From positions 1 to 64,000 of the forward strand of contig DYEU01000012.1 in NCBI GenBank assembly GCA_020725555.1: a DNA stretch of 64,000 bases, written 5' to 3'. The first letter of the stretch is position 1; each line of letters opens with the position of its first letter. The DNA is from Desulfatibacillum sp. Its GTDB lineage: Bacteria > Desulfobacterota > Desulfobacteria > Desulfobacterales > SpSt-501. The notes below the pieces were generated by a model. That model was not told the origin of the DNA, searched no databases, and worked only from the letters and a program-made list of their open reading frames with translations. Below are positions 1 to 64,000 of this stretch, in pieces. A program made the translations under genes and the position numbers.

Positions 1-743
1 CGGGCGATGTCGGCCCCCCACTCCGGCGTGGGCGGCTGGGCGCCCAGGCCGAGGAAGCTCAACGCGGCCGCATCCAGGATCGCCGAGGCGAAGCTGAGCG
101 TCGTCTGCACGATGAGCGGTCCCATGCAGTTCGGCAGGATCGCGCGGAAGAGGATGCGGGCGCCCCCCGCCCCCAGGGCGCGCGCGGCGGTCACGTAGTC
201 CTTTTCGGATTCCTCGAGGACGCTTCCCCGGACGATCCTCGCAAAGCGCGGCACGTAGGTGACGGCGATCGCGAGCATGGCGTTCTGGAGGCTTGGCCCG
301 AGGTAGGCGACGACCACGATCGCGAGCAGGATGTAGGGGAAGGAGAGCACGATGTCGATGCCGCGCATGACGAGGTTGTCGAGGCGGCCCTTGCAGTAGC
401 CCGCCACGCTGCCGATCAGGGTGCCGGCGAGAAAGGCGAGCCCCACGCTCACCACGGCGACGAGCAGCGAGACGCGCGCGCCGTGGAGGATGCGCGAGAG
501 GATGTCGCGGCCCAGGTCGTCGGTGCCGAGGAGGTTTTGGCGCGAGCCGCCCTCCGCCCAGGCGGGCGGCTTGAGCTGCTCGTAGAGCGCGGTCGCGACC
601 GGGTCGTGGGGGCTCAAAAGCGGGGCGAACAGGCCGCAGGCGACGAAGGCGCAGATGATACAGAGCCCGGCCACGGCGGTCTTGTTGCGCCACAGCTGCG
701 CCAGCGAATCGATGAGGGGGTGGCGGTCTTCGGGCGCCTTCAT
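1..743 (-). CDS. dppC: Dipeptide/oligopeptide ABC transporter permease, DppC family (3' end cut by window edge)
   Basis: Inner-membrane permease of a peptide-type ABC importer; the C-terminus lies beyond position 1. The reading starts MKAPEDRHPLIDSLAQLWRN and then shows the DppC N-terminal membrane segment, the family motif [18 protein letters not shown], and the cytoplasmic EAA-type loop (YVTAARALGAGGARILFRAILPN) that docks on the ATPase. The start codon lies just past the end of dppB (stop at 745-747), so the two are translationally coupled. It is the third transporter gene in the minus-strand unit M20 peptidase-dppA-dppB-dppC; the ATPases are presumably beyond the edge. The substrate (peptide or another solute of this family) cannot be told from sequence. 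Confidence 0.9.
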   Translation of the reverse strand, partial: MKAPEDRHPLIDSLAQLWRNKTAVAGLCIICAFVACGLFAPLLSPHDPVATALYEQLKPPAWAEGGSRQNLLGTDDLGRDILSRILHGARVSLLVAVVSVGLAFLAGTLIGSVAGYCKGRLDNLVMRGIDIVLSFPYILLAIVVVAYLGPSLQNAMLAIAVTYVPRFARIVRGSVLEESEKDYVTAARALGAGGARILFRAILPNCMGPLIVQTTLSFASAILDAAALSFLGLGAQPPTPEWGADIA

Positions 744-744
744 G

Positions 745-1749
745 TCATCGCACGCTGATCCGCGGGTTGATCACCGCATAGAGGACGTCCACCGCCAGGT
801 TGATGACCACGAAGAGCCCGGCGATGAGGAGGGTTCCGTTCTGGATCACCATGTAGTCGCGCTGCATGACCGCGTCGTACATCCACTTGCCGACCCCGGG
901 CCAGGCGAAGATCGTCTCGGTCAGGATCGCCCCCCCGAGGAGCACCCCGAACTGCAGCCCGACCGTCGTCACCACCGGGATCAGCGCGTTGCGCAGCGCG
1001 TGCTTGAAGATCACCTGGAAGGGGGAGAGCCCCTTGGCGCGGGCGGTCTTGATGTAGTCCTGCCGCAGCACCTCGAGCATCGCCGAGCGCGTCATGCGGG
1101 CGACGATGGCCGTGGGGATCGTGGAGAGCGTGACCGCGGGCAGGATCAGGTGCCACAGGGCGTCCCGGAAGGCCTCCAGGTTGTTGGTGAGCAGCGCATC
1201 CAGGAGGTAGAAGTTCGTGATCACCTCGAGCTCCACCCCGACGCTCAGCCGCCCCGAGATCGGCAGCCAGCCGAGGTTCACCGAGAAGACCAGCATGAAG
1301 ACCAGCCCCAGCCAGAAGATCGGCATGCTCACGCCGACGAGCGCCCCGAGCATGCTCAGGTAGTCGAAGAGGGAGTATTGCCGGGTGGCCGAGACGATGC
1401 CCAGGAGCACCCCCATCGTGCAGCTAATGAGGAGCGCGGCCACGGAGAGCTCGATCGTGGCCGGAAAGCGCTGCCGGATCTCGATCGCCACCTTCTGGCG
1501 GGTCCAGATCGTCTCGCCGAGATCGAAGCGGAGCAGGCGCTTGAGGAAGAGGCCGTACTGCTCGAGGAGCGGCCGGTTCAGGCCGAGGTGCTCGCGGAGC
1601 TCGGCGAGCGCCTCGGGGGAGGCGCGCTCGCCGAGCAGGAGCTCCGCCGGGTCCCCGGGGGTGAGGTGGAGCATCAGGAAGACGATGATCGAGACCCCCA
1701 GGAGCGTCGGGAAGAGGATGAGGATCCGGCGGAGGATGAAGGCGCCCAC
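745..1749 (-). CDS. dppB: Dipeptide/oligopeptide ABC transporter permease, DppB family
   Basis: Inner-membrane permease, 334 residues, normal for DppB/OppB. The N-terminus (GAFILRRILILFPTLLGVSIIVFLMLHLTPGDPAELLLG) is the family hallmark, and the EAA loop reads SAMLEVLRQDYIKTARAKGL followed by the HALRNALIPVVT motif. About six hydrophobic segments are visible. It begins 9 nt after the binding-protein stop and abuts dppC, so all belong to one operon. It would form the transmembrane heterodimer with the DppC at the window edge. Confidence 0.95.
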   Translation of the reverse strand: MGAFILRRILILFPTLLGVSIIVFLMLHLTPGDPAELLLGERASPEALAELREHLGLNRPLLEQYGLFLKRLLRFDLGETIWTRQKVAIEIRQRFPATIELSVAALLISCTMGVLLGIVSATRQYSLFDYLSMLGALVGVSMPIFWLGLVFMLVFSVNLGWLPISGRLSVGVELEVITNFYLLDALLTNNLEAFRDALWHLILPAVTLSTIPTAIVARMTRSAMLEVLRQDYIKTARAKGLSPFQVIFKHALRNALIPVVTTVGLQFGVLLGGAILTETIFAWPGVGKWMYDAVMQRDYMVIQNGTLLIAGLFVVINLAVDVLYAVINPRISVR

Positions 1750-1758
1750 GGGCCGCTC

Positions 1759-3372
1759 CTACTTCTCCAGCCACACGTTCTTCATGCGGATCGAGGCCGT
1801 CGGGTGGAGCTTGAAGTCCATCACCTTCTTCAGCATCGGCCAGGTCACCGTGGAGTGGGCGATCGGGATCACGGGCATCTCCTCGTAGAGCAGGAGGTTC
1901 GCCTGCTTGTAGATCTCCGCGCGCTGGGCCGGGTCCGTCGTCTGGCGGCCGCGGACCATGAGCTCGTGGTAGCGCTCGTTGTGCCACTGGGTGCGGATGG
2001 CGCTCGAGGCGAGCCCGTCGAAGAGGACGGCGAGGAAGTTGTCCGGGTCGCCGTTGTCCCCGGTCCAGCCGAGCTGGAAGAGGTCCATGTCCGGGGGCTG
2101 CTCGCGCTGGCGCTTGAGGTAGGTGCCCCACTCGTAGCTCACCACGCGCGCCCGGATGCCGACCTTGGCGAGATCGGCCACCATGGCCACCCCGACCTTG
2201 AGCCCCTCGGGGTTGTAGGGCCGGGCGACCGGCATCGACCAGAGCGTAATCTCCTCGAGCCCCTTGCCCTCGGGGTAGCCCGCCTCGGCGAGAAGCGCCT
2301 TGGCCTTCTCGACGCTGTACTCGATCAGGGGGACCTGCTCGTTGTAGCCCCACATCGTCGGCGGGATGTTGTTGCGGGCGAGCTGGCCCTGGCCCTGGTA
2401 GATGTTGTCGACGATCGCCTTGCGGTTGATCGCGTGGGCGATGGCCTGGCGCAGCTTCACGTTGCTCTTCCAGGGCTCCTTGGTGTGGTTGAAGCCGAGG
2501 TAGCCGATGTTCATCCCGGGCTGGCTGACGAGCTTCATCTTGGGGTCTTTCTTCGCCAGCTCGATGTCCGCCGGGTTGGGGAATTGGCAGATGTGGATGT
2601 TGCCGGTCTTGAGCTCGAGGAAGCGCACCGAGTTCTCCGGGATCGCCCGGAAGATCACCCGGTCGAGGTAGGGCCCGCCGCGCTTGTCCCAGTACTGCTT
2701 GTTCTTCTCGAGCACGATCTGGTCGTCCTTCACCCACTTGACGAAGCGGAAGGGGCCGGTGCCGACGGGGTTGCGCACGAACTCCTTGGGGTTCTTGAGG
2801 AAGGCGGTGGGGCTGATGATGTCGGCGAAGTCCATGCCGAGGTTGGCGAGGAAGGGCGCCTCGACCCGCTTCAGGCGGTAGACGACCGTGTACTCGTCCA
2901 CGGCCTCGATCGCCTCCACGGTCTTGTCCATCTCCATCGAGACCCAGTACTCCGGGGTGCGCTCCTGGGGCGGGATCTCCCATCCCTGGCCGAAGAACTT
3001 GACCTTGCGCTCCTTCATCTGCCGGCCGTGGGAGAAGACCACGGCGTTGGCGTTGAAGGGGGTGCCGTCGTGGAAGGTGACCCCCCGGCGCAGCTTGAAG
3101 GTGTAGGTCAACCCGTCGGGCGAGATGGTCCAGGACTCCGCGAGCCCCGGCTCGAGCTCGACGGACTCGTCCTTGTAGAAGACCAGCGCCTCGAAGACGT
3201 TGTCGCCGATCATGAAGGAGTTGCCGTCGGTTTCGTAGGCCGGGTCCAGGCCCACGCTGTCCCCCCCGCGGCCGAAGACGAGGGTGCCCCCGGGCTTGGG
3301 GGCGGCCTGGGCCGAGAGGGCGAAGCCCAGGGCCAGGGCGAGGCAGAGGCAGAGCGTCCGGGTGCGGTTCAT
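1759..3372 (-). CDS. dppA: Periplasmic peptide-binding protein of ABC transporter (SBP family 5)
   Basis: Solute receptor of the transporter, 537 residues. A cleavable signal peptide is visible (basic MNRTR, hydrophobic LCLCLALALGFALS, probable cut after AQA). The mature protein opens with KPGGTLVFGRGGDSVGLDPA, the usual start of family 5 binding proteins, and carries the internal signature WTISPDGLTYTFKLRRGVTFHDGTPFNA. It resembles the second binding protein at 16769-18337 (same GRGGDS opening and domain order), so the window holds two paralogous systems. It lies 24 nt after the M20 peptidase and 9 nt before dppB. Family members bind di/oligopeptides, but also nickel-chelates or glutathione; the ligand is unknown. 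Confidence 0.93.
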   Translation of the reverse strand: MNRTRTLCLCLALALGFALSAQAAPKPGGTLVFGRGGDSVGLDPAYETDGNSFMIGDNVFEALVFYKDESVELEPGLAESWTISPDGLTYTFKLRRGVTFHDGTPFNANAVVFSHGRQMKERKVKFFGQGWEIPPQERTPEYWVSMEMDKTVEAIEAVDEYTVVYRLKRVEAPFLANLGMDFADIISPTAFLKNPKEFVRNPVGTGPFRFVKWVKDDQIVLEKNKQYWDKRGGPYLDRVIFRAIPENSVRFLELKTGNIHICQFPNPADIELAKKDPKMKLVSQPGMNIGYLGFNHTKEPWKSNVKLRQAIAHAINRKAIVDNIYQGQGQLARNNIPPTMWGYNEQVPLIEYSVEKAKALLAEAGYPEGKGLEEITLWSMPVARPYNPEGLKVGVAMVADLAKVGIRARVVSYEWGTYLKRQREQPPDMDLFQLGWTGDNGDPDNFLAVLFDGLASSAIRTQWHNERYHELMVRGRQTTDPAQRAEIYKQANLLLYEEMPVIPIAHSTVTWPMLKKVMDFKLHPTASIRMKNVWLEK

Positions 3373-3396
3373 GGGGCCTCCTTTCGGGATGGCGGT

Positions 3397-4494
3397 TTAC
3401 CGCGCGGGCAAGAGCCCGAGAAAGAACTCCAGGAGGATGCGGTGGAGCGCGACCAGGCTGTCGATCCGCAGGTGCTCGTCCGGGGCGTGGGCGCTCGCGT
3501 CGCCGTCGGCGCCCCAGACGATCCCGGGGACGCCGAAGGCGGAGAGAAAGCGCGCATCGCTCGCCCCGTGCTCGGCGCCGAGCTCGGGGAAGCCGGCGAT
3601 CGCGGCCAGCCGCTCGAGGTGGGGGCTCTCCCCCCCGAGGAAGAGCGGCTCGCGCTCGAGCTCGACGAGCTCGCCTGCGATCTCGCGGCGGATCCCCGCC
3701 AGGAGGGCGTCCAGGTCGTCCTGCTCGGTGTAGCGGATGTCGAAGAGGGCCTCGGCCTCGTCGGGGACCTGGTTCACGGCCCGGCCGCCCTGAATGCGGC
3801 TCAGGTTCATCGTGCGGTGCCAGCGGTCGGGGGCCTCGAGCGCGAAGTGACGCCGCACCACGGCGATGTCCGCGATCAGCCGGTCGATCGCGTTTTCGCC
3901 CAGCCAGGGCCGCGCCGCATGCGCCGCCTTGCCGCGGGCGATCAGCTTGAGCCGCAGGATCCCCTTTTCCTTGACCACGATCTTCCTGAGGTTCCCGCCG
4001 TCCAGGGCGATCGCGAACCCGGCCCGCAGATGCCGCAGGGCGGCCTGGGCGCCGCGCCGGCCCCCCGTCTCCTCGTCCGCGGTGACGAGCAGCCCCAGGG
4101 GAAGGGCCTCCGGGCCGAGCCCGCGGGCGCGCAAGGCCTCCTGCATCTCGCCGGCGAGCACGACGGAGAGGGCGACCGCGTACTTGTCGTCGATGCTGCC
4201 GCGGCCGTAGAGCATCCCGTTTTCGATCCGCGGGGTGAAGAGCGTCTCGGGGGCGTCGACGACGTCGATGTGCGACATCAGCAGCACGGGCGCGGTGCCG
4301 TCCGGCCGCGTGACGAGGAGCGAGGGCAGCCCCTCGTGGACCACCCGGCGGGATGCGACCCCGGAGCGCGCCAGGCGCTCCTCGAGAAAGGCGAGGCAGC
4401 GTTCGATTTCCTCGGGCCGCGAGGCGAGGGTGCGGAAGCCGATGAGCGCGCAGGTGAGCTCGAGGGCTTCCCGGGCGGCGGCGGTCTCGGTCAT
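3397..4494 (-). CDS. M20 family metallopeptidase (ArgE/DapE/CPG2-like)
   Basis: Zinc-dependent amidohydrolase/peptidase of 365 residues, likely cytoplasmic (no signal peptide). Metal and catalytic motifs of M20 are present: MSHIDVVDA (first His-x-Asp), YGRGSIDDK (bridging Asp), TADEETGG (general-base Glu), and the final DEHLRID metal His. The start was placed at the ATG giving MTETAAAREALEL; the open frame extends far upstream only because GC-rich DNA has few stops. It is first in the operon with the peptide transporter, so hydrolysis of an imported peptide or N-acyl amino acid is plausible. ArgE, DapE and dipeptidase activities cannot be separated from sequence alone. Confidence 0.9.
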   Translation of the reverse strand: MTETAAAREALELTCALIGFRTLASRPEEIERCLAFLEERLARSGVASRRVVHEGLPSLLVTRPDGTAPVLLMSHIDVVDAPETLFTPRIENGMLYGRGSIDDKYAVALSVVLAGEMQEALRARGLGPEALPLGLLVTADEETGGRRGAQAALRHLRAGFAIALDGGNLRKIVVKEKGILRLKLIARGKAAHAARPWLGENAIDRLIADIAVVRRHFALEAPDRWHRTMNLSRIQGGRAVNQVPDEAEALFDIRYTEQDDLDALLAGIRREIAGELVELEREPLFLGGESPHLERLAAIAGFPELGAEHGASDARFLSAFGVPGIVWGADGDASAHAPDEHLRIDSLVALHRILLEFFLGLLPAR

Positions 4495-4532
4495 GGCTCC
4501 TCCAGAGGGGGTGCGGGCGGGGGACGCCTGCC

Positions 4533-4561
4533 CTTGTACCAGCCCGCGGGGGCGAGATAAA
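4533..4561 (-). promoter_or_regulatory. Possible sigma-70 promoter for the M20/dpp operon
   Basis: Read on the minus strand, TTTATC and TACAAG are separated by 17 bp about 40 nt upstream of the M20 start. The -10 matches four of six consensus bases; the -35 is weak. Placement in the divergent gap to mrpE supports it. Confidence 0.3.
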
Positions 4562-4603
4562 GCCCTTTTCGTCGCCCCCCGCCGCCGGCGCACCCGCAGG
4601 CCG

Positions 4604-4632
4604 TTGACAAGACCTGCCGGGTGTGCCAAGAA
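4604..4632 (+). promoter_or_regulatory. Possible promoter for the Mrp/Mbh-type antiporter operon
   Basis: A perfect TTGACA (4604-4609) lies ~120 nt upstream of the mrpE-like start. At 17 bp spacing the -10 would be CAAGAA, which is poor, so only the -35 box is convincing. Confidence 0.3.
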
Positions 4633-4728
4633 CGGGTCTCCAAAAATGCGGAGCCCCGCAACGCCTGCTCTCGCCTTCACCCGCTGAGCCGGAGCCTCTG
4701 CATCCCCGTTTCCTTGCGGTGTGACCGG

Positions 4729-5355
4729 ATGGAGCCGAAATCCGCGGCAACGCAGGACCTCCCGAGTCCTCCGCCCCCCCTCTCCGGGGCGCGGTGGCGG
4801 CTCTTTCGCGCGCGGGCCATCCAGGCCGTCTTGCTCTTTTGCCTCTGGCTCGTGCTGAGCGGGATGTTCGACGCCCTGCACCTCGCCTACGGCGTCTTTT
4901 CGGTCGCGCTCGTTTTGCTGCTCAACCACCGGCTGCACCTTCTGCCCCTGCAACCCGGGGAGACCCCCACCGAGCACCCGATCCTTCTGCACCGGCTTTT
5001 CGCCTATCTCCTGTGGCTTCTCTGGCAGATCGTGCAGTCGGGCCTCTACGTGGCCTACCTCGTGATGCACCCGCTGTTGCCGATCAGCCCCTGCCTGGTC
5101 CGGTTCCGATCCATGCAGCCGAATGTCCAGGCGCGGGTCATCCTCGGCAATTCCATCACCCTGACCCCGGGCACGATCACGGTCGAGGTCGAGGGCAACA
5201 GGTTCTTGGTCCACGCCATCACCCGGGAGGCGGCCGAGGGGCTCTTCGCGGGCGACATGGAATACCGTGTCGCGCGCATCTATCTGCGGGAATGCCGCCG
5301 GGAAGATGCCTGCTTCGATGCCGAGATCCTGAGCGATTCCCCCAGGGAGCCCTAA
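4729..5355 (+). CDS. mrpE: Na+/H+ antiporter subunit E (MrpE/MnhE; MbhA-like)
   Basis: Small membrane subunit of the multisubunit Mrp cation/proton antiporter, 208 residues. After a proline-rich N-terminus come hydrophobic segments (AIQAVLLFCLWLVLSGMF, LAYGVFSVALVLLLNH, LLWLLWQIVQSGLYVAYLV), then a soluble C-terminal region. That region has the MrpE signature around VILGNSITLTPGTITVEVEGN. The ATG giving MEPKSAATQ was preferred over an upstream in-frame ATG at 4621 that would add 36 non-membrane residues. It is the first gene of a ten-gene operon whose order matches the Mbh A-H module. MrpE is structural in known complexes. Confidence 0.92.
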   Translation: MEPKSAATQDLPSPPPPLSGARWRLFRARAIQAVLLFCLWLVLSGMFDALHLAYGVFSVALVLLLNHRLHLLPLQPGETPTEHPILLHRLFAYLLWLLWQIVQSGLYVAYLVMHPLLPISPCLVRFRSMQPNVQARVILGNSITLTPGTITVEVEGNRFLVHAITREAAEGLFAGDMEYRVARIYLRECRREDACFDAEILSDSPREP

Positions 5356-5365
5356 AGGACAGCCC

Positions 5366-5638
5366 ATGCAGACCCTGTTCTTCGCGCTGGCCATCGTTCT
5401 CAGTGTGATTCTGCTCATTCCGTTCTACCGCGTGTACAAAGGGCCCACGGTGGGCGACCGACTGCTCGGGGCCTCCGCCGTCGGCAGCAAGACCCTCACC
5501 CTGATCCTCTTGTTCGGCTTTCTTTACGAACGGATCGACATGTTCGTGGACATCTCCATGGGGTATGCCATCCTGAACTTCGCCGGGGTCATCGCCATGT
5601 CCAAGTATTTTCGCACCCAGGCGGCGGGGAAGAGGTGA
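5366..5638 (+). CDS. mrpF: Na+/H+ antiporter subunit F (MrpF; MbhB-like)
   Basis: Ninety-residue membrane protein with three hydrophobic helices. The MrpF signature (RVYKGPTVGDRLLGASAVGSKT) follows the first helix, and the last helix ends near YAILNFAGVIAMSKYF. It sits 10 nt after mrpE and just before mrpG, as in all Mrp and Mbh operons. It is a small scaffold subunit of the antiporter; no ion-translocating residue is assigned to it here. Confidence 0.93.
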   Translation: MQTLFFALAIVLSVILLIPFYRVYKGPTVGDRLLGASAVGSKTLTLILLFGFLYERIDMFVDISMGYAILNFAGVIAMSKYFRTQAAGKR

Positions 5639-5643
5639 GGGAG

Positions 5644-5994
5644 ATGGAGTTCTGCTCGAACCTGCTCGCCGGCGCCTTCATGGTGGGGGGCGTTTTTTTC
5701 ATGCTGGTCGGCAGCATCGGCATCCTGCGGATGCCCGATTTCTTCACGCGGGCCCACGCCGCAGGGAAGATCGACACGCTCGGCATCATGCTCTTCATCG
5801 CCGGGATGATCGTCTACGAAGGGCTGACCCTCGTGAGCGCCAAGCTCGCGCTGGTCAGCATTTTCGTCGCCTTGACCAGCCCCGTGGCCACCCATCAGAT
5901 GACCCGACGGGCCCTGGCTTACGGCCTCAAGCCCTGGGTCCGACCCGGAGACGAAACGGCCGAAGCGGAGGAGCCGCATGCATTGGGAGATTGA
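5644..5994 (+). CDS. mrpG: Na+/H+ antiporter subunit G (MrpG; MbhC-like)
   Basis: Membrane subunit of ~116 residues with the family segment GSIGILRMPDFFTRAHAAGK between the first two helices and the typical ending SPVATHQMTRRA. A GTG at 5635 overlapping the mrpF stop would add three residues. I prefer the ATG at 5644, which has a purine-rich AGAGGTGAGGGAG stretch directly upstream. The 3' end overlaps the next gene by 17 nt, showing tight coupling. The role is structural within the Mrp/Mbh membrane arm. Confidence 0.92.
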   Translation: MEFCSNLLAGAFMVGGVFFMLVGSIGILRMPDFFTRAHAAGKIDTLGIMLFIAGMIVYEGLTLVSAKLALVSIFVALTSPVATHQMTRRALAYGLKPWVRPGDETAEAEEPHALGD

Positions 5995-6223
5995 GCTGCT
6001 GATGATGCTGGTCATGATTACCGCCGCGCTCATCGCCTTGCACATCCGGAGCCTGCTCGCCGCCGTCGTGACCCTGAACATTTTCAGCTTCATGTCCGCC
6101 GGCCTCATGGTCTCCATGGGGGCAATCGACGTCGCCTTCACCGAGGCCGTGGTCGGGGCGGGGGCGGTCGGCATTTTCAACATCCTGGCGATCTTTTGCA
6201 CGACGCGAAGCAGCCTCGATTGA
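5978..6223 (+). CDS. MbhD-like subunit (DUF4040; MrpA C-terminal domain homologue)
   Basis: An 81-residue membrane protein corresponding to the domain that in one-piece MrpA proteins follows the NuoL-like part, and to the separate MbhD subunit of membrane-bound hydrogenases. The conserved segment GAIDVAFTEAVVGAGAVGIFNILAIF contains the intramembrane acidic residue (the Glu of FTEA) important for ion movement in relatives. The start overlaps the mrpG end. Finding MbhD as a separate gene here, rather than fused to the big antiporter subunit, marks this as the Mbh-like arrangement. Confidence 0.88.
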   Translation: MHWEIELLMMLVMITAALIALHIRSLLAAVVTLNIFSFMSAGLMVSMGAIDVAFTEAVVGAGAVGIFNILAIFCTTRSSLD

Positions 6224-6228
6224 AGCCT

Positions 6229-6528
6229 ATGCGCAAGTCGTTCCATTGGCTGTTGCTTCTGGCCCTGGGCGTCCTGCTGGCGCTTGCCGTGTGCGGCCTT
6301 CCGGCGCGGGGGGATCTCAAGGCCCCCAGCCACCGTGCGATCAACCCCGCGGGAGCTCCCGTCGCGGGGACCTACTACATCCGCCACGCCTACGCCGACG
6401 CCCGCACGCCCAATATGGTGACCGTGATCCTGGCCGACTACCGCGGGTTCGACACGCTGGGGGAGACCCTCGTCGTCTTCACCGGCTCGGTGTCGGTCCT
6501 GTTCATCCTGCGGCGGAGAAAACCATGA
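6229..6528 (+). CDS. MbhE-like subunit (MrpA C-terminal region homologue)
   Basis: A 99-residue protein with an N-terminal hydrophobic helix (FHWLLLLALGVLLALAVCGL), an extracytoplasmic loop with GTYYIRHAYADARTPNMVTVILADYRGFDTLGE, and a C-terminal helix. The ADYRGFDTLGE motif is typical of MbhE and of the corresponding end of MrpA. The ATG giving MRKSFHW was chosen; the upstream in-frame ATG at 6196 would run into the previous gene. It lies six bases after the MbhD-like stop and overlaps mrpB by 4 nt. Confidence 0.85.
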   Translation: MRKSFHWLLLLALGVLLALAVCGLPARGDLKAPSHRAINPAGAPVAGTYYIRHAYADARTPNMVTVILADYRGFDTLGETLVVFTGSVSVLFILRRRKP

Positions 6529-7079
6529 AGTCGGCCTCCACCAGCCCCATCATCCAGGTGGCGATCCGCGGGCTCATGCCCGTGATCCAGCTCGTCGCCC
6601 TCTACGTCTTCTTTCACGGCCACTACAGCCCCGGCGGCGGGTTCCAGGGCGGGGTGCTGCTCGCCGTCAGCGTGATGCTCGGCCGTCTCGCCCTCGGCAT
6701 GGACATGAGCCAGGTCGTCTTCCGCACGGGGATCGCGGTCGGGCTGAGCGCACTCGGCGTGCTGATCTACGCCTCGACCGGGCTCGCCGCGCTGCTCGCC
6801 GGCGGGGAGTTCCTGAATTACGCGTTTCTGCCGATCCCGGGGCTCGACCCGCCCGGCCTGCGGAACCTCGGGATCCTCCTGATCGAGGCGGGGGTGACCG
6901 TCGGGGTCATGATGGCCCTGATCGCCATCTACGACGAGATCGTGGACAGCCGCGGTGAAGCAAGCGCCACCGCGACCCCCGAGCCGGAGGCGCGGCGCAT
7001 GGAGGACGTGCGGAAACCAAGAGAGAAAGGGGTTGACCCCGGCCCGGAGGGGCCGGAAAGGACGCCGGTTGCGCCATGA
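6525..7079 (+). CDS. mrpB: Na+/H+ antiporter subunit B (MrpB/MnhB; MbhF-like)
   Basis: Membrane subunit of 184 residues. The signature GLMPVIQLVALYVFFHGHYSPGGGFQGGVLLAVSVML is diagnostic of MnhB/MrpB, and further helices follow (GLSALGVLIYASTGLAALL, NLGILLIEAGVTVGVMMALIAIY). An acidic, proline-rich C-terminal tail of ~45 residues after IYDEIVDSRG is longer than usual and looks disordered. It overlaps both neighbours by 4 nt (ATGA), so translation is coupled. Confidence 0.92.
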   Translation: MKSASTSPIIQVAIRGLMPVIQLVALYVFFHGHYSPGGGFQGGVLLAVSVMLGRLALGMDMSQVVFRTGIAVGLSALGVLIYASTGLAALLAGGEFLNYAFLPIPGLDPPGLRNLGILLIEAGVTVGVMMALIAIYDEIVDSRGEASATATPEPEARRMEDVRKPREKGVDPGPEGPERTPVAP

Positions 7080-7453
7080 TGGAACTGATCCGCGGCCACT
7101 ACGTCTACCTGTTGCTCGTCGTGCTCTTTCTCATCGGGCTCTACGGGATGATGGTCAAGCGCAACCTGATGAAGAAGATCATCGGCATGTCCATCCTCCA
7201 GAGTTCGGTGATCCTGCTCTACATCGCCAGCGGCTTTAAGGACGGGGCGACGGTGCCGGTGCTGGACCCCGCCCTCGGTCCGGACTACCCCAACGCCTAC
7301 CTCAACCCCTTGCCGCACTGCCTGATGCTGACCGCGATCGTGGTCGCGGTCGTCACTCTCGGGGTCTCCTTCGCCCTGATCATCGACATCTACCGCAACT
7401 ACGGCACCATCGAGGAACCGCTCCTGCTGGAGCGCATGAAGGACGAGGAATGA
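7076..7453 (+). CDS. mrpC: Na+/H+ antiporter subunit C (MrpC/MnhC; NuoK-like, MbhG-like)
   Basis: Three-helix NuoK-family subunit of 125 residues. The motif LIGLYGMMVKRNLMKKIIGMSILQSSVILLYIASG is the NuoK/MrpC core and PLPHCLMLTAIVVAVVTLGVSFALII the third helix. MrpC/MbhG subunits contribute to the proton pathway near the antiporter-like subunits. It overlaps mrpB and mrpD by 4 nt each. Confidence 0.93.
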   Translation: MMELIRGHYVYLLLVVLFLIGLYGMMVKRNLMKKIIGMSILQSSVILLYIASGFKDGATVPVLDPALGPDYPNAYLNPLPHCLMLTAIVVAVVTLGVSFALIIDIYRNYGTIEEPLLLERMKDEE

Positions 7454-8925
7454 TCGGCACCCCCATTCCTCTGCTGATCCCGATCACCTACCTCTTCCTC
7501 TCCCTTCTCGTCCCCCTGCTGGGCTGGTGGCGGGCGTCGGCGGCCTGGGCCGCCACATTCGCGGGCGCGGCCTTCGCAGCGTTCCTCTCCTTCGCCGGAT
7601 TGGAGAAGGTGTTGACCGAGGGGGTCCTGCACTATCGCCTGGGCGGCTGGCCGCCGCCGATCGGCATCGAATTCGTCATGGACCCCCTTTCCGCGTTTCT
7701 CGAAGTGGTGGTCACGGGAATCGGCTTCCTGGTCCTCCTGTACGCCCGGCGCAGCGTTGCGGTGGAAATGCCGGAGCGGGCCGTGCCCTTCGCTTCGCTC
7801 GCCCTGTTGCTGCTCACCGGGCTCTCCGGCATGGTGATCACGGGGGATCTCTTCAACCTCTACGTGTTTCTCGAGATCAGCGCGCTCGCCGGCTACGCCC
7901 TGGTCGCCGTGGGCGGCCGCCGCGCCTCCTTCTCGGCGTTCCGCTATCTCACCATGGGGACGGTGGGCGCCTCCTTCTACCTACTGGGGCTCGCCTTCCT
8001 CTACATCACGCAGGGCACCCTGAACATGGCCGACATGGCCAGGCTGCTCGCCTTGCAAGGGTATTCGGTCCCGGTCGTCTCCGGGATCCTGTTGATGGTC
8101 CTTGGGGCGTCCCTGAAGATGGCGCTCTTCCCGATGCACGGCTGGCTGCCCGACGCCTACACGCACGCCTCCTCGGCCGCCACGGCCCTCATCGCCCCGA
8201 TCGGGACCAAGGTGGCCGCCTACGTGATGATCCGGATTCTGATGCTGACGGGGTTTCCGCCGATCATCGGGTGGATCGCCTGGCTCGCCGCCGCGGGGAT
8301 CCTGGCCGGCTCCATCCTGGCGATCGCGCAGACGAACCTCAAGCGCATGCTCGCCTATTCCTCGGTCGCCAACGTCGGCTACATCGCCCTGGGCGTCTGC
8401 CTCGCTCACCCTCTCGCCTTCACGGGGGCCGTGCTTCACATTCTCAACCACGCCCTCATGAAGGCGGTACTCTTCCAGGCGGCGGGCGGGATCGCGCAGA
8501 AGATGGGCACGCTGCACCTCTTCCGGCTGCGCGGGCTTCCCGCCCGCATGCCGCTGACGACCTTGGCCTTTTTGATCGCCGTGTTTTCGATGGTGGGCAT
8601 CCCCCCGACAGGAGGGTTTTTCAGCAAAATCTACCTTCTCTTCGGGACGATCGAAACCCGTTCCTGGGCGTTCCTCGTCGTCATCCTCATCAGCACCCTG
8701 CTCAATTTCTTCTATTTCTTCCGGGTGATCGAGAGCTCCTTCTTTCGGCCGGACCGGGGGGCCGACCTGAAGCGGGAACCGGCGGCGGAAGCGGGCCGAA
8801 GGGACGAGATGAGCCTATCGATGCTGCTGCCCATGCTGGTGCTCGCCGCGGCGATTCTCGCCGTCGGGATCTGGAACGGGCCGATCGTGGAAGGCGTCAT
8901 CGCACGAGGCGTCCCCGCGTTCTGA
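7450..8925 (+). CDS. mrpD: Na+/H+ antiporter subunit D (MrpD/NuoN-like; MbhH-like)
   Basis: Large antiporter-like membrane subunit, 491 residues with about 14 hydrophobic helices. Features expected of proton-pumping NuoL/M/N relatives are intact. There is an intramembrane Glu in GDLFNLYVFLEISALAGYALVA and a Lys in the GASLKMALFPMHGWLPDAYTHASSAATALIAPIGTKVAAY region. A second Lys lies in the LKRMLAYSSVANVGYI helix. The context after mrpC is standard. This is the likely core antiporter subunit of the complex. Confidence 0.93.
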   Translation: MIGTPIPLLIPITYLFLSLLVPLLGWWRASAAWAATFAGAAFAAFLSFAGLEKVLTEGVLHYRLGGWPPPIGIEFVMDPLSAFLEVVVTGIGFLVLLYARRSVAVEMPERAVPFASLALLLLTGLSGMVITGDLFNLYVFLEISALAGYALVAVGGRRASFSAFRYLTMGTVGASFYLLGLAFLYITQGTLNMADMARLLALQGYSVPVVSGILLMVLGASLKMALFPMHGWLPDAYTHASSAATALIAPIGTKVAAYVMIRILMLTGFPPIIGWIAWLAAAGILAGSILAIAQTNLKRMLAYSSVANVGYIALGVCLAHPLAFTGAVLHILNHALMKAVLFQAAGGIAQKMGTLHLFRLRGLPARMPLTTLAFLIAVFSMVGIPPTGGFFSKIYLLFGTIETRSWAFLVVILISTLLNFFYFFRVIESSFFRPDRGADLKREPAAEAGRRDEMSLSMLLPMLVLAAAILAVGIWNGPIVEGVIARGVPAF

Positions 8926-8953
8926 CGCCGGGGGCCTCCGGAGGACTGCGCAC

Positions 8954-10978
8954 GTGGAGATGCTCTTCGCTTGGCTGAGCTGGATCCTGCCGCTCGTGGG
9001 AGCGGGGTCGACGCCTCTCTTCGTGCGGCTTGGCCGGCGGGCGATGGGGCTGGCGGCAGTCGCGTTCGCCGGTGCGGCCGCGCTCTGCACGGGGAGGCTT
9101 CTTGTCCTTCTCACCGAGCCCGAACGGCTGCCGGCCGTTTCCGCTGTGCGCTGGCTATCGACCCCGATCGAGGTCAGCCTTGGCGTGCTTCTCGATCCCC
9201 TGAGCCTCGTCGTCGCCAATGTCGTCGCTTGGATCAGCTTCCTCATCATGATCTACTGCCTGGGCTACATGAGGGACGAACCGGAGGTCGCGCGCTTCTG
9301 GACGCTCATGAACCTCTTCATCGGCAGCATGCTGCTTCTCGTGCTCTCCAGCAACCTGCTTTTCACCTTCGTCGGGTGGAAGATGGTCGGGCTCTGCAGC
9401 TACGCCCTGATCGGGTATTACTACCGTGATCCAAAGGCGTACTGGATCGGCGGACCCGCTCCTTTCCCTTTTCAATCCCCCTCGGCCTGCGGCCTGAAGG
9501 CGTTGATCGTCACCGGCGCCGGCGACATGCTCATGCTGGGAGGCATCCTGATCCTCTACCATTATGCGGGGACGCTCGATCTGCTGACGCTCTACCGGAC
9601 GGCGCCCGACTGGATCGCGCGCATGGCCGCCGCGCCGGGGACGATCGGGCTGGTCAGCATCTTGCTGCTTGCCGGCCCGGTGGGCAAATCGGCGCAGTTT
9701 CCGCTGCACGAGTGGCTCCCCGAGGCGATGGCCGGTCCAGGCCCGGTCTCGGCGCTTATCCATGCCGCCACGATGGTGAAGAGCGGCGTTTTTCTGGTCG
9801 CACGCTTCGTGCCCATGTTCGCGATCGGCCTCTGGATGGTCGAGATCCGCGAGGCGGCGATGTTCTTCACGCTGACGGCCTGGATCGGCGCGGTGACCGC
9901 GTTTCTAGCCGCCTCGCAGGGGCTCGTGGCGCTTGAGCTGAAAAAAGCGCTCGCCTATTCGACCGTGAGCCAGATCGGCTACATGATGCTGGCCCTCGGC
10001 CTGGCGGGGTTTTCCCCGGATCTCTTGGCCGGGGGCTACACCGCGGGGATCTTTCATCTGCTCACCCACGCCTTCTTCAAGGCCTGCCTCTTTCTCTGCG
10101 CCGGGACCGTGATCCATGCCGTGCATTCGATCTACATGCACGAGATGGGGGGGCTGCGCCGAGCCCTCCCCTACACGTGGGCGTTCATGACCGTGGCGGG
10201 GCTCGCCCTGATGGGGGTCCCACCGTTTCCCGGGTTCTGGAGCAAGGAGGCGGTGATGAAGGTGTGCCTGGCATCGGGGCAATTCACGCTGCTGGCGATC
10301 GCCGTCGCCGCGGCGGTGTTCACGGCCTTCTATACCGTGCGCATGCTCGGCATGGTCTTCCACGGCGCCCCTTCGGAGCGGTCCCACGACGGGGACCCTC
10401 ACGTCTCCGAGGGGCTTCCCTCGCAGACGTTCGCCTGCGCCGTGTTGGCGGCGGGGATCCTCGCGATGGGCCTGCTCGGCCCCGGGGTCGAAAACGGCCT
10501 GAAGGCCCTCTTCGCCTCGCAGCTCCCGCAGCTCCCGCGGCCCTTATTCTCCGAACCTGCCGCGCCGCCGACTTCGCCGTTGCTGGTTCCGGCGTTGACG
10601 GCCGCCGCCCTGCTGATCGGTGGGCTGCCGGCCTTGCTCTTCTACGTGCGGCGCTGCGGGGACGTGCAGGCGCTGCTGGCGCGTTCGACCCTGCTCAAGC
10701 TCGTTCACATTTTTCTCTGGGAGCGCTGGTACATTGACCGGTTTTACGGGTGGTTCTTCGTGGGGGGGGCTCGGCGCCTGGCGTCCTGGGTCGCAGAGCG
10801 CTTCGAGGCGGCCTGGGACACCGCAGTGCACCTCGGGCTGCCGTGGCTCGTCGGCCGCGGCGCAAGGCGCCTGATCGAGCGGGTGCGCTCCGACGCCCCC
10901 GAGCTCACCGACAACTTGGCCTACATCCTGTCGGCGACCATTGTTTTTCTCGCTGCCATGCTCTGGTGGACCCGATGA
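8954..10978 (+). CDS. NuoL/MrpA-like proton-conducting subunit (complex I-type)
   Basis: A 674-residue membrane protein of the NuoL family, starting at GTG with GGAGG 9 nt upstream. It has the family block VGKSAQFPLHEWLPEAMAGPGPVSALIHAATMVKSGVFLVARF (Lys and His of the central channel) and LKKALAYSTVSQIGYMMLALGL. A long C-terminal extension (residues ~560-640) resembles the NuoL lateral region. Oddly, the segment NLLFTFVGWKMVGLCSYALIGYYY has Lys143 where NuoL/MrpA have an essential Glu. It follows mrpD by 28 nt and overlaps the next gene. It may substitute for the missing N-terminal part of MrpA. Confidence 0.9.
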   Translation: MEMLFAWLSWILPLVGAGSTPLFVRLGRRAMGLAAVAFAGAAALCTGRLLVLLTEPERLPAVSAVRWLSTPIEVSLGVLLDPLSLVVANVVAWISFLIMIYCLGYMRDEPEVARFWTLMNLFIGSMLLLVLSSNLLFTFVGWKMVGLCSYALIGYYYRDPKAYWIGGPAPFPFQSPSACGLKALIVTGAGDMLMLGGILILYHYAGTLDLLTLYRTAPDWIARMAAAPGTIGLVSILLLAGPVGKSAQFPLHEWLPEAMAGPGPVSALIHAATMVKSGVFLVARFVPMFAIGLWMVEIREAAMFFTLTAWIGAVTAFLAASQGLVALELKKALAYSTVSQIGYMMLALGLAGFSPDLLAGGYTAGIFHLLTHAFFKACLFLCAGTVIHAVHSIYMHEMGGLRRALPYTWAFMTVAGLALMGVPPFPGFWSKEAVMKVCLASGQFTLLAIAVAAAVFTAFYTVRMLGMVFHGAPSERSHDGDPHVSEGLPSQTFACAVLAAGILAMGLLGPGVENGLKALFASQLPQLPRPLFSEPAAPPTSPLLVPALTAAALLIGGLPALLFYVRRCGDVQALLARSTLLKLVHIFLWERWYIDRFYGWFFVGGARRLASWVAERFEAAWDTAVHLGLPWLVGRGARRLIERVRSDAPELTDNLAYILSATIVFLAAMLWWTR

Positions 10979-12489
10979 CGGATTCAGTGCTGCTCCAGGT
11001 CGTGTTCCTTCCCGCGGCGGCCGCGGTCGGCATGGTTCTCCTCGGGCCGCGGGCGGGAAAGGCCGCCGGCTGGGTCACGGCCCTCGTGTTGGCCTACACC
11101 ACCGCACGGCTCGCCCACGCCGGGGCCGCGCTTTGGGGCGGGGCCCCCCCGATCCGGGAGGACTACCTTGTTCTGTCCCCGGAGATCCGGCTCGCCTTCC
11201 TTGCCGACGGCCTCAGCCTGCCCGTCGCGTTCATCGCCAACGTCCTCTGTTGGGTGCTGTCCCTCTTCTCGCAGCATTACATTGCTTACCGGATTGAGGG
11301 CATTTACGGTCCGCTCCCGCCGAGGGAGCGCTGGCGATACACCTCGCGCTTCTATGCGCTCTTTTTGCTCTTTCCGATCGGCTTCGCGGGGGTCGCGCTC
11401 GCGACCAACCTCATCGCGATGTATTTCTTCCTCGAGCTGCTGACCCTGGCCCTTTATTTTCTCATGGCCTATTTCGGCTATATTCAGCGGGTGCGCATCG
11501 CGATGATGTGCCTGCTGTGGGGGATTTTTTCGGCGGTCTTCTTTCTTGCGGGGTCGCTGCTTGTGTACTCGCAGACCGGCGACTTCGAGATCGTGCGCCT
11601 CGGCACGGTTGCCGGAACCCCGGCCGCCCCCTGGATCATCGCCGTTTTTTTGGTTGGCCTATTCGCGAAGCTCGCCGTTTTCCCCTTTCACGTCTGGATG
11701 CCCTGGGTCCACGCCGAGCACCCCACCTGCATCGCGGGGCTGCTCGCCGTGTATGCGAACATCGCGGCCTACATCATCGTGCGGGCGCTGGTCCTTCCCT
11801 TGTACGTCGACTTTCAACCGTTCGGCCCCCCCATCCTGGTTCTCGCCCTGGTGACCATGGTTTACGGATCGCTGCTCACGTTGGCCCAGAGCGACATCAA
11901 ACGAATCGCCGCTTGTTCCACGATCAGCCAGATCGCCTATTCCCTGCTCGGCATCGGCGCGCTGACCGCCGTCAGCCTCGAGGGGGGGATGTTTTTCTTT
12001 CTCAGCCACATCATGGGGAAGACGGTCTTTTTCTCGACCGCGGGCATCGTGGTGTACGTCACCCACGTGCGCGACGTCCGCAGCCTCGGCGGGCTTGCCG
12101 CGCGGATGCCGCTCACCGCGTTGTTGTTCCTGAGCGGCGCGATGATGCTGTCGGGATTCCCGCCCTTCAGCAGTTTCGCCGCCGAGTGGATCCTTTTTTC
12201 AGGAATCTTCGAGCGCGCTGCGCGAGACGATCTCGCCCTCGCCGTCGGCCTGATCGGGGTGGCGGCGATCCTGCTGACCGTGGCCTACACCTTTCAGGCC
12301 GCACGCCGGGTTTTCTATGGACCGCTGCCCGCCGGCCTTCACGCGGAGGCGGTCCAGGACCCCCCCCGCTCCATGTCCATCCCGTTGTTCTGCCTCGTCG
12401 GCTTGTCGATCGCCTTGGGCCTCTACCCGGAGATCCTGATGGGCCTCCTGCGGCCGGTGATCAGCGGGGCGCTTCCCGCACTCCCCTGA
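10975..12489 (+). CDS. Second antiporter-like subunit (NuoM/NuoN/MrpD family)
   Basis: A 504-residue polytopic protein, start ATG overlapping the previous stop by 4 nt; a longer in-frame ORF from 10750 is an artefact over the preceding gene. Intramembrane Glu is present in LIAMYFFLELLTLALYFLMAYFG, and the central Lys/His block reads LFAKLAVFPFHVWMPWVHAEHPTCIAGLLAVYANIAAYIIVR. Relatives occur as the last subunits of Mrp/Mbh-like and formate-hydrogenlyase-like complexes. With mrpD and the NuoL-like protein this gives three antiporter-type subunits in one operon. Confidence 0.9.
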   Translation: MTDSVLLQVVFLPAAAAVGMVLLGPRAGKAAGWVTALVLAYTTARLAHAGAALWGGAPPIREDYLVLSPEIRLAFLADGLSLPVAFIANVLCWVLSLFSQHYIAYRIEGIYGPLPPRERWRYTSRFYALFLLFPIGFAGVALATNLIAMYFFLELLTLALYFLMAYFGYIQRVRIAMMCLLWGIFSAVFFLAGSLLVYSQTGDFEIVRLGTVAGTPAAPWIIAVFLVGLFAKLAVFPFHVWMPWVHAEHPTCIAGLLAVYANIAAYIIVRALVLPLYVDFQPFGPPILVLALVTMVYGSLLTLAQSDIKRIAACSTISQIAYSLLGIGALTAVSLEGGMFFFLSHIMGKTVFFSTAGIVVYVTHVRDVRSLGGLAARMPLTALLFLSGAMMLSGFPPFSSFAAEWILFSGIFERAARDDLALAVGLIGVAAILLTVAYTFQAARRVFYGPLPAGLHAEAVQDPPRSMSIPLFCLVGLSIALGLYPEILMGLLRPVISGALPALP

Positions 12490-12657
12490 AACCCGGCGGT
12501 TCCCCATTTCCGCGGGCGGTCGTCTTTCTGCCGGGCGAAAGGGCCCGGAAGCGATTCGCCATCCTCCCCTGCGCCGCGGGGAGGCGTTCGGCGCGCCGCT
12601 CGGGGTTTTTGTGGGGAAAGGCCGGTGTGGGGGATGGGCAGCGGGTGTTGCCCCGCA

Positions 12658-12686
12658 CCCGCGGGGCGGGAGGCCCGCCCCGCGGG
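12658..12686. terminator. Strong GC-only hairpin between convergent genes
   Basis: A perfect 13-bp inverted repeat, arm CCCGCGGGGCGGG, with a 3-nt AGG loop, sits between the end of the antiporter operon and the end of the convergent PA2779-family gene. There is no T-tract, so it may act as an mRNA 3'-end stabiliser or transcription barrier rather than a classic terminator. Confidence 0.5.
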
Positions 12687-12693
12687 GAGCCGG

Positions 12694-13110
12694 TCAGCGG
12701 GCGCGGCGCGTGAAGGGGAAGACGTGGGTGTAGCCCAGGATGTCGGTGATCAAGAGCACGATGAAGACGATCAGGATGGCGCCGATGAGGATCCCCAGGG
12801 CGCTCGCCCCGCCCGCCGGCAGCCGGTCGATCGTCTCGGCGAAGCGCACCGCCTCGGCGTCGGAGAGCGCCTCGGCGCGTGCCGCGGCCTCGGCGGGGTC
12901 GATGCCCTGGCGCTCAAGCGCGGCCCGGATCTCTTCCTGGGCGAGCAGGGCGCGGAGGCGTCCGCGGGCTTCCTCCACGCGGCCGGCCGCGAGCACATCG
13001 TCGGTGGCGACGAGGGCGGCGAGCGCGGCGGGCTGGGGCCCGTAGAGGAAAAAGGCGTAGACGGCGAGAACGAGGCTCACGGGTCGGGCGATGCGCAGGA
13101 TCGGTTTCAT
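12694..13110 (-). CDS. PA2779 family membrane protein
   Basis: A 138-residue protein matching the pattern of the PA2779 family. It has an N-terminal hydrophobic segment (ARPVSLVLAVYAFFLYGP), a central charged helical region with the repeated feel of VRFAETIDRLPAGG, and a C-terminal membrane anchor (SALGILIGAILIVFIVLLITDILG) ending in VFPFTRR. The function of the family is unknown; in other bacteria it is usually next to PA2778, a C39-like peptidase, which is not seen here. The ATG giving MKPILRIARP was chosen, and a good promoter lies upstream. Confidence 0.85.
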   Translation of the reverse strand: MKPILRIARPVSLVLAVYAFFLYGPQPAALAALVATDDVLAAGRVEEARGRLRALLAQEEIRAALERQGIDPAEAAARAEALSDAEAVRFAETIDRLPAGGASALGILIGAILIVFIVLLITDILGYTHVFPFTRRAR

Positions 13111-13168
13111 CGACGGTCTCCTCCTTGCAGGTCCGTGAAAATGAGATGAGCGGCGAGAGCCGCCGCCG

Positions 13169-13197
13169 AGGATAGCCCGGCGCTCTTCGGCCGTCAA
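13169..13197 (-). promoter_or_regulatory. Sigma-70-type promoter for the PA2779-family gene
   Basis: On the minus strand TTGACG and TATCCT are spaced by exactly 17 bp, about 60 nt upstream of the start codon. Five of six -35 bases match the consensus. Confidence 0.55.
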
Positions 13198-13209
13198 CCG
13201 CCTCGGGGC

Positions 13210-13238
13210 TTGTCCGCGCCGCCCCTCTCGGCTATTCT
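13210..13238 (+). promoter_or_regulatory. Sigma-70-type promoter for the M14 peptidase gene, probably leaderless
   Basis: TTGTCC and TATTCT are separated by 17 bp. The -10 box ends only 8 nt before the GTG at 13247, so transcription would start at or next to the start codon. Confidence 0.5.
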
Positions 13239-13246
13239 CCCCGGCC

Positions 13247-16200
13247 GTGAGCGCCGCGCGCACCTTCCGGGCCGCCGGGCCGGCCGAGCTCTTTTCCGCC
13301 GCGCAGGTCTTCGCCGACACCGACGGGGACGGCCTCCCGGATCGCCTCGGGCTTTTCCTCGCCGTGGACCGGCGCCTGACCCACCCCGCCGTCTGGGCCG
13401 CGGCCGCGAATCTCGCCATGCGCCTCGCCGCGGAGGTGGCCGCTTTCGACCCGCCGATCGTGCGGTCCCCCGGCCGCCTCCCGGCCGGCGCCTGCCTTCT
13501 CGCCATCCAGGCCCCCGACCCGCGCGACCCCTCCCCCGCCCGGATCGAGCGGGAGGGGGCGCTTCGCCTCCGGCTGCGCGGGAGCTCGCCGCCGGCCATG
13601 GCGGAGCTCCTGCAGGCGATCGCCTGCGGCGCGGGGGGGCGTCTTCCCCCGGAGGGCTGGCGGAGGCTCGAGCTCGCCTCCGGGCCCGCCTCCTTCGCCG
13701 TCTTCCGCGACCGACGCGGCAGGCGGCTTGCGCGGCGGCGGCTGCCGCGGCCTGCGCCGGGCGGGGACGGTGCGGCCGATCCGCCGGCCGCCCCCCCGGA
13801 TCTGCTGTCGCCGCAGGAGGCGATCTACCGGCCGGTCGCGGGCGACCCCCGCGGCCGCAGGCTGGCGCTCGCCATCGCGATCGAGGACCGGCCGGTCCCC
13901 GCCGTGCTGGGCCTCGCCCTCTGCGAGGCCGCGGCGGAGCTGGCGCTCGAGGCGACCGAGGTCGATCTGCCGCGGGTCTTCGTGGGCGAGGCCCCCCCGG
14001 CCGCGGCGGTTCTCCGGATCGCCCCCGATGCCGCGGCCGCATCCCGCCTGGAGGCCGAAGCGGGGGAGGGGGGATGCGTCCTTCGCCTCGCGGGGGGGCC
14101 GCGGCCGCTTTCCCGGCTGCTCCGGCTCTTCGCCGAGCGGGCCGCCGCCCCCGAGGGGGGGCTGAGCCGGGGGAGGTTCGACGAGCGTTTGGAGGAGATC
14201 CGCGAGCTCCTGGGCGGCCGGGGCCCGCGGGGCTCCTGGGCGCGGGCGCTCGTCGCCGCCGCGGTCGGGGAAGGCGCGCTCCCCCCGGCCGCCTCCCGGG
14301 AGCGCAAGCCGCTCGCGCGGGCGGCGGCCGCGCTGGGGCTCCCGGCGCCGCCCCCGGCCGCCTCGCGCCGGATCCTGCAGCGGGAGCGCATCCGGGCCGA
14401 GACCGAAGACCACCTCGAGGCCTTGGCCGGTGTCCCCCCCGGCTCCGGCGAGGTCGAGGGGGTGCTCTGGGTGGGCCGGCCGCGTGCCGCGCGGCGCGCG
14501 CTGCTGCGCCGCGCCGAGCGCCTCCTGCGCGCCCGGGGCTACCGTCCGCGCCTTCGCGTGCTCCACGCCTACAAGCCGGGGCTCTGCTGGCTGCTCGAGG
14601 AAATCCTGCCGCGACTCAAGCGCCTTCAGGGGATCGGCCGCGTGGAGATCGCCTTCCGGCCCTTCCATGCGGCCTCCGGCCTGGAGATGGAAACGCGCTT
14701 CCTGCAGGAGATCTACCCCGCACCCGACCGTCTGGCGGCGGAGCTCGGGTTGCCGCGCGGGGCCGTCGTGCTGCGGCGCAGGGAGAGTCTGCCGGAAGCT
14801 TACCGCGTCCGCGCCTTCGACCGCCGCGGCAGGCTTCTTTTCGAGGAGGCCCTCACCCCGCGCCTTGCCCGCCTCCCGGCCTTCCCCGGGGGGCCCGAGG
14901 AGGGCTTCGTCCACCCGGCGACGGGCGGGGTCCGGCTGCTCCGGGGAGGCCGCGTGCTGCTCGACCGGGAGATCCCCACCGACCGCGAGCGCTTCTGGGG
15001 CATCGTCCAGCAGCGATTTTGGCCCGCGCTCGAGGCGGAGATGGCCGGCCGCCTGGAGGGGGGCGGCGGGGCCGCGGGGGTCTTCTGGGAGGAGGTGCGC
15101 ATCGAGGCCGCGATCGCCGAGGAGGAACGGCGGATCGGGGTGGGCGAGGAGCGCATCGCCCCGCTCGAGGCCCTGCACGAAGACCTCTACTTCGGCCTGC
15201 TCGACGCCCACCGCGCGTTCTGCCGCCGGCGCGGGCTGGAGGGGGTCCTCCATTTCGGCCGCATCGTGCCCCGCATCCGGCGCCTCGCCCGCGGCGGACC
15301 CCCCCGGGCCCTCCTTGCCGCGATCCCCGCTCCGCCCCGGCCGGCCGAGGCCGCGGGGCCGGCCCCGGCCGTGCGGGGTCTGATCCTCGAGAGGCGCAGG
15401 CTCGAGGTCCTCGTTTGCGGAGACGGCCTCGAGGGCGCCCGGCCGGCGGCCTGGGCCCGGCTCGGCGCCGCCTGGGGGCTGGCGCTCCGTGCCGCACCCG
15501 GGGGCCGCGGGGTCCTGTGGACGACCCGCGCCCCGCGGCCGGAGGGCCCCCCGCGGCCGAAGCCCCCTGCGGCGCGGCCTGCCCGGCCGCGGCTCGACCG
15601 CCGGGTTGCGCTCGCCGCGATCGCCGCGCGGGTGAAGGAGCTCGGGCGGCTTGCCGGCGTGCACGCCTTCCAAGCCGGCCGGAGCCTTGAGGGCCGTCCG
15701 ATCTGGGCGCTCGAGATCGCCTGCCCGGCGGGGGGGGCCCTCGCCTCCCACGCGCGACGCCGGCTGCTGCGGCCGACCCTGCTCGTGAACGCCCGGCACC
15801 ACGCCAACGAGGTCGCCGGCACCCAGGCGGCGCTGCGGCTCGCCTGGGAGCTCGCCGCCACCGCCCCGGGGAGGCGGCTTCTGCGCCGGGTGAACGCGGT
15901 CGTGATCCCGCTTGAGAACCCCGACGGGGTCGCGCTCCTCGAGGCGCTCCTGCCCGAAGCCCCGGGCCACAAGCTGCACGCCGCGCGCTACAACGCGGCC
16001 GGGGTCGAGTGGTACGCCGACTACTTCGCGGCCGCCCCGCGCTTCCCGGAGGCGCGCCCGAAGGCCGGGCTCTGGCAGGCTTGGCTTCCGCTCTGGGTTC
16101 TCGACGCCCACGGCGTCCCCAGCCACGAGTGGGACCAGCCCTTCGCGGGGAACGCCCCCGGCCCCTTCCGCGCCTACTGGATCCCGCGGGCCTTCGTCTA

Positions 16201-16678
16201 CGCGATCCTGCCCTTCCTCGACGCACCCGGTCACCCCGGGCACCGCTGGGCGCGGCGCATCGGCCGACTGCTCGGCCGGGCGCTCCGTGGCGACCCGCGG
16301 ATCGCCGCGCGCGAGGCGGAATTCCGCGACCGCTACCTGCGCTACGCCCGCCGCTGGGAGCCCGAGTGTTTCCCCGCCCCCGCCCCCGCGGGGGGGCTCA
16401 CCCTGTGCGCCACCGAGGGGCGGCTGGCCGGGCTCAATTTCGCCGCGCGGCGTTTTCCGGTGACGGTCGCCGAGGTCGTCACCGAGGTCACCGACGAGGT
16501 CGTCCGCGGCAGGCTCCTCGAGGACTGCGGCCGCGCTCACCTGCTCGCCGCCCGGGCGCTCCTCGCCGGGCTCGCCCGCCTGGCGGGCGGGCGCCTCGAG
16601 CGCCGGCGGCTCGCAGGCGGCGGGGTGCGCCTGGCGTGGCGGTCGAGACAGGCCGGGGCGGCCGGCGGGGAGAAATGA
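13247..16678 (+). CDS. Very large protein with C-terminal M14 zinc carboxypeptidase-like domain
   Basis: A 1143-residue protein. The last ~350 residues carry an M14 metallopeptidase core: LLVNARHHANEVAGTQAALRLAWE (residues ~845-870, the HxxE-type zinc site), VVIPLENPDGVALLE, and LPLWVLDAHGVPSHEWDQPF (~950, third zinc His). The first ~780 residues are not recognised. They begin with a calcium-loop-like TDGDGLPD and contain blocks such as RVLHAYKPGLCWLLEEILPRLK and FRPFHAASGLEMETRFLQEIYP. No signal peptide or membrane helix is visible, which is unusual for M14. The start is GTG with no ribosome site but a promoter placed for a leaderless mRNA. The substrate is unknown. Confidence 0.8.
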   Translation: MSAARTFRAAGPAELFSAAQVFADTDGDGLPDRLGLFLAVDRRLTHPAVWAAAANLAMRLAAEVAAFDPPIVRSPGRLPAGACLLAIQAPDPRDPSPARIEREGALRLRLRGSSPPAMAELLQAIACGAGGRLPPEGWRRLELASGPASFAVFRDRRGRRLARRRLPRPAPGGDGAADPPAAPPDLLSPQEAIYRPVAGDPRGRRLALAIAIEDRPVPAVLGLALCEAAAELALEATEVDLPRVFVGEAPPAAAVLRIAPDAAAASRLEAEAGEGGCVLRLAGGPRPLSRLLRLFAERAAAPEGGLSRGRFDERLEEIRELLGGRGPRGSWARALVAAAVGEGALPPAASRERKPLARAAAALGLPAPPPAASRRILQRERIRAETEDHLEALAGVPPGSGEVEGVLWVGRPRAARRALLRRAERLLRARGYRPRLRVLHAYKPGLCWLLEEILPRLKRLQGIGRVEIAFRPFHAASGLEMETRFLQEIYPAPDRLAAELGLPRGAVVLRRRESLPEAYRVRAFDRRGRLLFEEALTPRLARLPAFPGGPEEGFVHPATGGVRLLRGGRVLLDREIPTDRERFWGIVQQRFWPALEAEMAGRLEGGGGAAGVFWEEVRIEAAIAEEERRIGVGEERIAPLEALHEDLYFGLLDAHRAFCRRRGLEGVLHFGRIVPRIRRLARGGPPRALLAAIPAPPRPAEAAGPAPAVRGLILERRRLEVLVCGDGLEGARPAAWARLGAAWGLALRAAPGGRGVLWTTRAPRPEGPPRPKPPAARPARPRLDRRVALAAIAARVKELGRLAGVHAFQAGRSLEGRPIWALEIACPAGGALASHARRRLLRPTLLVNARHHANEVAGTQAALRLAWELAATAPGRRLLRRVNAVVIPLENPDGVALLEALLPEAPGHKLHAARYNAAGVEWYADYFAAAPRFPEARPKAGLWQAWLPLWVLDAHGVPSHEWDQPFAGNAPGPFRAYWIPRAFVYAILPFLDAPGHPGHRWARRIGRLLGRALRGDPRIAAREAEFRDRYLRYARRWEPECFPAPAPAGGLTLCATEGRLAGLNFAARRFPVTVAEVVTEVTDEVVRGRLLEDCGRAHLLAARALLAGLARLAGGRLERRRLAGGGVRLAWRSRQAGAAGGEK

Positions 16679-16690
16679 GCACCGCATCGG

Positions 16691-16719
16691 TTGCGCGCGC
16701 CGCGCTTTTGGGCTAAGGA
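16691..16719 (+). promoter_or_regulatory. Possible promoter for the second Dpp operon
   Basis: TTGCGC and TAAGGA at 17 bp spacing, ~50 nt upstream of the binding-protein start in the only gap before the operon. The -10 match is modest. Confidence 0.3.
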
Positions 16720-16768
16720 TCTCCCCCGTCGTTTCGCAGTGCACTTCACCCCGGTGGAAGGAGGCGCT

Positions 16769-18337
16769 ATGCGCAGGATCCCGATCATCGTCACGGCGGC
16801 GCTCTTCGTTCTCGTCTCGGTTGGCGGCGGCTTCGCCCAGACCCCGCGCGCCGGCGGCACCCTCGTCTGGGGCCGCGGGGGCGACTCCGTCACCCTCGAC
16901 TTGGCCCAGGCGACCGACGGCGAGTCGATCAAGGCGGGCATCCAGGTCCTCGAGAACCTCGTCATCTTCGGCAAGGACTCGATGAACGTCGAGCCCCAGC
17001 TCGCCGAGTCCTGGTCAGTCTCCGCGGACGGGCTCACCTGGACGTTCAAGCTGCGCAAGGGGGTCAAGTTCCACGACGGCTACCCCTTCAACGCCCGGGC
17101 GGTCTACGACTCCTTCGCGCGGGTGATCTTCAAGGAGCACCCCTACCACGGCTACGGCCAGTGGAAATACGTGAGCCTCTCGCTCGCCCCGGTGAAGGAC
17201 ATCCGCGTGATCGACGACTACACGATCGCGCTGGTGACCGAAAAGCCCTACGCCCCGCTGTTGAACAACCTCGCCCTGTGGCTGTGCCCGATCGTCTCCC
17301 CGCGGGCGATGGCCGAGCACAAGGACAAGATCGGCATGCACCCCGTGGGCACGGGTCCCTTCAAGTTCAAGAGCTGGGTGAAGGACGACCAGATCGTGCT
17401 GGAGCGCAACCCCGACTACTGGGGGGAAAAGGCCCGCGTCGACCGGATCGTCCTCAAGTCGATCCCCGAGCCCTCCGCGCGCCTGATGGCCTTGCAGTCG
17501 GGGACCGTGGACATCGCCGACGACCTCGACCCGGATTCGATCGCCCTCGTGAAGAAGAACCCCAAGCTCGCCGTGATCGAGCGGCCGAGCATCAACGTGG
17601 GCTACCTCGCCTTCAACACCCAGAAGCCGCGCTTCCAGGACCCTAAGGTGCGGGTTGCGCTCAGCCACGCGATCGACAAGGAGACGATCATCCGCTCGAT
17701 TTTCGCGGGGCTCGCCATCCCGGCGAAGAACCCCTTCCCGCCCTCGATCTGGGGCTACAACGACAAGATCGCCCCCTACGCCTACAACCCGCAGCTGGCG
17801 CGCAAGCTCCTCGAGGAGGCGAAGTTCGATTTCAACAGCGAAATCGAGCTCTGGGCCATGCCCGTCTCGCGCGCCTACATGCCCGAGCCGGTCAAGACGG
17901 CCGAGTTGATCCAGTCCTACTTCGCGGCGGTCGGCGTGAAGGCGAAGATCGTGCGCCACGAGTGGGGCGCCTACCTGAGCAAGACCCAGAACGGCGAGCA
18001 TGACCTGTGCATGCTCGGCTGGCTCGGCGGAAACGCCGACCCGGACAACTTCCTCTACGGGCTGCTCTCGGCCGACACGGCCAAGCCGCCGGCGGCGAAC
18101 GTCGCCTTCTGGAAGAACGCCGAGTTCACCGAGCTCTGCCTCAAGGCCCAGAAGACCTTCAACAAGGCCGAGCGGACCCAGCTGTACCTGAAGGCCCAGG
18201 AGATCTTCCACGCCGAGGCCCCCTGGATCCCGATCGCCCACTCGACCATCGTGCGCTGCTACAGCAAGAAGCTGCACGAGGTGCCGCTCCGGCCGAACGG
18301 GCTGAACTCCTTCCAGATGGTGTGGAAGGAGAAATAG
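16769..18337 (+). CDS. dppA: Periplasmic peptide-binding protein of ABC transporter (SBP family 5), second copy
   Basis: A 522-residue receptor with a clear signal peptide (MRRIPIIVTAALFVLVSVGGG, probable cleavage after AFAQ-type site FAQ). The mature part starts PRAGGTLVWGRGGDSVTLDLAQATDG and has the family motif WSVSADGLTWTFKLRKGVKFHDGYPFNA. The chosen ATG has AAGGAGG upstream; the longer frame from 16691 lacks a signal peptide at its N-terminus. It is first in a complete A-B-C-D-F operon ending with a thioesterase. It is paralogous to the binding protein at 1759-3372; no ligand can be assigned. Confidence 0.93.
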   Translation: MRRIPIIVTAALFVLVSVGGGFAQTPRAGGTLVWGRGGDSVTLDLAQATDGESIKAGIQVLENLVIFGKDSMNVEPQLAESWSVSADGLTWTFKLRKGVKFHDGYPFNARAVYDSFARVIFKEHPYHGYGQWKYVSLSLAPVKDIRVIDDYTIALVTEKPYAPLLNNLALWLCPIVSPRAMAEHKDKIGMHPVGTGPFKFKSWVKDDQIVLERNPDYWGEKARVDRIVLKSIPEPSARLMALQSGTVDIADDLDPDSIALVKKNPKLAVIERPSINVGYLAFNTQKPRFQDPKVRVALSHAIDKETIIRSIFAGLAIPAKNPFPPSIWGYNDKIAPYAYNPQLARKLLEEAKFDFNSEIELWAMPVSRAYMPEPVKTAELIQSYFAAVGVKAKIVRHEWGAYLSKTQNGEHDLCMLGWLGGNADPDNFLYGLLSADTAKPPAANVAFWKNAEFTELCLKAQKTFNKAERTQLYLKAQEIFHAEAPWIPIAHSTIVRCYSKKLHEVPLRPNGLNSFQMVWKEK

Positions 18338-18362
18338 GAACCCCCGCGCGGAGGAAGCCGGG

Positions 18363-19373
18363 ATGCCCCTGGGCTACCTCGGCAGACGGCTGCTGCATCT
18401 CGGGTTCGTGCTCCTCGGGGTCTCGCTCGTCGTCTTTCTGATGCTGCGCATGATCCCGGGGGACCCCGCACGCCTGCTGCTGGGCGAGTTCGCCTCGGCC
18501 GAGGACCTCGCCCGGCTGCGGGCGCAGATGGGGCTCGAGCGCCCCCTGCCCGTGCAATACGGCCTCTACCTCGGCCGCCTGCTGCAGGGGGACCTGGGGC
18601 AATCGCTGCGCAACGGCGCCCCCGTGGCGGCCGAGATCGCCCAGCGGCTCGCCGCCACGGTGGAGCTCGCCGTCGCGGCCATGCTGATCGCCACCTTCCT
18701 GGGGATCGCCGCCGGGGTCGTGTCCGCGGTGCGGCCCTACTCGCTCTTCGACACCGCGGCCATGCTGCTCGCCCTGGTCGGGGTGTCGATGCCGGTCTTC
18801 TGGCTCGGCCTCATGCTCATGTACCTCTTCGCGGTGCGCGTTCCCGTCCTGCCGCTCATGGGGCGGATCGGCATGGGCAACGAACCCGAGGCCCTGACCG
18901 GGCTCATGCTCGTGGACACCCTGCTCGCGGGCGAGGGCGAGGCCTTCCTCGAGGCCCTCCAGCACCTGGTCCTGCCCGCCGTGACGCTCGCCACCGTCCC
19001 CCTGGCGATCATCGCCCGCATCACGCGCTCCTCCATGCTCGAGGTGCTCCAGCAGGATTACGTGCGCACCGCACGGGCCAAGGGGCTCGACGAGTCCGTC
19101 GTCATCCTGCGGCACGCGCTGCGCAACGCCCTGCTGCCGATCGTCACCGTGCTGGGACTGAATCTCGGGCTGCTCCTGAGCGGGGCGGTGCTCACGGAGA
19201 CGATCTTCTCCTGGCCGGGCCTCGGCCGCTACGTCGTCGACTCGCTCATGGCGCGCGACTACGCCGCGGTCCAGGGCTGCATCCTCGTCTTCGCCGCCAT
19301 CCTGGCCGTGATCAACCTCGTCGTCGATCTCGCCTACGCGGCGCTCGATCCGAGGATCCGCATCCATGCCTAG
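18363..19373 (+). CDS. dppB: Peptide ABC transporter permease, DppB family
   Basis: A 336-residue inner-membrane permease. The N-terminus LGYLGRRLLHLGFVLLGVSLVVFLMLRMIPGDPARLLLG is the DppB signature, and SSMLEVLQQDYVRTARAKGLDESVVILRHALRNALLPIV the EAA loop. It follows dppA by 25 nt and overlaps dppC by 8 nt. It is closely similar in layout to the DppB at 745-1749. Confidence 0.95.
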   Translation: MPLGYLGRRLLHLGFVLLGVSLVVFLMLRMIPGDPARLLLGEFASAEDLARLRAQMGLERPLPVQYGLYLGRLLQGDLGQSLRNGAPVAAEIAQRLAATVELAVAAMLIATFLGIAAGVVSAVRPYSLFDTAAMLLALVGVSMPVFWLGLMLMYLFAVRVPVLPLMGRIGMGNEPEALTGLMLVDTLLAGEGEAFLEALQHLVLPAVTLATVPLAIIARITRSSMLEVLQQDYVRTARAKGLDESVVILRHALRNALLPIVTVLGLNLGLLLSGAVLTETIFSWPGLGRYVVDSLMARDYAAVQGCILVFAAILAVINLVVDLAYAALDPRIRIHA

Positions 19374-20205
19374 CTGGGAACCGCTGGCCGGGCTGTGGCG
19401 CAGCCGCAGCGCGGCGCTCGGCCTGGGCCTGATCGCCTTCGTGCTCGGGGTCGCCCTCTTCGGGCCGGCCGTCGCCCCCCACGACCCCTTCCGCACCGCG
19501 CCCCTCGAACGGCTCGCCGCGCCGAGCGCCGCCCACCCCTTCGGCACCGACAGCCTGGGCCGCGACATCCTGAGCCGCGTGATCCACGGGGCGCGCATCT
19601 CGATCCTGATCGGCCTGATCTCGGTGTCCATCTCGCTCTTCCCGGGGACGCTCCTCGGCCTGCTCGCGGGCTATTTCGGCGGGCGCCTCGACAGCGTGAT
19701 CATGCGCGCGATGGACATGCTGCTCGCCTTCCCGGCGATCCTCCTCGCCATCTTCATCACGGCCATCCTCGGCCCGAGCCTGCCGAACACGATGATCGCC
19801 GTGGGCGTCGTCTACATCCCGCACTACGCCCGCATCGTGCGCTCGAGCGTGCTCGCGCTCAAGGAGCAGCTCTTCGTCCAGGCGATCGCCCACCTGGGCG
19901 GCGGCCACGGCCGGATCCTCTTCCGCCACGTGCTGCCGAACGCGCTGCCCCCGATCATCGTCTATGCCACGCTCGGCATGGGGACCGCCGTGCTGCAGGC
20001 CGCCGCCCTCGGGTTTTTGGGGCTCGGGGCCCAGCCCCCCCAGCCCGAGTGGGGGGTGATGCTGAGCGAGGGCCGGCAGTACCTCCAGATCGCCCCCCAC
20101 GTCGCCGCGTTTCCCGGGGGGGCGATCTTCATCCTCGTGCTCGGCTTCAACCTGCTGGGGGACGGGCTGCGCGACGTGCTCGACCCCACGCTGCGGGCGC
20201 TCTAA
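19366..20205 (+). CDS. dppC: Peptide ABC transporter permease, DppC family
   Basis: A 279-residue permease with the DppC hallmarks [27 protein letters not shown] and the loop [38 protein letters not shown]. It ends with the usual [15 protein letters not shown]. It pairs with the DppB encoded just upstream (8-nt overlap) and is followed after 15 nt by the ATPase gene dppD. Confidence 0.95.
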
Positions 20206-20220
20206 GGGGGGGCCGAAGCG

Positions 20221-21192
20221 GTGGGTGCGGCGGCGGTGCTTTCGATCTCGGGGCTGCGGACGGAGTTCCGCACGCGGCGGGGGCCCGTGGCCGCGGTCGA
20301 CGGGCTCGACCTCGAGCTGCCCGCCGGGGAGACCTTCGGCCTGGTGGGGGAGTCCGGCTGCGGCAAGAGCGTCACCGCGCTCTCCATCCTGCGGCTGCTC
20401 CCGCGGCCCGCCGGCCGCGTGGCCGCCGGCTCGATCCGCTTCGAGGGCGAGGATCTCCTCGCCCTGCCGGAGGCCGCGATGCGGCGGATCCGGGGCAACC
20501 GCATTTCCATGATCTTCCAGGAGCCCATGACCTCGCTCAACCCGGTCCTGCCGGTCGGCTTTCAGATCGAGGAGGTCCTGCGCAAGCACCGCGGGCTCTC
20601 CGCGCGCGAGGCCCGCGCCGAGGCGGGCGGCCTGCTCGCGCGCGTCGGCATGCCCGATCCGCAATCCCGGCTGGACGACTACCCCCACCAGCTCTCGGGC
20701 GGGATGCGCCAGCGGGCGATGATCGCGATCGCGCTCGCCTGCCGCCCGGCCCTCATGATCGCCGACGAGCCGACGACCGCGCTCGACGTCACCATCCAGG
20801 CCCAGATCCTCGAGCTGATCTCCCGCCTGCAGGCCGAGTTCGGCATGTCGGTGCTCCTGATCACCCATGACCTCGGGGTCGTCGCCGAGACCTGCCGCGA
20901 GGCGGCCGTCATGTACGCCGGGCGGATCGTGGAGCGCGCCGCGGTCGCCCGCCTCTATGCCCGGCCCGCGCACCCGTACACCGTGGGGCTCTTCCGCTCG
21001 CTGCCGCGGGCCGTGGGCCGCGGCGGAAAACTCACCCCCATCCCGGGCACGGTGCCCCACCCGGCGGAGCTGCCGCCGGGCTGCGCCTTCCAGGAGCGCT
21101 GTTTCCAGCGGCACGCGGCCTGCCGCGAGGATCCGCCCTGGGCGGAGGTGGCAACCGGGCATTTCGCGCGCTGCTGGAAGCCGCTCGGGTGA
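20221..21192 (+). CDS. dppD: Peptide ABC transporter ATP-binding protein, DppD family
   Basis: A 323-residue ATPase starting at GTG. Walker A is GESGCGKS, the ABC signature LSGGMRQR, and Walker [13 protein letters not shown], followed by the H-loop ITHDLG. The C-terminal oligopeptide-transporter extension with [18 protein letters not shown] carries cysteines that in DppD/OppD bind an Fe-S cluster or form a conserved patch. It is one of two nucleotide-binding subunits; dppF follows after 3 nt. Confidence 0.95.
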
Positions 21193-21195
21193 ACC

Positions 21196-22161
<966 letters not shown>

Positions 22162-22229
22162 GCGCCGCGGGGGTGCGGCGGGGAAACGGCCCCGGGCGCA
22201 CGGCCCCCCGGGGCCAGCCGGAGGATGCC

Positions 22230-22694
22230 ATGGACGAAGCCCCGCGGCTTGCGCCGCTGCTTAACCTCGTCCGCGAGATCTGCGAGCGGATCCCCTTCAA
22301 CCGCCTGCTCGGGCTGCAGGTCGAATCGCTTGACCCCGCCCGGCCGCGGGTGCGTCTTGCCATGCGGCCGGAGCTCGTCGGCAATTTCATCCGCGGCTCG
22401 CTCCACGGCGGGGTGATCTCGAGCACGCTCGACTTCACCGGCGGGCTGGTCGCCTACCTGGGGGTGCTCCAGGCCCTGCCCGAGGAGCCGCCGGCCGAGC
22501 TCGCGGCCCGCTTTGCGCGGATCGGGACGATCGATCTGCGGGTCGATTACCTCCGGCCGGGGATCGGCCGCGAATTCACGGCGACGGGCTGGGCGCTGCG
22601 CACGGGAAAGAAAGTCGCCGTGACGCGCATGGAGATGCACACCGAGGCGGGGGTCCTGATCGCCGTCGGCACCGGCGCCTACACCGTGGCCTGA
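22230..22694 (+). CDS. Hotdog-fold thioesterase family protein
   Basis: A 154-residue single-domain protein of the PaaI/YbgC-like hotdog superfamily. The conserved segment GNFIRGSLHGGVISSTLDFTGGLVAYL matches the HGG turn and central helix of acyl-CoA thioesterases, and TIDLRVDYLRPGIGREFTATGW the core strands. It sits 68 nt after dppF and before a terminator-like hairpin, so it may be the last gene of the Dpp operon. The acyl-CoA substrate is unknown. The start has GAGG 6-9 nt upstream. Confidence 0.8.
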   Translation: MDEAPRLAPLLNLVREICERIPFNRLLGLQVESLDPARPRVRLAMRPELVGNFIRGSLHGGVISSTLDFTGGLVAYLGVLQALPEEPPAELAARFARIGTIDLRVDYLRPGIGREFTATGWALRTGKKVAVTRMEMHTEAGVLIAVGTGAYTVA

Positions 22695-22704
22695 AGCCCT
22701 CCCC

Positions 22705-22738
22705 CGGGGGCGCGCGGTTTACAGCCGCCCCCGTTTCT
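22705..22738 (+). terminator. Probable rho-independent terminator after the Dpp/thioesterase operon
   Basis: An 8-bp stem, arms CGGGGGCG and CGCCCCCG with a 13-nt loop, is followed by a short TTTCT run. It begins ten bases after the thioesterase stop. Confidence 0.5.
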
Positions 22739-22790
22739 GGTAGAGGGCGTTTGAGGCCGCGGTGCCCCGAAGCCGGCCGAGGAGGAGACG

Positions 22791-22892
22791 ATGGCCAAGT
22801 CGCGGGACGTCAAGAAGGACGCGAAGAAAAAGCCGCAGAAGTCGCTCAAGGAAAAGCGCGCCGAGAAGAAATCGAAGAAGGAGAAGGCCTGA
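22791..22892 (+). CDS. Small lysine-rich protein (33 residues)
   Basis: A short open frame, MAKSRDVKKDAKKK continuing to KKSKKEKA, with a strong ribosome site (GGAGGAG) 3-9 nt upstream. About 45% of residues are Lys and the rest are mostly charged, so the product is probably an extended, nucleic-acid- or ribosome-associated peptide. Similar tiny Lys-rich proteins are known as hypothetical genes in proteobacteria; no function is established. It is too short for ordinary ORF thresholds. It stands between the Dpp terminator and the convergent esterase gene and would be expressed independently. Confidence 0.6.
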   Translation: MAKSRDVKKDAKKKPQKSLKEKRAEKKSKKEKA

Positions 22893-22908
22893 TCCCGCCG
22901 CGGCCCCC

Positions 22909-23664
22909 TCAGTGCGGGCCGTAGAGGGCCTCCAGAAAGCGGTTCATCTGCCGGAACCACCACGGCCAGTCGTGGTCGACCTCCGGCCCCCAGATCTCGA
23001 CCCAGGCGGGGATCGCCTTGCGCTCCAGGCACGAGGCGAGCGCCCGGGTGTCCTCCAGGCATTCCGCCTCCCACGCCCCCTGTCCCACGCAGACGATGAT
23101 ACGGTCGCCGCGCAGCGCGGCGAGCAGGCGCGGGTCTTCCAGCCCCGGCAGGTAGTGGAGCGGGGAGTTGAAATAGACCGCGGGGATGTCCTGCGGGCCG
23201 ATCGCGAACTCGGGCCGGTCGAGCCGGTAGAGGCCGGAGAGGGCGATCGTCCCCTCGAAGAGCTCGGGGTGCTTGAGGAGCGTGTTGACGGCGTGGAAGG
23301 CGCCCATGCTGCAGCCCGTGAGCATGGGCCGCTCCTTGGGGGAGCGGTTGTGGCCGCGGACGAAGGGGAGCACCTCGTGGACGAGGTAGGCGTCCCAGGC
23401 CTCGTGCCGCGCGTTGCGCTCGGCGGGCGGGAGGTCGAAGCGGTACCAGGACTCGGCGTCCACGCCGTCCACGGCGAAGAGCTTGATCGCCCCGCCCTCG
23501 ATGAACCGGGCGATCGCCCCCACCATGCCCATCCCCGCGTAGTCGAAGTGGCGGCCCCGCGAGCAGGGAAAGACGACGAAGGCCTTGCCCCAGTGGCCGT
23601 AGACCGCGAGCTCCATCTCCCGGCCCAGGCGCGGGCTGAACCAGCGGTGGGTTTCGGTCCGCAT
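22909..23664 (-). CDS. Alpha/beta-hydrolase fold esterase (esterase D / PF00756 type)
   Basis: A 251-residue cytoplasmic hydrolase. The nucleophile elbow is GCSMGAFHAVN and the late His lies in EVDHDWPWWFRQMNRF; the N-terminal FSPRLGREMELAVYGHWGKAFVVFPCSRGRHFDY fits the esterase D-like fold. It lies 15 nt downstream of an ATP-grasp gene and is last in a four-gene unit, so it may cleave or transfer an ester or amide made by the ATP-grasp enzymes. That link is inferred from context only. Confidence 0.82.
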   Translation of the reverse strand: MRTETHRWFSPRLGREMELAVYGHWGKAFVVFPCSRGRHFDYAGMGMVGAIARFIEGGAIKLFAVDGVDAESWYRFDLPPAERNARHEAWDAYLVHEVLPFVRGHNRSPKERPMLTGCSMGAFHAVNTLLKHPELFEGTIALSGLYRLDRPEFAIGPQDIPAVYFNSPLHYLPGLEDPRLLAALRGDRIIVCVGQGAWEAECLEDTRALASCLERKAIPAWVEIWGPEVDHDWPWWFRQMNRFLEALYGPH

Positions 23665-23679
23665 GCCGCCTTGCCCCGC

Positions 23680-24849
23680 TCAGCCGGCCGGCTGCAGGAT
23701 GAAGCGGGCGATGTCCCGGAGCTGCTCGAGGCTCGGGGAACGGAAGAGGTAGCCCGTGTCCCCGAGCGGCCCGCTCAGCACGGGCGGCACCGTCTCCACC
23801 AGCAGGATGTGGTGGCCCCAGCGCGAGATCACGTCGTTGTGGGTGTGCGCGTAGCGGCGCTCCCGCCGCCTGCCGCACCAGCCGCTGTGGTAGCGGCGCT
23901 CGTAGCGCAGGTCGCTTTCCCCGCGGACGAGGAGCTCGGCCCAGGCGCGGTAGACGTCCGCGTCCGCGCTGTAGTTGAACATGTCGGTCGTCCAGCCCCC
24001 CGGCGGCCGCAGGTTGATCTCGAGGGGGACCCAGGCGCCGTCCGCGGTGTGGAAGAACTCGATGTGGAAGAAGCGCTCGCGCACGGCGAAGGCCGAAAGC
24101 GCGCGCAGGCCGGCGTCCTCCAGGCCGGGCGGGATGTCGCGCAGCGAGTAATAGAAAAGGTCCCGGCCTTCGCGCACGGTCTCGAGGATGCCCTGGCTGA
24201 AGACGTGTGCGGTGGTGAACAGCGGCCGCCCCTGCCGGTCGGCCAAGCCGTCGAAGGAGTGGAGCGTCCCGCTCACGAAGGCCTCGAGGAACCAGGGCTC
24301 GGCCGGCTGGGCGGCGAAGAGGGCGGCGAGCTGGGCTTCGGATTCGAGGCGGTGCGTGTCCCGCGCCCCCACCCCGGCGTCCGGCTTGGCGATCAGCGGA
24401 AAGCCGGCCTCGGCGGCGAAGGCGAGCGCCTCCTCCAGGGTGTGCGCGAGCCGGCCGGGGGCCGTGGGGAGCCCGGCGGCGCGGAAGACCTCCTTCATGC
24501 GCGATTTGCGCCGCACGCGCCCGATCTCCGCCGCGCGCGGCCCCGGGACGTTGAAGTCGTCCCTGAGGCGCGCCTCGGTGTCCAGCCAGTACTCGTTTAG
24601 CGATTCCAGGCGCTCGATCCGCCCGTAGCGCTGGATGTAGCCGCCGCAGGCGCGCAGGAGGGCGTCGTAGTCGTGGAGGTCGCCCACGGCCCGGTAGTCG
24701 GTGAGCGCCTCGCGGACTTCCGGGGCGAGGGCCTCCTCGGGCGTGTCGCCGATGCCGAGCGTGCGTCCGCCCGCCCGCTTCGCCTGGATCCAGAAGCGGT
24801 GGTAATGCGGCGGGAAATGGGGGGAGAGGATCACGAGGTTTTCGGCCAT
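23680..24849 (-). CDS. ATP-grasp domain carboxylate ligase-like protein (first of a tandem pair)
   Basis: A 389-residue protein with an N-terminal Rossmann-like region (ENLVILSPHFPPHYHRFWIQAKRAGGRTLGIGDT) and an ATP-grasp core. FPLIAKPDAGVGARDTHRL is the nucleotide-binding strand, and VPLEINLRPPGGWTTDMFNY holds the Mg/ATP acidic-Asn-Arg motif. The start was placed at ATG giving MAENLVIL; the frame extends 41 residues upstream into the neighbour. It is homologous to the gene immediately upstream, with 5 nt between them. Such enzymes join a carboxylate to an amine or thiol; the substrates are unknown. Confidence 0.85.
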   Translation of the reverse strand: MAENLVILSPHFPPHYHRFWIQAKRAGGRTLGIGDTPEEALAPEVREALTDYRAVGDLHDYDALLRACGGYIQRYGRIERLESLNEYWLDTEARLRDDFNVPGPRAAEIGRVRRKSRMKEVFRAAGLPTAPGRLAHTLEEALAFAAEAGFPLIAKPDAGVGARDTHRLESEAQLAALFAAQPAEPWFLEAFVSGTLHSFDGLADRQGRPLFTTAHVFSQGILETVREGRDLFYYSLRDIPPGLEDAGLRALSAFAVRERFFHIEFFHTADGAWVPLEINLRPPGGWTTDMFNYSADADVYRAWAELLVRGESDLRYERRYHSGWCGRRRERRYAHTHNDVISRWGHHILLVETVPPVLSGPLGDTGYLFRSPSLEQLRDIARFILQPAG

Positions 24850-24854
24850 GGGGG

Positions 24855-26018
24855 TCACCCTTCGCGGCGGGCTTCGGCGCCGAGGGCGAGGATCTCCTCC
24901 TCGTCTTCGGCGCGGAAGAGGTAACGGGTGCGCCCCATGATCTCCCAGAAGAGCGGGGGGTTTTCGCCCCACTCGACGAGCCTCCCGCCCAGGCGGGCGA
25001 GCAGGTCCTCGTGGGAGAGCGCATAGGGCTTGTCGCGGCGGCCGACGTAGCCGACCGCGTACTTCTTGGCCGCGGGAAGCTCCGGGGGGCGGCCGAGCAG
25101 GATGCGCGCCCAGGCGCGGTAGAGGTCGCCGTCGATGCTGTAGTTCATCATGTCGAGGATCGCCCCGCCCGGGGGCCGGGCGTTCAGCTCGATCGGCACC
25201 CAGTCGGCCCCGCGGTCGAAGAACTCGATGTGGAAGAACTTGCGCCGCAGCCCGAGGCGGCGCACGAGCTCGCCCCCGACGGCGGCGAGCCCCTCGGGGA
25301 CCCGCCGGCTGACGTAGAAGAAGGGGTCCCGGCCGGCGGCGTAGTCGACCACCCCCTCGCCGTAGACGAGCCGGTTTTCGAAGACCACCCGGCCCTCGAG
25401 GTCGACCAGCCCGTCGAAGGTGACGATGGGGGCGGAAATCCAGTCCTCGAGCAGGACGTCCTCGGTCAGGCGCGGGAAGATCTCCCGCAGGGCCGCCTCG
25501 TCGTCCACGCGGTGGACGCCCCGGGCGCCCACGCCCTCGTTGGGCTTGAGGCAGACGGGGTAGCCCAGCTCCGCGGCGAGCCGCAGCGCCTCCTCCAGGG
25601 AGGCGACGACCGCCCCGCGCGCGACCGGGAGGCGGGCGTCCTGGAAGAGGCGCTTCATGACCGATTTTTTTTTCAACGGCTCGATGTCGGTGCGGCGCAG
25701 GCCGGGGATGTCGAAGCGCTCGTTGATCCAGGCCTCCAGGCGCAGCCAGGCCTCGTTGTGGGACTCGACCCAGGCGAAGGGGCCCTCGAAGCCCTGGGCG
25801 TGCTTGATCTCGAGGAGCTCGTGGACCGCCGCCTCGACCCGCTCCCAGCGGGCGAGCGCGGCGCGGGCGTACCAGCGGATGCAGGCGCGCAGCTCCGCCG
25901 GCAGGCTGTAGAAGTCGGCCTCGCCGATCGCCCAGACGCGGATGCCCTCGGCGTGCAGGCGGCGCACGAAGGTGGCGTAGTTGGGGGGGAACTCCGGCGA
26001 GAGGTAGAGAATGTCCAC
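24855..26018 (-). CDS. ATP-grasp domain carboxylate ligase-like protein (second of a tandem pair)
   Basis: A 387-residue paralogue of the neighbouring ATP-grasp protein, with the same opening (DILYLSPEFPPNYATFVRRLHAEGIRVWAIGE). Its ATP site reads YPVCLKPNEGVGARGVHRV and its metal site WVPIELNARPPGGAILDMMNY. The start is a GTG eight bases downstream of the CoA-transferase/GNAT stop. Two non-identical copies side by side suggest successive ligations or a heteromer. Confidence 0.85.
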   Translation of the reverse strand: MDILYLSPEFPPNYATFVRRLHAEGIRVWAIGEADFYSLPAELRACIRWYARAALARWERVEAAVHELLEIKHAQGFEGPFAWVESHNEAWLRLEAWINERFDIPGLRRTDIEPLKKKSVMKRLFQDARLPVARGAVVASLEEALRLAAELGYPVCLKPNEGVGARGVHRVDDEAALREIFPRLTEDVLLEDWISAPIVTFDGLVDLEGRVVFENRLVYGEGVVDYAAGRDPFFYVSRRVPEGLAAVGGELVRRLGLRRKFFHIEFFDRGADWVPIELNARPPGGAILDMMNYSIDGDLYRAWARILLGRPPELPAAKKYAVGYVGRRDKPYALSHEDLLARLGGRLVEWGENPPLFWEIMGRTRYLFRAEDEEEILALGAEARREG

Positions 26019-26026
26019 GGCGGCCC

Positions 26027-27901
26027 TCACTCGAGCTCGTCGAACCGGCAGGAGAGGGTCACCCCCTCGCCGTCGAAGACGCTCTTGACGCGGTAGGGCA
26101 GGGATTTGAACATGCGGATCATCGCCCGGTTGTCGGGCGAGGTGTAGGCCATCAGGCCCGCGATCCCGTGCTCCCGCGCCGCCTCGGCGATCTTGCGGAG
26201 CATGCGGCGGCCGATCCCCTTGTTCTGGAAGTCCTTCTGCACCGAGAAGGCGACCTCGGCCATGTTGAGCTTTTCGACGAGGCGGCTTTCGCCGACCGCC
26301 ACCACGCGGCCGAAGCCGAACTCGCCCACGACGGCCACGAGGGTGAGGTCCTTCACGTAATCGACGAGCGAGCGGCTCTCGATCTCCGAGCGCGGAAAGC
26401 TCGTCTTTTCGTGGCGGAAGCGCGAGAAGACGTCCTCCTTGTCGAGGCTGTAGAAGTGCTCCTGGATGCGGCGCTCGTCGACCGGCTTGGCCGGCCGGAT
26501 GACGACCTCGGCGCCGTTCACCTCGAGGGTCTCCTCCAGGCGGATCGGGTAGACCGCGCGCACGGCCTCGCCGAGTGTGCGCTCGGGGCCGATCAGCCCC
26601 AGCCGCTTGGCCGCCGCGAAGAGCTCCTCGCGGAAATCGGGGTGGGCGACGCTGATCATCCCCACCGCGCGCTCCTGCAGGCTTTTGCCGAGCAGGTTGA
26701 TCGCCCCGTACTCGGTGACGACGTAGTGCACGTCCGCCCGCGGCACCCCCACGCTGCGCTCGGCCAGCAGCGGCACGACCCGGCTGGTGCGGCCGTCCTC
26801 CGTGGTCGAGGGCAGCATGAGGATCGCCTTGCCGCCCGGGGAGCGCCGCGCGCCGCGCGTGAAATCGACGATGCCCGAGACCCCGGCGAAGAGGGTGTGC
26901 GGCGAGGCCTCCACCTCCACCTGGCCGGTCAGGTCGATCGCGTGGGCGACGTTCATGCTGACCATGCGCCGGTGGCGCGAGATGACGAAGGGGTCGTTCA
27001 CGTAGTCCGAGGGGCGGAAGTCCACCGCCGGGTTGTTGTCGAGGAAATCGTAGAGGCTGCGCGAGCCGATCGCCGCCGAGGCGACGAGCTTGCCGTCGTT
27101 GATCCCCTTGAAGCGGTTGGTGATCACCCCGCGGGCGTAGAGGTGCATGGCGTCGTCGGTGAGGAACTGGGAGTGCACGCCGAGGTCGTTTTTGTCGCCG
27201 AGGGCCTGGATCGTGGCCTGCGTGGCGGCGTCGAGGCCGATCTGGAGGGTCGAGCCGTCCTCGATCAGCCGGGCGATCAGCTGGCCGATGCGCACGGCGG
27301 CCTCCGAGGGGCCGCGGGGGGAGACGGTCGGCAGCGCCTCCTCGTGCTCGACGACCCAGTCGACGTCGTTCACGTGGATGAAGCTCTGGCCGAGCACCCG
27401 CGGCATCTGCGGGTTGACCTGGGCGATCACGAGGTCGGCCGAGCGCGCCGCGGCGAGGGTGACGTCCACCGAGATGCCGAGGCTCATCCAGCCAAAGTCG
27501 TCGGGCGGGGAGACCTGGATCAGGGCGGCGTGGATGGGGAGCTTGCGCGAGAGAAAGAGATCGGGCACCTCGGAGAGGTTCATCGGGGTGATGAAGCGCC
27601 GTTGGCGGGAGATCGGCTCCGTGCGGGTTGCCCCGAGGTAGAAGGTCCGCAGGTTGAGGGTGAAATCCTGGGTCTGGTCGGCGAGCTGGCTCAAGGGCGC
27701 CACCTCGGTGCTGAGCAGCCGCACCACCTCGAGCCCGCTCATCCGCCGGGCCTCCTCGGCGAGGGCCCGCAGGAGCTCCTGGGGCTGGGCGCAGGCCGAG
27801 CCGATGAAGATGCGCTGCCCGGAGCGCAGCTTGCGGATCGCCTCCACGGCGCGGCAGCGTTTCTGGAGGTAGGCATCCGCCCAGTAGGTCGTGGTCGCCA
27901 T
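26027..27901 (-). CDS. Acetyl-CoA hydrolase/CoA-transferase fused to GNAT acetyltransferase
   Basis: A 624-residue two-domain protein. Residues 1 to ~430 are a family I CoA-transferase/acetyl-CoA hydrolase with the active-site Glu in YVVTEYGAINLLGKSLQERA. Residues ~455-624 are a GNAT N-acyltransferase with the acetyl-CoA loop QKDFQNKGIGRRMLRKIAEAA. Fusions of this type are known in Desulfobacterota. It is first in an operon with two ATP-grasp enzymes and an esterase, spaced by 8, 5 and 15 nt. It may supply or move acyl groups for that pathway or act in general acyl-CoA metabolism. The ATG giving MATTTYWADAYLQKR was chosen. Confidence 0.9.
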   Translation of the reverse strand: MATTTYWADAYLQKRCRAVEAIRKLRSGQRIFIGSACAQPQELLRALAEEARRMSGLEVVRLLSTEVAPLSQLADQTQDFTLNLRTFYLGATRTEPISRQRRFITPMNLSEVPDLFLSRKLPIHAALIQVSPPDDFGWMSLGISVDVTLAAARSADLVIAQVNPQMPRVLGQSFIHVNDVDWVVEHEEALPTVSPRGPSEAAVRIGQLIARLIEDGSTLQIGLDAATQATIQALGDKNDLGVHSQFLTDDAMHLYARGVITNRFKGINDGKLVASAAIGSRSLYDFLDNNPAVDFRPSDYVNDPFVISRHRRMVSMNVAHAIDLTGQVEVEASPHTLFAGVSGIVDFTRGARRSPGGKAILMLPSTTEDGRTSRVVPLLAERSVGVPRADVHYVVTEYGAINLLGKSLQERAVGMISVAHPDFREELFAAAKRLGLIGPERTLGEAVRAVYPIRLEETLEVNGAEVVIRPAKPVDERRIQEHFYSLDKEDVFSRFRHEKTSFPRSEIESRSLVDYVKDLTLVAVVGEFGFGRVVAVGESRLVEKLNMAEVAFSVQKDFQNKGIGRRMLRKIAEAAREHGIAGLMAYTSPDNRAMIRMFKSLPYRVKSVFDGEGVTLSCRFDELE

Positions 27902-27990
27902 GGCCGTTCTCCGACGTCGGGGCTTCGGGGCGGCGATCCCGCGGGCAAGCGCGTTCGCCGGCAAGAGGGGTCGTGCACCGGTGAAGGCCT

Positions 27991-28019
27991 ATTCTCGCAC
28001 GGCCGTGCGCCGGTTGCAA
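27991..28019 (-). promoter_or_regulatory. Sigma-70-type promoter for the CoA-transferase/ATP-grasp operon
   Basis: On the minus strand TTGCAA and GAGAAT are separated by 17 bp, about 90 nt upstream of the start. Five of six -10 bases match TAGAAT-like boxes seen elsewhere in the window. Confidence 0.5.
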
Positions 28020-28046
28020 GGGCGGGGCGGGTTCCGCGCGGCCGGA

Positions 28047-28075
28047 TTGTGATCGCGGGCGATCCGCGGTAGAAT
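28047..28075 (+). promoter_or_regulatory. Sigma-70-type promoter for the D,D-carboxypeptidase gene
   Basis: TTGTGA and TAGAAT separated by 17 bp, 87 nt upstream of the start codon. This is one of the best -10 matches in the window. Confidence 0.6.
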
Positions 28076-28162
28076 GATGAAAACGCCCCGCCGTGGCGGG
28101 CGGTACGGCCGCCCGCCGGGCGCGCGCCCCCGGGGCGCAACGAGAGGAGAACGGTTCTGAGG

Positions 28163-29098
28163 ATGCGATGCCGAGCCTGCGCCGCGGCGGCCGCCCTGGT
28201 GTTCGCCGTCGCCTTTGCCGCGGCGGCCGAGCCCCCGGCCGGGGGCAAGACCCCGCGCGGCCGGCCTGTGCCCGTGACGCCGGCCCGCCCCCCGGACCTT
28301 CCCGGCGCGGAGCGCGGCTGGGAGGCCTGGGCCGTCGCCGACGCGGCGGACGGCCGGGTGCTGGCCGGGGAAGGCCTTGACCGGCGCTGGCCCCAGGCGA
28401 GCCTGACCAAGCTGATGCTGGCGCTCGTGGTCCTGGATGCCGTGGCGGAGGGCTCCTCTTCCCTCGAGGAGCCCGTCGTCGTCTCGCGCCGGGCCCAGGG
28501 GATGGGGGGCAGCCAGGTCTTCCTGCGGGCGGGCGAGGTCTTCCCCCTCGAGGAGCTCATGCGCGCCGCGCTCGTCGCGTCGGCCAACGACGCGGCCCTG
28601 GCCGCGGCCGAGCACGTCGCCGGGAGCGTCGAGGCCTTCATTGACCGCATGAACCGCAAGGCCCAGGAGCTGGGGATGGAAGACACCGCCTACGCGAGCG
28701 TCCACGGGCTGCCGCCCGCCCCCGGCCTTCCCGACAATGTCTCGACCTGCCGCGACCTGATCCGGCTCGCCCGCGCGGCGATCGAGCGCCCGCAGATCGT
28801 CGCCTGGACCGCGCTCGTGGAGACCCCCTTCCGCGGCGGGAGCCTCCGGCTGCACAACAAGAACCGCCTCGTGGGCCGGGTCCCCGGGGTCGACGGCCTG
28901 AAGACCGGCTACACCCGCCGCGCCGGCTTCAACCTCGTCGCCACCGCGGCCGAGGACGGCCGGCGCCTGATCGTGGTCGTCCTCGGGGCGCCCGACCCGC
29001 GGGTGCGCGATGCCTTCGCCGCCGGGAAATTCACCGAATTCCTCCGTCTCGAGGTCCGCGAACCCCTCGCCCCGGCGGGGAGAACCCTCGGCGGTTGA
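28163..29098 (+). CDS. dacA: D-alanyl-D-alanine carboxypeptidase (PBP5/DacA family, S11)
   Basis: Periplasmic serine D,D-carboxypeptidase that trims the terminal D-Ala of peptidoglycan stem peptides. All three penicillin-binding motifs are present: S80-L-T-K83 (QASLTKLM), S140-A-N142 (VASAND) and K247-T-G (DGLKTGYTRRAGF). A hydrophobic signal sequence (ACAAAAALVFAVAFAAAAEPP) opens the protein. At 311 residues it is shorter than E. coli PBP5 and lacks most of the C-terminal beta domain and amphipathic anchor, as in many small DacA/SpoVR-type enzymes. It is monocistronic with its own promoter and converges with the dsbD-like gene. Confidence 0.92.
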   Translation: MRCRACAAAAALVFAVAFAAAAEPPAGGKTPRGRPVPVTPARPPDLPGAERGWEAWAVADAADGRVLAGEGLDRRWPQASLTKLMLALVVLDAVAEGSSSLEEPVVVSRRAQGMGGSQVFLRAGEVFPLEELMRAALVASANDAALAAAEHVAGSVEAFIDRMNRKAQELGMEDTAYASVHGLPPAPGLPDNVSTCRDLIRLARAAIERPQIVAWTALVETPFRGGSLRLHNKNRLVGRVPGVDGLKTGYTRRAGFNLVATAAEDGRRLIVVVLGAPDPRVRDAFAAGKFTEFLRLEVREPLAPAGRTLGG

Positions 29099-29114
29099 CC
29101 CCCCGCGGGGCCCC

Positions 29115-30980
29115 TCAGGGCCCGGCGAGCGCGCGGTCGAGCAGCGCGGCCACCTGCTCGGCCGTGTAGAAGTCGCCCTTCCAGAGCGGTGCGCCGTCTT
29201 TCCCGTAAATCACGAGAAACGGAACCGTGAGGCTTCCCGCCCGCCAAAGCATCCGCCGCGCCGCGGGGTCGCCGGTCGTGAGGTCCGCCCGCAGCGCGGC
29301 CACCCCCGGGGCGGAGAGCCGGCGGGCGATTTCCGGCCGCTTCCAGACCGCCTCCTCAAGGGCGCGGCAGTTGAGGCACCACTCCGCGGTGAAGACGAGC
29401 GCCACCGCCCGGCCCGCGGCCTGCGCGCGGGCGAGGCGCTCCGCGCCGAAGGGCTCCCAGGCGACGGGGTCGGGCGCGGCCGGCGCCAGGGCGGCGGCGA
29501 AAACCGCCGCCGCGAGGGCAAGGCCGCCCCCCGCCCAGAGGGTGCGCGCCCCGCGGCGTGCCGCGAGCCGGGGGCCGCGCCAGGCGACCCAGAGGCCGGC
29601 CGCGGCCATGCACGCCGCGACCGGAAAGCGCCAGGCGCGCGGGGGGAACAGCCCCGGCAGGAGCCCCTGCACGCCGATTCCCGCGAAGTAGCAGGCCGCG
29701 GCGAGGAGCAAGACGCACATCGTCTGCCGCACGAGCTCGGTTGCCGGCCCCGCGGCGCGCAGCCGGCCGACCCGGTGCGGCAGGGCGGCGAGCAGGGCGT
29801 AAGGGGCCCCCATCCCCAGGCCGATGGCGAGGAAGGCGAGGACCGCGGCTTCGGGGGAGCGGGAGGCCGCCCAGGCGGCGGCCGTCCCCATGAAGGGGGC
29901 GGTGCAGGGGGTCGAGAGGACCGCGGTCAGCACCCCGACGCCGAAGGCGCCGGGCGCGGAGTCGAACCGCGGCTCGAGGCGGTAGAGAAAGCCCGGCAGG
30001 CGCGGGGACCACCCGCCGAGGCCGCCTGCGGCGAGGCCGGCCAGGACCAACCCGACCGTCAGGGCGAAGGCGGGAATCTGGAAGAGGCCGTGGGCGGAGG
30101 CGATCCCGCTCGCGCCGGCGACCGCCAGCCCGAGCGCCAGCCAGAAGGAGGCGATCCCGGCCAGAATGAGGAGGCCGAGCCGGCGGCAGCGCCGCGGGTC
30201 GGCCGCCGCGCGCGAGAGGCTCAAGACCTTGACCGGGATGAGCGGGAGCACGCAGGGCGTGAGGTTGAGGAGCAGCCCGCCGAGCGCCCCGAGCAGGAGA
30301 ATCCCCGCCGCGCCGAGGGCCGTGCGGCCGTCCAGGCGGAAGCCGATCCCGAGGAGCTCGAAGGCGGCTTCGGCCGCGGCGGCGCGGCGGGCGGTGAAGT
30401 CGGCGAGCAACCCGGGGTCGGCCGCCCGCGGGGATTCCCCCCGGGCGGCGACGGCGGCGTGCGCCTCGAGCTCCCTTCGCTCGGGCAGGAGGCAGGCGTT
30501 CTCCGTGCAGGCCTGGAATTCGAGCCGGAGGCGCAGGCGCACGGCGCGGGCGTCCGGGGCGAGCTCGAGCCGCAGGGGGAGGTGGATCGCCGCCCGGCCC
30601 GCGAAGGTGGGGAGCGGCCGCTCCGTGAACCCGACGGGCAAGGGCTCCGCAGCGGGGTAGAGGGGGGGCTCGGCGATCACGCCCTCGGGGGCCTCGAGGA
30701 GGAGCAGCCGCGTGGGGAAGGGCCGGAAATCCTCCCGCCCCTCCCAGGCGCCGCGGTCGGCCATGACGTGGAAGCCCGGGGCGATCTCGAGGATCACGGA
30801 AACCACGGCCTCGCCGCGGGGCGGAAGCGGCGCGAGCGGAAAGCAGGCCTGGGCCCGGACCGGCTCGGAGGCCTCCCCTCCCGCTTCCGCCCCCGGGGGG
30901 GGCGACGGCGAAGCGCAGCCGGGCGGCGGGGCGGAGGCCGCGGCGAGGAAAACGAGCGCCCAGAGGAGGATGCAGCGCAT
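29115..30980 (-). CDS. dsbD: Thiol:disulfide interchange protein DsbD-like (cytochrome c biogenesis membrane reductase)
   Basis: A 621-residue protein that moves reducing equivalents from cytoplasmic thioredoxin to periplasmic disulfides. Order: signal/lipoprotein-like N-terminus (LLWALVFLAAASAPPPGCAS), DsbD alpha-like beta domain with paired Cys (EFQACTENACLLPERR), an eight-helix DsbD core with NLTPCVLPLIPVK and LSTPCTAPFMG cysteines, and a C-terminal thioredoxin domain with TAEWCLNCRALEE. All six expected cysteines are present. It is transcribed divergently from metK. Helping mature c-type cytochromes or periplasmic thiol enzymes would fit an anaerobe. Confidence 0.92.
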   Translation of the reverse strand: MRCILLWALVFLAAASAPPPGCASPSPPPGAEAGGEASEPVRAQACFPLAPLPPRGEAVVSVILEIAPGFHVMADRGAWEGREDFRPFPTRLLLLEAPEGVIAEPPLYPAAEPLPVGFTERPLPTFAGRAAIHLPLRLELAPDARAVRLRLRLEFQACTENACLLPERRELEAHAAVAARGESPRAADPGLLADFTARRAAAAEAAFELLGIGFRLDGRTALGAAGILLLGALGGLLLNLTPCVLPLIPVKVLSLSRAAADPRRCRRLGLLILAGIASFWLALGLAVAGASGIASAHGLFQIPAFALTVGLVLAGLAAGGLGGWSPRLPGFLYRLEPRFDSAPGAFGVGVLTAVLSTPCTAPFMGTAAAWAASRSPEAAVLAFLAIGLGMGAPYALLAALPHRVGRLRAAGPATELVRQTMCVLLLAAACYFAGIGVQGLLPGLFPPRAWRFPVAACMAAAGLWVAWRGPRLAARRGARTLWAGGGLALAAAVFAAALAPAAPDPVAWEPFGAERLARAQAAGRAVALVFTAEWCLNCRALEEAVWKRPEIARRLSAPGVAALRADLTTGDPAARRMLWRAGSLTVPFLVIYGKDGAPLWKGDFYTAEQVAALLDRALAGP

Positions 30981-30986
30981 GGCCGA

Positions 30987-31016
30987 AGCATAGCACAGCG
31001 CGGCGGCGCCGGACAG
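30987..31016 (-). promoter_or_regulatory. Possible promoter for the dsbD-like gene, leaderless spacing
   Basis: On the minus strand CTGTCC and TATGCT are 18 bp apart. The -10 lies only six bases upstream of the ATG, implying a leaderless or very short leader. Confidence 0.35.
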
Positions 31017-31046
31017 GCGGGGCGCCGCCGCCCGCGCGCATTGCGT

Positions 31047-31075
31047 TTGACATCCGCGGCCGGGCGGTCTACTTA
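31047..31075 (+). promoter_or_regulatory. Possible promoter for metK
   Basis: A perfect TTGACA followed after 17 bp by TACTTA(T), 98 nt upstream of metK. The leader contains GC-rich hairpins but no riboswitch class I can recognise. Confidence 0.45.
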
Positions 31076-31088
31076 TGCCGGTTCATGA

Positions 31089-33662
<2,574 letters not shown>

Positions 33663-33678
33663 CGCGGCGGCCGCGGCC

Positions 33679-34236
33679 TCAGCGGCCGGCCCGGGCGAGC
33701 GCGTCGTTCAAGAGGATCCGGCAGTAGCGGCAGAGCTCGCCCCCCTTGCGGTCGACGTCCCGCGGGCTGCGGCAATAGTGCATGAGGCAGGCCGCATCCG
33801 GGCAGTGGCGCAGGCCGAAGGTGTGGCCCAGCTCGTGGACGGCCTCCTTGAGGAGGCGGCGGCACAGCGCGGCGTGCGCCACGGGGAACCCCGGGGCGAG
33901 CCCCAGGCGATGGGTGGAGACGATGGCGGCCCGCCCTCCGAGCTGGGCCTCGCCGAAGACGTAGGTGAAGACGGGGATGAAGAGGTCCTCCTCGGTCAGG
34001 GCGAGGACCTTGAGGGCCTCCGGCGGGCAGGCGGCGGCGAGCCGCTCGAGGATCGGGGTCGAGCCGAGCTGGCCGCGGACGGGGTCGCGGGCGAAGCCGA
34101 CCTCCTCGAGCAGGCGCAGGATCCGGGTTTCGCAGCCGAAGACCCGGCGCACCTCTTCGCCCACCGCCGCGAGGAGTTCTCCGTCGAACGCCCCCACCGG
34201 CGAGAGCAGGATGCAGGGCGCGGCGGGCGGGCTCAC
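33679..34236 (-). CDS. amzA: Archaemetzincin family zinc metalloprotease
   Basis: A 185-residue enzyme with the full archaemetzincin motif near residues 131-170: HELGHTFGLRHC, then CLMHYC, then the closing CRYC pair, giving three zinc His plus the four-Cys structural zinc. The start is a GTG overlapping the NtrC-type stop by 4 nt, so it is translated with that regulator and its kinase. No signal peptide is visible, so it acts in the cytoplasm. Archaemetzincins are aminopeptidase-like in characterised cases; the natural substrate is unknown. The placement in a kinase/regulator operon is uncommon. Confidence 0.9.
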   Translation of the reverse strand: MSPPAAPCILLSPVGAFDGELLAAVGEEVRRVFGCETRILRLLEEVGFARDPVRGQLGSTPILERLAAACPPEALKVLALTEEDLFIPVFTYVFGEAQLGGRAAIVSTHRLGLAPGFPVAHAALCRRLLKEAVHELGHTFGLRHCPDAACLMHYCRSPRDVDRKGGELCRYCRILLNDALARAGR

Positions 34237-35533
34237 GACGGCTTCCGCAGCCCGTAGCGCCGGATTTTCCCGTAGAGCGTCGAGCGGTCGATCCCCAGCA
34301 ACCGGGCGCAGCGGGTGATGTTCCAGCCGGACTCGTCGAGGACCCGGCGGATGTGCTCCCGTTCCACTTCCTCCAGGCGCACCGCGGGAGCGGCCGGGGG
34401 GACGGGCCGGCCGATCGGCAAATCCTCGGCCCGGATCTGCGGCCCCTTGCCCACGACGACCGCGCGCTCGATCGCGTTTTCGAGTTCGCGCACGTTGCCC
34501 GGCCAGTCGTGGACCATCATCGCATCGAGGGCGTCGCGCCCGATGCGCTCGATCGGCCGGCGCGCCTCGAGCGCGTAGCGGCGCAGGAAGTGCTCCGCGA
34601 GCAGCGGGATGTCCTGCTTGCGGCGGCGCAGCGGCGGCATCGTGATCCGCACGACGTTGAGCCGGTAGAAGAGATCCTCGCGGAAGCGCCCCTCGCGCAC
34701 GGCCCGGTCGAGGTCGAGGTTCGTCGCCGCGACCACGCGGAAATCGGCCTCCAGCGGCTGGGTCCCCCCCACCCGGTAGAAGACCCCGTCCTCGAGCACG
34801 CGCAGCAGGTCGATCTGCGTGCGCATCCCGACCTCGCCGATCTCGTCGAGGAAGAGGGTGCCGCCGTGGGCCATCTCGAGGCGCCCGCGCTTGGTCTCCT
34901 TGGCGTCGGTGAAGGCCCCTTTGCGGTGGCCGAAGAGCTCGCTTTCCATGAGCGTCTCGGGGATGGCCGCGCAGTGCACGGCGACGAAGGGGCCCTCGCG
35001 CCGGGCGCTCAGGCTGTGGACGGCCCGCGCGGCGAGCCCTTTGCCGGTCCCCGTCTCGCCGTCGATCAGCACCGGGGCGTCGGTCGGGGCGACGTCGGCG
35101 ATCAGCCGGAAGACCTCCTGCATGGCGGGCGACTGGCCGATCAGGTTCTCGAAGCGCGCCGCCTCGGCCACCCGCTCCCGGAGGTAGAGGGTTTCGCGGG
35201 CCTGTTGCTGGCGGCGGAGCAGGTTCTCGATCACGACCCCGAGCTCCTCGGGCTCGAAGGGCTTGAGGAGGTAGTCGGCCGCGCCGTGTTTCATCGCCTC
35301 GATGGCGGTCGGAATCGAGCCGTAGGCCGTGATCATGATCACGGCGGCGTCGGGGTCGTCCTCCTTCACGCGCCGCAGCACCTCGAGGCCGCTCATGCCC
35401 TCGAGCTTGATGTCGAGGAGCAGGATCTCGTAGCGTGCCGCGCGGCATCTCGCGAGCGCCTCCTCGCCGCTCGCGGCCGTCTCCACGGCGTGCCCGTCGC
35501 GCTCGAGCCAGCGGGCGAGCGACTCGCGCATGA

Positions 35534-37132
<1,599 letters not shown>

Positions 37133-37314
37133 CGGTCCTCGGCCCTCCCCGCGGCTTGCTTTTCGCGCGCTTTTGTGCGAGTTCTCGATCCGGTGCGCCC
37201 GGGTGCCGGGCCTCGGCCTTCGCGGCCGCCCGGTTCGCGCGGCCCCCTCCGGCGGCGTCTTTCCGCTCCGCGCCGTTTCCCGCCGCATCCGCCGGGTGCA
37301 CCGGAAGGCTGGCC

Positions 37315-38787
37315 ATGGCCGACCCCGGCAGAGGGGAGCTTCTCCTGCGCGCCGTCGAGAGCTACCCGCAGCGGATGCTCGTGATCGCCCCCGACTTCCG
37401 CATCCTCGCCGCGGGCGGCGGGGCGGCCGGGTCCTCCCTCGAGGGGCCCTGCCACGAGGCGCTCTTCGGGCGAAGCGAACCCTGCGAGGGGTGCGCCGTG
37501 CGCCAGGTGCTCGCCACGGCCGCGCCCGCCTGGAGCCCGCGCTGCGGGGAGCTCGACGAGGCTTCGGAGCGGATCTGCGTTTACGCCTACCCCCTCTTCG
37601 GGGACGGCCGGCTCGAGGCCGTCGTCGCCCTGGAGATCGAGCCCGCCCCCCGCAGCCTGCTCGAGGAGCAGCTGCGCCGCTCGAACGCCTTTCTGCGCAA
37701 CCTCATCACGAGCGCCGTGGACGGCGTGATCGCCGCCGACCGCAAGGGGCGGGTGATCATCTTCAACGACGCCGCCGCCGAGATCTTCGGCTACACGGTC
37801 GAGGAGGCGCTCGCCTCCCTCGACGTGCGGCAGATCTACCCCGACGGGCTCGAGCGCGAGGTCATGCGGCAGCTGCGCAGCCCCGATCACGGCGGCCGCG
37901 GCAAGCTGCGCTCCTTCCCCGTGGAGGTGCTCCATCGCGACGGCACCCGCATCCCGATCAACCTGAACGCGGCCATCGTCTACGAGGGCGACCGCGAGGT
38001 GGCGACGATCGGGTTTTTCCACGACCTGCGCGAGCGGCTGCGCATGCAGAAGGAGCTCGAGAAGACCCAGCTTCAGCTGCTGCAGGCGGAGAAGATGGCC
38101 TCGCTCGGGAAACTCGCCGCCGGGGTGGCCCACCAGCTGAACAACCCGCTCGGCGGGATCATCCTCTTCACCAAGCTGATCCTGGAGGAGTACCCCCTGC
38201 CGGAGGCCGCCCGCGAGGACCTCAACCGCGTGCTCAACGACGCCCAGCGGTGCCGCGACACGGTGAAGGAGCTGCTCGAGTTCACGCGCCAGACCCGGCA
38301 TCTCATGCGGCCGCACGACCTCAACCAGGCGATCGCGCGCACCCTGTTTCTGCTGAAGAGCCAGTCGCTTTTCCACAACATCGAAATCGACACCCGCCTC
38401 GACCCGGGGCTGCCCCCGGTGACGAGCGACATCCAGCAGATGAACCACCTCTTCATGAACCTCATCCTGAACGCGGCCCAGGCGATGGAGGGGAACGGGC
38501 GGCTGACGGTGAGCACCCGGCACCTCCCGGAGGCCGGCCGGGTGCGGATCGAGATCGCCGACACCGGGCCGGGCATCCCCCCCGAGGTTCTGCCGCACAT
38601 CTTCGAGCCCTTCTTCACGACGAAGCCCGAGGGGGAGGGCACGGGGCTGGGCCTGAGCCTCGCCTACGGCATCGTGCAGAACCACGGCGGGGTGCTGACC
38701 GCGGTCAGCGAGCCCGGCCGGGGGGCCACCTTCGTGGTCGAGCTTCCCGTCCACCCCAGCCATGGCGGAGACTCCCGCAGTGAATGA
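37315..38787 (+). CDS. Sensor histidine kinase with tandem PAS domains
   Basis: A 490-residue soluble kinase, divergent from the Rossmann-kinase gene. The N-terminal PAS-like region (residues ~1-110) has a Cys cluster (GPCHEALFGRSEPCEGCAVRQV) like that of the divergent kinase; a second PAS follows (FLRNLITSAVDGVIAADRKGRVIIFNDAAAEIFGYT). HisKA has His273 in GVAHQLNNPLGGI (Gln rather than Glu after His) and HATPase_c shows NLILNAAQAM and GTGLGLSLAYGI. The stop overlaps the next gene by 26 nt, so the downstream receiver-kinase hybrid is probably its partner. Confidence 0.9.
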   Translation: MADPGRGELLLRAVESYPQRMLVIAPDFRILAAGGGAAGSSLEGPCHEALFGRSEPCEGCAVRQVLATAAPAWSPRCGELDEASERICVYAYPLFGDGRLEAVVALEIEPAPRSLLEEQLRRSNAFLRNLITSAVDGVIAADRKGRVIIFNDAAAEIFGYTVEEALASLDVRQIYPDGLEREVMRQLRSPDHGGRGKLRSFPVEVLHRDGTRIPINLNAAIVYEGDREVATIGFFHDLRERLRMQKELEKTQLQLLQAEKMASLGKLAAGVAHQLNNPLGGIILFTKLILEEYPLPEAAREDLNRVLNDAQRCRDTVKELLEFTRQTRHLMRPHDLNQAIARTLFLLKSQSLFHNIEIDTRLDPGLPPVTSDIQQMNHLFMNLILNAAQAMEGNGRLTVSTRHLPEAGRVRIEIADTGPGIPPEVLPHIFEPFFTTKPEGEGTGLGLSLAYGIVQNHGGVLTAVSEPGRGATFVVELPVHPSHGGDSRSE

Positions 38788-40285
38788 ACCGGCCCACGAC
38801 CTCACGATCCTCGTCGCCGACGACGAGGCGGACATCCGCGCCGGCGCGGAGCGCATCCTCGGCCGCGCCGGCTTTCGCGTCTTCCAGGCCGCCCGCGGCG
38901 ACGAGGCCCTGGAGCTGGTGGAGGCCCTGCGGCCCGACCTCGTCCTGCTCGACCTCAAGATGCCCGGCCGCGACGGCATGGAGGTCCTGCAGCACATCCG
39001 CGAGCGCCACCCCGGCATCCTCGTCGTCATCATCACCGGCTACGCCACCGTCGAGGCGGCGATCGAGGCCATGAAGCGGGGGGCCTACGACTTCATCCCC
39101 AAGCCCTTCGAGCCCGACCAGCTGCGCCTCGTGGTCAGGCGCACGGCGGAGAAGATCCGGCTGGCGCGCGAGGCGGAGAAGCTCGAGCAGGAGCGCCGCC
39201 GGACGCTCGCCGACCTCGACGCCGAGAAGAGCCGCGTGCGCACGATCATCGAGTCGCTCCCCGACGGGGTCCTGGTCACGAACACCGCCGGCCGGGTCGT
39301 CCTGATCAACCCCGCCTGCCGCCGGCTGCTCCAGCTCGGCGAGGAGGCCAAGCCCGGCGGCCCGGTCACCGACTTTCTCCCCGACGAGGCCTGCTGCCGG
39401 ACGATCCTCGAGCTCTCCCGCGGGGCGATCGTCGATTTCGAAGACCTGCCGGAACTCGAGTTCGCGCTGCCCGACGGGAAATACGTCCGGGTGCGGGCGC
39501 GGCCGATCCGTGGGGAGCGCAACGAGTGCCTCGGGGCCGTGGTCAACCTCGTGGACATCACCACCCTCAAGATCGTCGACCGGCTCAAATCCGAGTTCGT
39601 CTCCAAGGTCTCCCACGAGCTGCGCTCGCCGCTCTCCACGATCCACGAGCAGCTCGCCACGGTGATCGGGGACCTGGTCGACCGCGCCTCCCCGCAGGAC
39701 CAGCACATCCTCGCCCGCGCCAAGGAGAAGACGCGCGGGCTCATCTCGCTCATCAACGACCTGCTCGATCTCTCGCGGATCGACGAGGGGCTCATCTGCC
39801 GCGAACCCCGCCCCGTGGTCCTCGAGGAGCTCCTGCGCGGCGTGGTCGATTTCCTCCGGCCCAAGGCCGAGGCCAAGCGCCAGGAACTCTGGCTGCGGCT
39901 GCCCGCGGAGCCGCTGCCGGAGATCCACGCCGACCCGATCGCTCTCGAGAGCATCTTCGGCAACCTGATCGTGAACGCCATCACCTACACGCCCGAGGGC
40001 GGTCGCGTCGAGGTCGTCGCCGAGCCGGCGGGGAGGAACCTCCGGGTCGCCGTGATCGACAACGGCATCGGGATCCCCGAGCAGCACCTCAGCCGCATCT
40101 TCGAGCGCTTCTACCGGGTGAAGGACGAGGCCACCCGCCACATCACCGGCACCGGGCTCGGGCTGCCGATCGTCAAGGGGCTGCTCGACGCGCTGGGCGG
40201 CATGATCGAGGTGCAGAGCACGCCCGGCGAAGGCTCGGTCTTCACCGTGCTGTTGCCCACCTCCCGCCCCGCGCCGGCCGCCTGA
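38762..40285 (+). CDS. Hybrid signalling protein: receiver-PAS-histidine kinase
   Basis: A 507-residue protein with an N-terminal receiver (ILVADDEADIR, phospho-Asp in LVLLDLKMPGRDG, GYATVEAAIEAMKRGAYDFIPKPF). It continues with a coiled linker, a PAS domain (VRTIIESLPDGVLVTNTAGRVVLINPA), HisKA with His285 in FVSKVSHELRSPLS, and HATPase_c (NLIVNAITYTPEGG, DNGIGIPEQ, GTGLGLPIVKGL). The first 26 nt overlap the upstream kinase gene, so phosphotransfer from that kinase to this receiver is likely. The output is another kinase, so this may be a relay. Confidence 0.9.
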   Translation: MAETPAVNEPAHDLTILVADDEADIRAGAERILGRAGFRVFQAARGDEALELVEALRPDLVLLDLKMPGRDGMEVLQHIRERHPGILVVIITGYATVEAAIEAMKRGAYDFIPKPFEPDQLRLVVRRTAEKIRLAREAEKLEQERRRTLADLDAEKSRVRTIIESLPDGVLVTNTAGRVVLINPACRRLLQLGEEAKPGGPVTDFLPDEACCRTILELSRGAIVDFEDLPELEFALPDGKYVRVRARPIRGERNECLGAVVNLVDITTLKIVDRLKSEFVSKVSHELRSPLSTIHEQLATVIGDLVDRASPQDQHILARAKEKTRGLISLINDLLDLSRIDEGLICREPRPVVLEELLRGVVDFLRPKAEAKRQELWLRLPAEPLPEIHADPIALESIFGNLIVNAITYTPEGGRVEVVAEPAGRNLRVAVIDNGIGIPEQHLSRIFERFYRVKDEATRHITGTGLGLPIVKGLLDALGGMIEVQSTPGEGSVFTVLLPTSRPAPAA

Positions 40286-40295
40286 CGGGGGTGTC

Positions 40296-41138
40296 TCACG
40301 CCGGGACCGCGGGGGGGCAGGCCCCCGGCGGGGCGAGCGCCTCCAGGAACTCCTCCGGCGGGACGAGCAGACCCGTCCACAGGTGGAGCGAGCGCCGCGC
40401 CTGGAAGGCGAGCGGCAGCAGCCCGTCCAGGAAGGGGATGCCCTCCGCCTCCGCCTTGTCCCGCCAGAAATTGCGCCGCCGCCCGTAATTCAGGTCGAGC
40501 AGGAGCCGGCAGGCCCCCAGGTCGAGCCCCTGCACCAGGTTGCAGAGCTCGGCGGATTCCTCCGGGCTCGAGGCCGAGGTCGCGTTCACGACGATCTCCG
40601 CCGGCAGGCGGACGTTGCGGAGCATGTCGAGGGGAACGGCGCGGCCGCCGAAGCGCGCGGCGATCTCCCGGGCCCGCTCGAGGCGCCGGCCGGCCACCCA
40701 GACCTCGCGGGCCCGCAGCCAGGTCAGGATGAAGGCCGCCGTGCGGGCGGCCCCGCCGGTGCCGAAGACGAGCGCGGTGCGGCCCTCGACCTCGCAGCCC
40801 GCGGCGCCCAGGGCGTCCATGATCCCGATGGCGTTCGTGTTGTAGCCCTTCAGGCGGCGGCCGTCGCGGACCAGGGTGTTGATCGCCCCGATCACGCGCG
40901 CCCCCTCGGAGAGGTCGTCGAGGTGGGCGATCACCGCCTCCTTGAACGGGGCGGTCACGTTGGCCCCGGCGATGTGGAGCGCCCGCAGCCCCTGGAGCGC
41001 GCAGCCGAGATCGGCGGGCTCCACGGCAAAGGGGACGTAGACGGCGTGGATGCCCTGGCGCCGCAGCACGGCCGAAAACATGGCGGGCGAGCGGGACTGG
41101 TAGACCCTCTGGTCGCTCAGGATGCAGTAGACTTTCAT
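40296..41138 (-). CDS. aroE: Shikimate dehydrogenase-like protein lacking the catalytic Asp
   Basis: A 280-residue NADP-binding protein of the AroE fold. The substrate domain has SRSPAMFSAVLRRQGIHAVYVPF and GANVTAPFKEAVI with catalytic Lys66; the NADP site is ALVFGTGGAARTAAFILTWL, and AEIVVNATS is present. The partner catalytic residue is changed: KGYNTN has Asn102 where shikimate dehydrogenases have Asp (GxNTD). It follows the receiver gene by 93 nt at the end of the minus-strand Hdr/Met block, not with other aromatic-pathway genes. It could be a paralogue with another role rather than the biosynthetic enzyme. Confidence 0.82.
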   Translation of the reverse strand: MKVYCILSDQRVYQSRSPAMFSAVLRRQGIHAVYVPFAVEPADLGCALQGLRALHIAGANVTAPFKEAVIAHLDDLSEGARVIGAINTLVRDGRRLKGYNTNAIGIMDALGAAGCEVEGRTALVFGTGGAARTAAFILTWLRAREVWVAGRRLERAREIAARFGGRAVPLDMLRNVRLPAEIVVNATSASSPEESAELCNLVQGLDLGACRLLLDLNYGRRRNFWRDKAEAEGIPFLDGLLPLAFQARRSLHLWTGLLVPPEEFLEALAPPGACPPAVPA

Positions 41139-41231
41139 GGTCCGTGCCCGAGCCCGAGGGAGGGGGAGGGGGCCCGCCGGAGGCGCTCGCGGCGGGTCCC
41201 CGGGGGCGGCCGGCGGTTTCGGGCCCGCCGC

Positions 41232-41624
41232 TCAGTCCAGGGAGAGCAGCCGCTTCAGGCTCCGGGTGATGTCCTGGGCCGAGGCCGGCTTGGCGATGTA
41301 GTCGTCGGCCTCCGTCGCCATGCCGTCCGCGTGGCTGTAGCGCGTCGAGGTGACGTGCGAGGCGACCGCGGTCAGCAACACGACCGGGATGGTGCACAGC
41401 CGGGGGTCGCGCTTGAGCTCGCGGCAGACGGCGTAGCCGTCCTTCTCGGGCATCATCACGTCGAGCACGATGGCGTCGGGCGGGTCCCGGCGCACCTTCT
41501 CGAGGCACTCGACCCCGTTGTAAGCCAAGTCCACCCGGAAGCCTTCCTTTTCGAGATTGCCCTGCACCAGGGCGGCGAAGTCCACCTCGTCGTCGACCAC
41601 CAGGATCTTTCGGGGTTCGCTCAT
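41232..41624 (-). CDS. Single-domain response regulator (receiver only)
   Basis: A 130-residue CheY-like receiver with no output domain: KILVVDDEVDFAALVQ (acidic pocket), phospho-Asp in AIVLDVMMPEKDG, Thr in VVLLTAVAS, and Lys in DDYIAKPAS. It lies 49 nt downstream of metF and may be co-transcribed with the first HdrA module. Partners could be any of the nearby kinases. Confidence 0.9.
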   Translation of the reverse strand: MSEPRKILVVDDEVDFAALVQGNLEKEGFRVDLAYNGVECLEKVRRDPPDAIVLDVMMPEKDGYAVCRELKRDPRLCTIPVVLLTAVASHVTSTRYSHADGMATEADDYIAKPASAQDITRSLKRLLSLD

Positions 41625-41673
41625 GGGGCACCTCCTCACGGGGAACCGATCCCGTGCGGGACCGGGGAAACGT

Positions 41674-42606
41674 TCACGCGACGGCCGGCCGGGGGGCGAG
41701 CCCCGCCCGCTCCACGATCTCCGGGACCCGCTCCTCCCACTCGATCGCCATGATGTGGAAGCCGGCGACCCCCGGCACCTCCTTCAGGCGCTGGAGGGTC
41801 TCGATGCAGATGGCGATCCCCTCCTCGGCCTGGCGATCCTTGGGCACCCCGGCCATGCGCTTGACCACCTCTTCGGGGACGTCCATCCCCGGGACCTTGT
41901 TCTTCATGTAGCGCGCCATCCCCGCCGACTTGAGCGGGGTCACCCCGGCGAGGATGAAGGCCTTCTCGTGCAGGCCGCGGTCGCGCACGCCCTGCATCCA
42001 GCGCTCGAAGCGCTCCACGTTGTAGATGCACTGGGTCTGGATGAACTCGGCCCCGGCCGCGATCTTCTTCGCCAGCCGCGGGACCCGGATCTCGAAGGGG
42101 TCGGCGAAGGGGTTCGCGGCCGCGCCGACGAACATCGCCGGCGGCCGCTCGATCGGGTCCCCGCCGAGGAAACGGCCCTCGTCGCGCATGCGGCGCACGG
42201 TCTGCAACAGCTGCATCGAGTCGAGGTCGAAGACGTTCTGCCCCTGGGCGTGGTCGCCGAAGCGCTGGTGGTCGCCCGAGAGGCAGAGGATGTTGTGGAT
42301 GTCGAAGGAGGCCGCCCCCAGGATGTCGCTCTGGAGCGCGATGCGGTTGCGGTCGCGCACGACCATCTGCAGCACGGGCTCGAGGCCCATGAGCTTGAGC
42401 CGGATGCAGGCGGCGAGGCTGCACAGGCGGCAGACCGAGGTCTGGTTGTCGGTGACGTTGATCGCGTCCACGTGGCGCCGGATCGCCTCCGCCTTGGCGG
42501 CGAGGTGGCCGATGTCGCTGCCCCGCGGGGGGCCGCACTCCGAGGTGACGGCGAGGTGCCCGGCGCGCAGGATCTTCTCCAGTCGGCTCGGCGTCTTCGC
42601 GTTCAT
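41674..42606 (-). CDS. metF: Methylenetetrahydrofolate reductase, MetF family (module 1)
   Basis: A 310-residue TIM-barrel flavoprotein that reduces methylene- to methyl-tetrahydrofolate. Family features: VTSECGPPRGSDI (substrate-side Glu), DAINVTDNQTSV, QMVVRDRNRIALQSDILGA, NILCLSGDHQRFGDH (FAD loop), FIGAAANPF-like FVGAAANPFADP, and GAEFIQTQCIYN. It overlaps the upstream metV by 4 nt, the same arrangement as MetVF in acetogens, where MetF works with zinc/Fe-S protein MetV. Electrons would come from the HdrA-MvhD proteins of the same operon. It is one of three MetF-type genes in the window. Confidence 0.92.
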   Translation of the reverse strand: MNAKTPSRLEKILRAGHLAVTSECGPPRGSDIGHLAAKAEAIRRHVDAINVTDNQTSVCRLCSLAACIRLKLMGLEPVLQMVVRDRNRIALQSDILGAASFDIHNILCLSGDHQRFGDHAQGQNVFDLDSMQLLQTVRRMRDEGRFLGGDPIERPPAMFVGAAANPFADPFEIRVPRLAKKIAAGAEFIQTQCIYNVERFERWMQGVRDRGLHEKAFILAGVTPLKSAGMARYMKNKVPGMDVPEEVVKRMAGVPKDRQAEEGIAICIETLQRLKEVPGVAGFHIMAIEWEERVPEIVERAGLAPRPAVA

Positions 42607-43271
42607 GAGCGCACATCCTCCCGGACCACCTTGCGGGGGCCGCCCGCGCGGTCCTTCGACCAGTCCTTGACCGGGATCAGGGTCTCGTAGTCCGCAAGCC
42701 GCCCCAGGGCCTTCAGGCGGTCGATGATCCGCTGCCAGGCGCACTCCACGTCGGGCCCGATCTCGCACTTGCCGGCCGTCGAGCCGCCGCAGGGCCCGTT
42801 GAAGAGGCGCTTGGCGCAGCGGGCGACCGGGCAGACCGCCCCGGTGAGCGCGAGCAGGCACTGGCCGCAGCCCTGGCAGCGCTCGGCCCAGACCCCGCGC
42901 TCGAGGGCCGCCCCCATGAAGCAGGTGTTCACGCCGGGGTAGACCGCCTTCGAGGGGTAGCGCTCGGCGGTGAACTGGATGCCCACCCCGCAGGCGAGGG
43001 AGACGACCGCGTCGTAGGCGTCGATGGAGTCCCGGAGCTCGTCCAGGTATTCCGGGTCGCACTGGCGCTCGAGGGTGCGCTCGCCCACGTTCACCTCGCG
43101 CCCCTGCTGCGCGAACACCATGCGCAGCGCCGAGGCGAGCAGGCCGACTTCCTTCTTCCCCCCGGCCTCGCAGACGGTGACGCACTCGTTGCAGCCCAGC
43201 ACCAGCACGCTGCGCACGCCCTCGAGCCAGGGGAGGATCTCCTCGATCGGTTTGCGTTCGGCGACGATCAT
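42603..43271 (-). CDS. metV: MetV-like protein (methylene-THF reductase C-terminal domain, Fe-S/Zn)
   Basis: A 222-residue cysteine-rich protein. Conserved Cys clusters: VLGCNECVTVCEAGG, TLERQC, SLACGVGIQF, NTCFMGA, and the ferredoxin-like CQGCGQCLLALTGAVCPVARCAKRLFNGPCGG. MetV binds MetF in acetogens and forms the electron entry of methylene-THF reductase. It overlaps mvhD upstream and metF downstream by 4 nt each. Its paralogue is at 56116-56793. Confidence 0.9.
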   Translation of the reverse strand: MIVAERKPIEEILPWLEGVRSVLVLGCNECVTVCEAGGKKEVGLLASALRMVFAQQGREVNVGERTLERQCDPEYLDELRDSIDAYDAVVSLACGVGIQFTAERYPSKAVYPGVNTCFMGAALERGVWAERCQGCGQCLLALTGAVCPVARCAKRLFNGPCGGSTAGKCEIGPDVECAWQRIIDRLKALGRLADYETLIPVKDWSKDRAGGPRKVVREDVRS

Positions 43272-43753
43272 GGTCGGATGGCCTCCTGGGGTGGCGGGTT
43301 CGGGGCCCCCGCGCGGGCGGGGGCGGGCTCCGGCCGGCGGCGGCGGCCGACGGGGTTGGGGCCGGCCGCAAGGACCGCCTCGTGGAACTCGCGCGCCGCG
43401 CGCACGAAGAGGGGGGCGTCGCTCGAGGAGAGGTTCACCATCCGCACCCGCCCCCCCCCGACCCCGATCCGCTCGAGGAGGGCTCCGACCTCCCCGACGC
43501 GCTTGCGGGCGCGGAAGTTTCCGCTCTGGTAGTGGCAGTCCCCCTCGCGGCAGCCCACCACGAGGACCCCGTCGGCGCCCCGCTCGAAGCAGCGCAGGAG
43601 ATGGAGCGCGTCCACCTTGCCCGTGCAGGGGACGCGGATGATCTTGACCGACTCCGGGTACCCCAGGCGCATCGAACCTGCCAGGTCCGCGGCGGTGTAG
43701 CCTCAGTAGTTGCAGCAGAAGGCCACGATCACCGGCTCGAAGGGTGCGGTCAT
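43268..43753 (-). CDS. mvhD: MvhD-like hydrogenase/heterodisulfide reductase iron-sulfur subunit, selenoprotein (module 1)
   Basis: A 161-residue [2Fe-2S] electron-transfer subunit that hands electrons to or from HdrA. The reading MTAPFEPVIVAFCCNY is followed by an in-frame TGA (43703-43705) and continues without break as GYTAADLAGSMRLGYPESVKIIRVPCTGKVD. In the family this position is the Cys of FCCNYC, so TGA is read as selenocysteine 17. Other ligands sit in VPCTGKVD and VVGCREGDCHYQSGN. GGAGG lies upstream of the chosen ATG, 14 nt after hdrA. A plain ORF search would start it at the internal Met at 43672 and lose the cluster ligands. Confidence 0.92.
43673..43705 (-). promoter_or_regulatory. 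Selenocysteine UGA (Sec17) and candidate SECIS hairpin in mvhD, module 1
   Basis: The UGA occupies 43705-43703. Thirteen bases on, CGGACCU pairs with AGGUUCG (seven pairs, one G-U) around a GGC loop, at 43689-43673, the distance expected of a bacterial SECIS element. Confidence 0.7.
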
Positions 43754-43767
43754 CGGGGTTCCTCCCT

Positions 43768-46700
43768 TCATCCCAGGGCGTCCATCAGGGCGTCCACCTT
43801 GGCGAGGAGCTGCTCGTCCTCGTACCAGTTCAACTCGATCGCCTTCGCCGGGCACTCGGCGGCGCAGATCCCGCAGCCGTGGCAGAGCGCCTCGTCGATC
43901 TCGCTCGCCCCCTCGGCGTTGATCCGCGGCACCCCGTAGGGGCAGGCGCGCACGCAGACGAGGCAGGCCGCGCAGCGCTCGGCGTCCACCCGCGCCGTGA
44001 CCGCGGAGAGGGTGAGCTCCTTCTGCGCCAGGAAGGTGACGGCGCGCGAGGCCGCGGCCTGCCCCTGGGCGATCGCCTCGGTCATGAGCTGCGGGCTGTG
44101 GGCGGTGCCGCAGATGAAGAGGCCCTCGGTCGGGAGCTCCACCGGCCGGAGCTTCACGTGGGCCTCCTGGAGGTGGCCCTCGGGGGTCCGGCCGAACTTG
44201 ACGATCGAGGCGAGCTCCTCGGTGTCGCTGGGGGTCATCCCGGCGGAGAGGACGACGGCGTCGGCCTCGACCTCGACCTCGCGGTCGAGGATCGGGTCCC
44301 GGAAGCGTACGGCGAGCGCCTCCCCGCGCTCCTCGACCGCGGGGGGGCGCTCGGGCTCGAAGCGGGTGAAGATCACCCCCAGGCTGCGCGCCTCGCGGTA
44401 GGCCTCCTCGAGCAGGCCGTAGGTGCGGATGTCGCGGTGGAGGACCCACACCCGGCAGTCGGGGTCGCGCCGCTTGAGGGCGATCGCGTGCTTGACGGCG
44501 GCCTGGCAGCAGACCCGCGAGCAGTTCGGGTTCTTCTCGTTGCGGGAGCCGACGCACTGGATCATGACGACGCTCGCCCAGGGCCCGGCCGACCCCCCGT
44601 GCAGGCGCTCGCCCAGCTCGAGCTGGGTCATCACCCGCGGGTGTTTGCCGTAGAGAGGCTCCTCGGGCCGGGTCTCGACGGCGCCGGTGGCGAGCACGAG
44701 GACCCCGTGCTCGATCTTGCGCTCGTAGAGGGCGGGGCCGACGAGGAGCTCGGTGGTGAAGTTGCCCTTGAACCCGCCGAAGCCGACGACGAGGGCGCGC
44801 GTCAGGACCTGGATGCGCGGGTGGCCCTGCACGCGCGCGATGAGCTCGGCGAGGTAGGCCTGCACCTCCCAGCCCTCGATCGTCGTGTGCAGGCGGCGCG
44901 CGAGCCCCCCCAGCGCCTCCTCCTTTTCCACGACCACGACCTCGTAGCCCTGCTCGGCGATCGTGAGCGCGGCGTTCAGCCCGGCGACCCCCCCGCCGAC
45001 GACGAGGGCCCGCGGGTGGACCGCAATCCGCTTTTCCCGCAGCGGACGCAGCGTCGCCGCGCGCGCGACGGCCATGGCCACGAGCTCCCGGGCCTTCGCG
45101 GTCGCCCGCTCGGGGGCCTGGGCGTGCACCCAGGAGTCCTGGTTGCGGATGTTCGCCATCTCGAGGAGGTACTTGTTCAGGCCGACGGCGACGAGGCTCT
45201 CCTGGAAGATCGGCTCGTGGGTCTTGGGCGAGCAGGCGGCGACGACGATGCGGTTGAGGCGGTGCTCGGCGATCGCCTTCTTCATTTGCTCCTGAGCGTC
45301 CTGGCTGCAGGTGAAGAGGTTGCGGCCGGTGTAGACGACCCCGGGCAGCCCGGCGGCGAAGGCGGCGAGCGCCTCCACGTCCACGACCCCGGCGATGTTC
45401 ACCCCGCAGTGGCAGACGAAGACCCCGATGCGCGGCTCGCCGGCGATCTCGCCCTCGGGCGGGGGCGCCGCCTCCGGCGTGAGCCGGAAGCGCGCCGGGG
45501 CGAGCAGCGCCCCGGCCAGCCCGGCGGCCGCGCTCGCCTCGGCGACCGAGGAGGGGATGTCCTTGGGCCCGCGGAAGACGCCGCAGGCGAAGACCCCCGG
45601 CCGCGAGGTCGCAACCGGCGCAAAGGGCGGGGCGACGGCGAAGCGGTAGCGGTCGGTGTCGATCCCGGCGCGGCGCGCGAGCTCGGCCGTTGCGGCCTCG
45701 ACCTGGAGGCCGACCGAGAGGACGACGAGATCGAAGGTCTCCGCGGCCGCGCGGCCCGATTCGTCCACCCAGCGCAGGCGGAGCGCGCGCTCGGGGCCGA
45801 CCTCCTCGATCGAGTGCACCCGGGCGGGGATGAAGCGCACGCCGGCCTGGTCGCGCGCCCGGTTCAGGTACTTCTCGTAGTCCTTCCCGAAGCAGCGCAG
45901 GTCCATGTAGAAGACCGCGCAGTCGAGCCCGCCGTGGGCGTGCTCCTTGGCGATCATCGCGTCCTTGATCGCGTACATGCAGCAGACCGAGGAGCAGTAG
46001 CCGTTCCCCGAGCGGTTGATGTCGCGCGAGCCCACGCACTGCAGCCAGGCGATGCGCCGCGGCTCGCGGCCGTCGGAGGGGCGCAGGAGCTTGCCCTGGG
46101 TCGGCCCCGAGGCGGAGAGGAGGCGCTCGAACTCGAGGCTCGTCAGCACGTTCGGCGAGCGGCCGTAGAGGAAGACGTCGGCGAAGGGCGCGGGGTCGAA
46201 GGGCCGGCTGCCGGGGGCGAGGATGACCGCGCCCACGGCGAGCCGCCGCTCCCGCGGCCGCTCCTCGTGCCGCACGGCCTCCGCGAGGCAGGCCCGGACG
46301 CACTGGAAACACTCGCAGCAGTAGCCGCAGTTGAGGCATCGCGAGGCCTCGGTGCGGCCCTCGGCCTCCTCGAAGCCGAGCTCGACTTCCTGGAAATTGC
46401 CGCGGCGCGCCGCGACCGGAAGCTCGCGCATGCGCGCCCGCGGCCGGCGCGGCTCCGCGGCCGGAACCGGCCGGTGGCGCATCTCCCCCGGTGCGGCGGG
46501 TTCGCGGCCGGCGGCGAGGTCGCGGCCGTCGAGGAAGCGCACGATCGACTCGGCGGCCTCCTTCCCGGCCGCCACCGCGCCGATCGCCACCCAGGGGCCG
46601 GTCACGAGGTCGCCCCCGGCGAAGACGCCCGGGATGCCGGTCGCGCCGGTCACGGGATCGGCCTCGACGGTCCCCCAGCGCGAGATCGAAAGGCCGGGGA

Positions 46701-48222
46701 TGCGCTCGAGGGCCCCGAGGTCGGGCCGCTGGCCGATCGCGGCGATGACCTGGTCGCCGTCGATCTCGAATTCGCTGCCCGGCACGGGGACCGGCCGCCG
46801 GCGGCCCGAGGAGTCCGGCTCCGTCAGGTGCATGCGGATGCAGCGCACCCCGCGCACCCGGCCCTCCTCGAGGAGGATCTCCTGCGGGGCGGCGAGGTAG
46901 ACGATCGCCGCGCCCTCTTCCTCCGCGGCGCGGATCTCCTCCTCCCAGGCGGGCATCTCGGCCCGCGTGCGGCGGTAGAGGATCGTCACCCGGGGGGCCC
47001 CCAGCCGCAGCGCCGAGCGGGCGACGTCGATGGCGACGTTTCCCCCGCCCACGATCAGGACGTGGCGGCCGACCGCGGCCCGGCCGGTGAGGTTCACCTC
47101 GCGCAGGAAGTCGACCCCCTGCCGCACGCCCAGGCCGCGCTCGCCCGGGATGCCGAGCTCGATGCCGCGGTGGGCGCCCAGGGCGAGGTAGACGGCGCGG
47201 AAGCCCTGGCCGAAGAGATCCTCGAGGCCGAAGTCGACCCCGAGGGCGACGCCCGTGCGGATCTCGACCCCCAGCCGGGTGACGACCTCGATCTCGCGGT
47301 CGAGCACCGCGCGCGGCAGCCGGTGGGCGGGGATCCCGCTGCGCAGCATGCCGCCGGGCTGCGGGAGGGCCTCGAAGATCACCGCGCGCACGCCGCGGCG
47401 GGCGAGGTGGTAGGCGCAGGAGAGGCCGGCCGGGCCGGAGCCGACGATCGCCACCGCCTCGGGGCGGGGCGGGGCGCAGGGGACGGGGATCTCCCGCGGG
47501 TCGGCGAGGTCGGCCGCCAGGCGCTTGAGGTCGCGGATGGCGACGGGCTCGTCCTTCTCGGCGCGGCGGCAGGCGGTTTCGCAGCCGTGGGGGCAGATGC
47601 GGCCGAGGACCCCGGGCAGGGGGAGGTCCTCGAGGATGATGGCGAGCGCCTCGCGGTATTTGCCCTCCTTGACCATCTGGACGTAGCCCTGCACGTTCAG
47701 CCCCGCCGGGCAGGCCGTCCGGCAGGGGGCGGGGTCGGCCTTCTCGATGGCGAAGGCGCCGGGGATCGCCTGGGCGTAGAGCTTGTAGGCCGCGCGGCGC
47801 TGCGAGAGCCCCTCGTCATACTCGTTGGGCAGGGAAACGGGGCAGACCCGGGCGCACTCCCCGCAGCTCGTGCACCGGGCCGGGTCGATGTGGCGCGGCC
47901 GCTCGCGCAGAACGGCGGTGAAGGCCCCGGGCGAGCCCTCGAGCGCGAGCAGCTCGGCGTGGGTGAGAATCTCGATGTTGCGATGCCGGCCGACCTCGAC
48001 CAGTTTCGGCGAGACGATTCACATCGCGCAGTCGTTGGTCGGGAAGGTCTTGTCCAGCCGGGCCATCAGCCCGCCGATGGCCGAGGACTGCTCCGCGAGG
48101 TGCACGCGGAAGCCGGACTGGGCGAGATCGAGCGCGGCCTGCATGCCGGCGATGCCGCCGCCCACCACGAGAACGGCCCCCACGGGGCCGGGATCCGAGG
48201 GCCGTTGCGGATCGGTTGCCAT
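43768..48222 (-). CDS. hdrA: HdrA-like electron-bifurcating flavoprotein fused with NfnB/GltD-like module, selenoprotein (module 1)
   Basis: A 1484-residue cytoplasmic flavo-iron-sulfur protein. Order: FAD motif [27 protein letters not shown] followed by in-frame TGA (Sec68) and [12 protein letters not shown]; ferredoxin [12 protein letters not shown] (from residue 117); a GltD/NfnB-type module ([60 protein letters not shown]). It continues through HdrA core [20 protein letters not shown]; a second HdrA half ([47 protein letters not shown]); and terminal ferredoxins [12 protein letters not shown] and [12 protein letters not shown]. It lies between a MetF-like gene (49 nt) and mvhD (14 nt). 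It likely couples NAD(P)H, ferredoxin and MetVF. Ordinary ORF calling cuts it into fragments. Confidence 0.93.
47993..48021 (-). promoter_or_regulatory. Selenocysteine UGA (Sec68) and candidate SECIS hairpin in hdrA, module 1
   Basis: The UGA is 48021-48019. GUCUCG (48015-48010) pairs with CGAGGU (47998-47993), enclosing an 11-nt loop ending in CUGGU. The same fold forms at the equivalent place in the second hdrA. Confidence 0.7.
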
Positions 48223-48271
48223 GGGTTCATCCCCTCTTGTCGGGTTTCGCCGCCGCCGCGGGCGGCCGCGT

Positions 48272-49141
48272 TCAGAGCGCTTCCACGATTTCGGGCAGCT
48301 TGTGTTCCCAGCCGAGCGTGGCGATCACCGCCGCCGGGTAGCCCCGGCCGCGCAGGGCGCGGATCGTCTCCACGGTGATCTGGACGCACTCGCGCACCTT
48401 GTCCGGCGCCCGCTCGAGGCGCTCGATCGTCTCGGCCGGGATGCGGATGTGCGGGAGGTTGCGGTCGATGTAGCGCGCCATACCGAGCGACTTGAGCAGC
48501 AGAACGGTCGGCACGAGGGTCTGCCGGCCGCGCGCGAGGCGGCGTACGACGGGCTCGAGCAGCTCGGGGTCGAAGACCGGCGGGGTGACGAAGAAGCGCG
48601 CCCCCGCCCGCATCCGCTGGGCGATGTCCTCGGCCTCGAGCTCCGCCGAGCGTCCGGGGGAGCCGGCCTGGGTGGTCGCGCCGGTGAAGAAACACGGCGC
48701 GCCCTCGAGATCGACCCCGGCCATGTCGCGGCCGCGCTCGAGCTCGGCGATCGCCTCGAGGAGCTCGAGCGGGCTGACGTCGTAGACGGCCCGCGCGCGG
48801 TGGTGATCGCCGAGGCTGGGGTCCTCGCCGCTCACGACGAGCAGGTTTTCGATGCCGCAGGCGAAGGCGGCGAGGAGATCCCCCTGCAGCGCGAGCCGGT
48901 TGCGGTCGCGGCAGCAGACCTGCATCACGGCCTCCATCCCCTGCTGCCGCAGCAGGACGGCCGCGCCGAGGGCGCTCATGCGCATCACGGCCTGGTGCAT
49001 CTCGGGCACGATGAAGGCGGCGACGCGCTCCTTCACCCGCCGCGCGTGATCGAGGAGGGGCGCGGCGTGGACGCCCTTGGGAGGTTCGAGTTCGGCGAGG
49101 AGGACGAATTCGCCCGCTGCAAGCCGTTCTCTGAGCGCCAT
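48272..49141 (-). CDS. MetF-like protein, divergent third paralogue
   Basis: A 289-residue methylene-tetrahydrofolate-reductase-fold protein: [21 protein letters not shown] (active-site Glu region), [37 protein letters not shown], and [18 protein letters not shown]. It differs more from the two MetF proteins than they do from each other, lacking for example the QTQCIYN block. It is first in the minus-strand module, upstream of hdrA, with no MetV partner of its own. It could be a second substrate-binding subunit or act on another C1-folate. The ATG giving [13 protein letters not shown] has GGAGG about 10 nt upstream. Confidence 0.85.
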
Positions 49142-49467
49142 CGGGGAGGCCTCCTTGCGGTGTGCGCGGCACGGACCCGCTGACGGGCAGAGGCAAGCTT
49201 CGTGCCCGCCAGGCGGGCGAAGGCCGATCTCCACGAGATTCGCAGGAAACCCGGGTTGTTGGGTGCGGACGGCGCCGCTTGCGGGCGGCGCGGAAAAGCG
49301 TTGAATTTTGGCACAAACCCTGCCAAAATGGGAGGGATGGATCTCGGATCTTCAGCGTTCACCGGGGGTTGCCCGGGTGTTCCGTTGCGGCATGGCCGCA
49401 TCCCGGTCTGGCAGGGGGGCCGGGCGGTGCCGCGACCCGGAGCGATCCGCCGGGGGGAAGGGCCGTC
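49142..49467. other. Divergent intergenic region between MetF-like gene and sigma-54 regulator
   Basis: These 326 bases hold the start signals for both neighbours. The only marked structure is the 25-bp palindrome at 49305-49329 with sigma-54-like spacing. No convincing gene was seen; short frames lack ribosome sites. Confidence 0.6.
49305..49329. promoter_or_regulatory. Palindromic sigma-54-type promoter or activator site
   Basis: Arms ATTTTGGCA and TGCCAAAAT (perfect, 9 bp) flank a 7-nt spacer. On the plus strand TGGCAC and CTGCC have the GG-to-GC spacing of -24/-12 sigma-54 promoters; the minus strand also fits (TGGCAG then TGTGCC). It could drive the regulator gene, the MetF-like/hdrA module, or both, or be an operator for the regulator. 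Confidence 0.55.
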
Positions 49468-50835
49468 ATGAGCGGGCCGCGCATCCTCGTCGTCGACGAC
49501 GACCGCGATTACCTCGAGCTCGTGGAGCGCCGCCTGCGCCAAGCGGGCTACGAGGCCGTCGGGCTCTTCGAGGACCCGCAAGGGGTCCGGGAGCGTTTCG
49601 CCGCCAGGGAAAGCGCGGACCTCGCCCTGATCGACGTCGGTCTCCCGGGGATGGACGGCCGCGGGCTCCTCGAGTGGATCAAGCGCCACAGCCCGGCGAC
49701 CGAGTGCCTCATGGTCACGGCCATGAACGACGCGCGCACGGCCATCGCCTGCCTGCGCCTGGGCGCTTACGACTACCTGGTCAAGCCGGTCTCCGAGGAG
49801 GACCTCGTCTTCGCCGTGCGCCGGGCGCTCGAGCGCAAGCGGCTGCTCGATCTCCTGGCGATCGAGCGCAGCCGCCGCCCGCCCGCCTTCGAGCGCCCCG
49901 AGGCCTTCGAGGGGTTCGTCACCGCCTCCGCCGCCGTGCGCAAGGTGCTCAAGGAGGCGGAGCTCCACGCGGCGAGCGACATGCCGATCCTCATCACCGG
50001 CGAGAGCGGGACCGGAAAGGAACTCCTCGCGCGGGCGATCCACCGCGCCAGCCCGCGGCGCGAGCGGCCCTTTCTGCCGGTGAACATGGCCGCCCTGAGC
50101 CCGGAGCTCTTCGAGTCCGAGTTCTTCGGCCACCTCCGGGGCGCCTTCACCGGCGCCGAAAAGGACCGGCCGGGCCACCTGCGCAGCTGCGAGGGGGGCA
50201 CCCTGTTTCTCGACGAGATCGGCAACCTCTCGCCCGCGCTGCAGGGGAAGCTCCTGCGCGTCCTCCAGGACGGCGAGTTCACCCCCGTCGGCAGCTCGCT
50301 GCCCCAGCGGGCCGACGTGCGCTTCATCGCCGCCACCAACGAGGACCTCGAGGGGCTGATCACGAGCCGGCGGTTCCGCTTGGACCTCTACTACCGCATC
50401 CGCGGCGGCTGGCTGCACCTCCCGCCCCTGCGCGAACGCCGCGAGGACATCCCTCTCCTGGTCGTCCACCTCCTTGCGGAGCTGGGGGTCCCCCCGGAGG
50501 AGCGGGAGCCGGCCCCCGGGGTGATCGAGGCCCTGGCCGCCCACGATTTCCCGGGAAACGTGCGCGAGCTGCGCTCCATCCTCCAAGCGGCCGTCAACCT
50601 CGCGCGCGGCGGCCGGATCGCTCTCGAGCACCTGCCGCCCGAGCTGCGCGCGCGGCGCAGCACCCCCTGTTTCTTTCAGCCCAACGGAACCCCGCTTCCG
50701 CTCGCCGACGTGGAAAAACACCACATCCTGACCGTCTACGAGCGGCTGGGACGCAACAAGGTGCGCACGGCGCGGGCGTTGGGCATCGGCTTGAATACCC
50801 TGCGCCGCAAGCTCCGGGCCTACGGTGAAGGCTGA
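49468..50835 (+). CDS. NtrC-family sigma-54-dependent response regulator between the two HdrA modules
   Basis: A 455-residue transcription activator: receiver (ILVVDDDRDYLELV, phospho-Asp56 in LALIDVGLPGMDG, Lys in YDYLVKPVSEED), AAA+ domain with Walker A GESGTGKE, intact GAFTGA loop near residue 225, Walker B GGTLFLDEIGN, and R-finger region. A Fis-type HTH follows (HHILTVYERLGRNKVRTARALGIGLNTLRRKLRAYG). No kinase is adjacent. It is transcribed away from module 1 and toward module 2, separated from hdrA-2 by 340 nt, and probably regulates both. Confidence 0.93.
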   Translation: MSGPRILVVDDDRDYLELVERRLRQAGYEAVGLFEDPQGVRERFAARESADLALIDVGLPGMDGRGLLEWIKRHSPATECLMVTAMNDARTAIACLRLGAYDYLVKPVSEEDLVFAVRRALERKRLLDLLAIERSRRPPAFERPEAFEGFVTASAAVRKVLKEAELHAASDMPILITGESGTGKELLARAIHRASPRRERPFLPVNMAALSPELFESEFFGHLRGAFTGAEKDRPGHLRSCEGGTLFLDEIGNLSPALQGKLLRVLQDGEFTPVGSSLPQRADVRFIAATNEDLEGLITSRRFRLDLYYRIRGGWLHLPPLRERREDIPLLVVHLLAELGVPPEEREPAPGVIEALAAHDFPGNVRELRSILQAAVNLARGGRIALEHLPPELRARRSTPCFFQPNGTPLPLADVEKHHILTVYERLGRNKVRTARALGIGLNTLRRKLRAYGEG

Positions 50836-50877
50836 GGGGGAGACCCCGCCCCATGGAATTGTAAGGTTTGAATTTCC

Positions 50878-50906
50878 TTGACAGAACCGGGCTGCGCGCG
50901 CATAAT
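50878..50906 (+). promoter_or_regulatory. Strong sigma-70 promoter upstream of hdrA module 2
   Basis: Perfect TTGACA and CATAAT at exactly 17 bp spacing, in a locally less GC-rich stretch. It is the best sigma-70 match in the window. Confidence 0.7.
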
Positions 50907-50923
50907 CGCCCCCTTGCAGAGAT

Positions 50924-50938
50924 TGCCACGAGGTGGCA
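50924..50938. repeat. Inverted repeat near the hdrA-2 transcription start, possible operator
   Basis: TGCCAC and GTGGCA, perfect 6-bp arms with a GAG spacer, lie ~15-30 nt downstream of the -10 box where a repressor or pausing hairpin would act. Confidence 0.45.
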
Positions 50939-51110
50939 GCCTCAGGTGCGACGGCAGGAAAAGGGATTGGCACAACGGACCCATGCTCGCCCCGGAGACC
51001 CCCTCCCGGGCGCCCGCTTCTTTTCCCCTCGCTTTCCCCGACCCGTCTTCGCCGGAAACCGCACCCGGCCTCCCCGCGCCAGCGGCGGGGGGTGCCGGCG
51101 GGCCACATGA

Positions 51111-51131
51111 CCGCCGCCCCGCGGGCGGCGG
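51111..51131 (+). promoter_or_regulatory. GC hairpin in the hdrA-2 leader
   Basis: CCGCCGCCC pairs with GGGCGGCGG around a CGC loop, ending 44 nt before the start codon. There is no T-tract, so termination is unlikely without a factor. Confidence 0.4.
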
Positions 51132-51175
51132 CTGAGATGTGCGATCGCGCACGAATGCGGAAGGAGACCTCGCGG

Positions 51176-54100
51176 ATGGAAACCAACCGGAACCTCCCCA
51201 GCGGCTCGGTGCTCGTCCTCGGCGCCGGCATCGCCGGCATGCAGGCCGCGCTCGACCTCGCCAACGCCGACTACAAGGTCTACCTCGTCGACCGCCTCTC
51301 CGCGGTCGGCGGCCTGATGGCCCAGCTCGACAAGACCTTCCCGACCAACGACTGCGCGATGTGAGTGATCTCGCCCAAACTGGTCGAGGTCGGCCGGCAC
51401 ACCCACATCGAGCTCATCACCAACGCGGAACTCGTTGACCTGAAAGGCGAACCGGGGCGGTTCACGGCGCTCGTCCGCAAGCGGCCGCGCTTTGTGGATT
51501 TGGCGAAGTGCACGGCGTGCGGGGAGTGTGCGAAGGTTTGTCCGATCGAGACGCGCAACGAGTATGACGAGGGGCTCTCGGTCCGCAAGGCGGCCTACAA
51601 GCTCTATCCGCAGGGGATGCCCGGGGCCTATGCGATCGAGAAGCGGGGGACGGCGCCCTGCAAGGCGACGTGTCCGGCGCACGTGAGTGTCCAGGGCTAC
51701 ATTGCGCTGGTGAACCAGGGGCGCTACCGGGAGGGGCTGGAGCTGTTTCGGGAGGAGCACCCGTTTCCGGGGGTGTGCGGCCGGGTGTGCCATCATCCCT
51801 GCGAGGGGGAGTGCACGCGGGGCGGGGTGGACGAGCCGCTGGCGATCCGGGAGCTGCACCGGTTTTTGTTTGACTGGGAGCGTGCGGCGGGCGAGCTCGC
51901 GGTGCCTGCGGCGGCGGAGGGGCGCTCCGAGAAGGTGGCGGTGATCGGGGCGGGCCCGGCGGGGTTGTCGGCGGCGTATTTTTTGGCGCGGCGGGGCTAC
52001 CGGGTGACGGTGTTGGAGAAGCTTCCGGTGGCGGGGGGGATGATGGCGGTGGGGATCCCGTCCTACCGGTTGCCGCGGGAGGTGCTGGAGCGGGAGATCG
52101 AGCTGATTCGCCGCCTGGGGGTGGAGATCCGCACGGGGGTGGCGCTGGGCCGGGAGGTGACGCTGGAGGGGTTGCAGGCCCAGGGGTACGGGGCGGTGTT
52201 TGTGGCCGTGGGGCTGCACGGGGGCCGGCGGCTGGGGGTGGAGAACGAGGATGCGGCGGGGGTGCTGCAGGGGGTGGAGTTTCTGCGGCGCGTTGCGCTG
52301 GGGGAGGCGGTGGAGATCGGCCGCGAGGTGCTCGTGGTGGGCGGGGGCAACGTGGCCGTGGATGTGGCGCTGACGGCGAAGCGGCTGGGGGCGCAGTCGG
52401 TGACGATGGTGTGCCTGGAGCGGCGCGAGGAGATGCCGGCCTGGGCGCACGAGATCCAGGAGGCCCTCGAGAGCGACATCCGCATCGTGAACAGCTTCGG
52501 GCCGAAGGCCTTTTTCATCGACGCCTCGCGGCGGGTCTCGGGGATTGAGTTCAAGTCGTGCACGGCGGTCTTCGACGAGAACGGCCGGTTCAACCCGCGC
52601 TTTGACGAGTCGGCCTGCCAGGCGATGTTTGCCGACACGGTGATTTTGGCGATCGGCCAGACGCTGGAGCGGGGGGGGCTGGAGGCGGCGGGGGTGGTGC
52701 TGCGGGGCCCGGGGCTGGAGGCGGACCCGGTGACGTTGCAGACGCCGGTGCCGTGGGTGTTTGCCGGGGGGGATGCCCTCTACGGGCCGAAGTCGGTGGT
52801 GGAGGCGGTGGCCTGCGGCAAGGAGGCGGCGGAGAGCATCCACCGCTATTTGAACGGCCAGGACCTGCGGCAGGGGCGGCCGCGGCGCTGGGAGATGGTG
52901 CGGCCGGAGGCGATCGAGGAGCCGCGGCGGCGGCGGGTCCCGGTGCGGTGCCTGGACCCTGCGGCGCGGGAGTGCAATTTCCTGGAGGTCTCCTACGGCT
53001 ACGACGAGGCCGAGGCGCGCGCCGAGGCCTCGCGCTGCCTGCGCTGCGGGGTCTGCTCCGAGTGCTACCAGTGCGTCAAGGCCTGCCTCGCCAAGGCCGT
53101 CGACCACGAACAGCGCGAGGAGACGCTCGAGATCCCGGTCGGGGCGGTGATCCTCGCGCCGGGGGCCGAGCCCTTCGACCCCTCGCGCCTCGAGAACATC
53201 TACCGCTACCGCACCAGCCCCAACGTGCTCACCAGCCTCGAGTTCGAGCGCCTCCTGTCGGCCACGGGGCCGACCCAGGGGCACCTCCAGCGGCTCTCCG
53301 ACGGCCGCGAGCCCCGGCGCATCGCCTGGCTGCAGTGCATCGGCTCCCGCGACACCAACCAGTGCGGCAACTCCTACTGCTCCTCGGTCTGCTGCATGTA
53401 CGCGATCAAGGACGCGATGATCGCCAAGGAGCACGCCCACGGCGAGCTCGACTGCACGATCTTCAACATGGACATCCGCAGCTTCGGCAAGGACTACGAG
53501 AAGTACTACAACCGCGCGATCCGCGCCGGCATCCGCTTCGTGCGCTCGCGCGTGCACTCGGTCGACGTCCTGCCGGAGACGGGGAACCTGTCGCTGCGCT
53601 ACGTGGACGAGGCGGGCGGCCTGAAGGTCGAGGAGTTCGACCTGGTCGTCCTCTCGGTCGGCCTCCAGGTGCCGCGCGCGACCGAGGAGACGGCGGCGCG
53701 CCTGGGCGTGCGGCTCCTGCCCTCGCGGTTCGCCGCGACCGACCCCTTCGCGCCGGTGGCCACCTCGCGTCCGGGGGTCTACGCCTGCGGCGTCTTCCAG
53801 GGGCCCAAGGACATCCCCGGCTCGGTGACCGAGGCCAGCGCGGCGGCCGCCGCCGCGGCGGCCGATCTCGCCGAGGCCCGCGGCCGCGACATCGTGCGGG
53901 TCGAGCTCCCCGAGGAGATCGACGTCTCCGGGCAGGAGCCGCGGATCGGGGTCTTCGTCTGCAACTGCGGGATCAACATCGGCGGGGTCGTCGACGTCCC
54001 GGCCGTGCGCGCCTACGCCGAGAAGCTGCCTTACGTCGCCTTCGCCGACGAGAACCTCTTCACCTGCAGCCAGGACACCCAGGAGAAGATCAAGGAGAAG

Positions 54101-55612
54101 ATCCGCGAGCACGGGCTGAACCGCGTGGTCGTGGCCTCCTGCAGCCCGAAGACTCACGCGCCGATGTTCATGGAAACGCTCGAGGCCTGCGGCCTCAACC
54201 GCTATCTCTTCGAGATGGCGAACATCCGCAACCAGGACTCCTGGGTCCATGCCGACGACCGCGAGGCGGCCACCCGCAAGGCGAAGGAGCTGGTCCGCAT
54301 GTCGGTGGCGCGGGCGGCGGCCCTGCGGCGGCTGGAGAGCAAGACCGTGCCCATCCACAAGCAGGCCCTCGTGGTGGGCGGCGGCGTGGCGGGGATGACG
54401 GCCGCCCTGGCGCTTGCCCGGCAGGGGTTCCCGGCGGTGATCGTGGAACAGGAGGCCGAGCTCGGCGGTTTCGCGCGCAGGCTCCACCGCACGATCGAGG
54501 GGACCGACGTCCAGGCCGCGCTGCGGGAGCTGGTCGCGCAGGTGAACGCGGAGCCGCGGATCCGGGTGATCCTCGCGGCGCGCATCACCGGCTTCGAGGG
54601 CTTCAAGGGCAATTTCACGACCACCGTCGTCTCCGGCCCCGGGGGGAGCCCGGAGCGGATCCCCCACGGGGCGCTCATCCTGGCGACCGGCGCGCATGAG
54701 TACCGGCCCCGCGAGTACGGCTACGGCGAGGACCCGCGCGTCTCGACCCAGGTCGAGTTCGGCGATCTGCTCGCCCGGGGGGAGACGGCGGGGCTGCAGA
54801 CCGTGGTCATGATCCAGTGCGTCGGCTCGCGCAACGCCGAAAACGAGAACTGCTCGCGGGTCTGCTGCCAGAACGCGGTCAAGAACGCGCTTGCCCTGAA
54901 GGAGGCCTCCCCCGACAGCCAGGTCTACATCCTCTACCGCGACATGCGCACCTACGGGTTGCTCGAGGATTTCTACACGGAGGCCCGGCGCCGCGGGGTG
55001 ATCTTCATCCGCTTTGAACCCGAGGCCGCCCCGCAGGTCGATTTCGGCCCGGAGGCCGTGCGCGTCCGCGTGCGCGACCCGATCCTGCAGCGCGACCTCG
55101 AGATCGCCGCCGACCGGCTGGTCCTGAGCGCCGCGGTCGTCGCCGCGGACACCGCCGAGATCAGCGCGCTCACGAAACTCAACCGCAACCCCGAGGGCTT
55201 CTTCATCGAGGCCCACGTCAAGCTCCGGCCCGTCGATCTGCCGAGCGAGGGGGTCTACGTCTGCGGCACCGCCCACGGCCCGAAGCTTCTCTCCGAGGCC
55301 GTCGCCCAGGCGCAGGCGGCCGCGGCGCGGGCGGCGACGCTGCTTTGCCGCGACGCGATCCGGCTGTCGGCCATCACCGCCAAGGTCGACCCCGAGCACT
55401 GCGTGAAGTGCCTCACCTGCGTGCGCTCCTGCCCCTTCGGGGTGCCGCAGTTCAGCGAGGCATCCCGCGTCGTCGAGATCAACGAGGCCCTCTGCCGCGG
55501 CTGCGGGGTCTGCACCGCCGTCTGCCCGCGGCAGGCGATCCGCCTGAGCTACTACGAGGACGAGCAGATCGTCTGCAAGATCGAGGCGCTCTTGAGCGAG
55601 GAGGTGGCCTGA
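51176..55612 (+). CDS. hdrA: HdrA-like electron-bifurcating flavoprotein fused with NfnB/GltD-like module, selenoprotein (module 2)
   Basis: A 1478-residue protein with the same architecture as the minus-strand copy. FAD motif [27 protein letters not shown] then in-frame TGA (Sec63) and [24 protein letters not shown] (C112 on); GltD/NfnB-like module (APCKATCPAHVSVQGY, VIGAGPAGLSAAYFLARRG ~255, VVGGGNVAVDVAL ~385); CLRCGVCSECYQCVKAC (~620); HdrA core [20 protein letters not shown] (~735). Second half: [30 protein letters not shown] (~1062), CSRVCCQNAVKNALALK; terminal CVKCLTCVRSCP and CRGCGVCTAVCP. AAGGAG precedes the ATG by 9 nt. Codons in ~51490-52980 differ sharply from the rest. The codon after TGA is GTG, which could be mistaken for a separate start. 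Confidence 0.93.
51362..51392 (+). promoter_or_regulatory. Selenocysteine UGA (Sec63) and candidate SECIS hairpin in hdrA, module 2
   Basis: UGA is at 51362-51364. UGAUCUCG (51366-51373) pairs with CGAGGUCG (51385-51392), eight pairs with two G-U, around an 11-nt loop ending CUGGU. A GGU in the apical loop is typical of bacterial SECIS elements. Confidence 0.7.
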
Positions 55613-56055
55613 TGGCCGGGTTCGAACCCACGATCATCGCCTTCTGTTGCGAATACTGAGGCTACTCGGCCGCGGACCTGGCAGGTTCCATGCGACTGAG
55701 TTACCCGGCGAACGTGAAGATCGTGCTGGTGCCCTGCACCGGCAAGGTGGACGTGATGCACCTGCTCAAGGCGATCCAGATGGGGGCCGACGGGGTCTAC
55801 TGTGTGGGCTGCCTGGAGGGGGCCTGCCACTACAACCAGGGGAACCTCCGCTGCCGCGAGCGGGTCGAGCGCGTGCGCGAGATCCTGCAGGAGGTCGGGC
55901 TCGAGCCGGACCGCGTGCGGATGTACAACCTCTCCTCGGGCGAGGCGCCCACCTTCGTCGCCTACGCGCGGGAGATGACCGAGCTCATCCGCCGGCTCGG
56001 CCCCAACCCGCTCAAGAACAGCCAACCGGCGATCCGGGTCGAGGAAGCCGCCTGA
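55612..56055 (+). CDS. mvhD: MvhD-like hydrogenase/heterodisulfide reductase iron-sulfur subunit, selenoprotein (module 2)
   Basis: A 147-residue electron-transfer subunit. MAGFEPTIIAFCCEY is followed by an in-frame TGA (55657-55659, Sec16) and then GYSAADLAGSMRLSYPANVKIVLVPCTGKVD. Remaining Fe-S ligands are in VPCTGKVD and VGCLEGACHYNQGN. The start ATG overlaps the hdrA stop (TGATG), so the two are coupled. An ORF search alone would give a truncated protein from the Met at 55690. Confidence 0.92.
55657..55689 (+). promoter_or_regulatory. Selenocysteine UGA (Sec16) and candidate SECIS hairpin in mvhD, module 2
   Basis: UGA is 55657-55659. GGACCU (55674-55679) pairs with AGGU-UCC (55683-55689) with one bulged U and a GGC loop; a bulged U in the upper stem is a known bacterial SECIS feature. 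Confidence 0.7.
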
Positions 56056-56115
56056 AGGCGGCCGGGACCCCTGGGCGGCGGCCCCCGCCGCAGGGGGCGG
56101 CCGCGGGAGGATGCG

Positions 56116-56793
56116 ATGATCGTTGCCAAGCGCAAACCGTTCGATGAGATTCTGCGGATGATCGAAAGCCACCGCAAGGTGCTTGTGGCCGGCTGCGGGA
56201 CCTGTGTCGCGGTCTGCCTCGCGGGCGGCGAGAAGGAGGTGGCGGTCCTCGCCGCCGAGATCGACATGGCGCGGCGGCTCAAGCACGAGCCGATCGAGCT
56301 CGGCCAGACGACCCTCGAGCGCCAATGCGACCGGGAGTACCTCGCGCAGCTCGACGGCCGCGCGGAGGCCTACGAGGCGATCGTCTCGCTCGCCTGCGGG
56401 GTGGGGATCCAGTTCCTCGCCGAGCGCTTCCCGAAGATCCCCGTCTACCCCGGCGTGGACACCTGCGGCCTGGCGGTCAACCAGGACGTCGGCTGGTACG
56501 AGGAGCGCTGCCGCTCCTGCGGCCGCTGCGTGCTCGACCGCACCGCGGGCATCTGCCCCGTGACGCTCTGCGCCAAGGGCCTCTACAACGGCCCCTGCGG
56601 CGGGACCAACCGCGGCTCCTGCGAGATCGACCCCGAGCAGCCCTGCGCCTGGTACGCGATTCACGAGCGGCTCAAGGGCCAGGGGCGGCTCGATTGCATC
56701 CGCGCGATCACGCCGGCCCAGGAGTGGCGGGACACCGTGCCGCGGACCCTGATCCAGCCGGGCTACCGCAAACCCGAGAAGGCCAAGGCCTGA
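56116..56793 (+). CDS. metV: MetV-like protein (methylene-THF reductase C-terminal domain, Fe-S/Zn), module 2
   Basis: A 225-residue paralogue of the metV at 42603-43271 (shared MIVAxRKP start and Cys pattern). Clusters: VAGCGTCVAVCLAGG, TLERQC, SLACGVGIQF, DTCGLA, CRSCGRCVLDRTAGICPVTLCAKGLYNGPCGG, GSCEIDPEQPCAWY. It follows mvhD by 60 nt rather than overlapping as in module 1. It is the electron-delivering partner of MetF. Confidence 0.9.
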   Translation: MIVAKRKPFDEILRMIESHRKVLVAGCGTCVAVCLAGGEKEVAVLAAEIDMARRLKHEPIELGQTTLERQCDREYLAQLDGRAEAYEAIVSLACGVGIQFLAERFPKIPVYPGVDTCGLAVNQDVGWYEERCRSCGRCVLDRTAGICPVTLCAKGLYNGPCGGTNRGSCEIDPEQPCAWYAIHERLKGQGRLDCIRAITPAQEWRDTVPRTLIQPGYRKPEKAKA

Positions 56794-56842
56794 GCCGCCG
56801 TCGGCTTTCACCGATATCGATTCCGAGCGAGGGGGCACTCCC

Positions 56843-57772
56843 ATGATGAAATCGGGCAGCAACCTGGAGAAGATCCTGCGTGCGGGGCATTTCGCGTTCA
56901 CCGGCGAGCTGGGGCCGCCGCGCGGCGCCCACGCCGAGGAGGTGCGCAAGAAAGCCGCCCATCTCAAGGGCCGCGTGGACGCCGTCAACATCACCGACAA
57001 CCAGACCGCCGTCGTGCGCATGGCGAGCTGGGCGGCCTCGCTGATCCTGATCCAGGAGGGGATCGAACCGAACTACCAGATGGTCTGCCGCGACCGCAAC
57101 CGCCTCGCCATGCAGGCCGACATCCTCGGCGCCGCCGCCTTGGGCATCCGCAACATGCTCTGCCTCTCGGGCGACCACTGCCTCTTCGGCGACCACCCGA
57201 CCGCCAAGGGGGTCTTCGATCTCGACTCCATCCAGCTGATCCGCATGGTGAAGCAGCTGCGCGACGAGGGGAAGTTCCAGAGCGGCGCCGACGTGGACGG
57301 CCGGCCGGCGATCTTCATCGGCGCGGCCTCGAACCCCTTCGCCGACCCCTTCGAGTGGCGCGTCCAGCGGCTCGCCAAGAAGGTCGAGGCCGGGGTCGAC
57401 TTCATCCAGACCCAGTGCATCTACAACATGGCCAAGTTCCGCGAGTTCATCCGCCTCGCGAACGAAGAGGGCTTAACCGAGAAGGTGTTCATCCTCGCCG
57501 GCATCACGCCCATGAAGAGCCTCGGCATGGCCAAGTACATGAAGACCAAGGTGCCCGGCATGGACGTCCCCGACGAGATCATCAGCCGGCTGCAGGGCGT
57601 GCCGCGCGACAAGCAGGCCGAGGAGGGGATCCGGATCGCCCTCGAGCAGATCGCCGAGTTAAAGGAGATGAAGGGCGTCCACGGCGTGCACCTGATGGCG
57701 ATCGAGTGGGAACACCGCGTGCCGGAGATCGCCGAGCGGGCCGGCATGCTGCCGCGGCCCGTGGTGGGCTGA
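56843..57772 (+). CDS. metF: Methylenetetrahydrofolate reductase, MetF family (module 2)
   Basis: A 309-residue MetF with [80 protein letters not shown] and VDFIQTQCIYNMAKF. Two adjacent ATGs begin the gene; either is possible. It is last in the module 2 operon and is followed by a clear terminator. It is much closer to the MetF of module 1 than to the MetF-like protein at 48272-49141. Confidence 0.92.
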   Translation: MMKSGSNLEKILRAGHFAFTGELGPPRGAHAEEVRKKAAHLKGRVDAVNITDNQTAVVRMASWAASLILIQEGIEPNYQMVCRDRNRLAMQADILGAAALGIRNMLCLSGDHCLFGDHPTAKGVFDLDSIQLIRMVKQLRDEGKFQSGADVDGRPAIFIGAASNPFADPFEWRVQRLAKKVEAGVDFIQTQCIYNMAKFREFIRLANEEGLTEKVFILAGITPMKSLGMAKYMKTKVPGMDVPDEIISRLQGVPRDKQAEEGIRIALEQIAELKEMKGVHGVHLMAIEWEHRVPEIAERAGMLPRPVVG

Positions 57773-57812
57773 TCCCGGCGGCGGCCGGCAGCGCCCGGCC
57801 GCCCCGGCCGGA

Positions 57813-57841
57813 CCGGCGGCTCAGGCCGCCGGCTTATTTTT
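57813..57841 (+). terminator. Rho-independent terminator of the module 2 operon
   Basis: CCGGCGGC and GCCGCCGG form a perfect 8-bp stem with a TCAG loop, followed by CTTATTTTT, 40 nt after metF. Confidence 0.8.
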
Positions 57842-57850
57842 GCGCCCGAA

Positions 57851-57866
57851 ATGAATATCCATTCAT
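57851..57866. repeat. AT-rich inverted repeat upstream of the TetR gene
   Basis: ATGAAT and ATTCAT flank a 4-nt spacer. The half-site is shared with the operator at 57955-57972 but the spacing differs, so it may be an auxiliary or chance site. Confidence 0.35.
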
Positions 57867-57954
57867 AATGTTCGTTCCGCCGAAAAAGGCTTTTTAAAGA
57901 ACAATATTATGCAACTCAAATAAAATTGTTGACATGGCGGCATAGGCGGCGTAG

Positions 57955-57972
57955 TGAATGAACAATCATTCA
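57955..57972. promoter_or_regulatory. FadR/TetR-type operator
   Basis: TGAATGA and TCATTCA, perfect 7-bp arms with a 4-nt spacer, match the pattern of Bacillus-type FadR operators. A TTGACA lies at 57929-57934. The site is just upstream of the preferred TetR start, as expected for autorepression and control of the acyl-CoA dehydrogenase genes. Confidence 0.65.
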
Positions 57973-57986
57973 TTTGCGTGCCGCCT

Positions 57987-58628
57987 ATGACCCTCCCCGA
58001 ACCCGAAGACCGTGCCGCCAAAGTCCAACGCATCCTGGAGGCTGCGGTGCGCGTCTTCGCCCGCCAGGGGTTTCACCAGTCGACCGTCGCCCAGGTGGCG
58101 CGCGAGGCGGGGGTCGCCGACGGGACGATCTACAATTATTTCCGGAACAAAGACGACATCCTGATCCAGTTCTTCGCCGTGCGCGCGGCCCAGGTCTTCG
58201 CCCGTTTCCGCAGCACGGTGGGCCGGGGCGAAAACGCTCTCGACAAGCTGCGGCTGCTGCTGCGGGCGCACCTGGAGGAGTTCCAGCGCGACCCGGACAT
58301 GGCCGTGGTCTACGAGACCGAAACCCACCAGATCCAGCGCCTGGCCGAGGAGCAGATCCGGTCCATGGCGAAGACCTACCAGGACATTCTCGCCGAAATC
58401 ATCGAACAGGGGCAGGAGGAGGGGCTCTTCCGCCGCAACCTCTACACCGGGCTCGTCAAGCGCCTGGTGCTGGGCGCGGTCCAGGAGACGATCAGCTCCT
58501 GGCTGCGCTCCGGCCGCCCCTACGATCTCGTCTCCATGGCGGACCCGCTGGTCGATCTTCTCCTCTACGGGATCGCCCAGCCCGCATCCGGCCCCGGGGG
58601 CCGTCCGGCCGGGGCATCGCAAACCTGA
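57987..58628 (+). CDS. TetR/AcrR family regulator, FadR-like, of the acyl-CoA dehydrogenase cluster
   Basis: A 213-residue regulator from the ATG giving MTLPEPEDRAAK (a GTG at 57954 would add 11 residues but overlaps the operator). The HTH is in ILEAAVRVFARQGFHQSTVAQVAREAGVADGTIYNYFRNKDDIL; the C-terminal ligand domain resembles the fatty-acyl-CoA-responsive FadR/RmmR group. It precedes the acyl-CoA dehydrogenase by 14 nt. An acyl-CoA ligand is inferred from neighbours and operator. Confidence 0.9.
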   Translation: MTLPEPEDRAAKVQRILEAAVRVFARQGFHQSTVAQVAREAGVADGTIYNYFRNKDDILIQFFAVRAAQVFARFRSTVGRGENALDKLRLLLRAHLEEFQRDPDMAVVYETETHQIQRLAEEQIRSMAKTYQDILAEIIEQGQEEGLFRRNLYTGLVKRLVLGAVQETISSWLRSGRPYDLVSMADPLVDLLLYGIAQPASGPGGRPAGASQT

Positions 58629-58642
58629 AGGAGGGGTGAGGC

Positions 58643-60460
58643 ATGGCTCAGTACATCGCCGACCGCCGCGACGTCGATTTCGTGCTCCACGAACAGCTCC
58701 GCACGGCGGATCTCGCGCAAAGCGAGCGGTTCGCCGACTTCAACCGCAAGACGATCGATCTCGTCGTGGCCGAGGTGCGCAACCTCGCGGTCAAGGAGAT
58801 CCTGCCCACCCAGAAGGACGGCGACCGGATCGGCGCCCGCTTCGACGCCGGCCGCGTGACCGTGCCCGAGTCCTTCCACAAGGCCTGGCGCGCGCTCCGG
58901 GAGGGCGGCTGGATCGCCATGACCGAGGACCCCGAGTGGGGGGGGCAGGGCATGCCGCACGCGCTCGCCATGGCCGCCACCGATTACTTGAACGGCGCCA
59001 ACTTCGCTTTCATGATGTACGCCGGCCTCACCCACGGCGCGGGCAAGCTGATCGAGCGCTTCGGGACCCCGGAGCAGAAACGCATGTTCCTCAAGAACAT
59101 GTTCACCGGCCGCTGGACCGGGACGATGCTGCTCACGGAGCCCGAGGCGGGATCCGATGTCGGCGCGCTCACCACCTCCGCCGTGCGCCGGCCGGACGGC
59201 ACCTACCGCCTGACCGGCAACAAGATCTTCATCTCCTCCGGCGAGCACGATCTCGCCGAGAACATCATCCACCCCGTGCTCGCGCGCATCGAGGGGGCCC
59301 CCGCCGGCACCGCGGGGATCTCGCTCTTCCTCGTGCCCAAGATCTGGGTGAACCCGGACGGGAGCCTGGGCGAGCCCAACGACATCGTCTGCACGGGGAT
59401 CGAGGAGAAGATGGGGATCCACGGCAACGCGACCTGCGCCATGGCCCTGGGAAGCCGGGGGGCCTGCCGCGGGCTGCTGCTCGGCGAGGAAAACAAGGGC
59501 ATGCGCACCATGTTCCTCATGATGAACGAGGCCCGCCTGCTGGTCGGCTCCCAGGGCCTCGCCTGCGCGAGCACGGCCTACCTCTACGCCGTGAACTACG
59601 CCCGCGAGCGCATCCAGGGCCGCCACCTGCTCAAGGCCCAGGACAAGGCCGCCCCCTCGGTCCCGATCATCCAGCACCCCGACGTCCGCCGCATGCTGAT
59701 CACGATGAAGGCCTACGTCGAAGGGATGAGAAGCCTCCTCTACTACGTCGGCCGCCTGGAAGACCTCAAGACGCTCACCCCCGACGAGGAGCGCCGCAAG
59801 GCCTACCAGGGGATGATCGATTTCCTCATCCCCATCGCCAAGGCCTACGTCACCGAGCGGGCCTGCGAGGTCTGCAACCTGGGGATCCAGGTCTACGGCG
59901 GCTACGGCTACATCCGCGAGTACCCCATGGAGCAGCTCCTGCGCGACTGCCGCATCACCCCGATCTACGAGGGGACCAACGGCATCCAGGCGATGGATCT
60001 GCTGGGCCGCAAGCTGGGGCTGAACGGCGGAAAGCCCATGATGGACCTGCTCTCCGAGATCCAGCGGACGCTCGCGCTCGCCCGCAGGCAGCCGCGCACG
60101 GCGCCGCTCGCCGCGCCCCTCGAGCAGGCGCTCGGAAAGCTGGGCGAGGTCGCGATGCACCTCGGCGCGGCGGCCCTCTCCGAAAAGGTCCTCGTCGCCT
60201 TCGCCTACGCGCACCCCTTCCTCACGGTCTGCGGCGACGTCCTCCTGGCCTGGATGCTCCTCTGGCGCGCCGCCCTCGCGGCGGAGAAGCTCGCCGCCGG
60301 CGCGCGCGACAAGGAAGCGCTCTTCTACGAGGGGCAGATCCAGAGCGCGCGCTGGTTTTTGGCCAACGAGCTCCCGGTCAGCCTCGGCCGCATGCAGGCG
60401 ATCCTCGCCGCGGACCCCGCCGCCGTGGAGGCGGCCGAGGAATCCTTCGGCGGCCGCTGA
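58643..60460 (+). CDS. Acyl-CoA dehydrogenase with C-terminal extension (DmdC/AidB-like class)
   Basis: A 605-residue FAD enzyme oxidising an acyl-CoA to enoyl-CoA and passing electrons to ETF. Motifs: GGWIAMTEDPEWGGQGMPHALA, GRWTGTMLLTEPEAGSDVGAL, TGNKIFISSGEHDLAENI, GNATCAMALG, and the catalytic Glu443 in ITPIYEGTNGIQAMDLLGRKL. The C-terminal ~140 residues are the extra domain of the long acyl-CoA dehydrogenase group. With the EMO-like protein and EtfBA it forms a route from acyl-CoA to quinone; chain length is unknown. Confidence 0.93.
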   Translation: MAQYIADRRDVDFVLHEQLRTADLAQSERFADFNRKTIDLVVAEVRNLAVKEILPTQKDGDRIGARFDAGRVTVPESFHKAWRALREGGWIAMTEDPEWGGQGMPHALAMAATDYLNGANFAFMMYAGLTHGAGKLIERFGTPEQKRMFLKNMFTGRWTGTMLLTEPEAGSDVGALTTSAVRRPDGTYRLTGNKIFISSGEHDLAENIIHPVLARIEGAPAGTAGISLFLVPKIWVNPDGSLGEPNDIVCTGIEEKMGIHGNATCAMALGSRGACRGLLLGEENKGMRTMFLMMNEARLLVGSQGLACASTAYLYAVNYARERIQGRHLLKAQDKAAPSVPIIQHPDVRRMLITMKAYVEGMRSLLYYVGRLEDLKTLTPDEERRKAYQGMIDFLIPIAKAYVTERACEVCNLGIQVYGGYGYIREYPMEQLLRDCRITPIYEGTNGIQAMDLLGRKLGLNGGKPMMDLLSEIQRTLALARRQPRTAPLAAPLEQALGKLGEVAMHLGAAALSEKVLVAFAYAHPFLTVCGDVLLAWMLLWRAALAAEKLAAGARDKEALFYEGQIQSARWFLANELPVSLGRMQAILAADPAAVEAAEESFGGR

Positions 60461-60499
60461 GCGGCCCGCAACAAACGGCGCGCGGCCCTGCCGCCGCCG

Positions 60500-60528
60500 T
60501 TGTCCGCGGCGCCGGTCCGTGGTATAGG
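60500..60528 (+). promoter_or_regulatory. Sigma-70-type promoter upstream of the EMO-like gene
   Basis: TTGTCC and TATAGG at 17 bp spacing in the 160-nt gap after the acyl-CoA dehydrogenase, allowing separate expression of emo-etfBA. Confidence 0.45.
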
Positions 60529-60620
60529 AGCCCCTCGATTTCGGGGCCGCACCGCAGCATCCGCGGCCCCCGCCTTAGCCCCGCAACCCGGCCCGCGCCG
60601 GCCCCGGCAGAAGGAGACGC

Positions 60621-62732
60621 ATGGAACCGGCCCTCATCCCCCCCGCCGCCGCGACCCTCGCGGGCTTCCCCGCGCGCCTCGTCTTTCTGCTCATCCCCGC
60701 CGTGGGCGTGGGCCTCTTCGCCTGGATCCTGCGGCGGCGGATCGAGCCGCTGCTCCGCGCCGCCCCCGACGACCGCTTCAACCGCTACGGCGAGCGGGTC
60801 GCGGCCGTGCTGCGCCTCTGGCTCGCCCAGGCGCGCCAGCCGCGCTACCTCCTCGCCGGCGTGCTGCACATCGTCGTCTTCTTCGGCTTTCTCATCCTGG
60901 GGGCGCGGTCGCTGCAGCTCGTCGTGCTCGGCTTCGTCGAGGGCTTCGTGCTGCCCGGCTTCGGGGGGGACTTCGGGGCGGCCTACCACGCCGCAAAGGA
61001 CGTGGCCGCGGCGGCCGTCCTCGTCGCCGTGGTCGTCCTCGCCGTGCGGCGGCTCGTCTTCCGGCCGGCGCGCTACGCCGTCCCCGAGCGCTACGGCAAG
61101 GACCACACGCCGGAGGCGATCCTCGTGCTCGGCCTGATCGCCACCCTGCTGGTGAGCGAGGGCCTGTTCGAGGCGAGCCTCGTCGCCGCCGAGCGCCAGC
61201 TCGGCCGGCCCGTCCAGGGCCTCGTCCCGCTCACCCTGCCCTGGGCGCTGGCCGCGCTGCTGGGGGGCGTTTCGCGCGAGGCCCTCCAGGCCCTCCATCT
61301 CGCCGCCTACACGGTTCACGACCTCACCTTTTTCTTCTTCCTTTGCTTTCTCCCCTTCGGCAAGCACTTCCACGTCGTCACCTCGCTCTTCAACGTCTTC
61401 TTCATGCGCCTCGACCCCGGCACGGTGAAGCCCGTCCGGCACGGCGTCGGCGAGGCGGGGCTCGACGCGCTCGAGACCTTCGGGGTCAAGCGCTTCGAGG
61501 ACTTCACCTGGAAGCACATGCTCGACTTCTATTCCTGCGCCGACTGCGGCCGCTGCTCGGACCGCTGCCCCGCCAACCGTGTCGGCCGCCCGCTGTCCCC
61601 GCGCTTCGTCTCGATCAAGGCGCGCGACCTCTGCTTCCGGCGCTACCCCCTGCGCGGCCGGCCGGCCGCGGCGCCCGAGCCGCTGATCGGCGGCATCTAC
61701 AGCGAGGACGAGATCTGGTCCTGCACGACCTGCGGGGCCTGCGAGGAGGAATGCCCGCTCGGCATCGAGTACATCGACAAGATGGTCGACCTGCGGCGCG
61801 GCATGGTGGATGACGGCCTCGTCCCGCAGTCGCTGCAGAAGCCGCTCGCCGCGATCGAGAAGCGGGGCAACCCCTGGGGCAAGATGGAAAAGAAGCGCGG
61901 CGACTGGGTGCTCGGCGTGGGGGAGGGCTGCCGCGTCAAGGGCTTCGACAAGGGCGAGCAGGCGGAGGTCCTCTACTTCGTCGACAGCATCACCTCCTAC
62001 GACGACCGCATGCAGAAGATCGCCCAGGCGGCCGCCCGGGTGTTCTGCGCCGCGGGCCTCGATTTCGGCATCCTCGGCAAGGACGAGAAGGACTCCGGCC
62101 ACGAGGTGCGGCGCTTCGGCGAGGAGATGCTCTTCCAGAGCCTCAAGGAGCACAACACCGAGGCCATCCGGGCCTCGGGGGCGCGCTGGATCGTGACCAC
62201 CGACCCCCACGCCTACAACGCCCTGCGCAAGGACTACCGGGATCTCCCGCCGGTCCGCCACGCCAGCGAGGTGATCCTCGAGGCGCTTAGCGCGGGGCGG
62301 CTTGCGCTCGCGCCCGAGGCCGACGGCGTGCGCACCTGCGTCTACCACGACCCCTGCTACCTCGGGCGGCACAACCGCCTCTACGGCGCCCCGCGGCAGG
62401 TGATCGACCGCCTGCCCGGGCTGCGCCGCGTCGAGATGGAGGGCAACTGCCGCGACCGCTCCTTCTGCTGCGGCGGCGGCGGCCTGATGCTCTTCTACGA
62501 GCCCGAGGAGGAGATGCGCATGGGGGTCGTGCGCGTGAAGATGGCGCGGGAGGCCGGCGCCGACCTCGTGGTCGCCGCCTGCCCCTTCTGCCTCGTGAAC
62601 CTGGAGGATGCGATCAAGGTGGCCGGCCTCGAGGGAGAGCTCGAGGCGGTCGACCTCTGCGAACTCGTCGACCGCAAGCTCGCCCGGCCGGGCGGGCCGG
62701 GGGCGGCGAACGGACAGGGAGGCATGGCATGA
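60621..62732 (+). CDS. Membrane Fe-S oxidoreductase, EtfAB:(mena)quinone oxidoreductase-like (EMO)
   Basis: A 703-residue protein. The N-terminal ~270 residues hold five hydrophobic helices of the NarI-like cytochrome b type with His in AGVLHIVVFFGF and TVHDLTFFFFLCFLPFGKHFHV. Two [4Fe-4S] motifs follow (CADCGRCSDRCP ~306, CTTCGACEEECP ~369), then two CCG domains. The second CCG domain is intact (HDPCYLGRHN, FCCGGGG, ACPFCLVN); the first has lost its cysteines. In syntrophs and related anaerobes such proteins take electrons from ETF and reduce menaquinone. The 3' end overlaps etfB by 4 nt, which supports this role. Confidence 0.92.
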   Translation: MEPALIPPAAATLAGFPARLVFLLIPAVGVGLFAWILRRRIEPLLRAAPDDRFNRYGERVAAVLRLWLAQARQPRYLLAGVLHIVVFFGFLILGARSLQLVVLGFVEGFVLPGFGGDFGAAYHAAKDVAAAAVLVAVVVLAVRRLVFRPARYAVPERYGKDHTPEAILVLGLIATLLVSEGLFEASLVAAERQLGRPVQGLVPLTLPWALAALLGGVSREALQALHLAAYTVHDLTFFFFLCFLPFGKHFHVVTSLFNVFFMRLDPGTVKPVRHGVGEAGLDALETFGVKRFEDFTWKHMLDFYSCADCGRCSDRCPANRVGRPLSPRFVSIKARDLCFRRYPLRGRPAAAPEPLIGGIYSEDEIWSCTTCGACEEECPLGIEYIDKMVDLRRGMVDDGLVPQSLQKPLAAIEKRGNPWGKMEKKRGDWVLGVGEGCRVKGFDKGEQAEVLYFVDSITSYDDRMQKIAQAAARVFCAAGLDFGILGKDEKDSGHEVRRFGEEMLFQSLKEHNTEAIRASGARWIVTTDPHAYNALRKDYRDLPPVRHASEVILEALSAGRLALAPEADGVRTCVYHDPCYLGRHNRLYGAPRQVIDRLPGLRRVEMEGNCRDRSFCCGGGGLMLFYEPEEEMRMGVVRVKMAREAGADLVVAACPFCLVNLEDAIKVAGLEGELEAVDLCELVDRKLARPGGPGAANGQGGMA

Positions 62733-63520
62733 ACATTCTGGTGTGCGTCAAGCGGGTCCCGGACACGGCCGAGAACGAGATCGAGGTCCGCCCCGACGGG
62801 ACCGACATCCGGCGGGAGGATCTCGTCTACTCGGTGAACGAGTGGGACAACTACGCGGTCGAGGAGGCGATCCAGATCGCCGAGCGGACCGGCGGCACGG
62901 TGACCGTGGCGACCGTCGGCGACGCCGACGCCGAGGAGGTCGTGCGGCGCGAGATGGCGATGGGCGCCCAGCAGGGGCTGATGCTGACCGACCCCGCCTT
63001 CGAAGGCTCCGACGGCCGGGGGATCGCCGAGATCCTCAAGGCCGCGGTGCAGCGCGGCCGCTACGACCTCGTGCTCTGCGGCGCCCAGGCCGACGACGGG
63101 GCGGGGCAGGTGGGCGGCATGCTCGCCGCGCTGCTCGACTGGCCCTACGCCTCGCTCGTCAACCGGATCGAGGTCCTCGAGGGGCAGAGGCTGCGCATCG
63201 GCCGCGAGATCGAGGGCGGAAACCAGGAAATGAGCGAGATCGAACTCCCCTGCGTCCTGTCGATCCAGACCGGCATCAACGAGCCGCGCTACGTCGGGAT
63301 CCGCGGCATCCGCAAGGTGGCCTCGGTCGAGATCCCCGCCCTGGGCGCATCCGAGCTCGGCCTCGACCCCTCGAGGGTCGGCCGCGCGGCCTGCCGGGTG
63401 CGCAAGCTCGACTATTTCGTGCCGCCCGCCGGCGCCGGCGCCGAGATCCTCCAGGGCAGCCCCGAGGAAATCGCCGCCCGTCTGGTCGATCTCTTGAAAG
63501 CCAAAGGAGGGCTCAAATGA
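62729..63520 (+). CDS. etfB: Electron transfer flavoprotein subunit beta
   Basis: A 263-residue ETF beta. Typical blocks are MNILVCVKRVPDTAENEIEV, VEEAIQIAERTGGTVTVATVG, CGAQADDGAGQVGGMLAALLDWPYASLVNRIEV and ELPCVLSIQTGINEPRYVGIRGIRKV. It overlaps the EMO gene and etfA by 4 nt each. Its position next to acyl-CoA dehydrogenase and EMO points to catabolic beta-oxidation rather than bifurcation; the cofactor site alone does not settle this. Confidence 0.95.
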   Translation: MNILVCVKRVPDTAENEIEVRPDGTDIRREDLVYSVNEWDNYAVEEAIQIAERTGGTVTVATVGDADAEEVVRREMAMGAQQGLMLTDPAFEGSDGRGIAEILKAAVQRGRYDLVLCGAQADDGAGQVGGMLAALLDWPYASLVNRIEVLEGQRLRIGREIEGGNQEMSEIELPCVLSIQTGINEPRYVGIRGIRKVASVEIPALGASELGLDPSRVGRAACRVRKLDYFVPPAGAGAEILQGSPEEIAARLVDLLKAKGGLK

Positions 63521-64000
63521 TGACAGCGCAGGTCTTCGCCTTCATCCCCCACGCCAACTCCCGGATCGACGACGCCGCACCGGAGCTCGCGGCGGCCGCG
63601 CGGCAGCTCGCCCCCGGGGCGCCCGTCACGGCCCTCGTCGCCGGCGACGGGGCCGGCGTGGAGGCGGTGTGCGCCGAGGCCGTCCGCTTCTTCCCCGAGG
63701 TCTGGAAGTTCGCCGCCGCCGAGCTCGCCTACCCGAACGCCGAGCTGCTGCGGCCGCTGCTCTCCCGCGTGCTGCCCCGCGGGGCGATCGTGCTGTTTTC
63801 CCACAACACGCTCGCCATGGACCTCGGCCCGGGCCTCGCGGTGAAGCTCGACGCGGCCTACCTCCCGGACATCGTCGCCTTCGAGGCGCCCGAGGGCCAG
63901 GTGCTGCGGGCGGTGCGCCAGGAGTTCAACGGCCAGGTGAGCACCCATGTGGCCTGCGATCTATCCGGCGGGGCGGTGATCACCCTGCGCGCCGGCTGTT
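63517..64000 (+). CDS. etfA: Electron transfer flavoprotein subunit alpha (3' end cut by window edge)
   Basis: The first 161 codons of ETF alpha, starting MMTAQVFAFIPHANSRIDDAAPELAAAARQL, with the usual TALVAGDGAGVEAV and VLFSHNTLAMDLGPGLAVKL segments. AAAGGAGGG precedes the ATG, which overlaps the etfB stop. The FAD-binding C-terminal half is outside the window. Confidence 0.93.
   Translation, partial: MMTAQVFAFIPHANSRIDDAAPELAAAARQLAPGAPVTALVAGDGAGVEAVCAEAVRFFPEVWKFAAAELAYPNAELLRPLLSRVLPRGAIVLFSHNTLAMDLGPGLAVKLDAAYLPDIVAFEAPEGQVLRAVRQEFNGQVSTHVACDLSGGAVITLRAGC

Follow-up and report, generated by a model that had tools for sequence, protein, structure and literature searches.

Organization of the four-gene locus

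The window, a 64,000-nucleotide stretch of a Desulfatibacillum sp. contig (DYEU01000012.1), carries four closely spaced genes on its minus strand, which are transcribed in the order A-B-C-D and separated by gaps of 8, 5 and 15 nt. An earlier sequence-only reading had described the same genes with the same gaps; the minus strand and the GTG start of B were absent from it. The genes, and two codons considered below, are located as follows.

27901-26027, minus strand: gene A, 624 aa, a CoA-transferase-like domain (about 11-437) and a Pat-like GNAT domain (about 447-613)
27167..27169, minus strand: codon of Gln245 of A, where family-I CoA-transferases have their catalytic Glu
26018-24855, minus strand: gene B, 387 aa, GTG start, ATP-grasp ligase, second paralogue
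24849-23680, minus strand: gene C, 389 aa, ATP-grasp ligase, core paralogue
24151..24153, minus strand: codon of Tyr233 of C; the B-C alignment places Phe234 of B at this position
23664-22909, minus strand: gene D, 251 aa, alpha/beta serine hydrolase (PF00756)

The DNA here is rich in GC, and numerous long ORFs on the antisense strand overlap the four genes; homology and dN/dS settled which frames are to be counted as genes. Specifically, comparison with a relative of the same genus (L031) gives dN/dS values of 0.09 for A, 0.23 for B, 0.19 for C and 0.15 for D, and the four frames are therefore real and under purifying selection. Pfam agrees with the labels previously given to all four products, and the proposed paralogy of the two ATP-grasp proteins is borne out by 37% identity between B and C over 383 columns (E 5e-69).

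On the operon strand a scan for promoters was negative, an Rfam search of positions 20000-32000 returned no match at gathering scores, and terminator-like sites, with 5 on both strands versus 2.4 expected, are uninformative for the operon strand. An oligopeptide ABC transporter is convergent to the operon, and a lysine-rich 33-aa ORF, read by eye, lies just past D on the opposite strand. A defence-system role of A-B-C-D was considered and dropped, as none of the four proteins matched a PADLOC model at E ≤ 0.001. Patterns made from C matched none of the viral contigs searched.

B and C are probably related to L-amino-acid ligases

Small ligases of the ATP-grasp type produce antibiotics, osmolytes, cofactors and signalling dipeptides, and need no NRPS machinery to do so. 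Both B and C match Pfam ATP-grasp families, C barely passing PF13535 (27.1 bits against a cut-off of 27). The predicted model of C (pLDDT 94.3) displays the three-domain ATP-grasp fold of the Lal family over the whole protein, a result that refers to C only. Specifically, the model aligns with BL00235 over 356 of its 389 residues (Z 32.6, rmsd 3.2) and with RizA over 360 residues (Z 31.6, rmsd 4.1), whereas PurK, the next family, lies about 3-4 Z units lower; RizA is also ranked top by Foldseek and by two profile searches. Nevertheless, the fold alone leaves the reaction unfixed, because other ATP-grasp families reach Z 24-28, the identity between C and RizA is just 17%, and carbamoyl-phosphate synthase outranks RizA in a single-sequence PDB search with C.

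The catalytic residues expected of the Lal family are in place. K115, K155, E189, H262, E264, E277, N279, R281 and G284 are invariant in all 78 rows, including B and every paired copy, of an alignment limited to closed frames that span 360 or more profile positions; we take these Lys, metal-binding Glu/Asn and phosphate-binding Arg residues to play the roles usual in the superfamily. The L-amino-acid ligases RizA (4wd3), BL00235 (3vot) and BacD/YwfE (3vmm) thus share with C a nearly whole-length fold and the ATP-grasp catalytic residues, and E82, the acceptor-pocket glutamate of RizA, aligns with E86 of C. On the other hand, they are at most 17% identical to C, and C is set apart by a signature, S-x-N-E-x-W, of which S, E and W are invariant in the 78 rows. 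Its gene is found in C-D or in paralogue pairs beside a PF00756 hydrolase rather than in a known antibiotic cluster. C, judging from the model, and probably B appear to be L-amino-acid-ligase-like and may form amide bonds.

The mutated residues of RizA, D376 excepted, are located in the pocket of the C-terminal substrate (PMC9321006). In the alignment, T81/E82/K83/S84 of RizA correspond to N85/E86/Y87/W88 of C, and S156/A158 to V160/A162; the loop aligns, with the Glu in common and different residues on either side of it. E86 and W88 are invariant in the 78 rows and N85 is found in 75; B keeps N85, E86, W88 and V160, with A162 in 8 of 10 B rows. A single acceptor common to B and C was at first favoured, and was weakened by position 87, which aligns with the RizA specificity position K83: all 68 rows outside B have an aromatic residue or His here, whereas the B rows have Ala, Gln, Asn or Thr. 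As B and C agree at most of the pocket positions mapped from RizA and differ at this one, their specificities are probably related rather than identical, and the acceptor of B may differ from that of C.

Ligase pairs arose more than once around a single hydrolase

The B rows form a deep clade of their own (10 rows, support 100/100). At position 233, Tyr is present in 52 of the 54 rows outside B and the Bacillota downstream copies, whereas Phe is found in 10/10 B rows and 14/14 Bacillota downstream copies. Grouping the latter two as one old paralogue is rejected by an AU test (p 0.0024), for which the group was picked after the tree had been inspected and in which the branch of B is long. Ligase pairs around one hydrolase have separate origins, at least two and probably three; one copy of each pair has lost Tyr233, and each cluster has retained a single D.

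In D-Ala-D-Ala ligase, a Tyr-to-Phe switch gives depsipeptide activity, a possible analogue of the loss of Tyr233, although position 233 could not be matched to the tyrosine of that enzyme. By this analogy, the Tyr233 ligase might form an amide and its Tyr233-less partner another bond, perhaps an ester, on related acceptors, with D, by its antigen-85-like Glu triad, as the matching esterase or acyltransferase, in a class of modules spanning at least four phyla. We offer this only as a long shot.

D is an esterase-like hydrolase that accompanies ligases

D matches PF00756 with 52.6 bits, above the gathering cut-off of 22; 25 of the 26 members of set A2 also match this family, at E ≤ 1e-5. Among the 50 structural matches listed for its predicted model (pLDDT 97.6), with identities of 13-19%, the closest folds are the CE1 feruloyl esterase 5vol, antigen 85 and S-formylglutathione hydrolase. 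From sequence and topology (Ser119 follows a strand), the putative triad is Ser119-Glu199-His231; Ser and His occur in 82/82 rows, and Glu or Asp at 199 in 79/82, with gaps just ahead of this position in 26 rows. A Glu-type acid is also found in the triad of antigen 85. D shares with these esterases and mycolyltransferases the fold, the elbow G-C-S-M-G and the Ser-acid-His order, and differs from them by a conserved HDWPWW end, its linkage to ATP-grasp genes and an apparently cytosolic location, no export signal being visible by eye.

D is rare in its own phylum (10 of 297 genomes), where C lies beside it in 9 of 12 places. The same adjacency is seen in 25 of 30 D places examined in Bacillota (30 of 44), in 3 of 30 examined in Chloroflexota (30 of 57), and, of the 4 plasmid records that carry C, in 3; the surroundings differ among the lineages. 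In 45 C-D pairs the median distance between the two genes is 10 nt, and 13 of the pairs overlap, with starts picked by rule. Seven of the loci viewed have C but no D (L028, L039, L040 and L048-L051, the last four nearly identical). D stands without C in 5/30 Bacillota places, in 27/30 of those examined in Chloroflexota and in 3/12 in its own phylum, where one of the three is a short fragment containing a stop; neither partner is thus strictly needed. For one-sided or C-less D genes (L147, L151, L155, L159 and L169-L172), an unfiltered profile search of the neighbours found no divergent C that had been missed. Long frames in L068 and L070 that had suggested fusion of C to other domains are open upstream sequence, C beginning at MNFVYLSP.

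In the C-less Bacillota loci L170-L172, D is accompanied by a carbohydrate kinase and a xylose-isomerase-like protein (Pfam on L171), which points to another role for D. Additionally, more distant D genes share an operon, in five of the six Chloroflexota loci that were extended, with homologues of RimK-like ATP-grasp, weakly of circularly-permuted-type ATP-grasp, and of GCS2 carboxylate-amine ligases (families named on L165 only), so that the D family accompanies amide ligases in two different toolkits.

All-against-all clustering of the neighbours revealed no third partner common across phyla other than the large, apparently generic clusters 3 and 4; cluster 4 includes a histidine kinase pair. 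Neighbours that encode an FGGY kinase, an M1 peptidase, a dynamin-like GTPase or YitT are restricted to particular lineages. Because the gene calls used for clustering miss true genes where GC-rich frames overlap, such as C and A of the window, gene order was taken from separate readings of the loci. No model in the Pfam, NCBIfam and PADLOC libraries names the C-D module, and no CC-licensed PMC paper among those listed by the searches, judged by title and the start of the abstract, describes the module or the A fusion; an earlier description may exist elsewhere. The statement that no known pathway is recognised here still holds.

Alternatively, the principal enzyme could be D, acting as an esterase in detoxification or salvage, and the ATP-grasp pair would re-ligate or recycle its products in a cycle of degradation or repair rather than biosynthesis. 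The feruloyl esterase-like fold, with S-formylglutathione hydrolases among the matches, is consistent with such a cycle, as are a Peptoclostridium C-D pair that has hutH and an amino acid permease nearby, the oligopeptide transporter convergent to the operon, and the frequency of D without C, also beside sugar-metabolism genes. However, the existence of C without D, together with repeated ligase duplication around one D per cluster, suggests that the ligase is the core, and we consider a D-centred cycle unlikely.

ATP-grasp enzymes also modify peptides and proteins in graspetides and tagging systems, and B and C might likewise act on a ribosomal peptide or protein, from which D would remove the modification. 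The lysine-rich ORF beyond D could be counted in favour of RiPP maturation or tagging. Against it, the short intergenic gaps leave no space for a precursor gene, the closest folds to C are free-amino-acid ligases, and the graspetide family TIGR04187 reaches only E 0.07 with C; nor did the clustering find a recurrent small gene beside C-D, a weak point since it covered ORFs of at least 80 aa. Such a role seems to us quite improbable.

A is a GNAT fusion without the CoA-transferase glutamate

A is homologous to family-I CoA-transferases and acetyl-CoA hydrolases, with PF02550 (70.6 bits, cut-off 24) and PF13336 (189.1 bits, cut-off 23.7) in addition to GNAT domains. However, the catalytic Glu that forms the CoA thioester is missing: Gln245 of A aligns with Glu in all five solved 4-hydroxybutyrate CoA-transferases listed. 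Within this genome, Gln is found in the three GNAT-fused copies detected and Glu in the unfused paralogue L025. Among 19 fused sequences of at least 55% identity, those with a locus (two more matches had none), Gln occurs in 16, Pro in 2, Arg in 1 and Glu in none. In addition, the glycine-rich loop GIGxxPDA of CoA-transferases reads GLDAATQA in A.

The solved chains closest to the GNAT domain of A are Pat/acyl-CoA-synthetase-linked GNATs (9it0, E 1.2e-17), while the score of A against the NCBIfam Pat model, 52 bits, is far under the cut-off of 460. Its C-terminal GNAT resembles those of Pat/PatZ-type enzymes (9it0, 9isq, 4nxy; Mycobacterium Pat, 4oll), in which the partner is an acyl-CoA synthetase domain rather than a CoA-transferase-like domain devoid of its catalytic Glu. 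The PatZ architecture is analogous, a broken CoA-handling enzyme domain joined to a GNAT. Since Gln replaces the catalytic Glu, the CoA-transferase domain of A is probably a sensor for the GNAT, and the acyl-transfer step earlier assigned to A is doubtful.

A lies upstream of B in 7/7 genomes of the window's genus, five of them complete and two cut by contig ends. Elsewhere among the loci examined it does not accompany B-C-D or C-D, and it is absent from the B-C-D loci outside the genus (L037, L044, L045). The real unit is therefore B-C-D or just C-D, not A-B-C-D; conservation of the neighbourhood, put forward in the sequence-only reading as a test, is found for C-D and fails for A. A might still catalyse a genuine acyl-CoA step, its Gln processed or replaced, and feed the acyl group to B, C or D. 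Its first place in the operon, 8 nt before B, and its constancy within the genus would fit; the lack of Glu in every fused sequence, the altered loop and the A-less B-C-D loci make this improbable. A chance grouping of four unrelated housekeeping genes in one transcription unit is very improbable overall, as the recurrence of C-D in Desulfobacterota, Bacillota, Chloroflexota and rhizobial plasmids in varied surroundings speaks against it, but it stands for A, whose homologues occur in 108 of 198 genomes of the phylum at E ≤ 1e-30 (not every match is fused), against 10/297 for D, and whose paralogues sit elsewhere in the same genome.

A candidate amide-ligase module and its implications

Taken together, we tentatively propose, at somewhat less than even confidence, that B-C-D is a compact, NRPS-independent small amide-ligase module, patchily distributed over the phyla, with two ligases of related, non-identical specificity, the product of which is processed by D, and that A is a separate sensor-type GNAT. 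C and B would each phosphorylate a carboxylate with ATP and then couple it to an amine acceptor, either as two couplings in a row or as two donors on one core; D, in the cytosol and with its esterase/antigen-85 fold, would trim, recycle or transfer the ligase product. A would be a widespread regulator-type enzyme, recruited to the operon within the window's genus, with a Pat-like GNAT and a CoA-transferase domain that only senses acyl-CoA. The original suggestion of a gene set that builds and processes an amide- or ester-linked metabolite thus gains support for B-C-D, from the fold of C, the catalytic residues of B and C and the tracking of the ligase by the D gene across phyla, and loses it for A, which is widespread and joins the module only in the window's genus among the loci examined.

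Two successive NRPS-independent ligations, as proposed here, are described for E-64 (Cp1B and Cp1D) and cystargolide (CysC and CysD); E-64 uses one ATP-grasp and one ANL-family ligase, in contrast to the two paralogous ATP-grasp enzymes and a hydrolase of this locus (PMC12568646).

A module of two to three genes that recurs in relatives of sulfate reducers, Bacillota, Chloroflexota and rhizobia would give compact and testable access to a new family of metabolites. That a second ligase has been born repeatedly, each pair losing the same tyrosine in one of its copies, provides a natural experiment on ligase specificity. The A subfamily, in parallel to PatZ, presents a metabolic enzyme that is apparently broken and joined to a protein acetyltransferase.

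A conserved ligase-hydrolase module in a four-gene operon

Genes B, C and D form a real and conserved module, which in the window is preceded by gene A in a single operon transcribed in the order A-B-C-D:

26027-27901, minus strand: A, CoA-transferase/GNAT fusion
24855-26018, minus strand: B, ATP-grasp ligase
23680-24849, minus strand: C, ATP-grasp ligase
22909-23664, minus strand: D, PF00756 serine hydrolase

The gaps of 8, 5 and 15 nt are exactly those described in the sequence-only reading; its domain labels are upheld by Pfam, and the paralogy of B and C is borne out by 37% identity between them. The further proposal that the four genes build and process a small metabolite holds in outline for B, C and D, while A is probably not a pathway enzyme. 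NCBIfam returned no specific functional family for any of the four, with all matches listed falling below the curated cut-off. Compared with the same-genus locus L031, amino-acid identity is 95% for A, 87% for B, 83% for C and 89% for D, with dN/dS of 0.09 to 0.23 across the four genes. The genome itself (G000) comprises 3.59 Mb in 35 contigs.

Two further features lie beside the operon, the first of them convergent to it:

16691-22694, plus strand: ABC transporter operon of the oligopeptide/dipeptide type, with SBP_bac_5, two permeases, an ATPase and then a 4HBT thioesterase domain
~22791-22889, plus strand: lysine-rich 33-aa ORF (MAKSRDVKKDAKKK...), read by eye, between the thioesterase and D

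Gene A shares an operon with the module in the window's genus

The A-B-C-D order is retained in all seven genomes of the window's genus, complete in our own, L031, L034, L035 and L036, and cut by contig ends in L032 (without D) and L033 (without part of A). In L034 (G001), gene A spans two overlapping reading frames (6124-8005), which points to a frameshift or an assembly error. Outside the genus, A was not found in any other locus holding C or D, several of which have short flanks. The shared operon is the one link seen between A and B-C-D.

The CoA-transferase domain of A can be aligned over its full length with solved 4-hydroxybutyrate CoA-transferases, yet Gln245 stands where all five solved enzymes listed carry the catalytic Glu. 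Among GNAT-fused sequences of at least 55% identity with a locus, our own included (n = 19, which leaves out two further matches without a locus, G143 and G221), this position is Gln in 16, Pro in two and Arg in one; it is likewise Gln in the A copies of the window's genus and in the partial fused sequence L197. Glu is retained in the unfused paralogue L025 of the same genome and in several fused relatives at 41-44% identity (L191, L192, L198-L201), and the latter indicate that its loss is a trait of A's subfamily rather than of all fusions. In other CoA-transferase/GNAT fusions (L182, L185, L186, L190, L193-L196), Arg, Pro, Leu, Gly or Asp replaces the catalytic Glu, so the site has been altered in several ways. 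The GNAT domain is nearest to Pat-type lysine acetyltransferases. On the model of PatZ, in which a GNAT is joined to a CoA-handling domain, A most likely serves to sense acyl-CoA for protein acetylation.

Distribution of B, C and D

B-C-D occurs without A in L037, L044 and L045 (the L168 contig begins within B and allows no judgement on A), C-D without B in L009, L038, L046 and L064-L071, and C without B or D in L039 and L040. A cultured organism with both C and D is Peptoclostridium acidaminophilum (EAL2_RS13890/RS13885). In the own-phylum sample, D is present in 10 of 297 genomes at 12 places, one a short fragment with a stop, and C adjoins it at nine of the 12. The Bacillota sample holds D in 42 of 344 genomes at 44 places (E<=1e-50); among the best 30 of these, C lies on both sides in 11, upstream only in 11 and downstream only in three, and is absent within 1.5 kb in five. 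In the Chloroflexota sample (54 of 251 genomes, 57 places), C accompanies D only in the three top-scoring of the best 30 places, the remaining 27 D genes examined being more distant. C was found on four of 72,556 plasmid records (E<=1e-10), three of them with D alongside; Pseudomonadota were covered through plasmid records only.

Two other C-type arrangements were observed without D. A Massilia litorea plasmid (L028, 4872-8173) carries a class III aminotransferase (GSA-aminomutase-like), a methyltransferase and a C-type ATP-grasp gene, a three-gene set that looks like a small biosynthetic cluster. In the near-identical Bacilli MAG loci L048-L051, the C-type gene is flanked by an FGGY carbohydrate kinase and a DegV protein, and forms a long, separate tree branch.

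C resembles L-amino-acid ligases in its predicted fold

Over almost its full length, C as modelled by AlphaFold2 (pLDDT 94.3) is closest to the L-amino-acid ligases BL00235 and RizA. At nine catalytic-type positions, the 78 aligned family rows all share the same residue, and B and the other paired copies therefore look active rather than like pseudoenzymes. Two profile alignments place RizA T81-E82-K83-S84 on N85-E86-Y87-W88 of C. According to PMC9321006, the mutated RizA residues, D376 excepted, sit in the C-terminal-substrate pocket. At the six mapped positions, N85, E86, W88 and V160 occur in every B and A162 in 8 of 10; B carries Ala, Gln, Asn or Thr at position 87, where the 68 non-B rows have an aromatic residue or His. 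At position 84, just outside the motif, the core copies vary between Leu, His, Asn and Phe; B has His, and the C-type copies downstream of D in Bacillota have Glu or Gln. None of the 27 conserved C-to-B switches falls on a mapped position, with L84H and A154L neighbouring mapped positions or the catalytic Lys. We infer from these residues that the acceptors of B and C are related but not identical; their donors probably differ.

D accompanies amide ligases in two unlike gene sets

By its model (pLDDT 97.6), D has structural counterparts in CE1 feruloyl esterases, antigen 85 and S-formylglutathione hydrolases. All 82 aligned rows keep Ser119 and His231, and 79 of them have an acidic residue at position 199. 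In the model topology this position comes after strand 188-193, the site expected for the triad acid in this fold. Among the 27 more distant Chloroflexota D genes, flanks were extended for six, and in five of these D lies on the same strand as three common neighbours, which in one representative, L165, are a RimK-like ATP-grasp protein, a weak circularly permuted ATP-grasp match and a GCS2/YbdK-type carboxylate-amine ligase. Taken together with its place beside C-type ligases, the hydrolase family accompanies amide ligases in two unlike sets, which supports a role in acting on ligase products. Counter to this role, D sits among sugar-metabolism genes in three Bacillota loci (L170-L172).

A further locus, L072 (6412-14418), carries two D-type hydrolases without C, one beside a glycogen/starch synthase and the other near a protein with a C-terminal ThiS domain.

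Ligase pairs arose repeatedly, with apparent loss of Tyr233 in one copy

In a maximum-likelihood tree of the 78 rows, B forms its own clade (support 100/100), a second clade (100/100) holds the downstream copies of Bacillota and is nested in a 38-row Bacillota clade (100/99), and the two copies of the Chloroflexota locus L047 are sisters (100/100). A single group of B and the Bacillota downstream copies was rejected (AU p = 0.0024).

All 10 B and all 14 Bacillota downstream copies carry Phe at residue 233, and the L047 copy adjacent to D has Ala. Of the other 53 rows, 52 have Tyr and one has Ser: L129_305, an upstream copy on a long branch, whose ligase pair consequently lacks any Tyr at 233. 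This pattern requires four changes on the tree, and the Tyr-less copy varies in position: in the window it is the upstream gene, in Bacillota it follows D, and in L047 it precedes D. A similar trend, Ser198 to Thr, is less clean, with Thr also in 5 of 54 other rows. Because a scan of every column preceded the choice of both positions, and because the rows share descent, the apparent repeated loss of Tyr233 in one copy per pair is suggestive and not a formal test.

The C-D pair may already figure in earlier genomic surveys. The individual parts are of known kinds; what appears new is their combination, its recurrence and the repeated ligase pairs.
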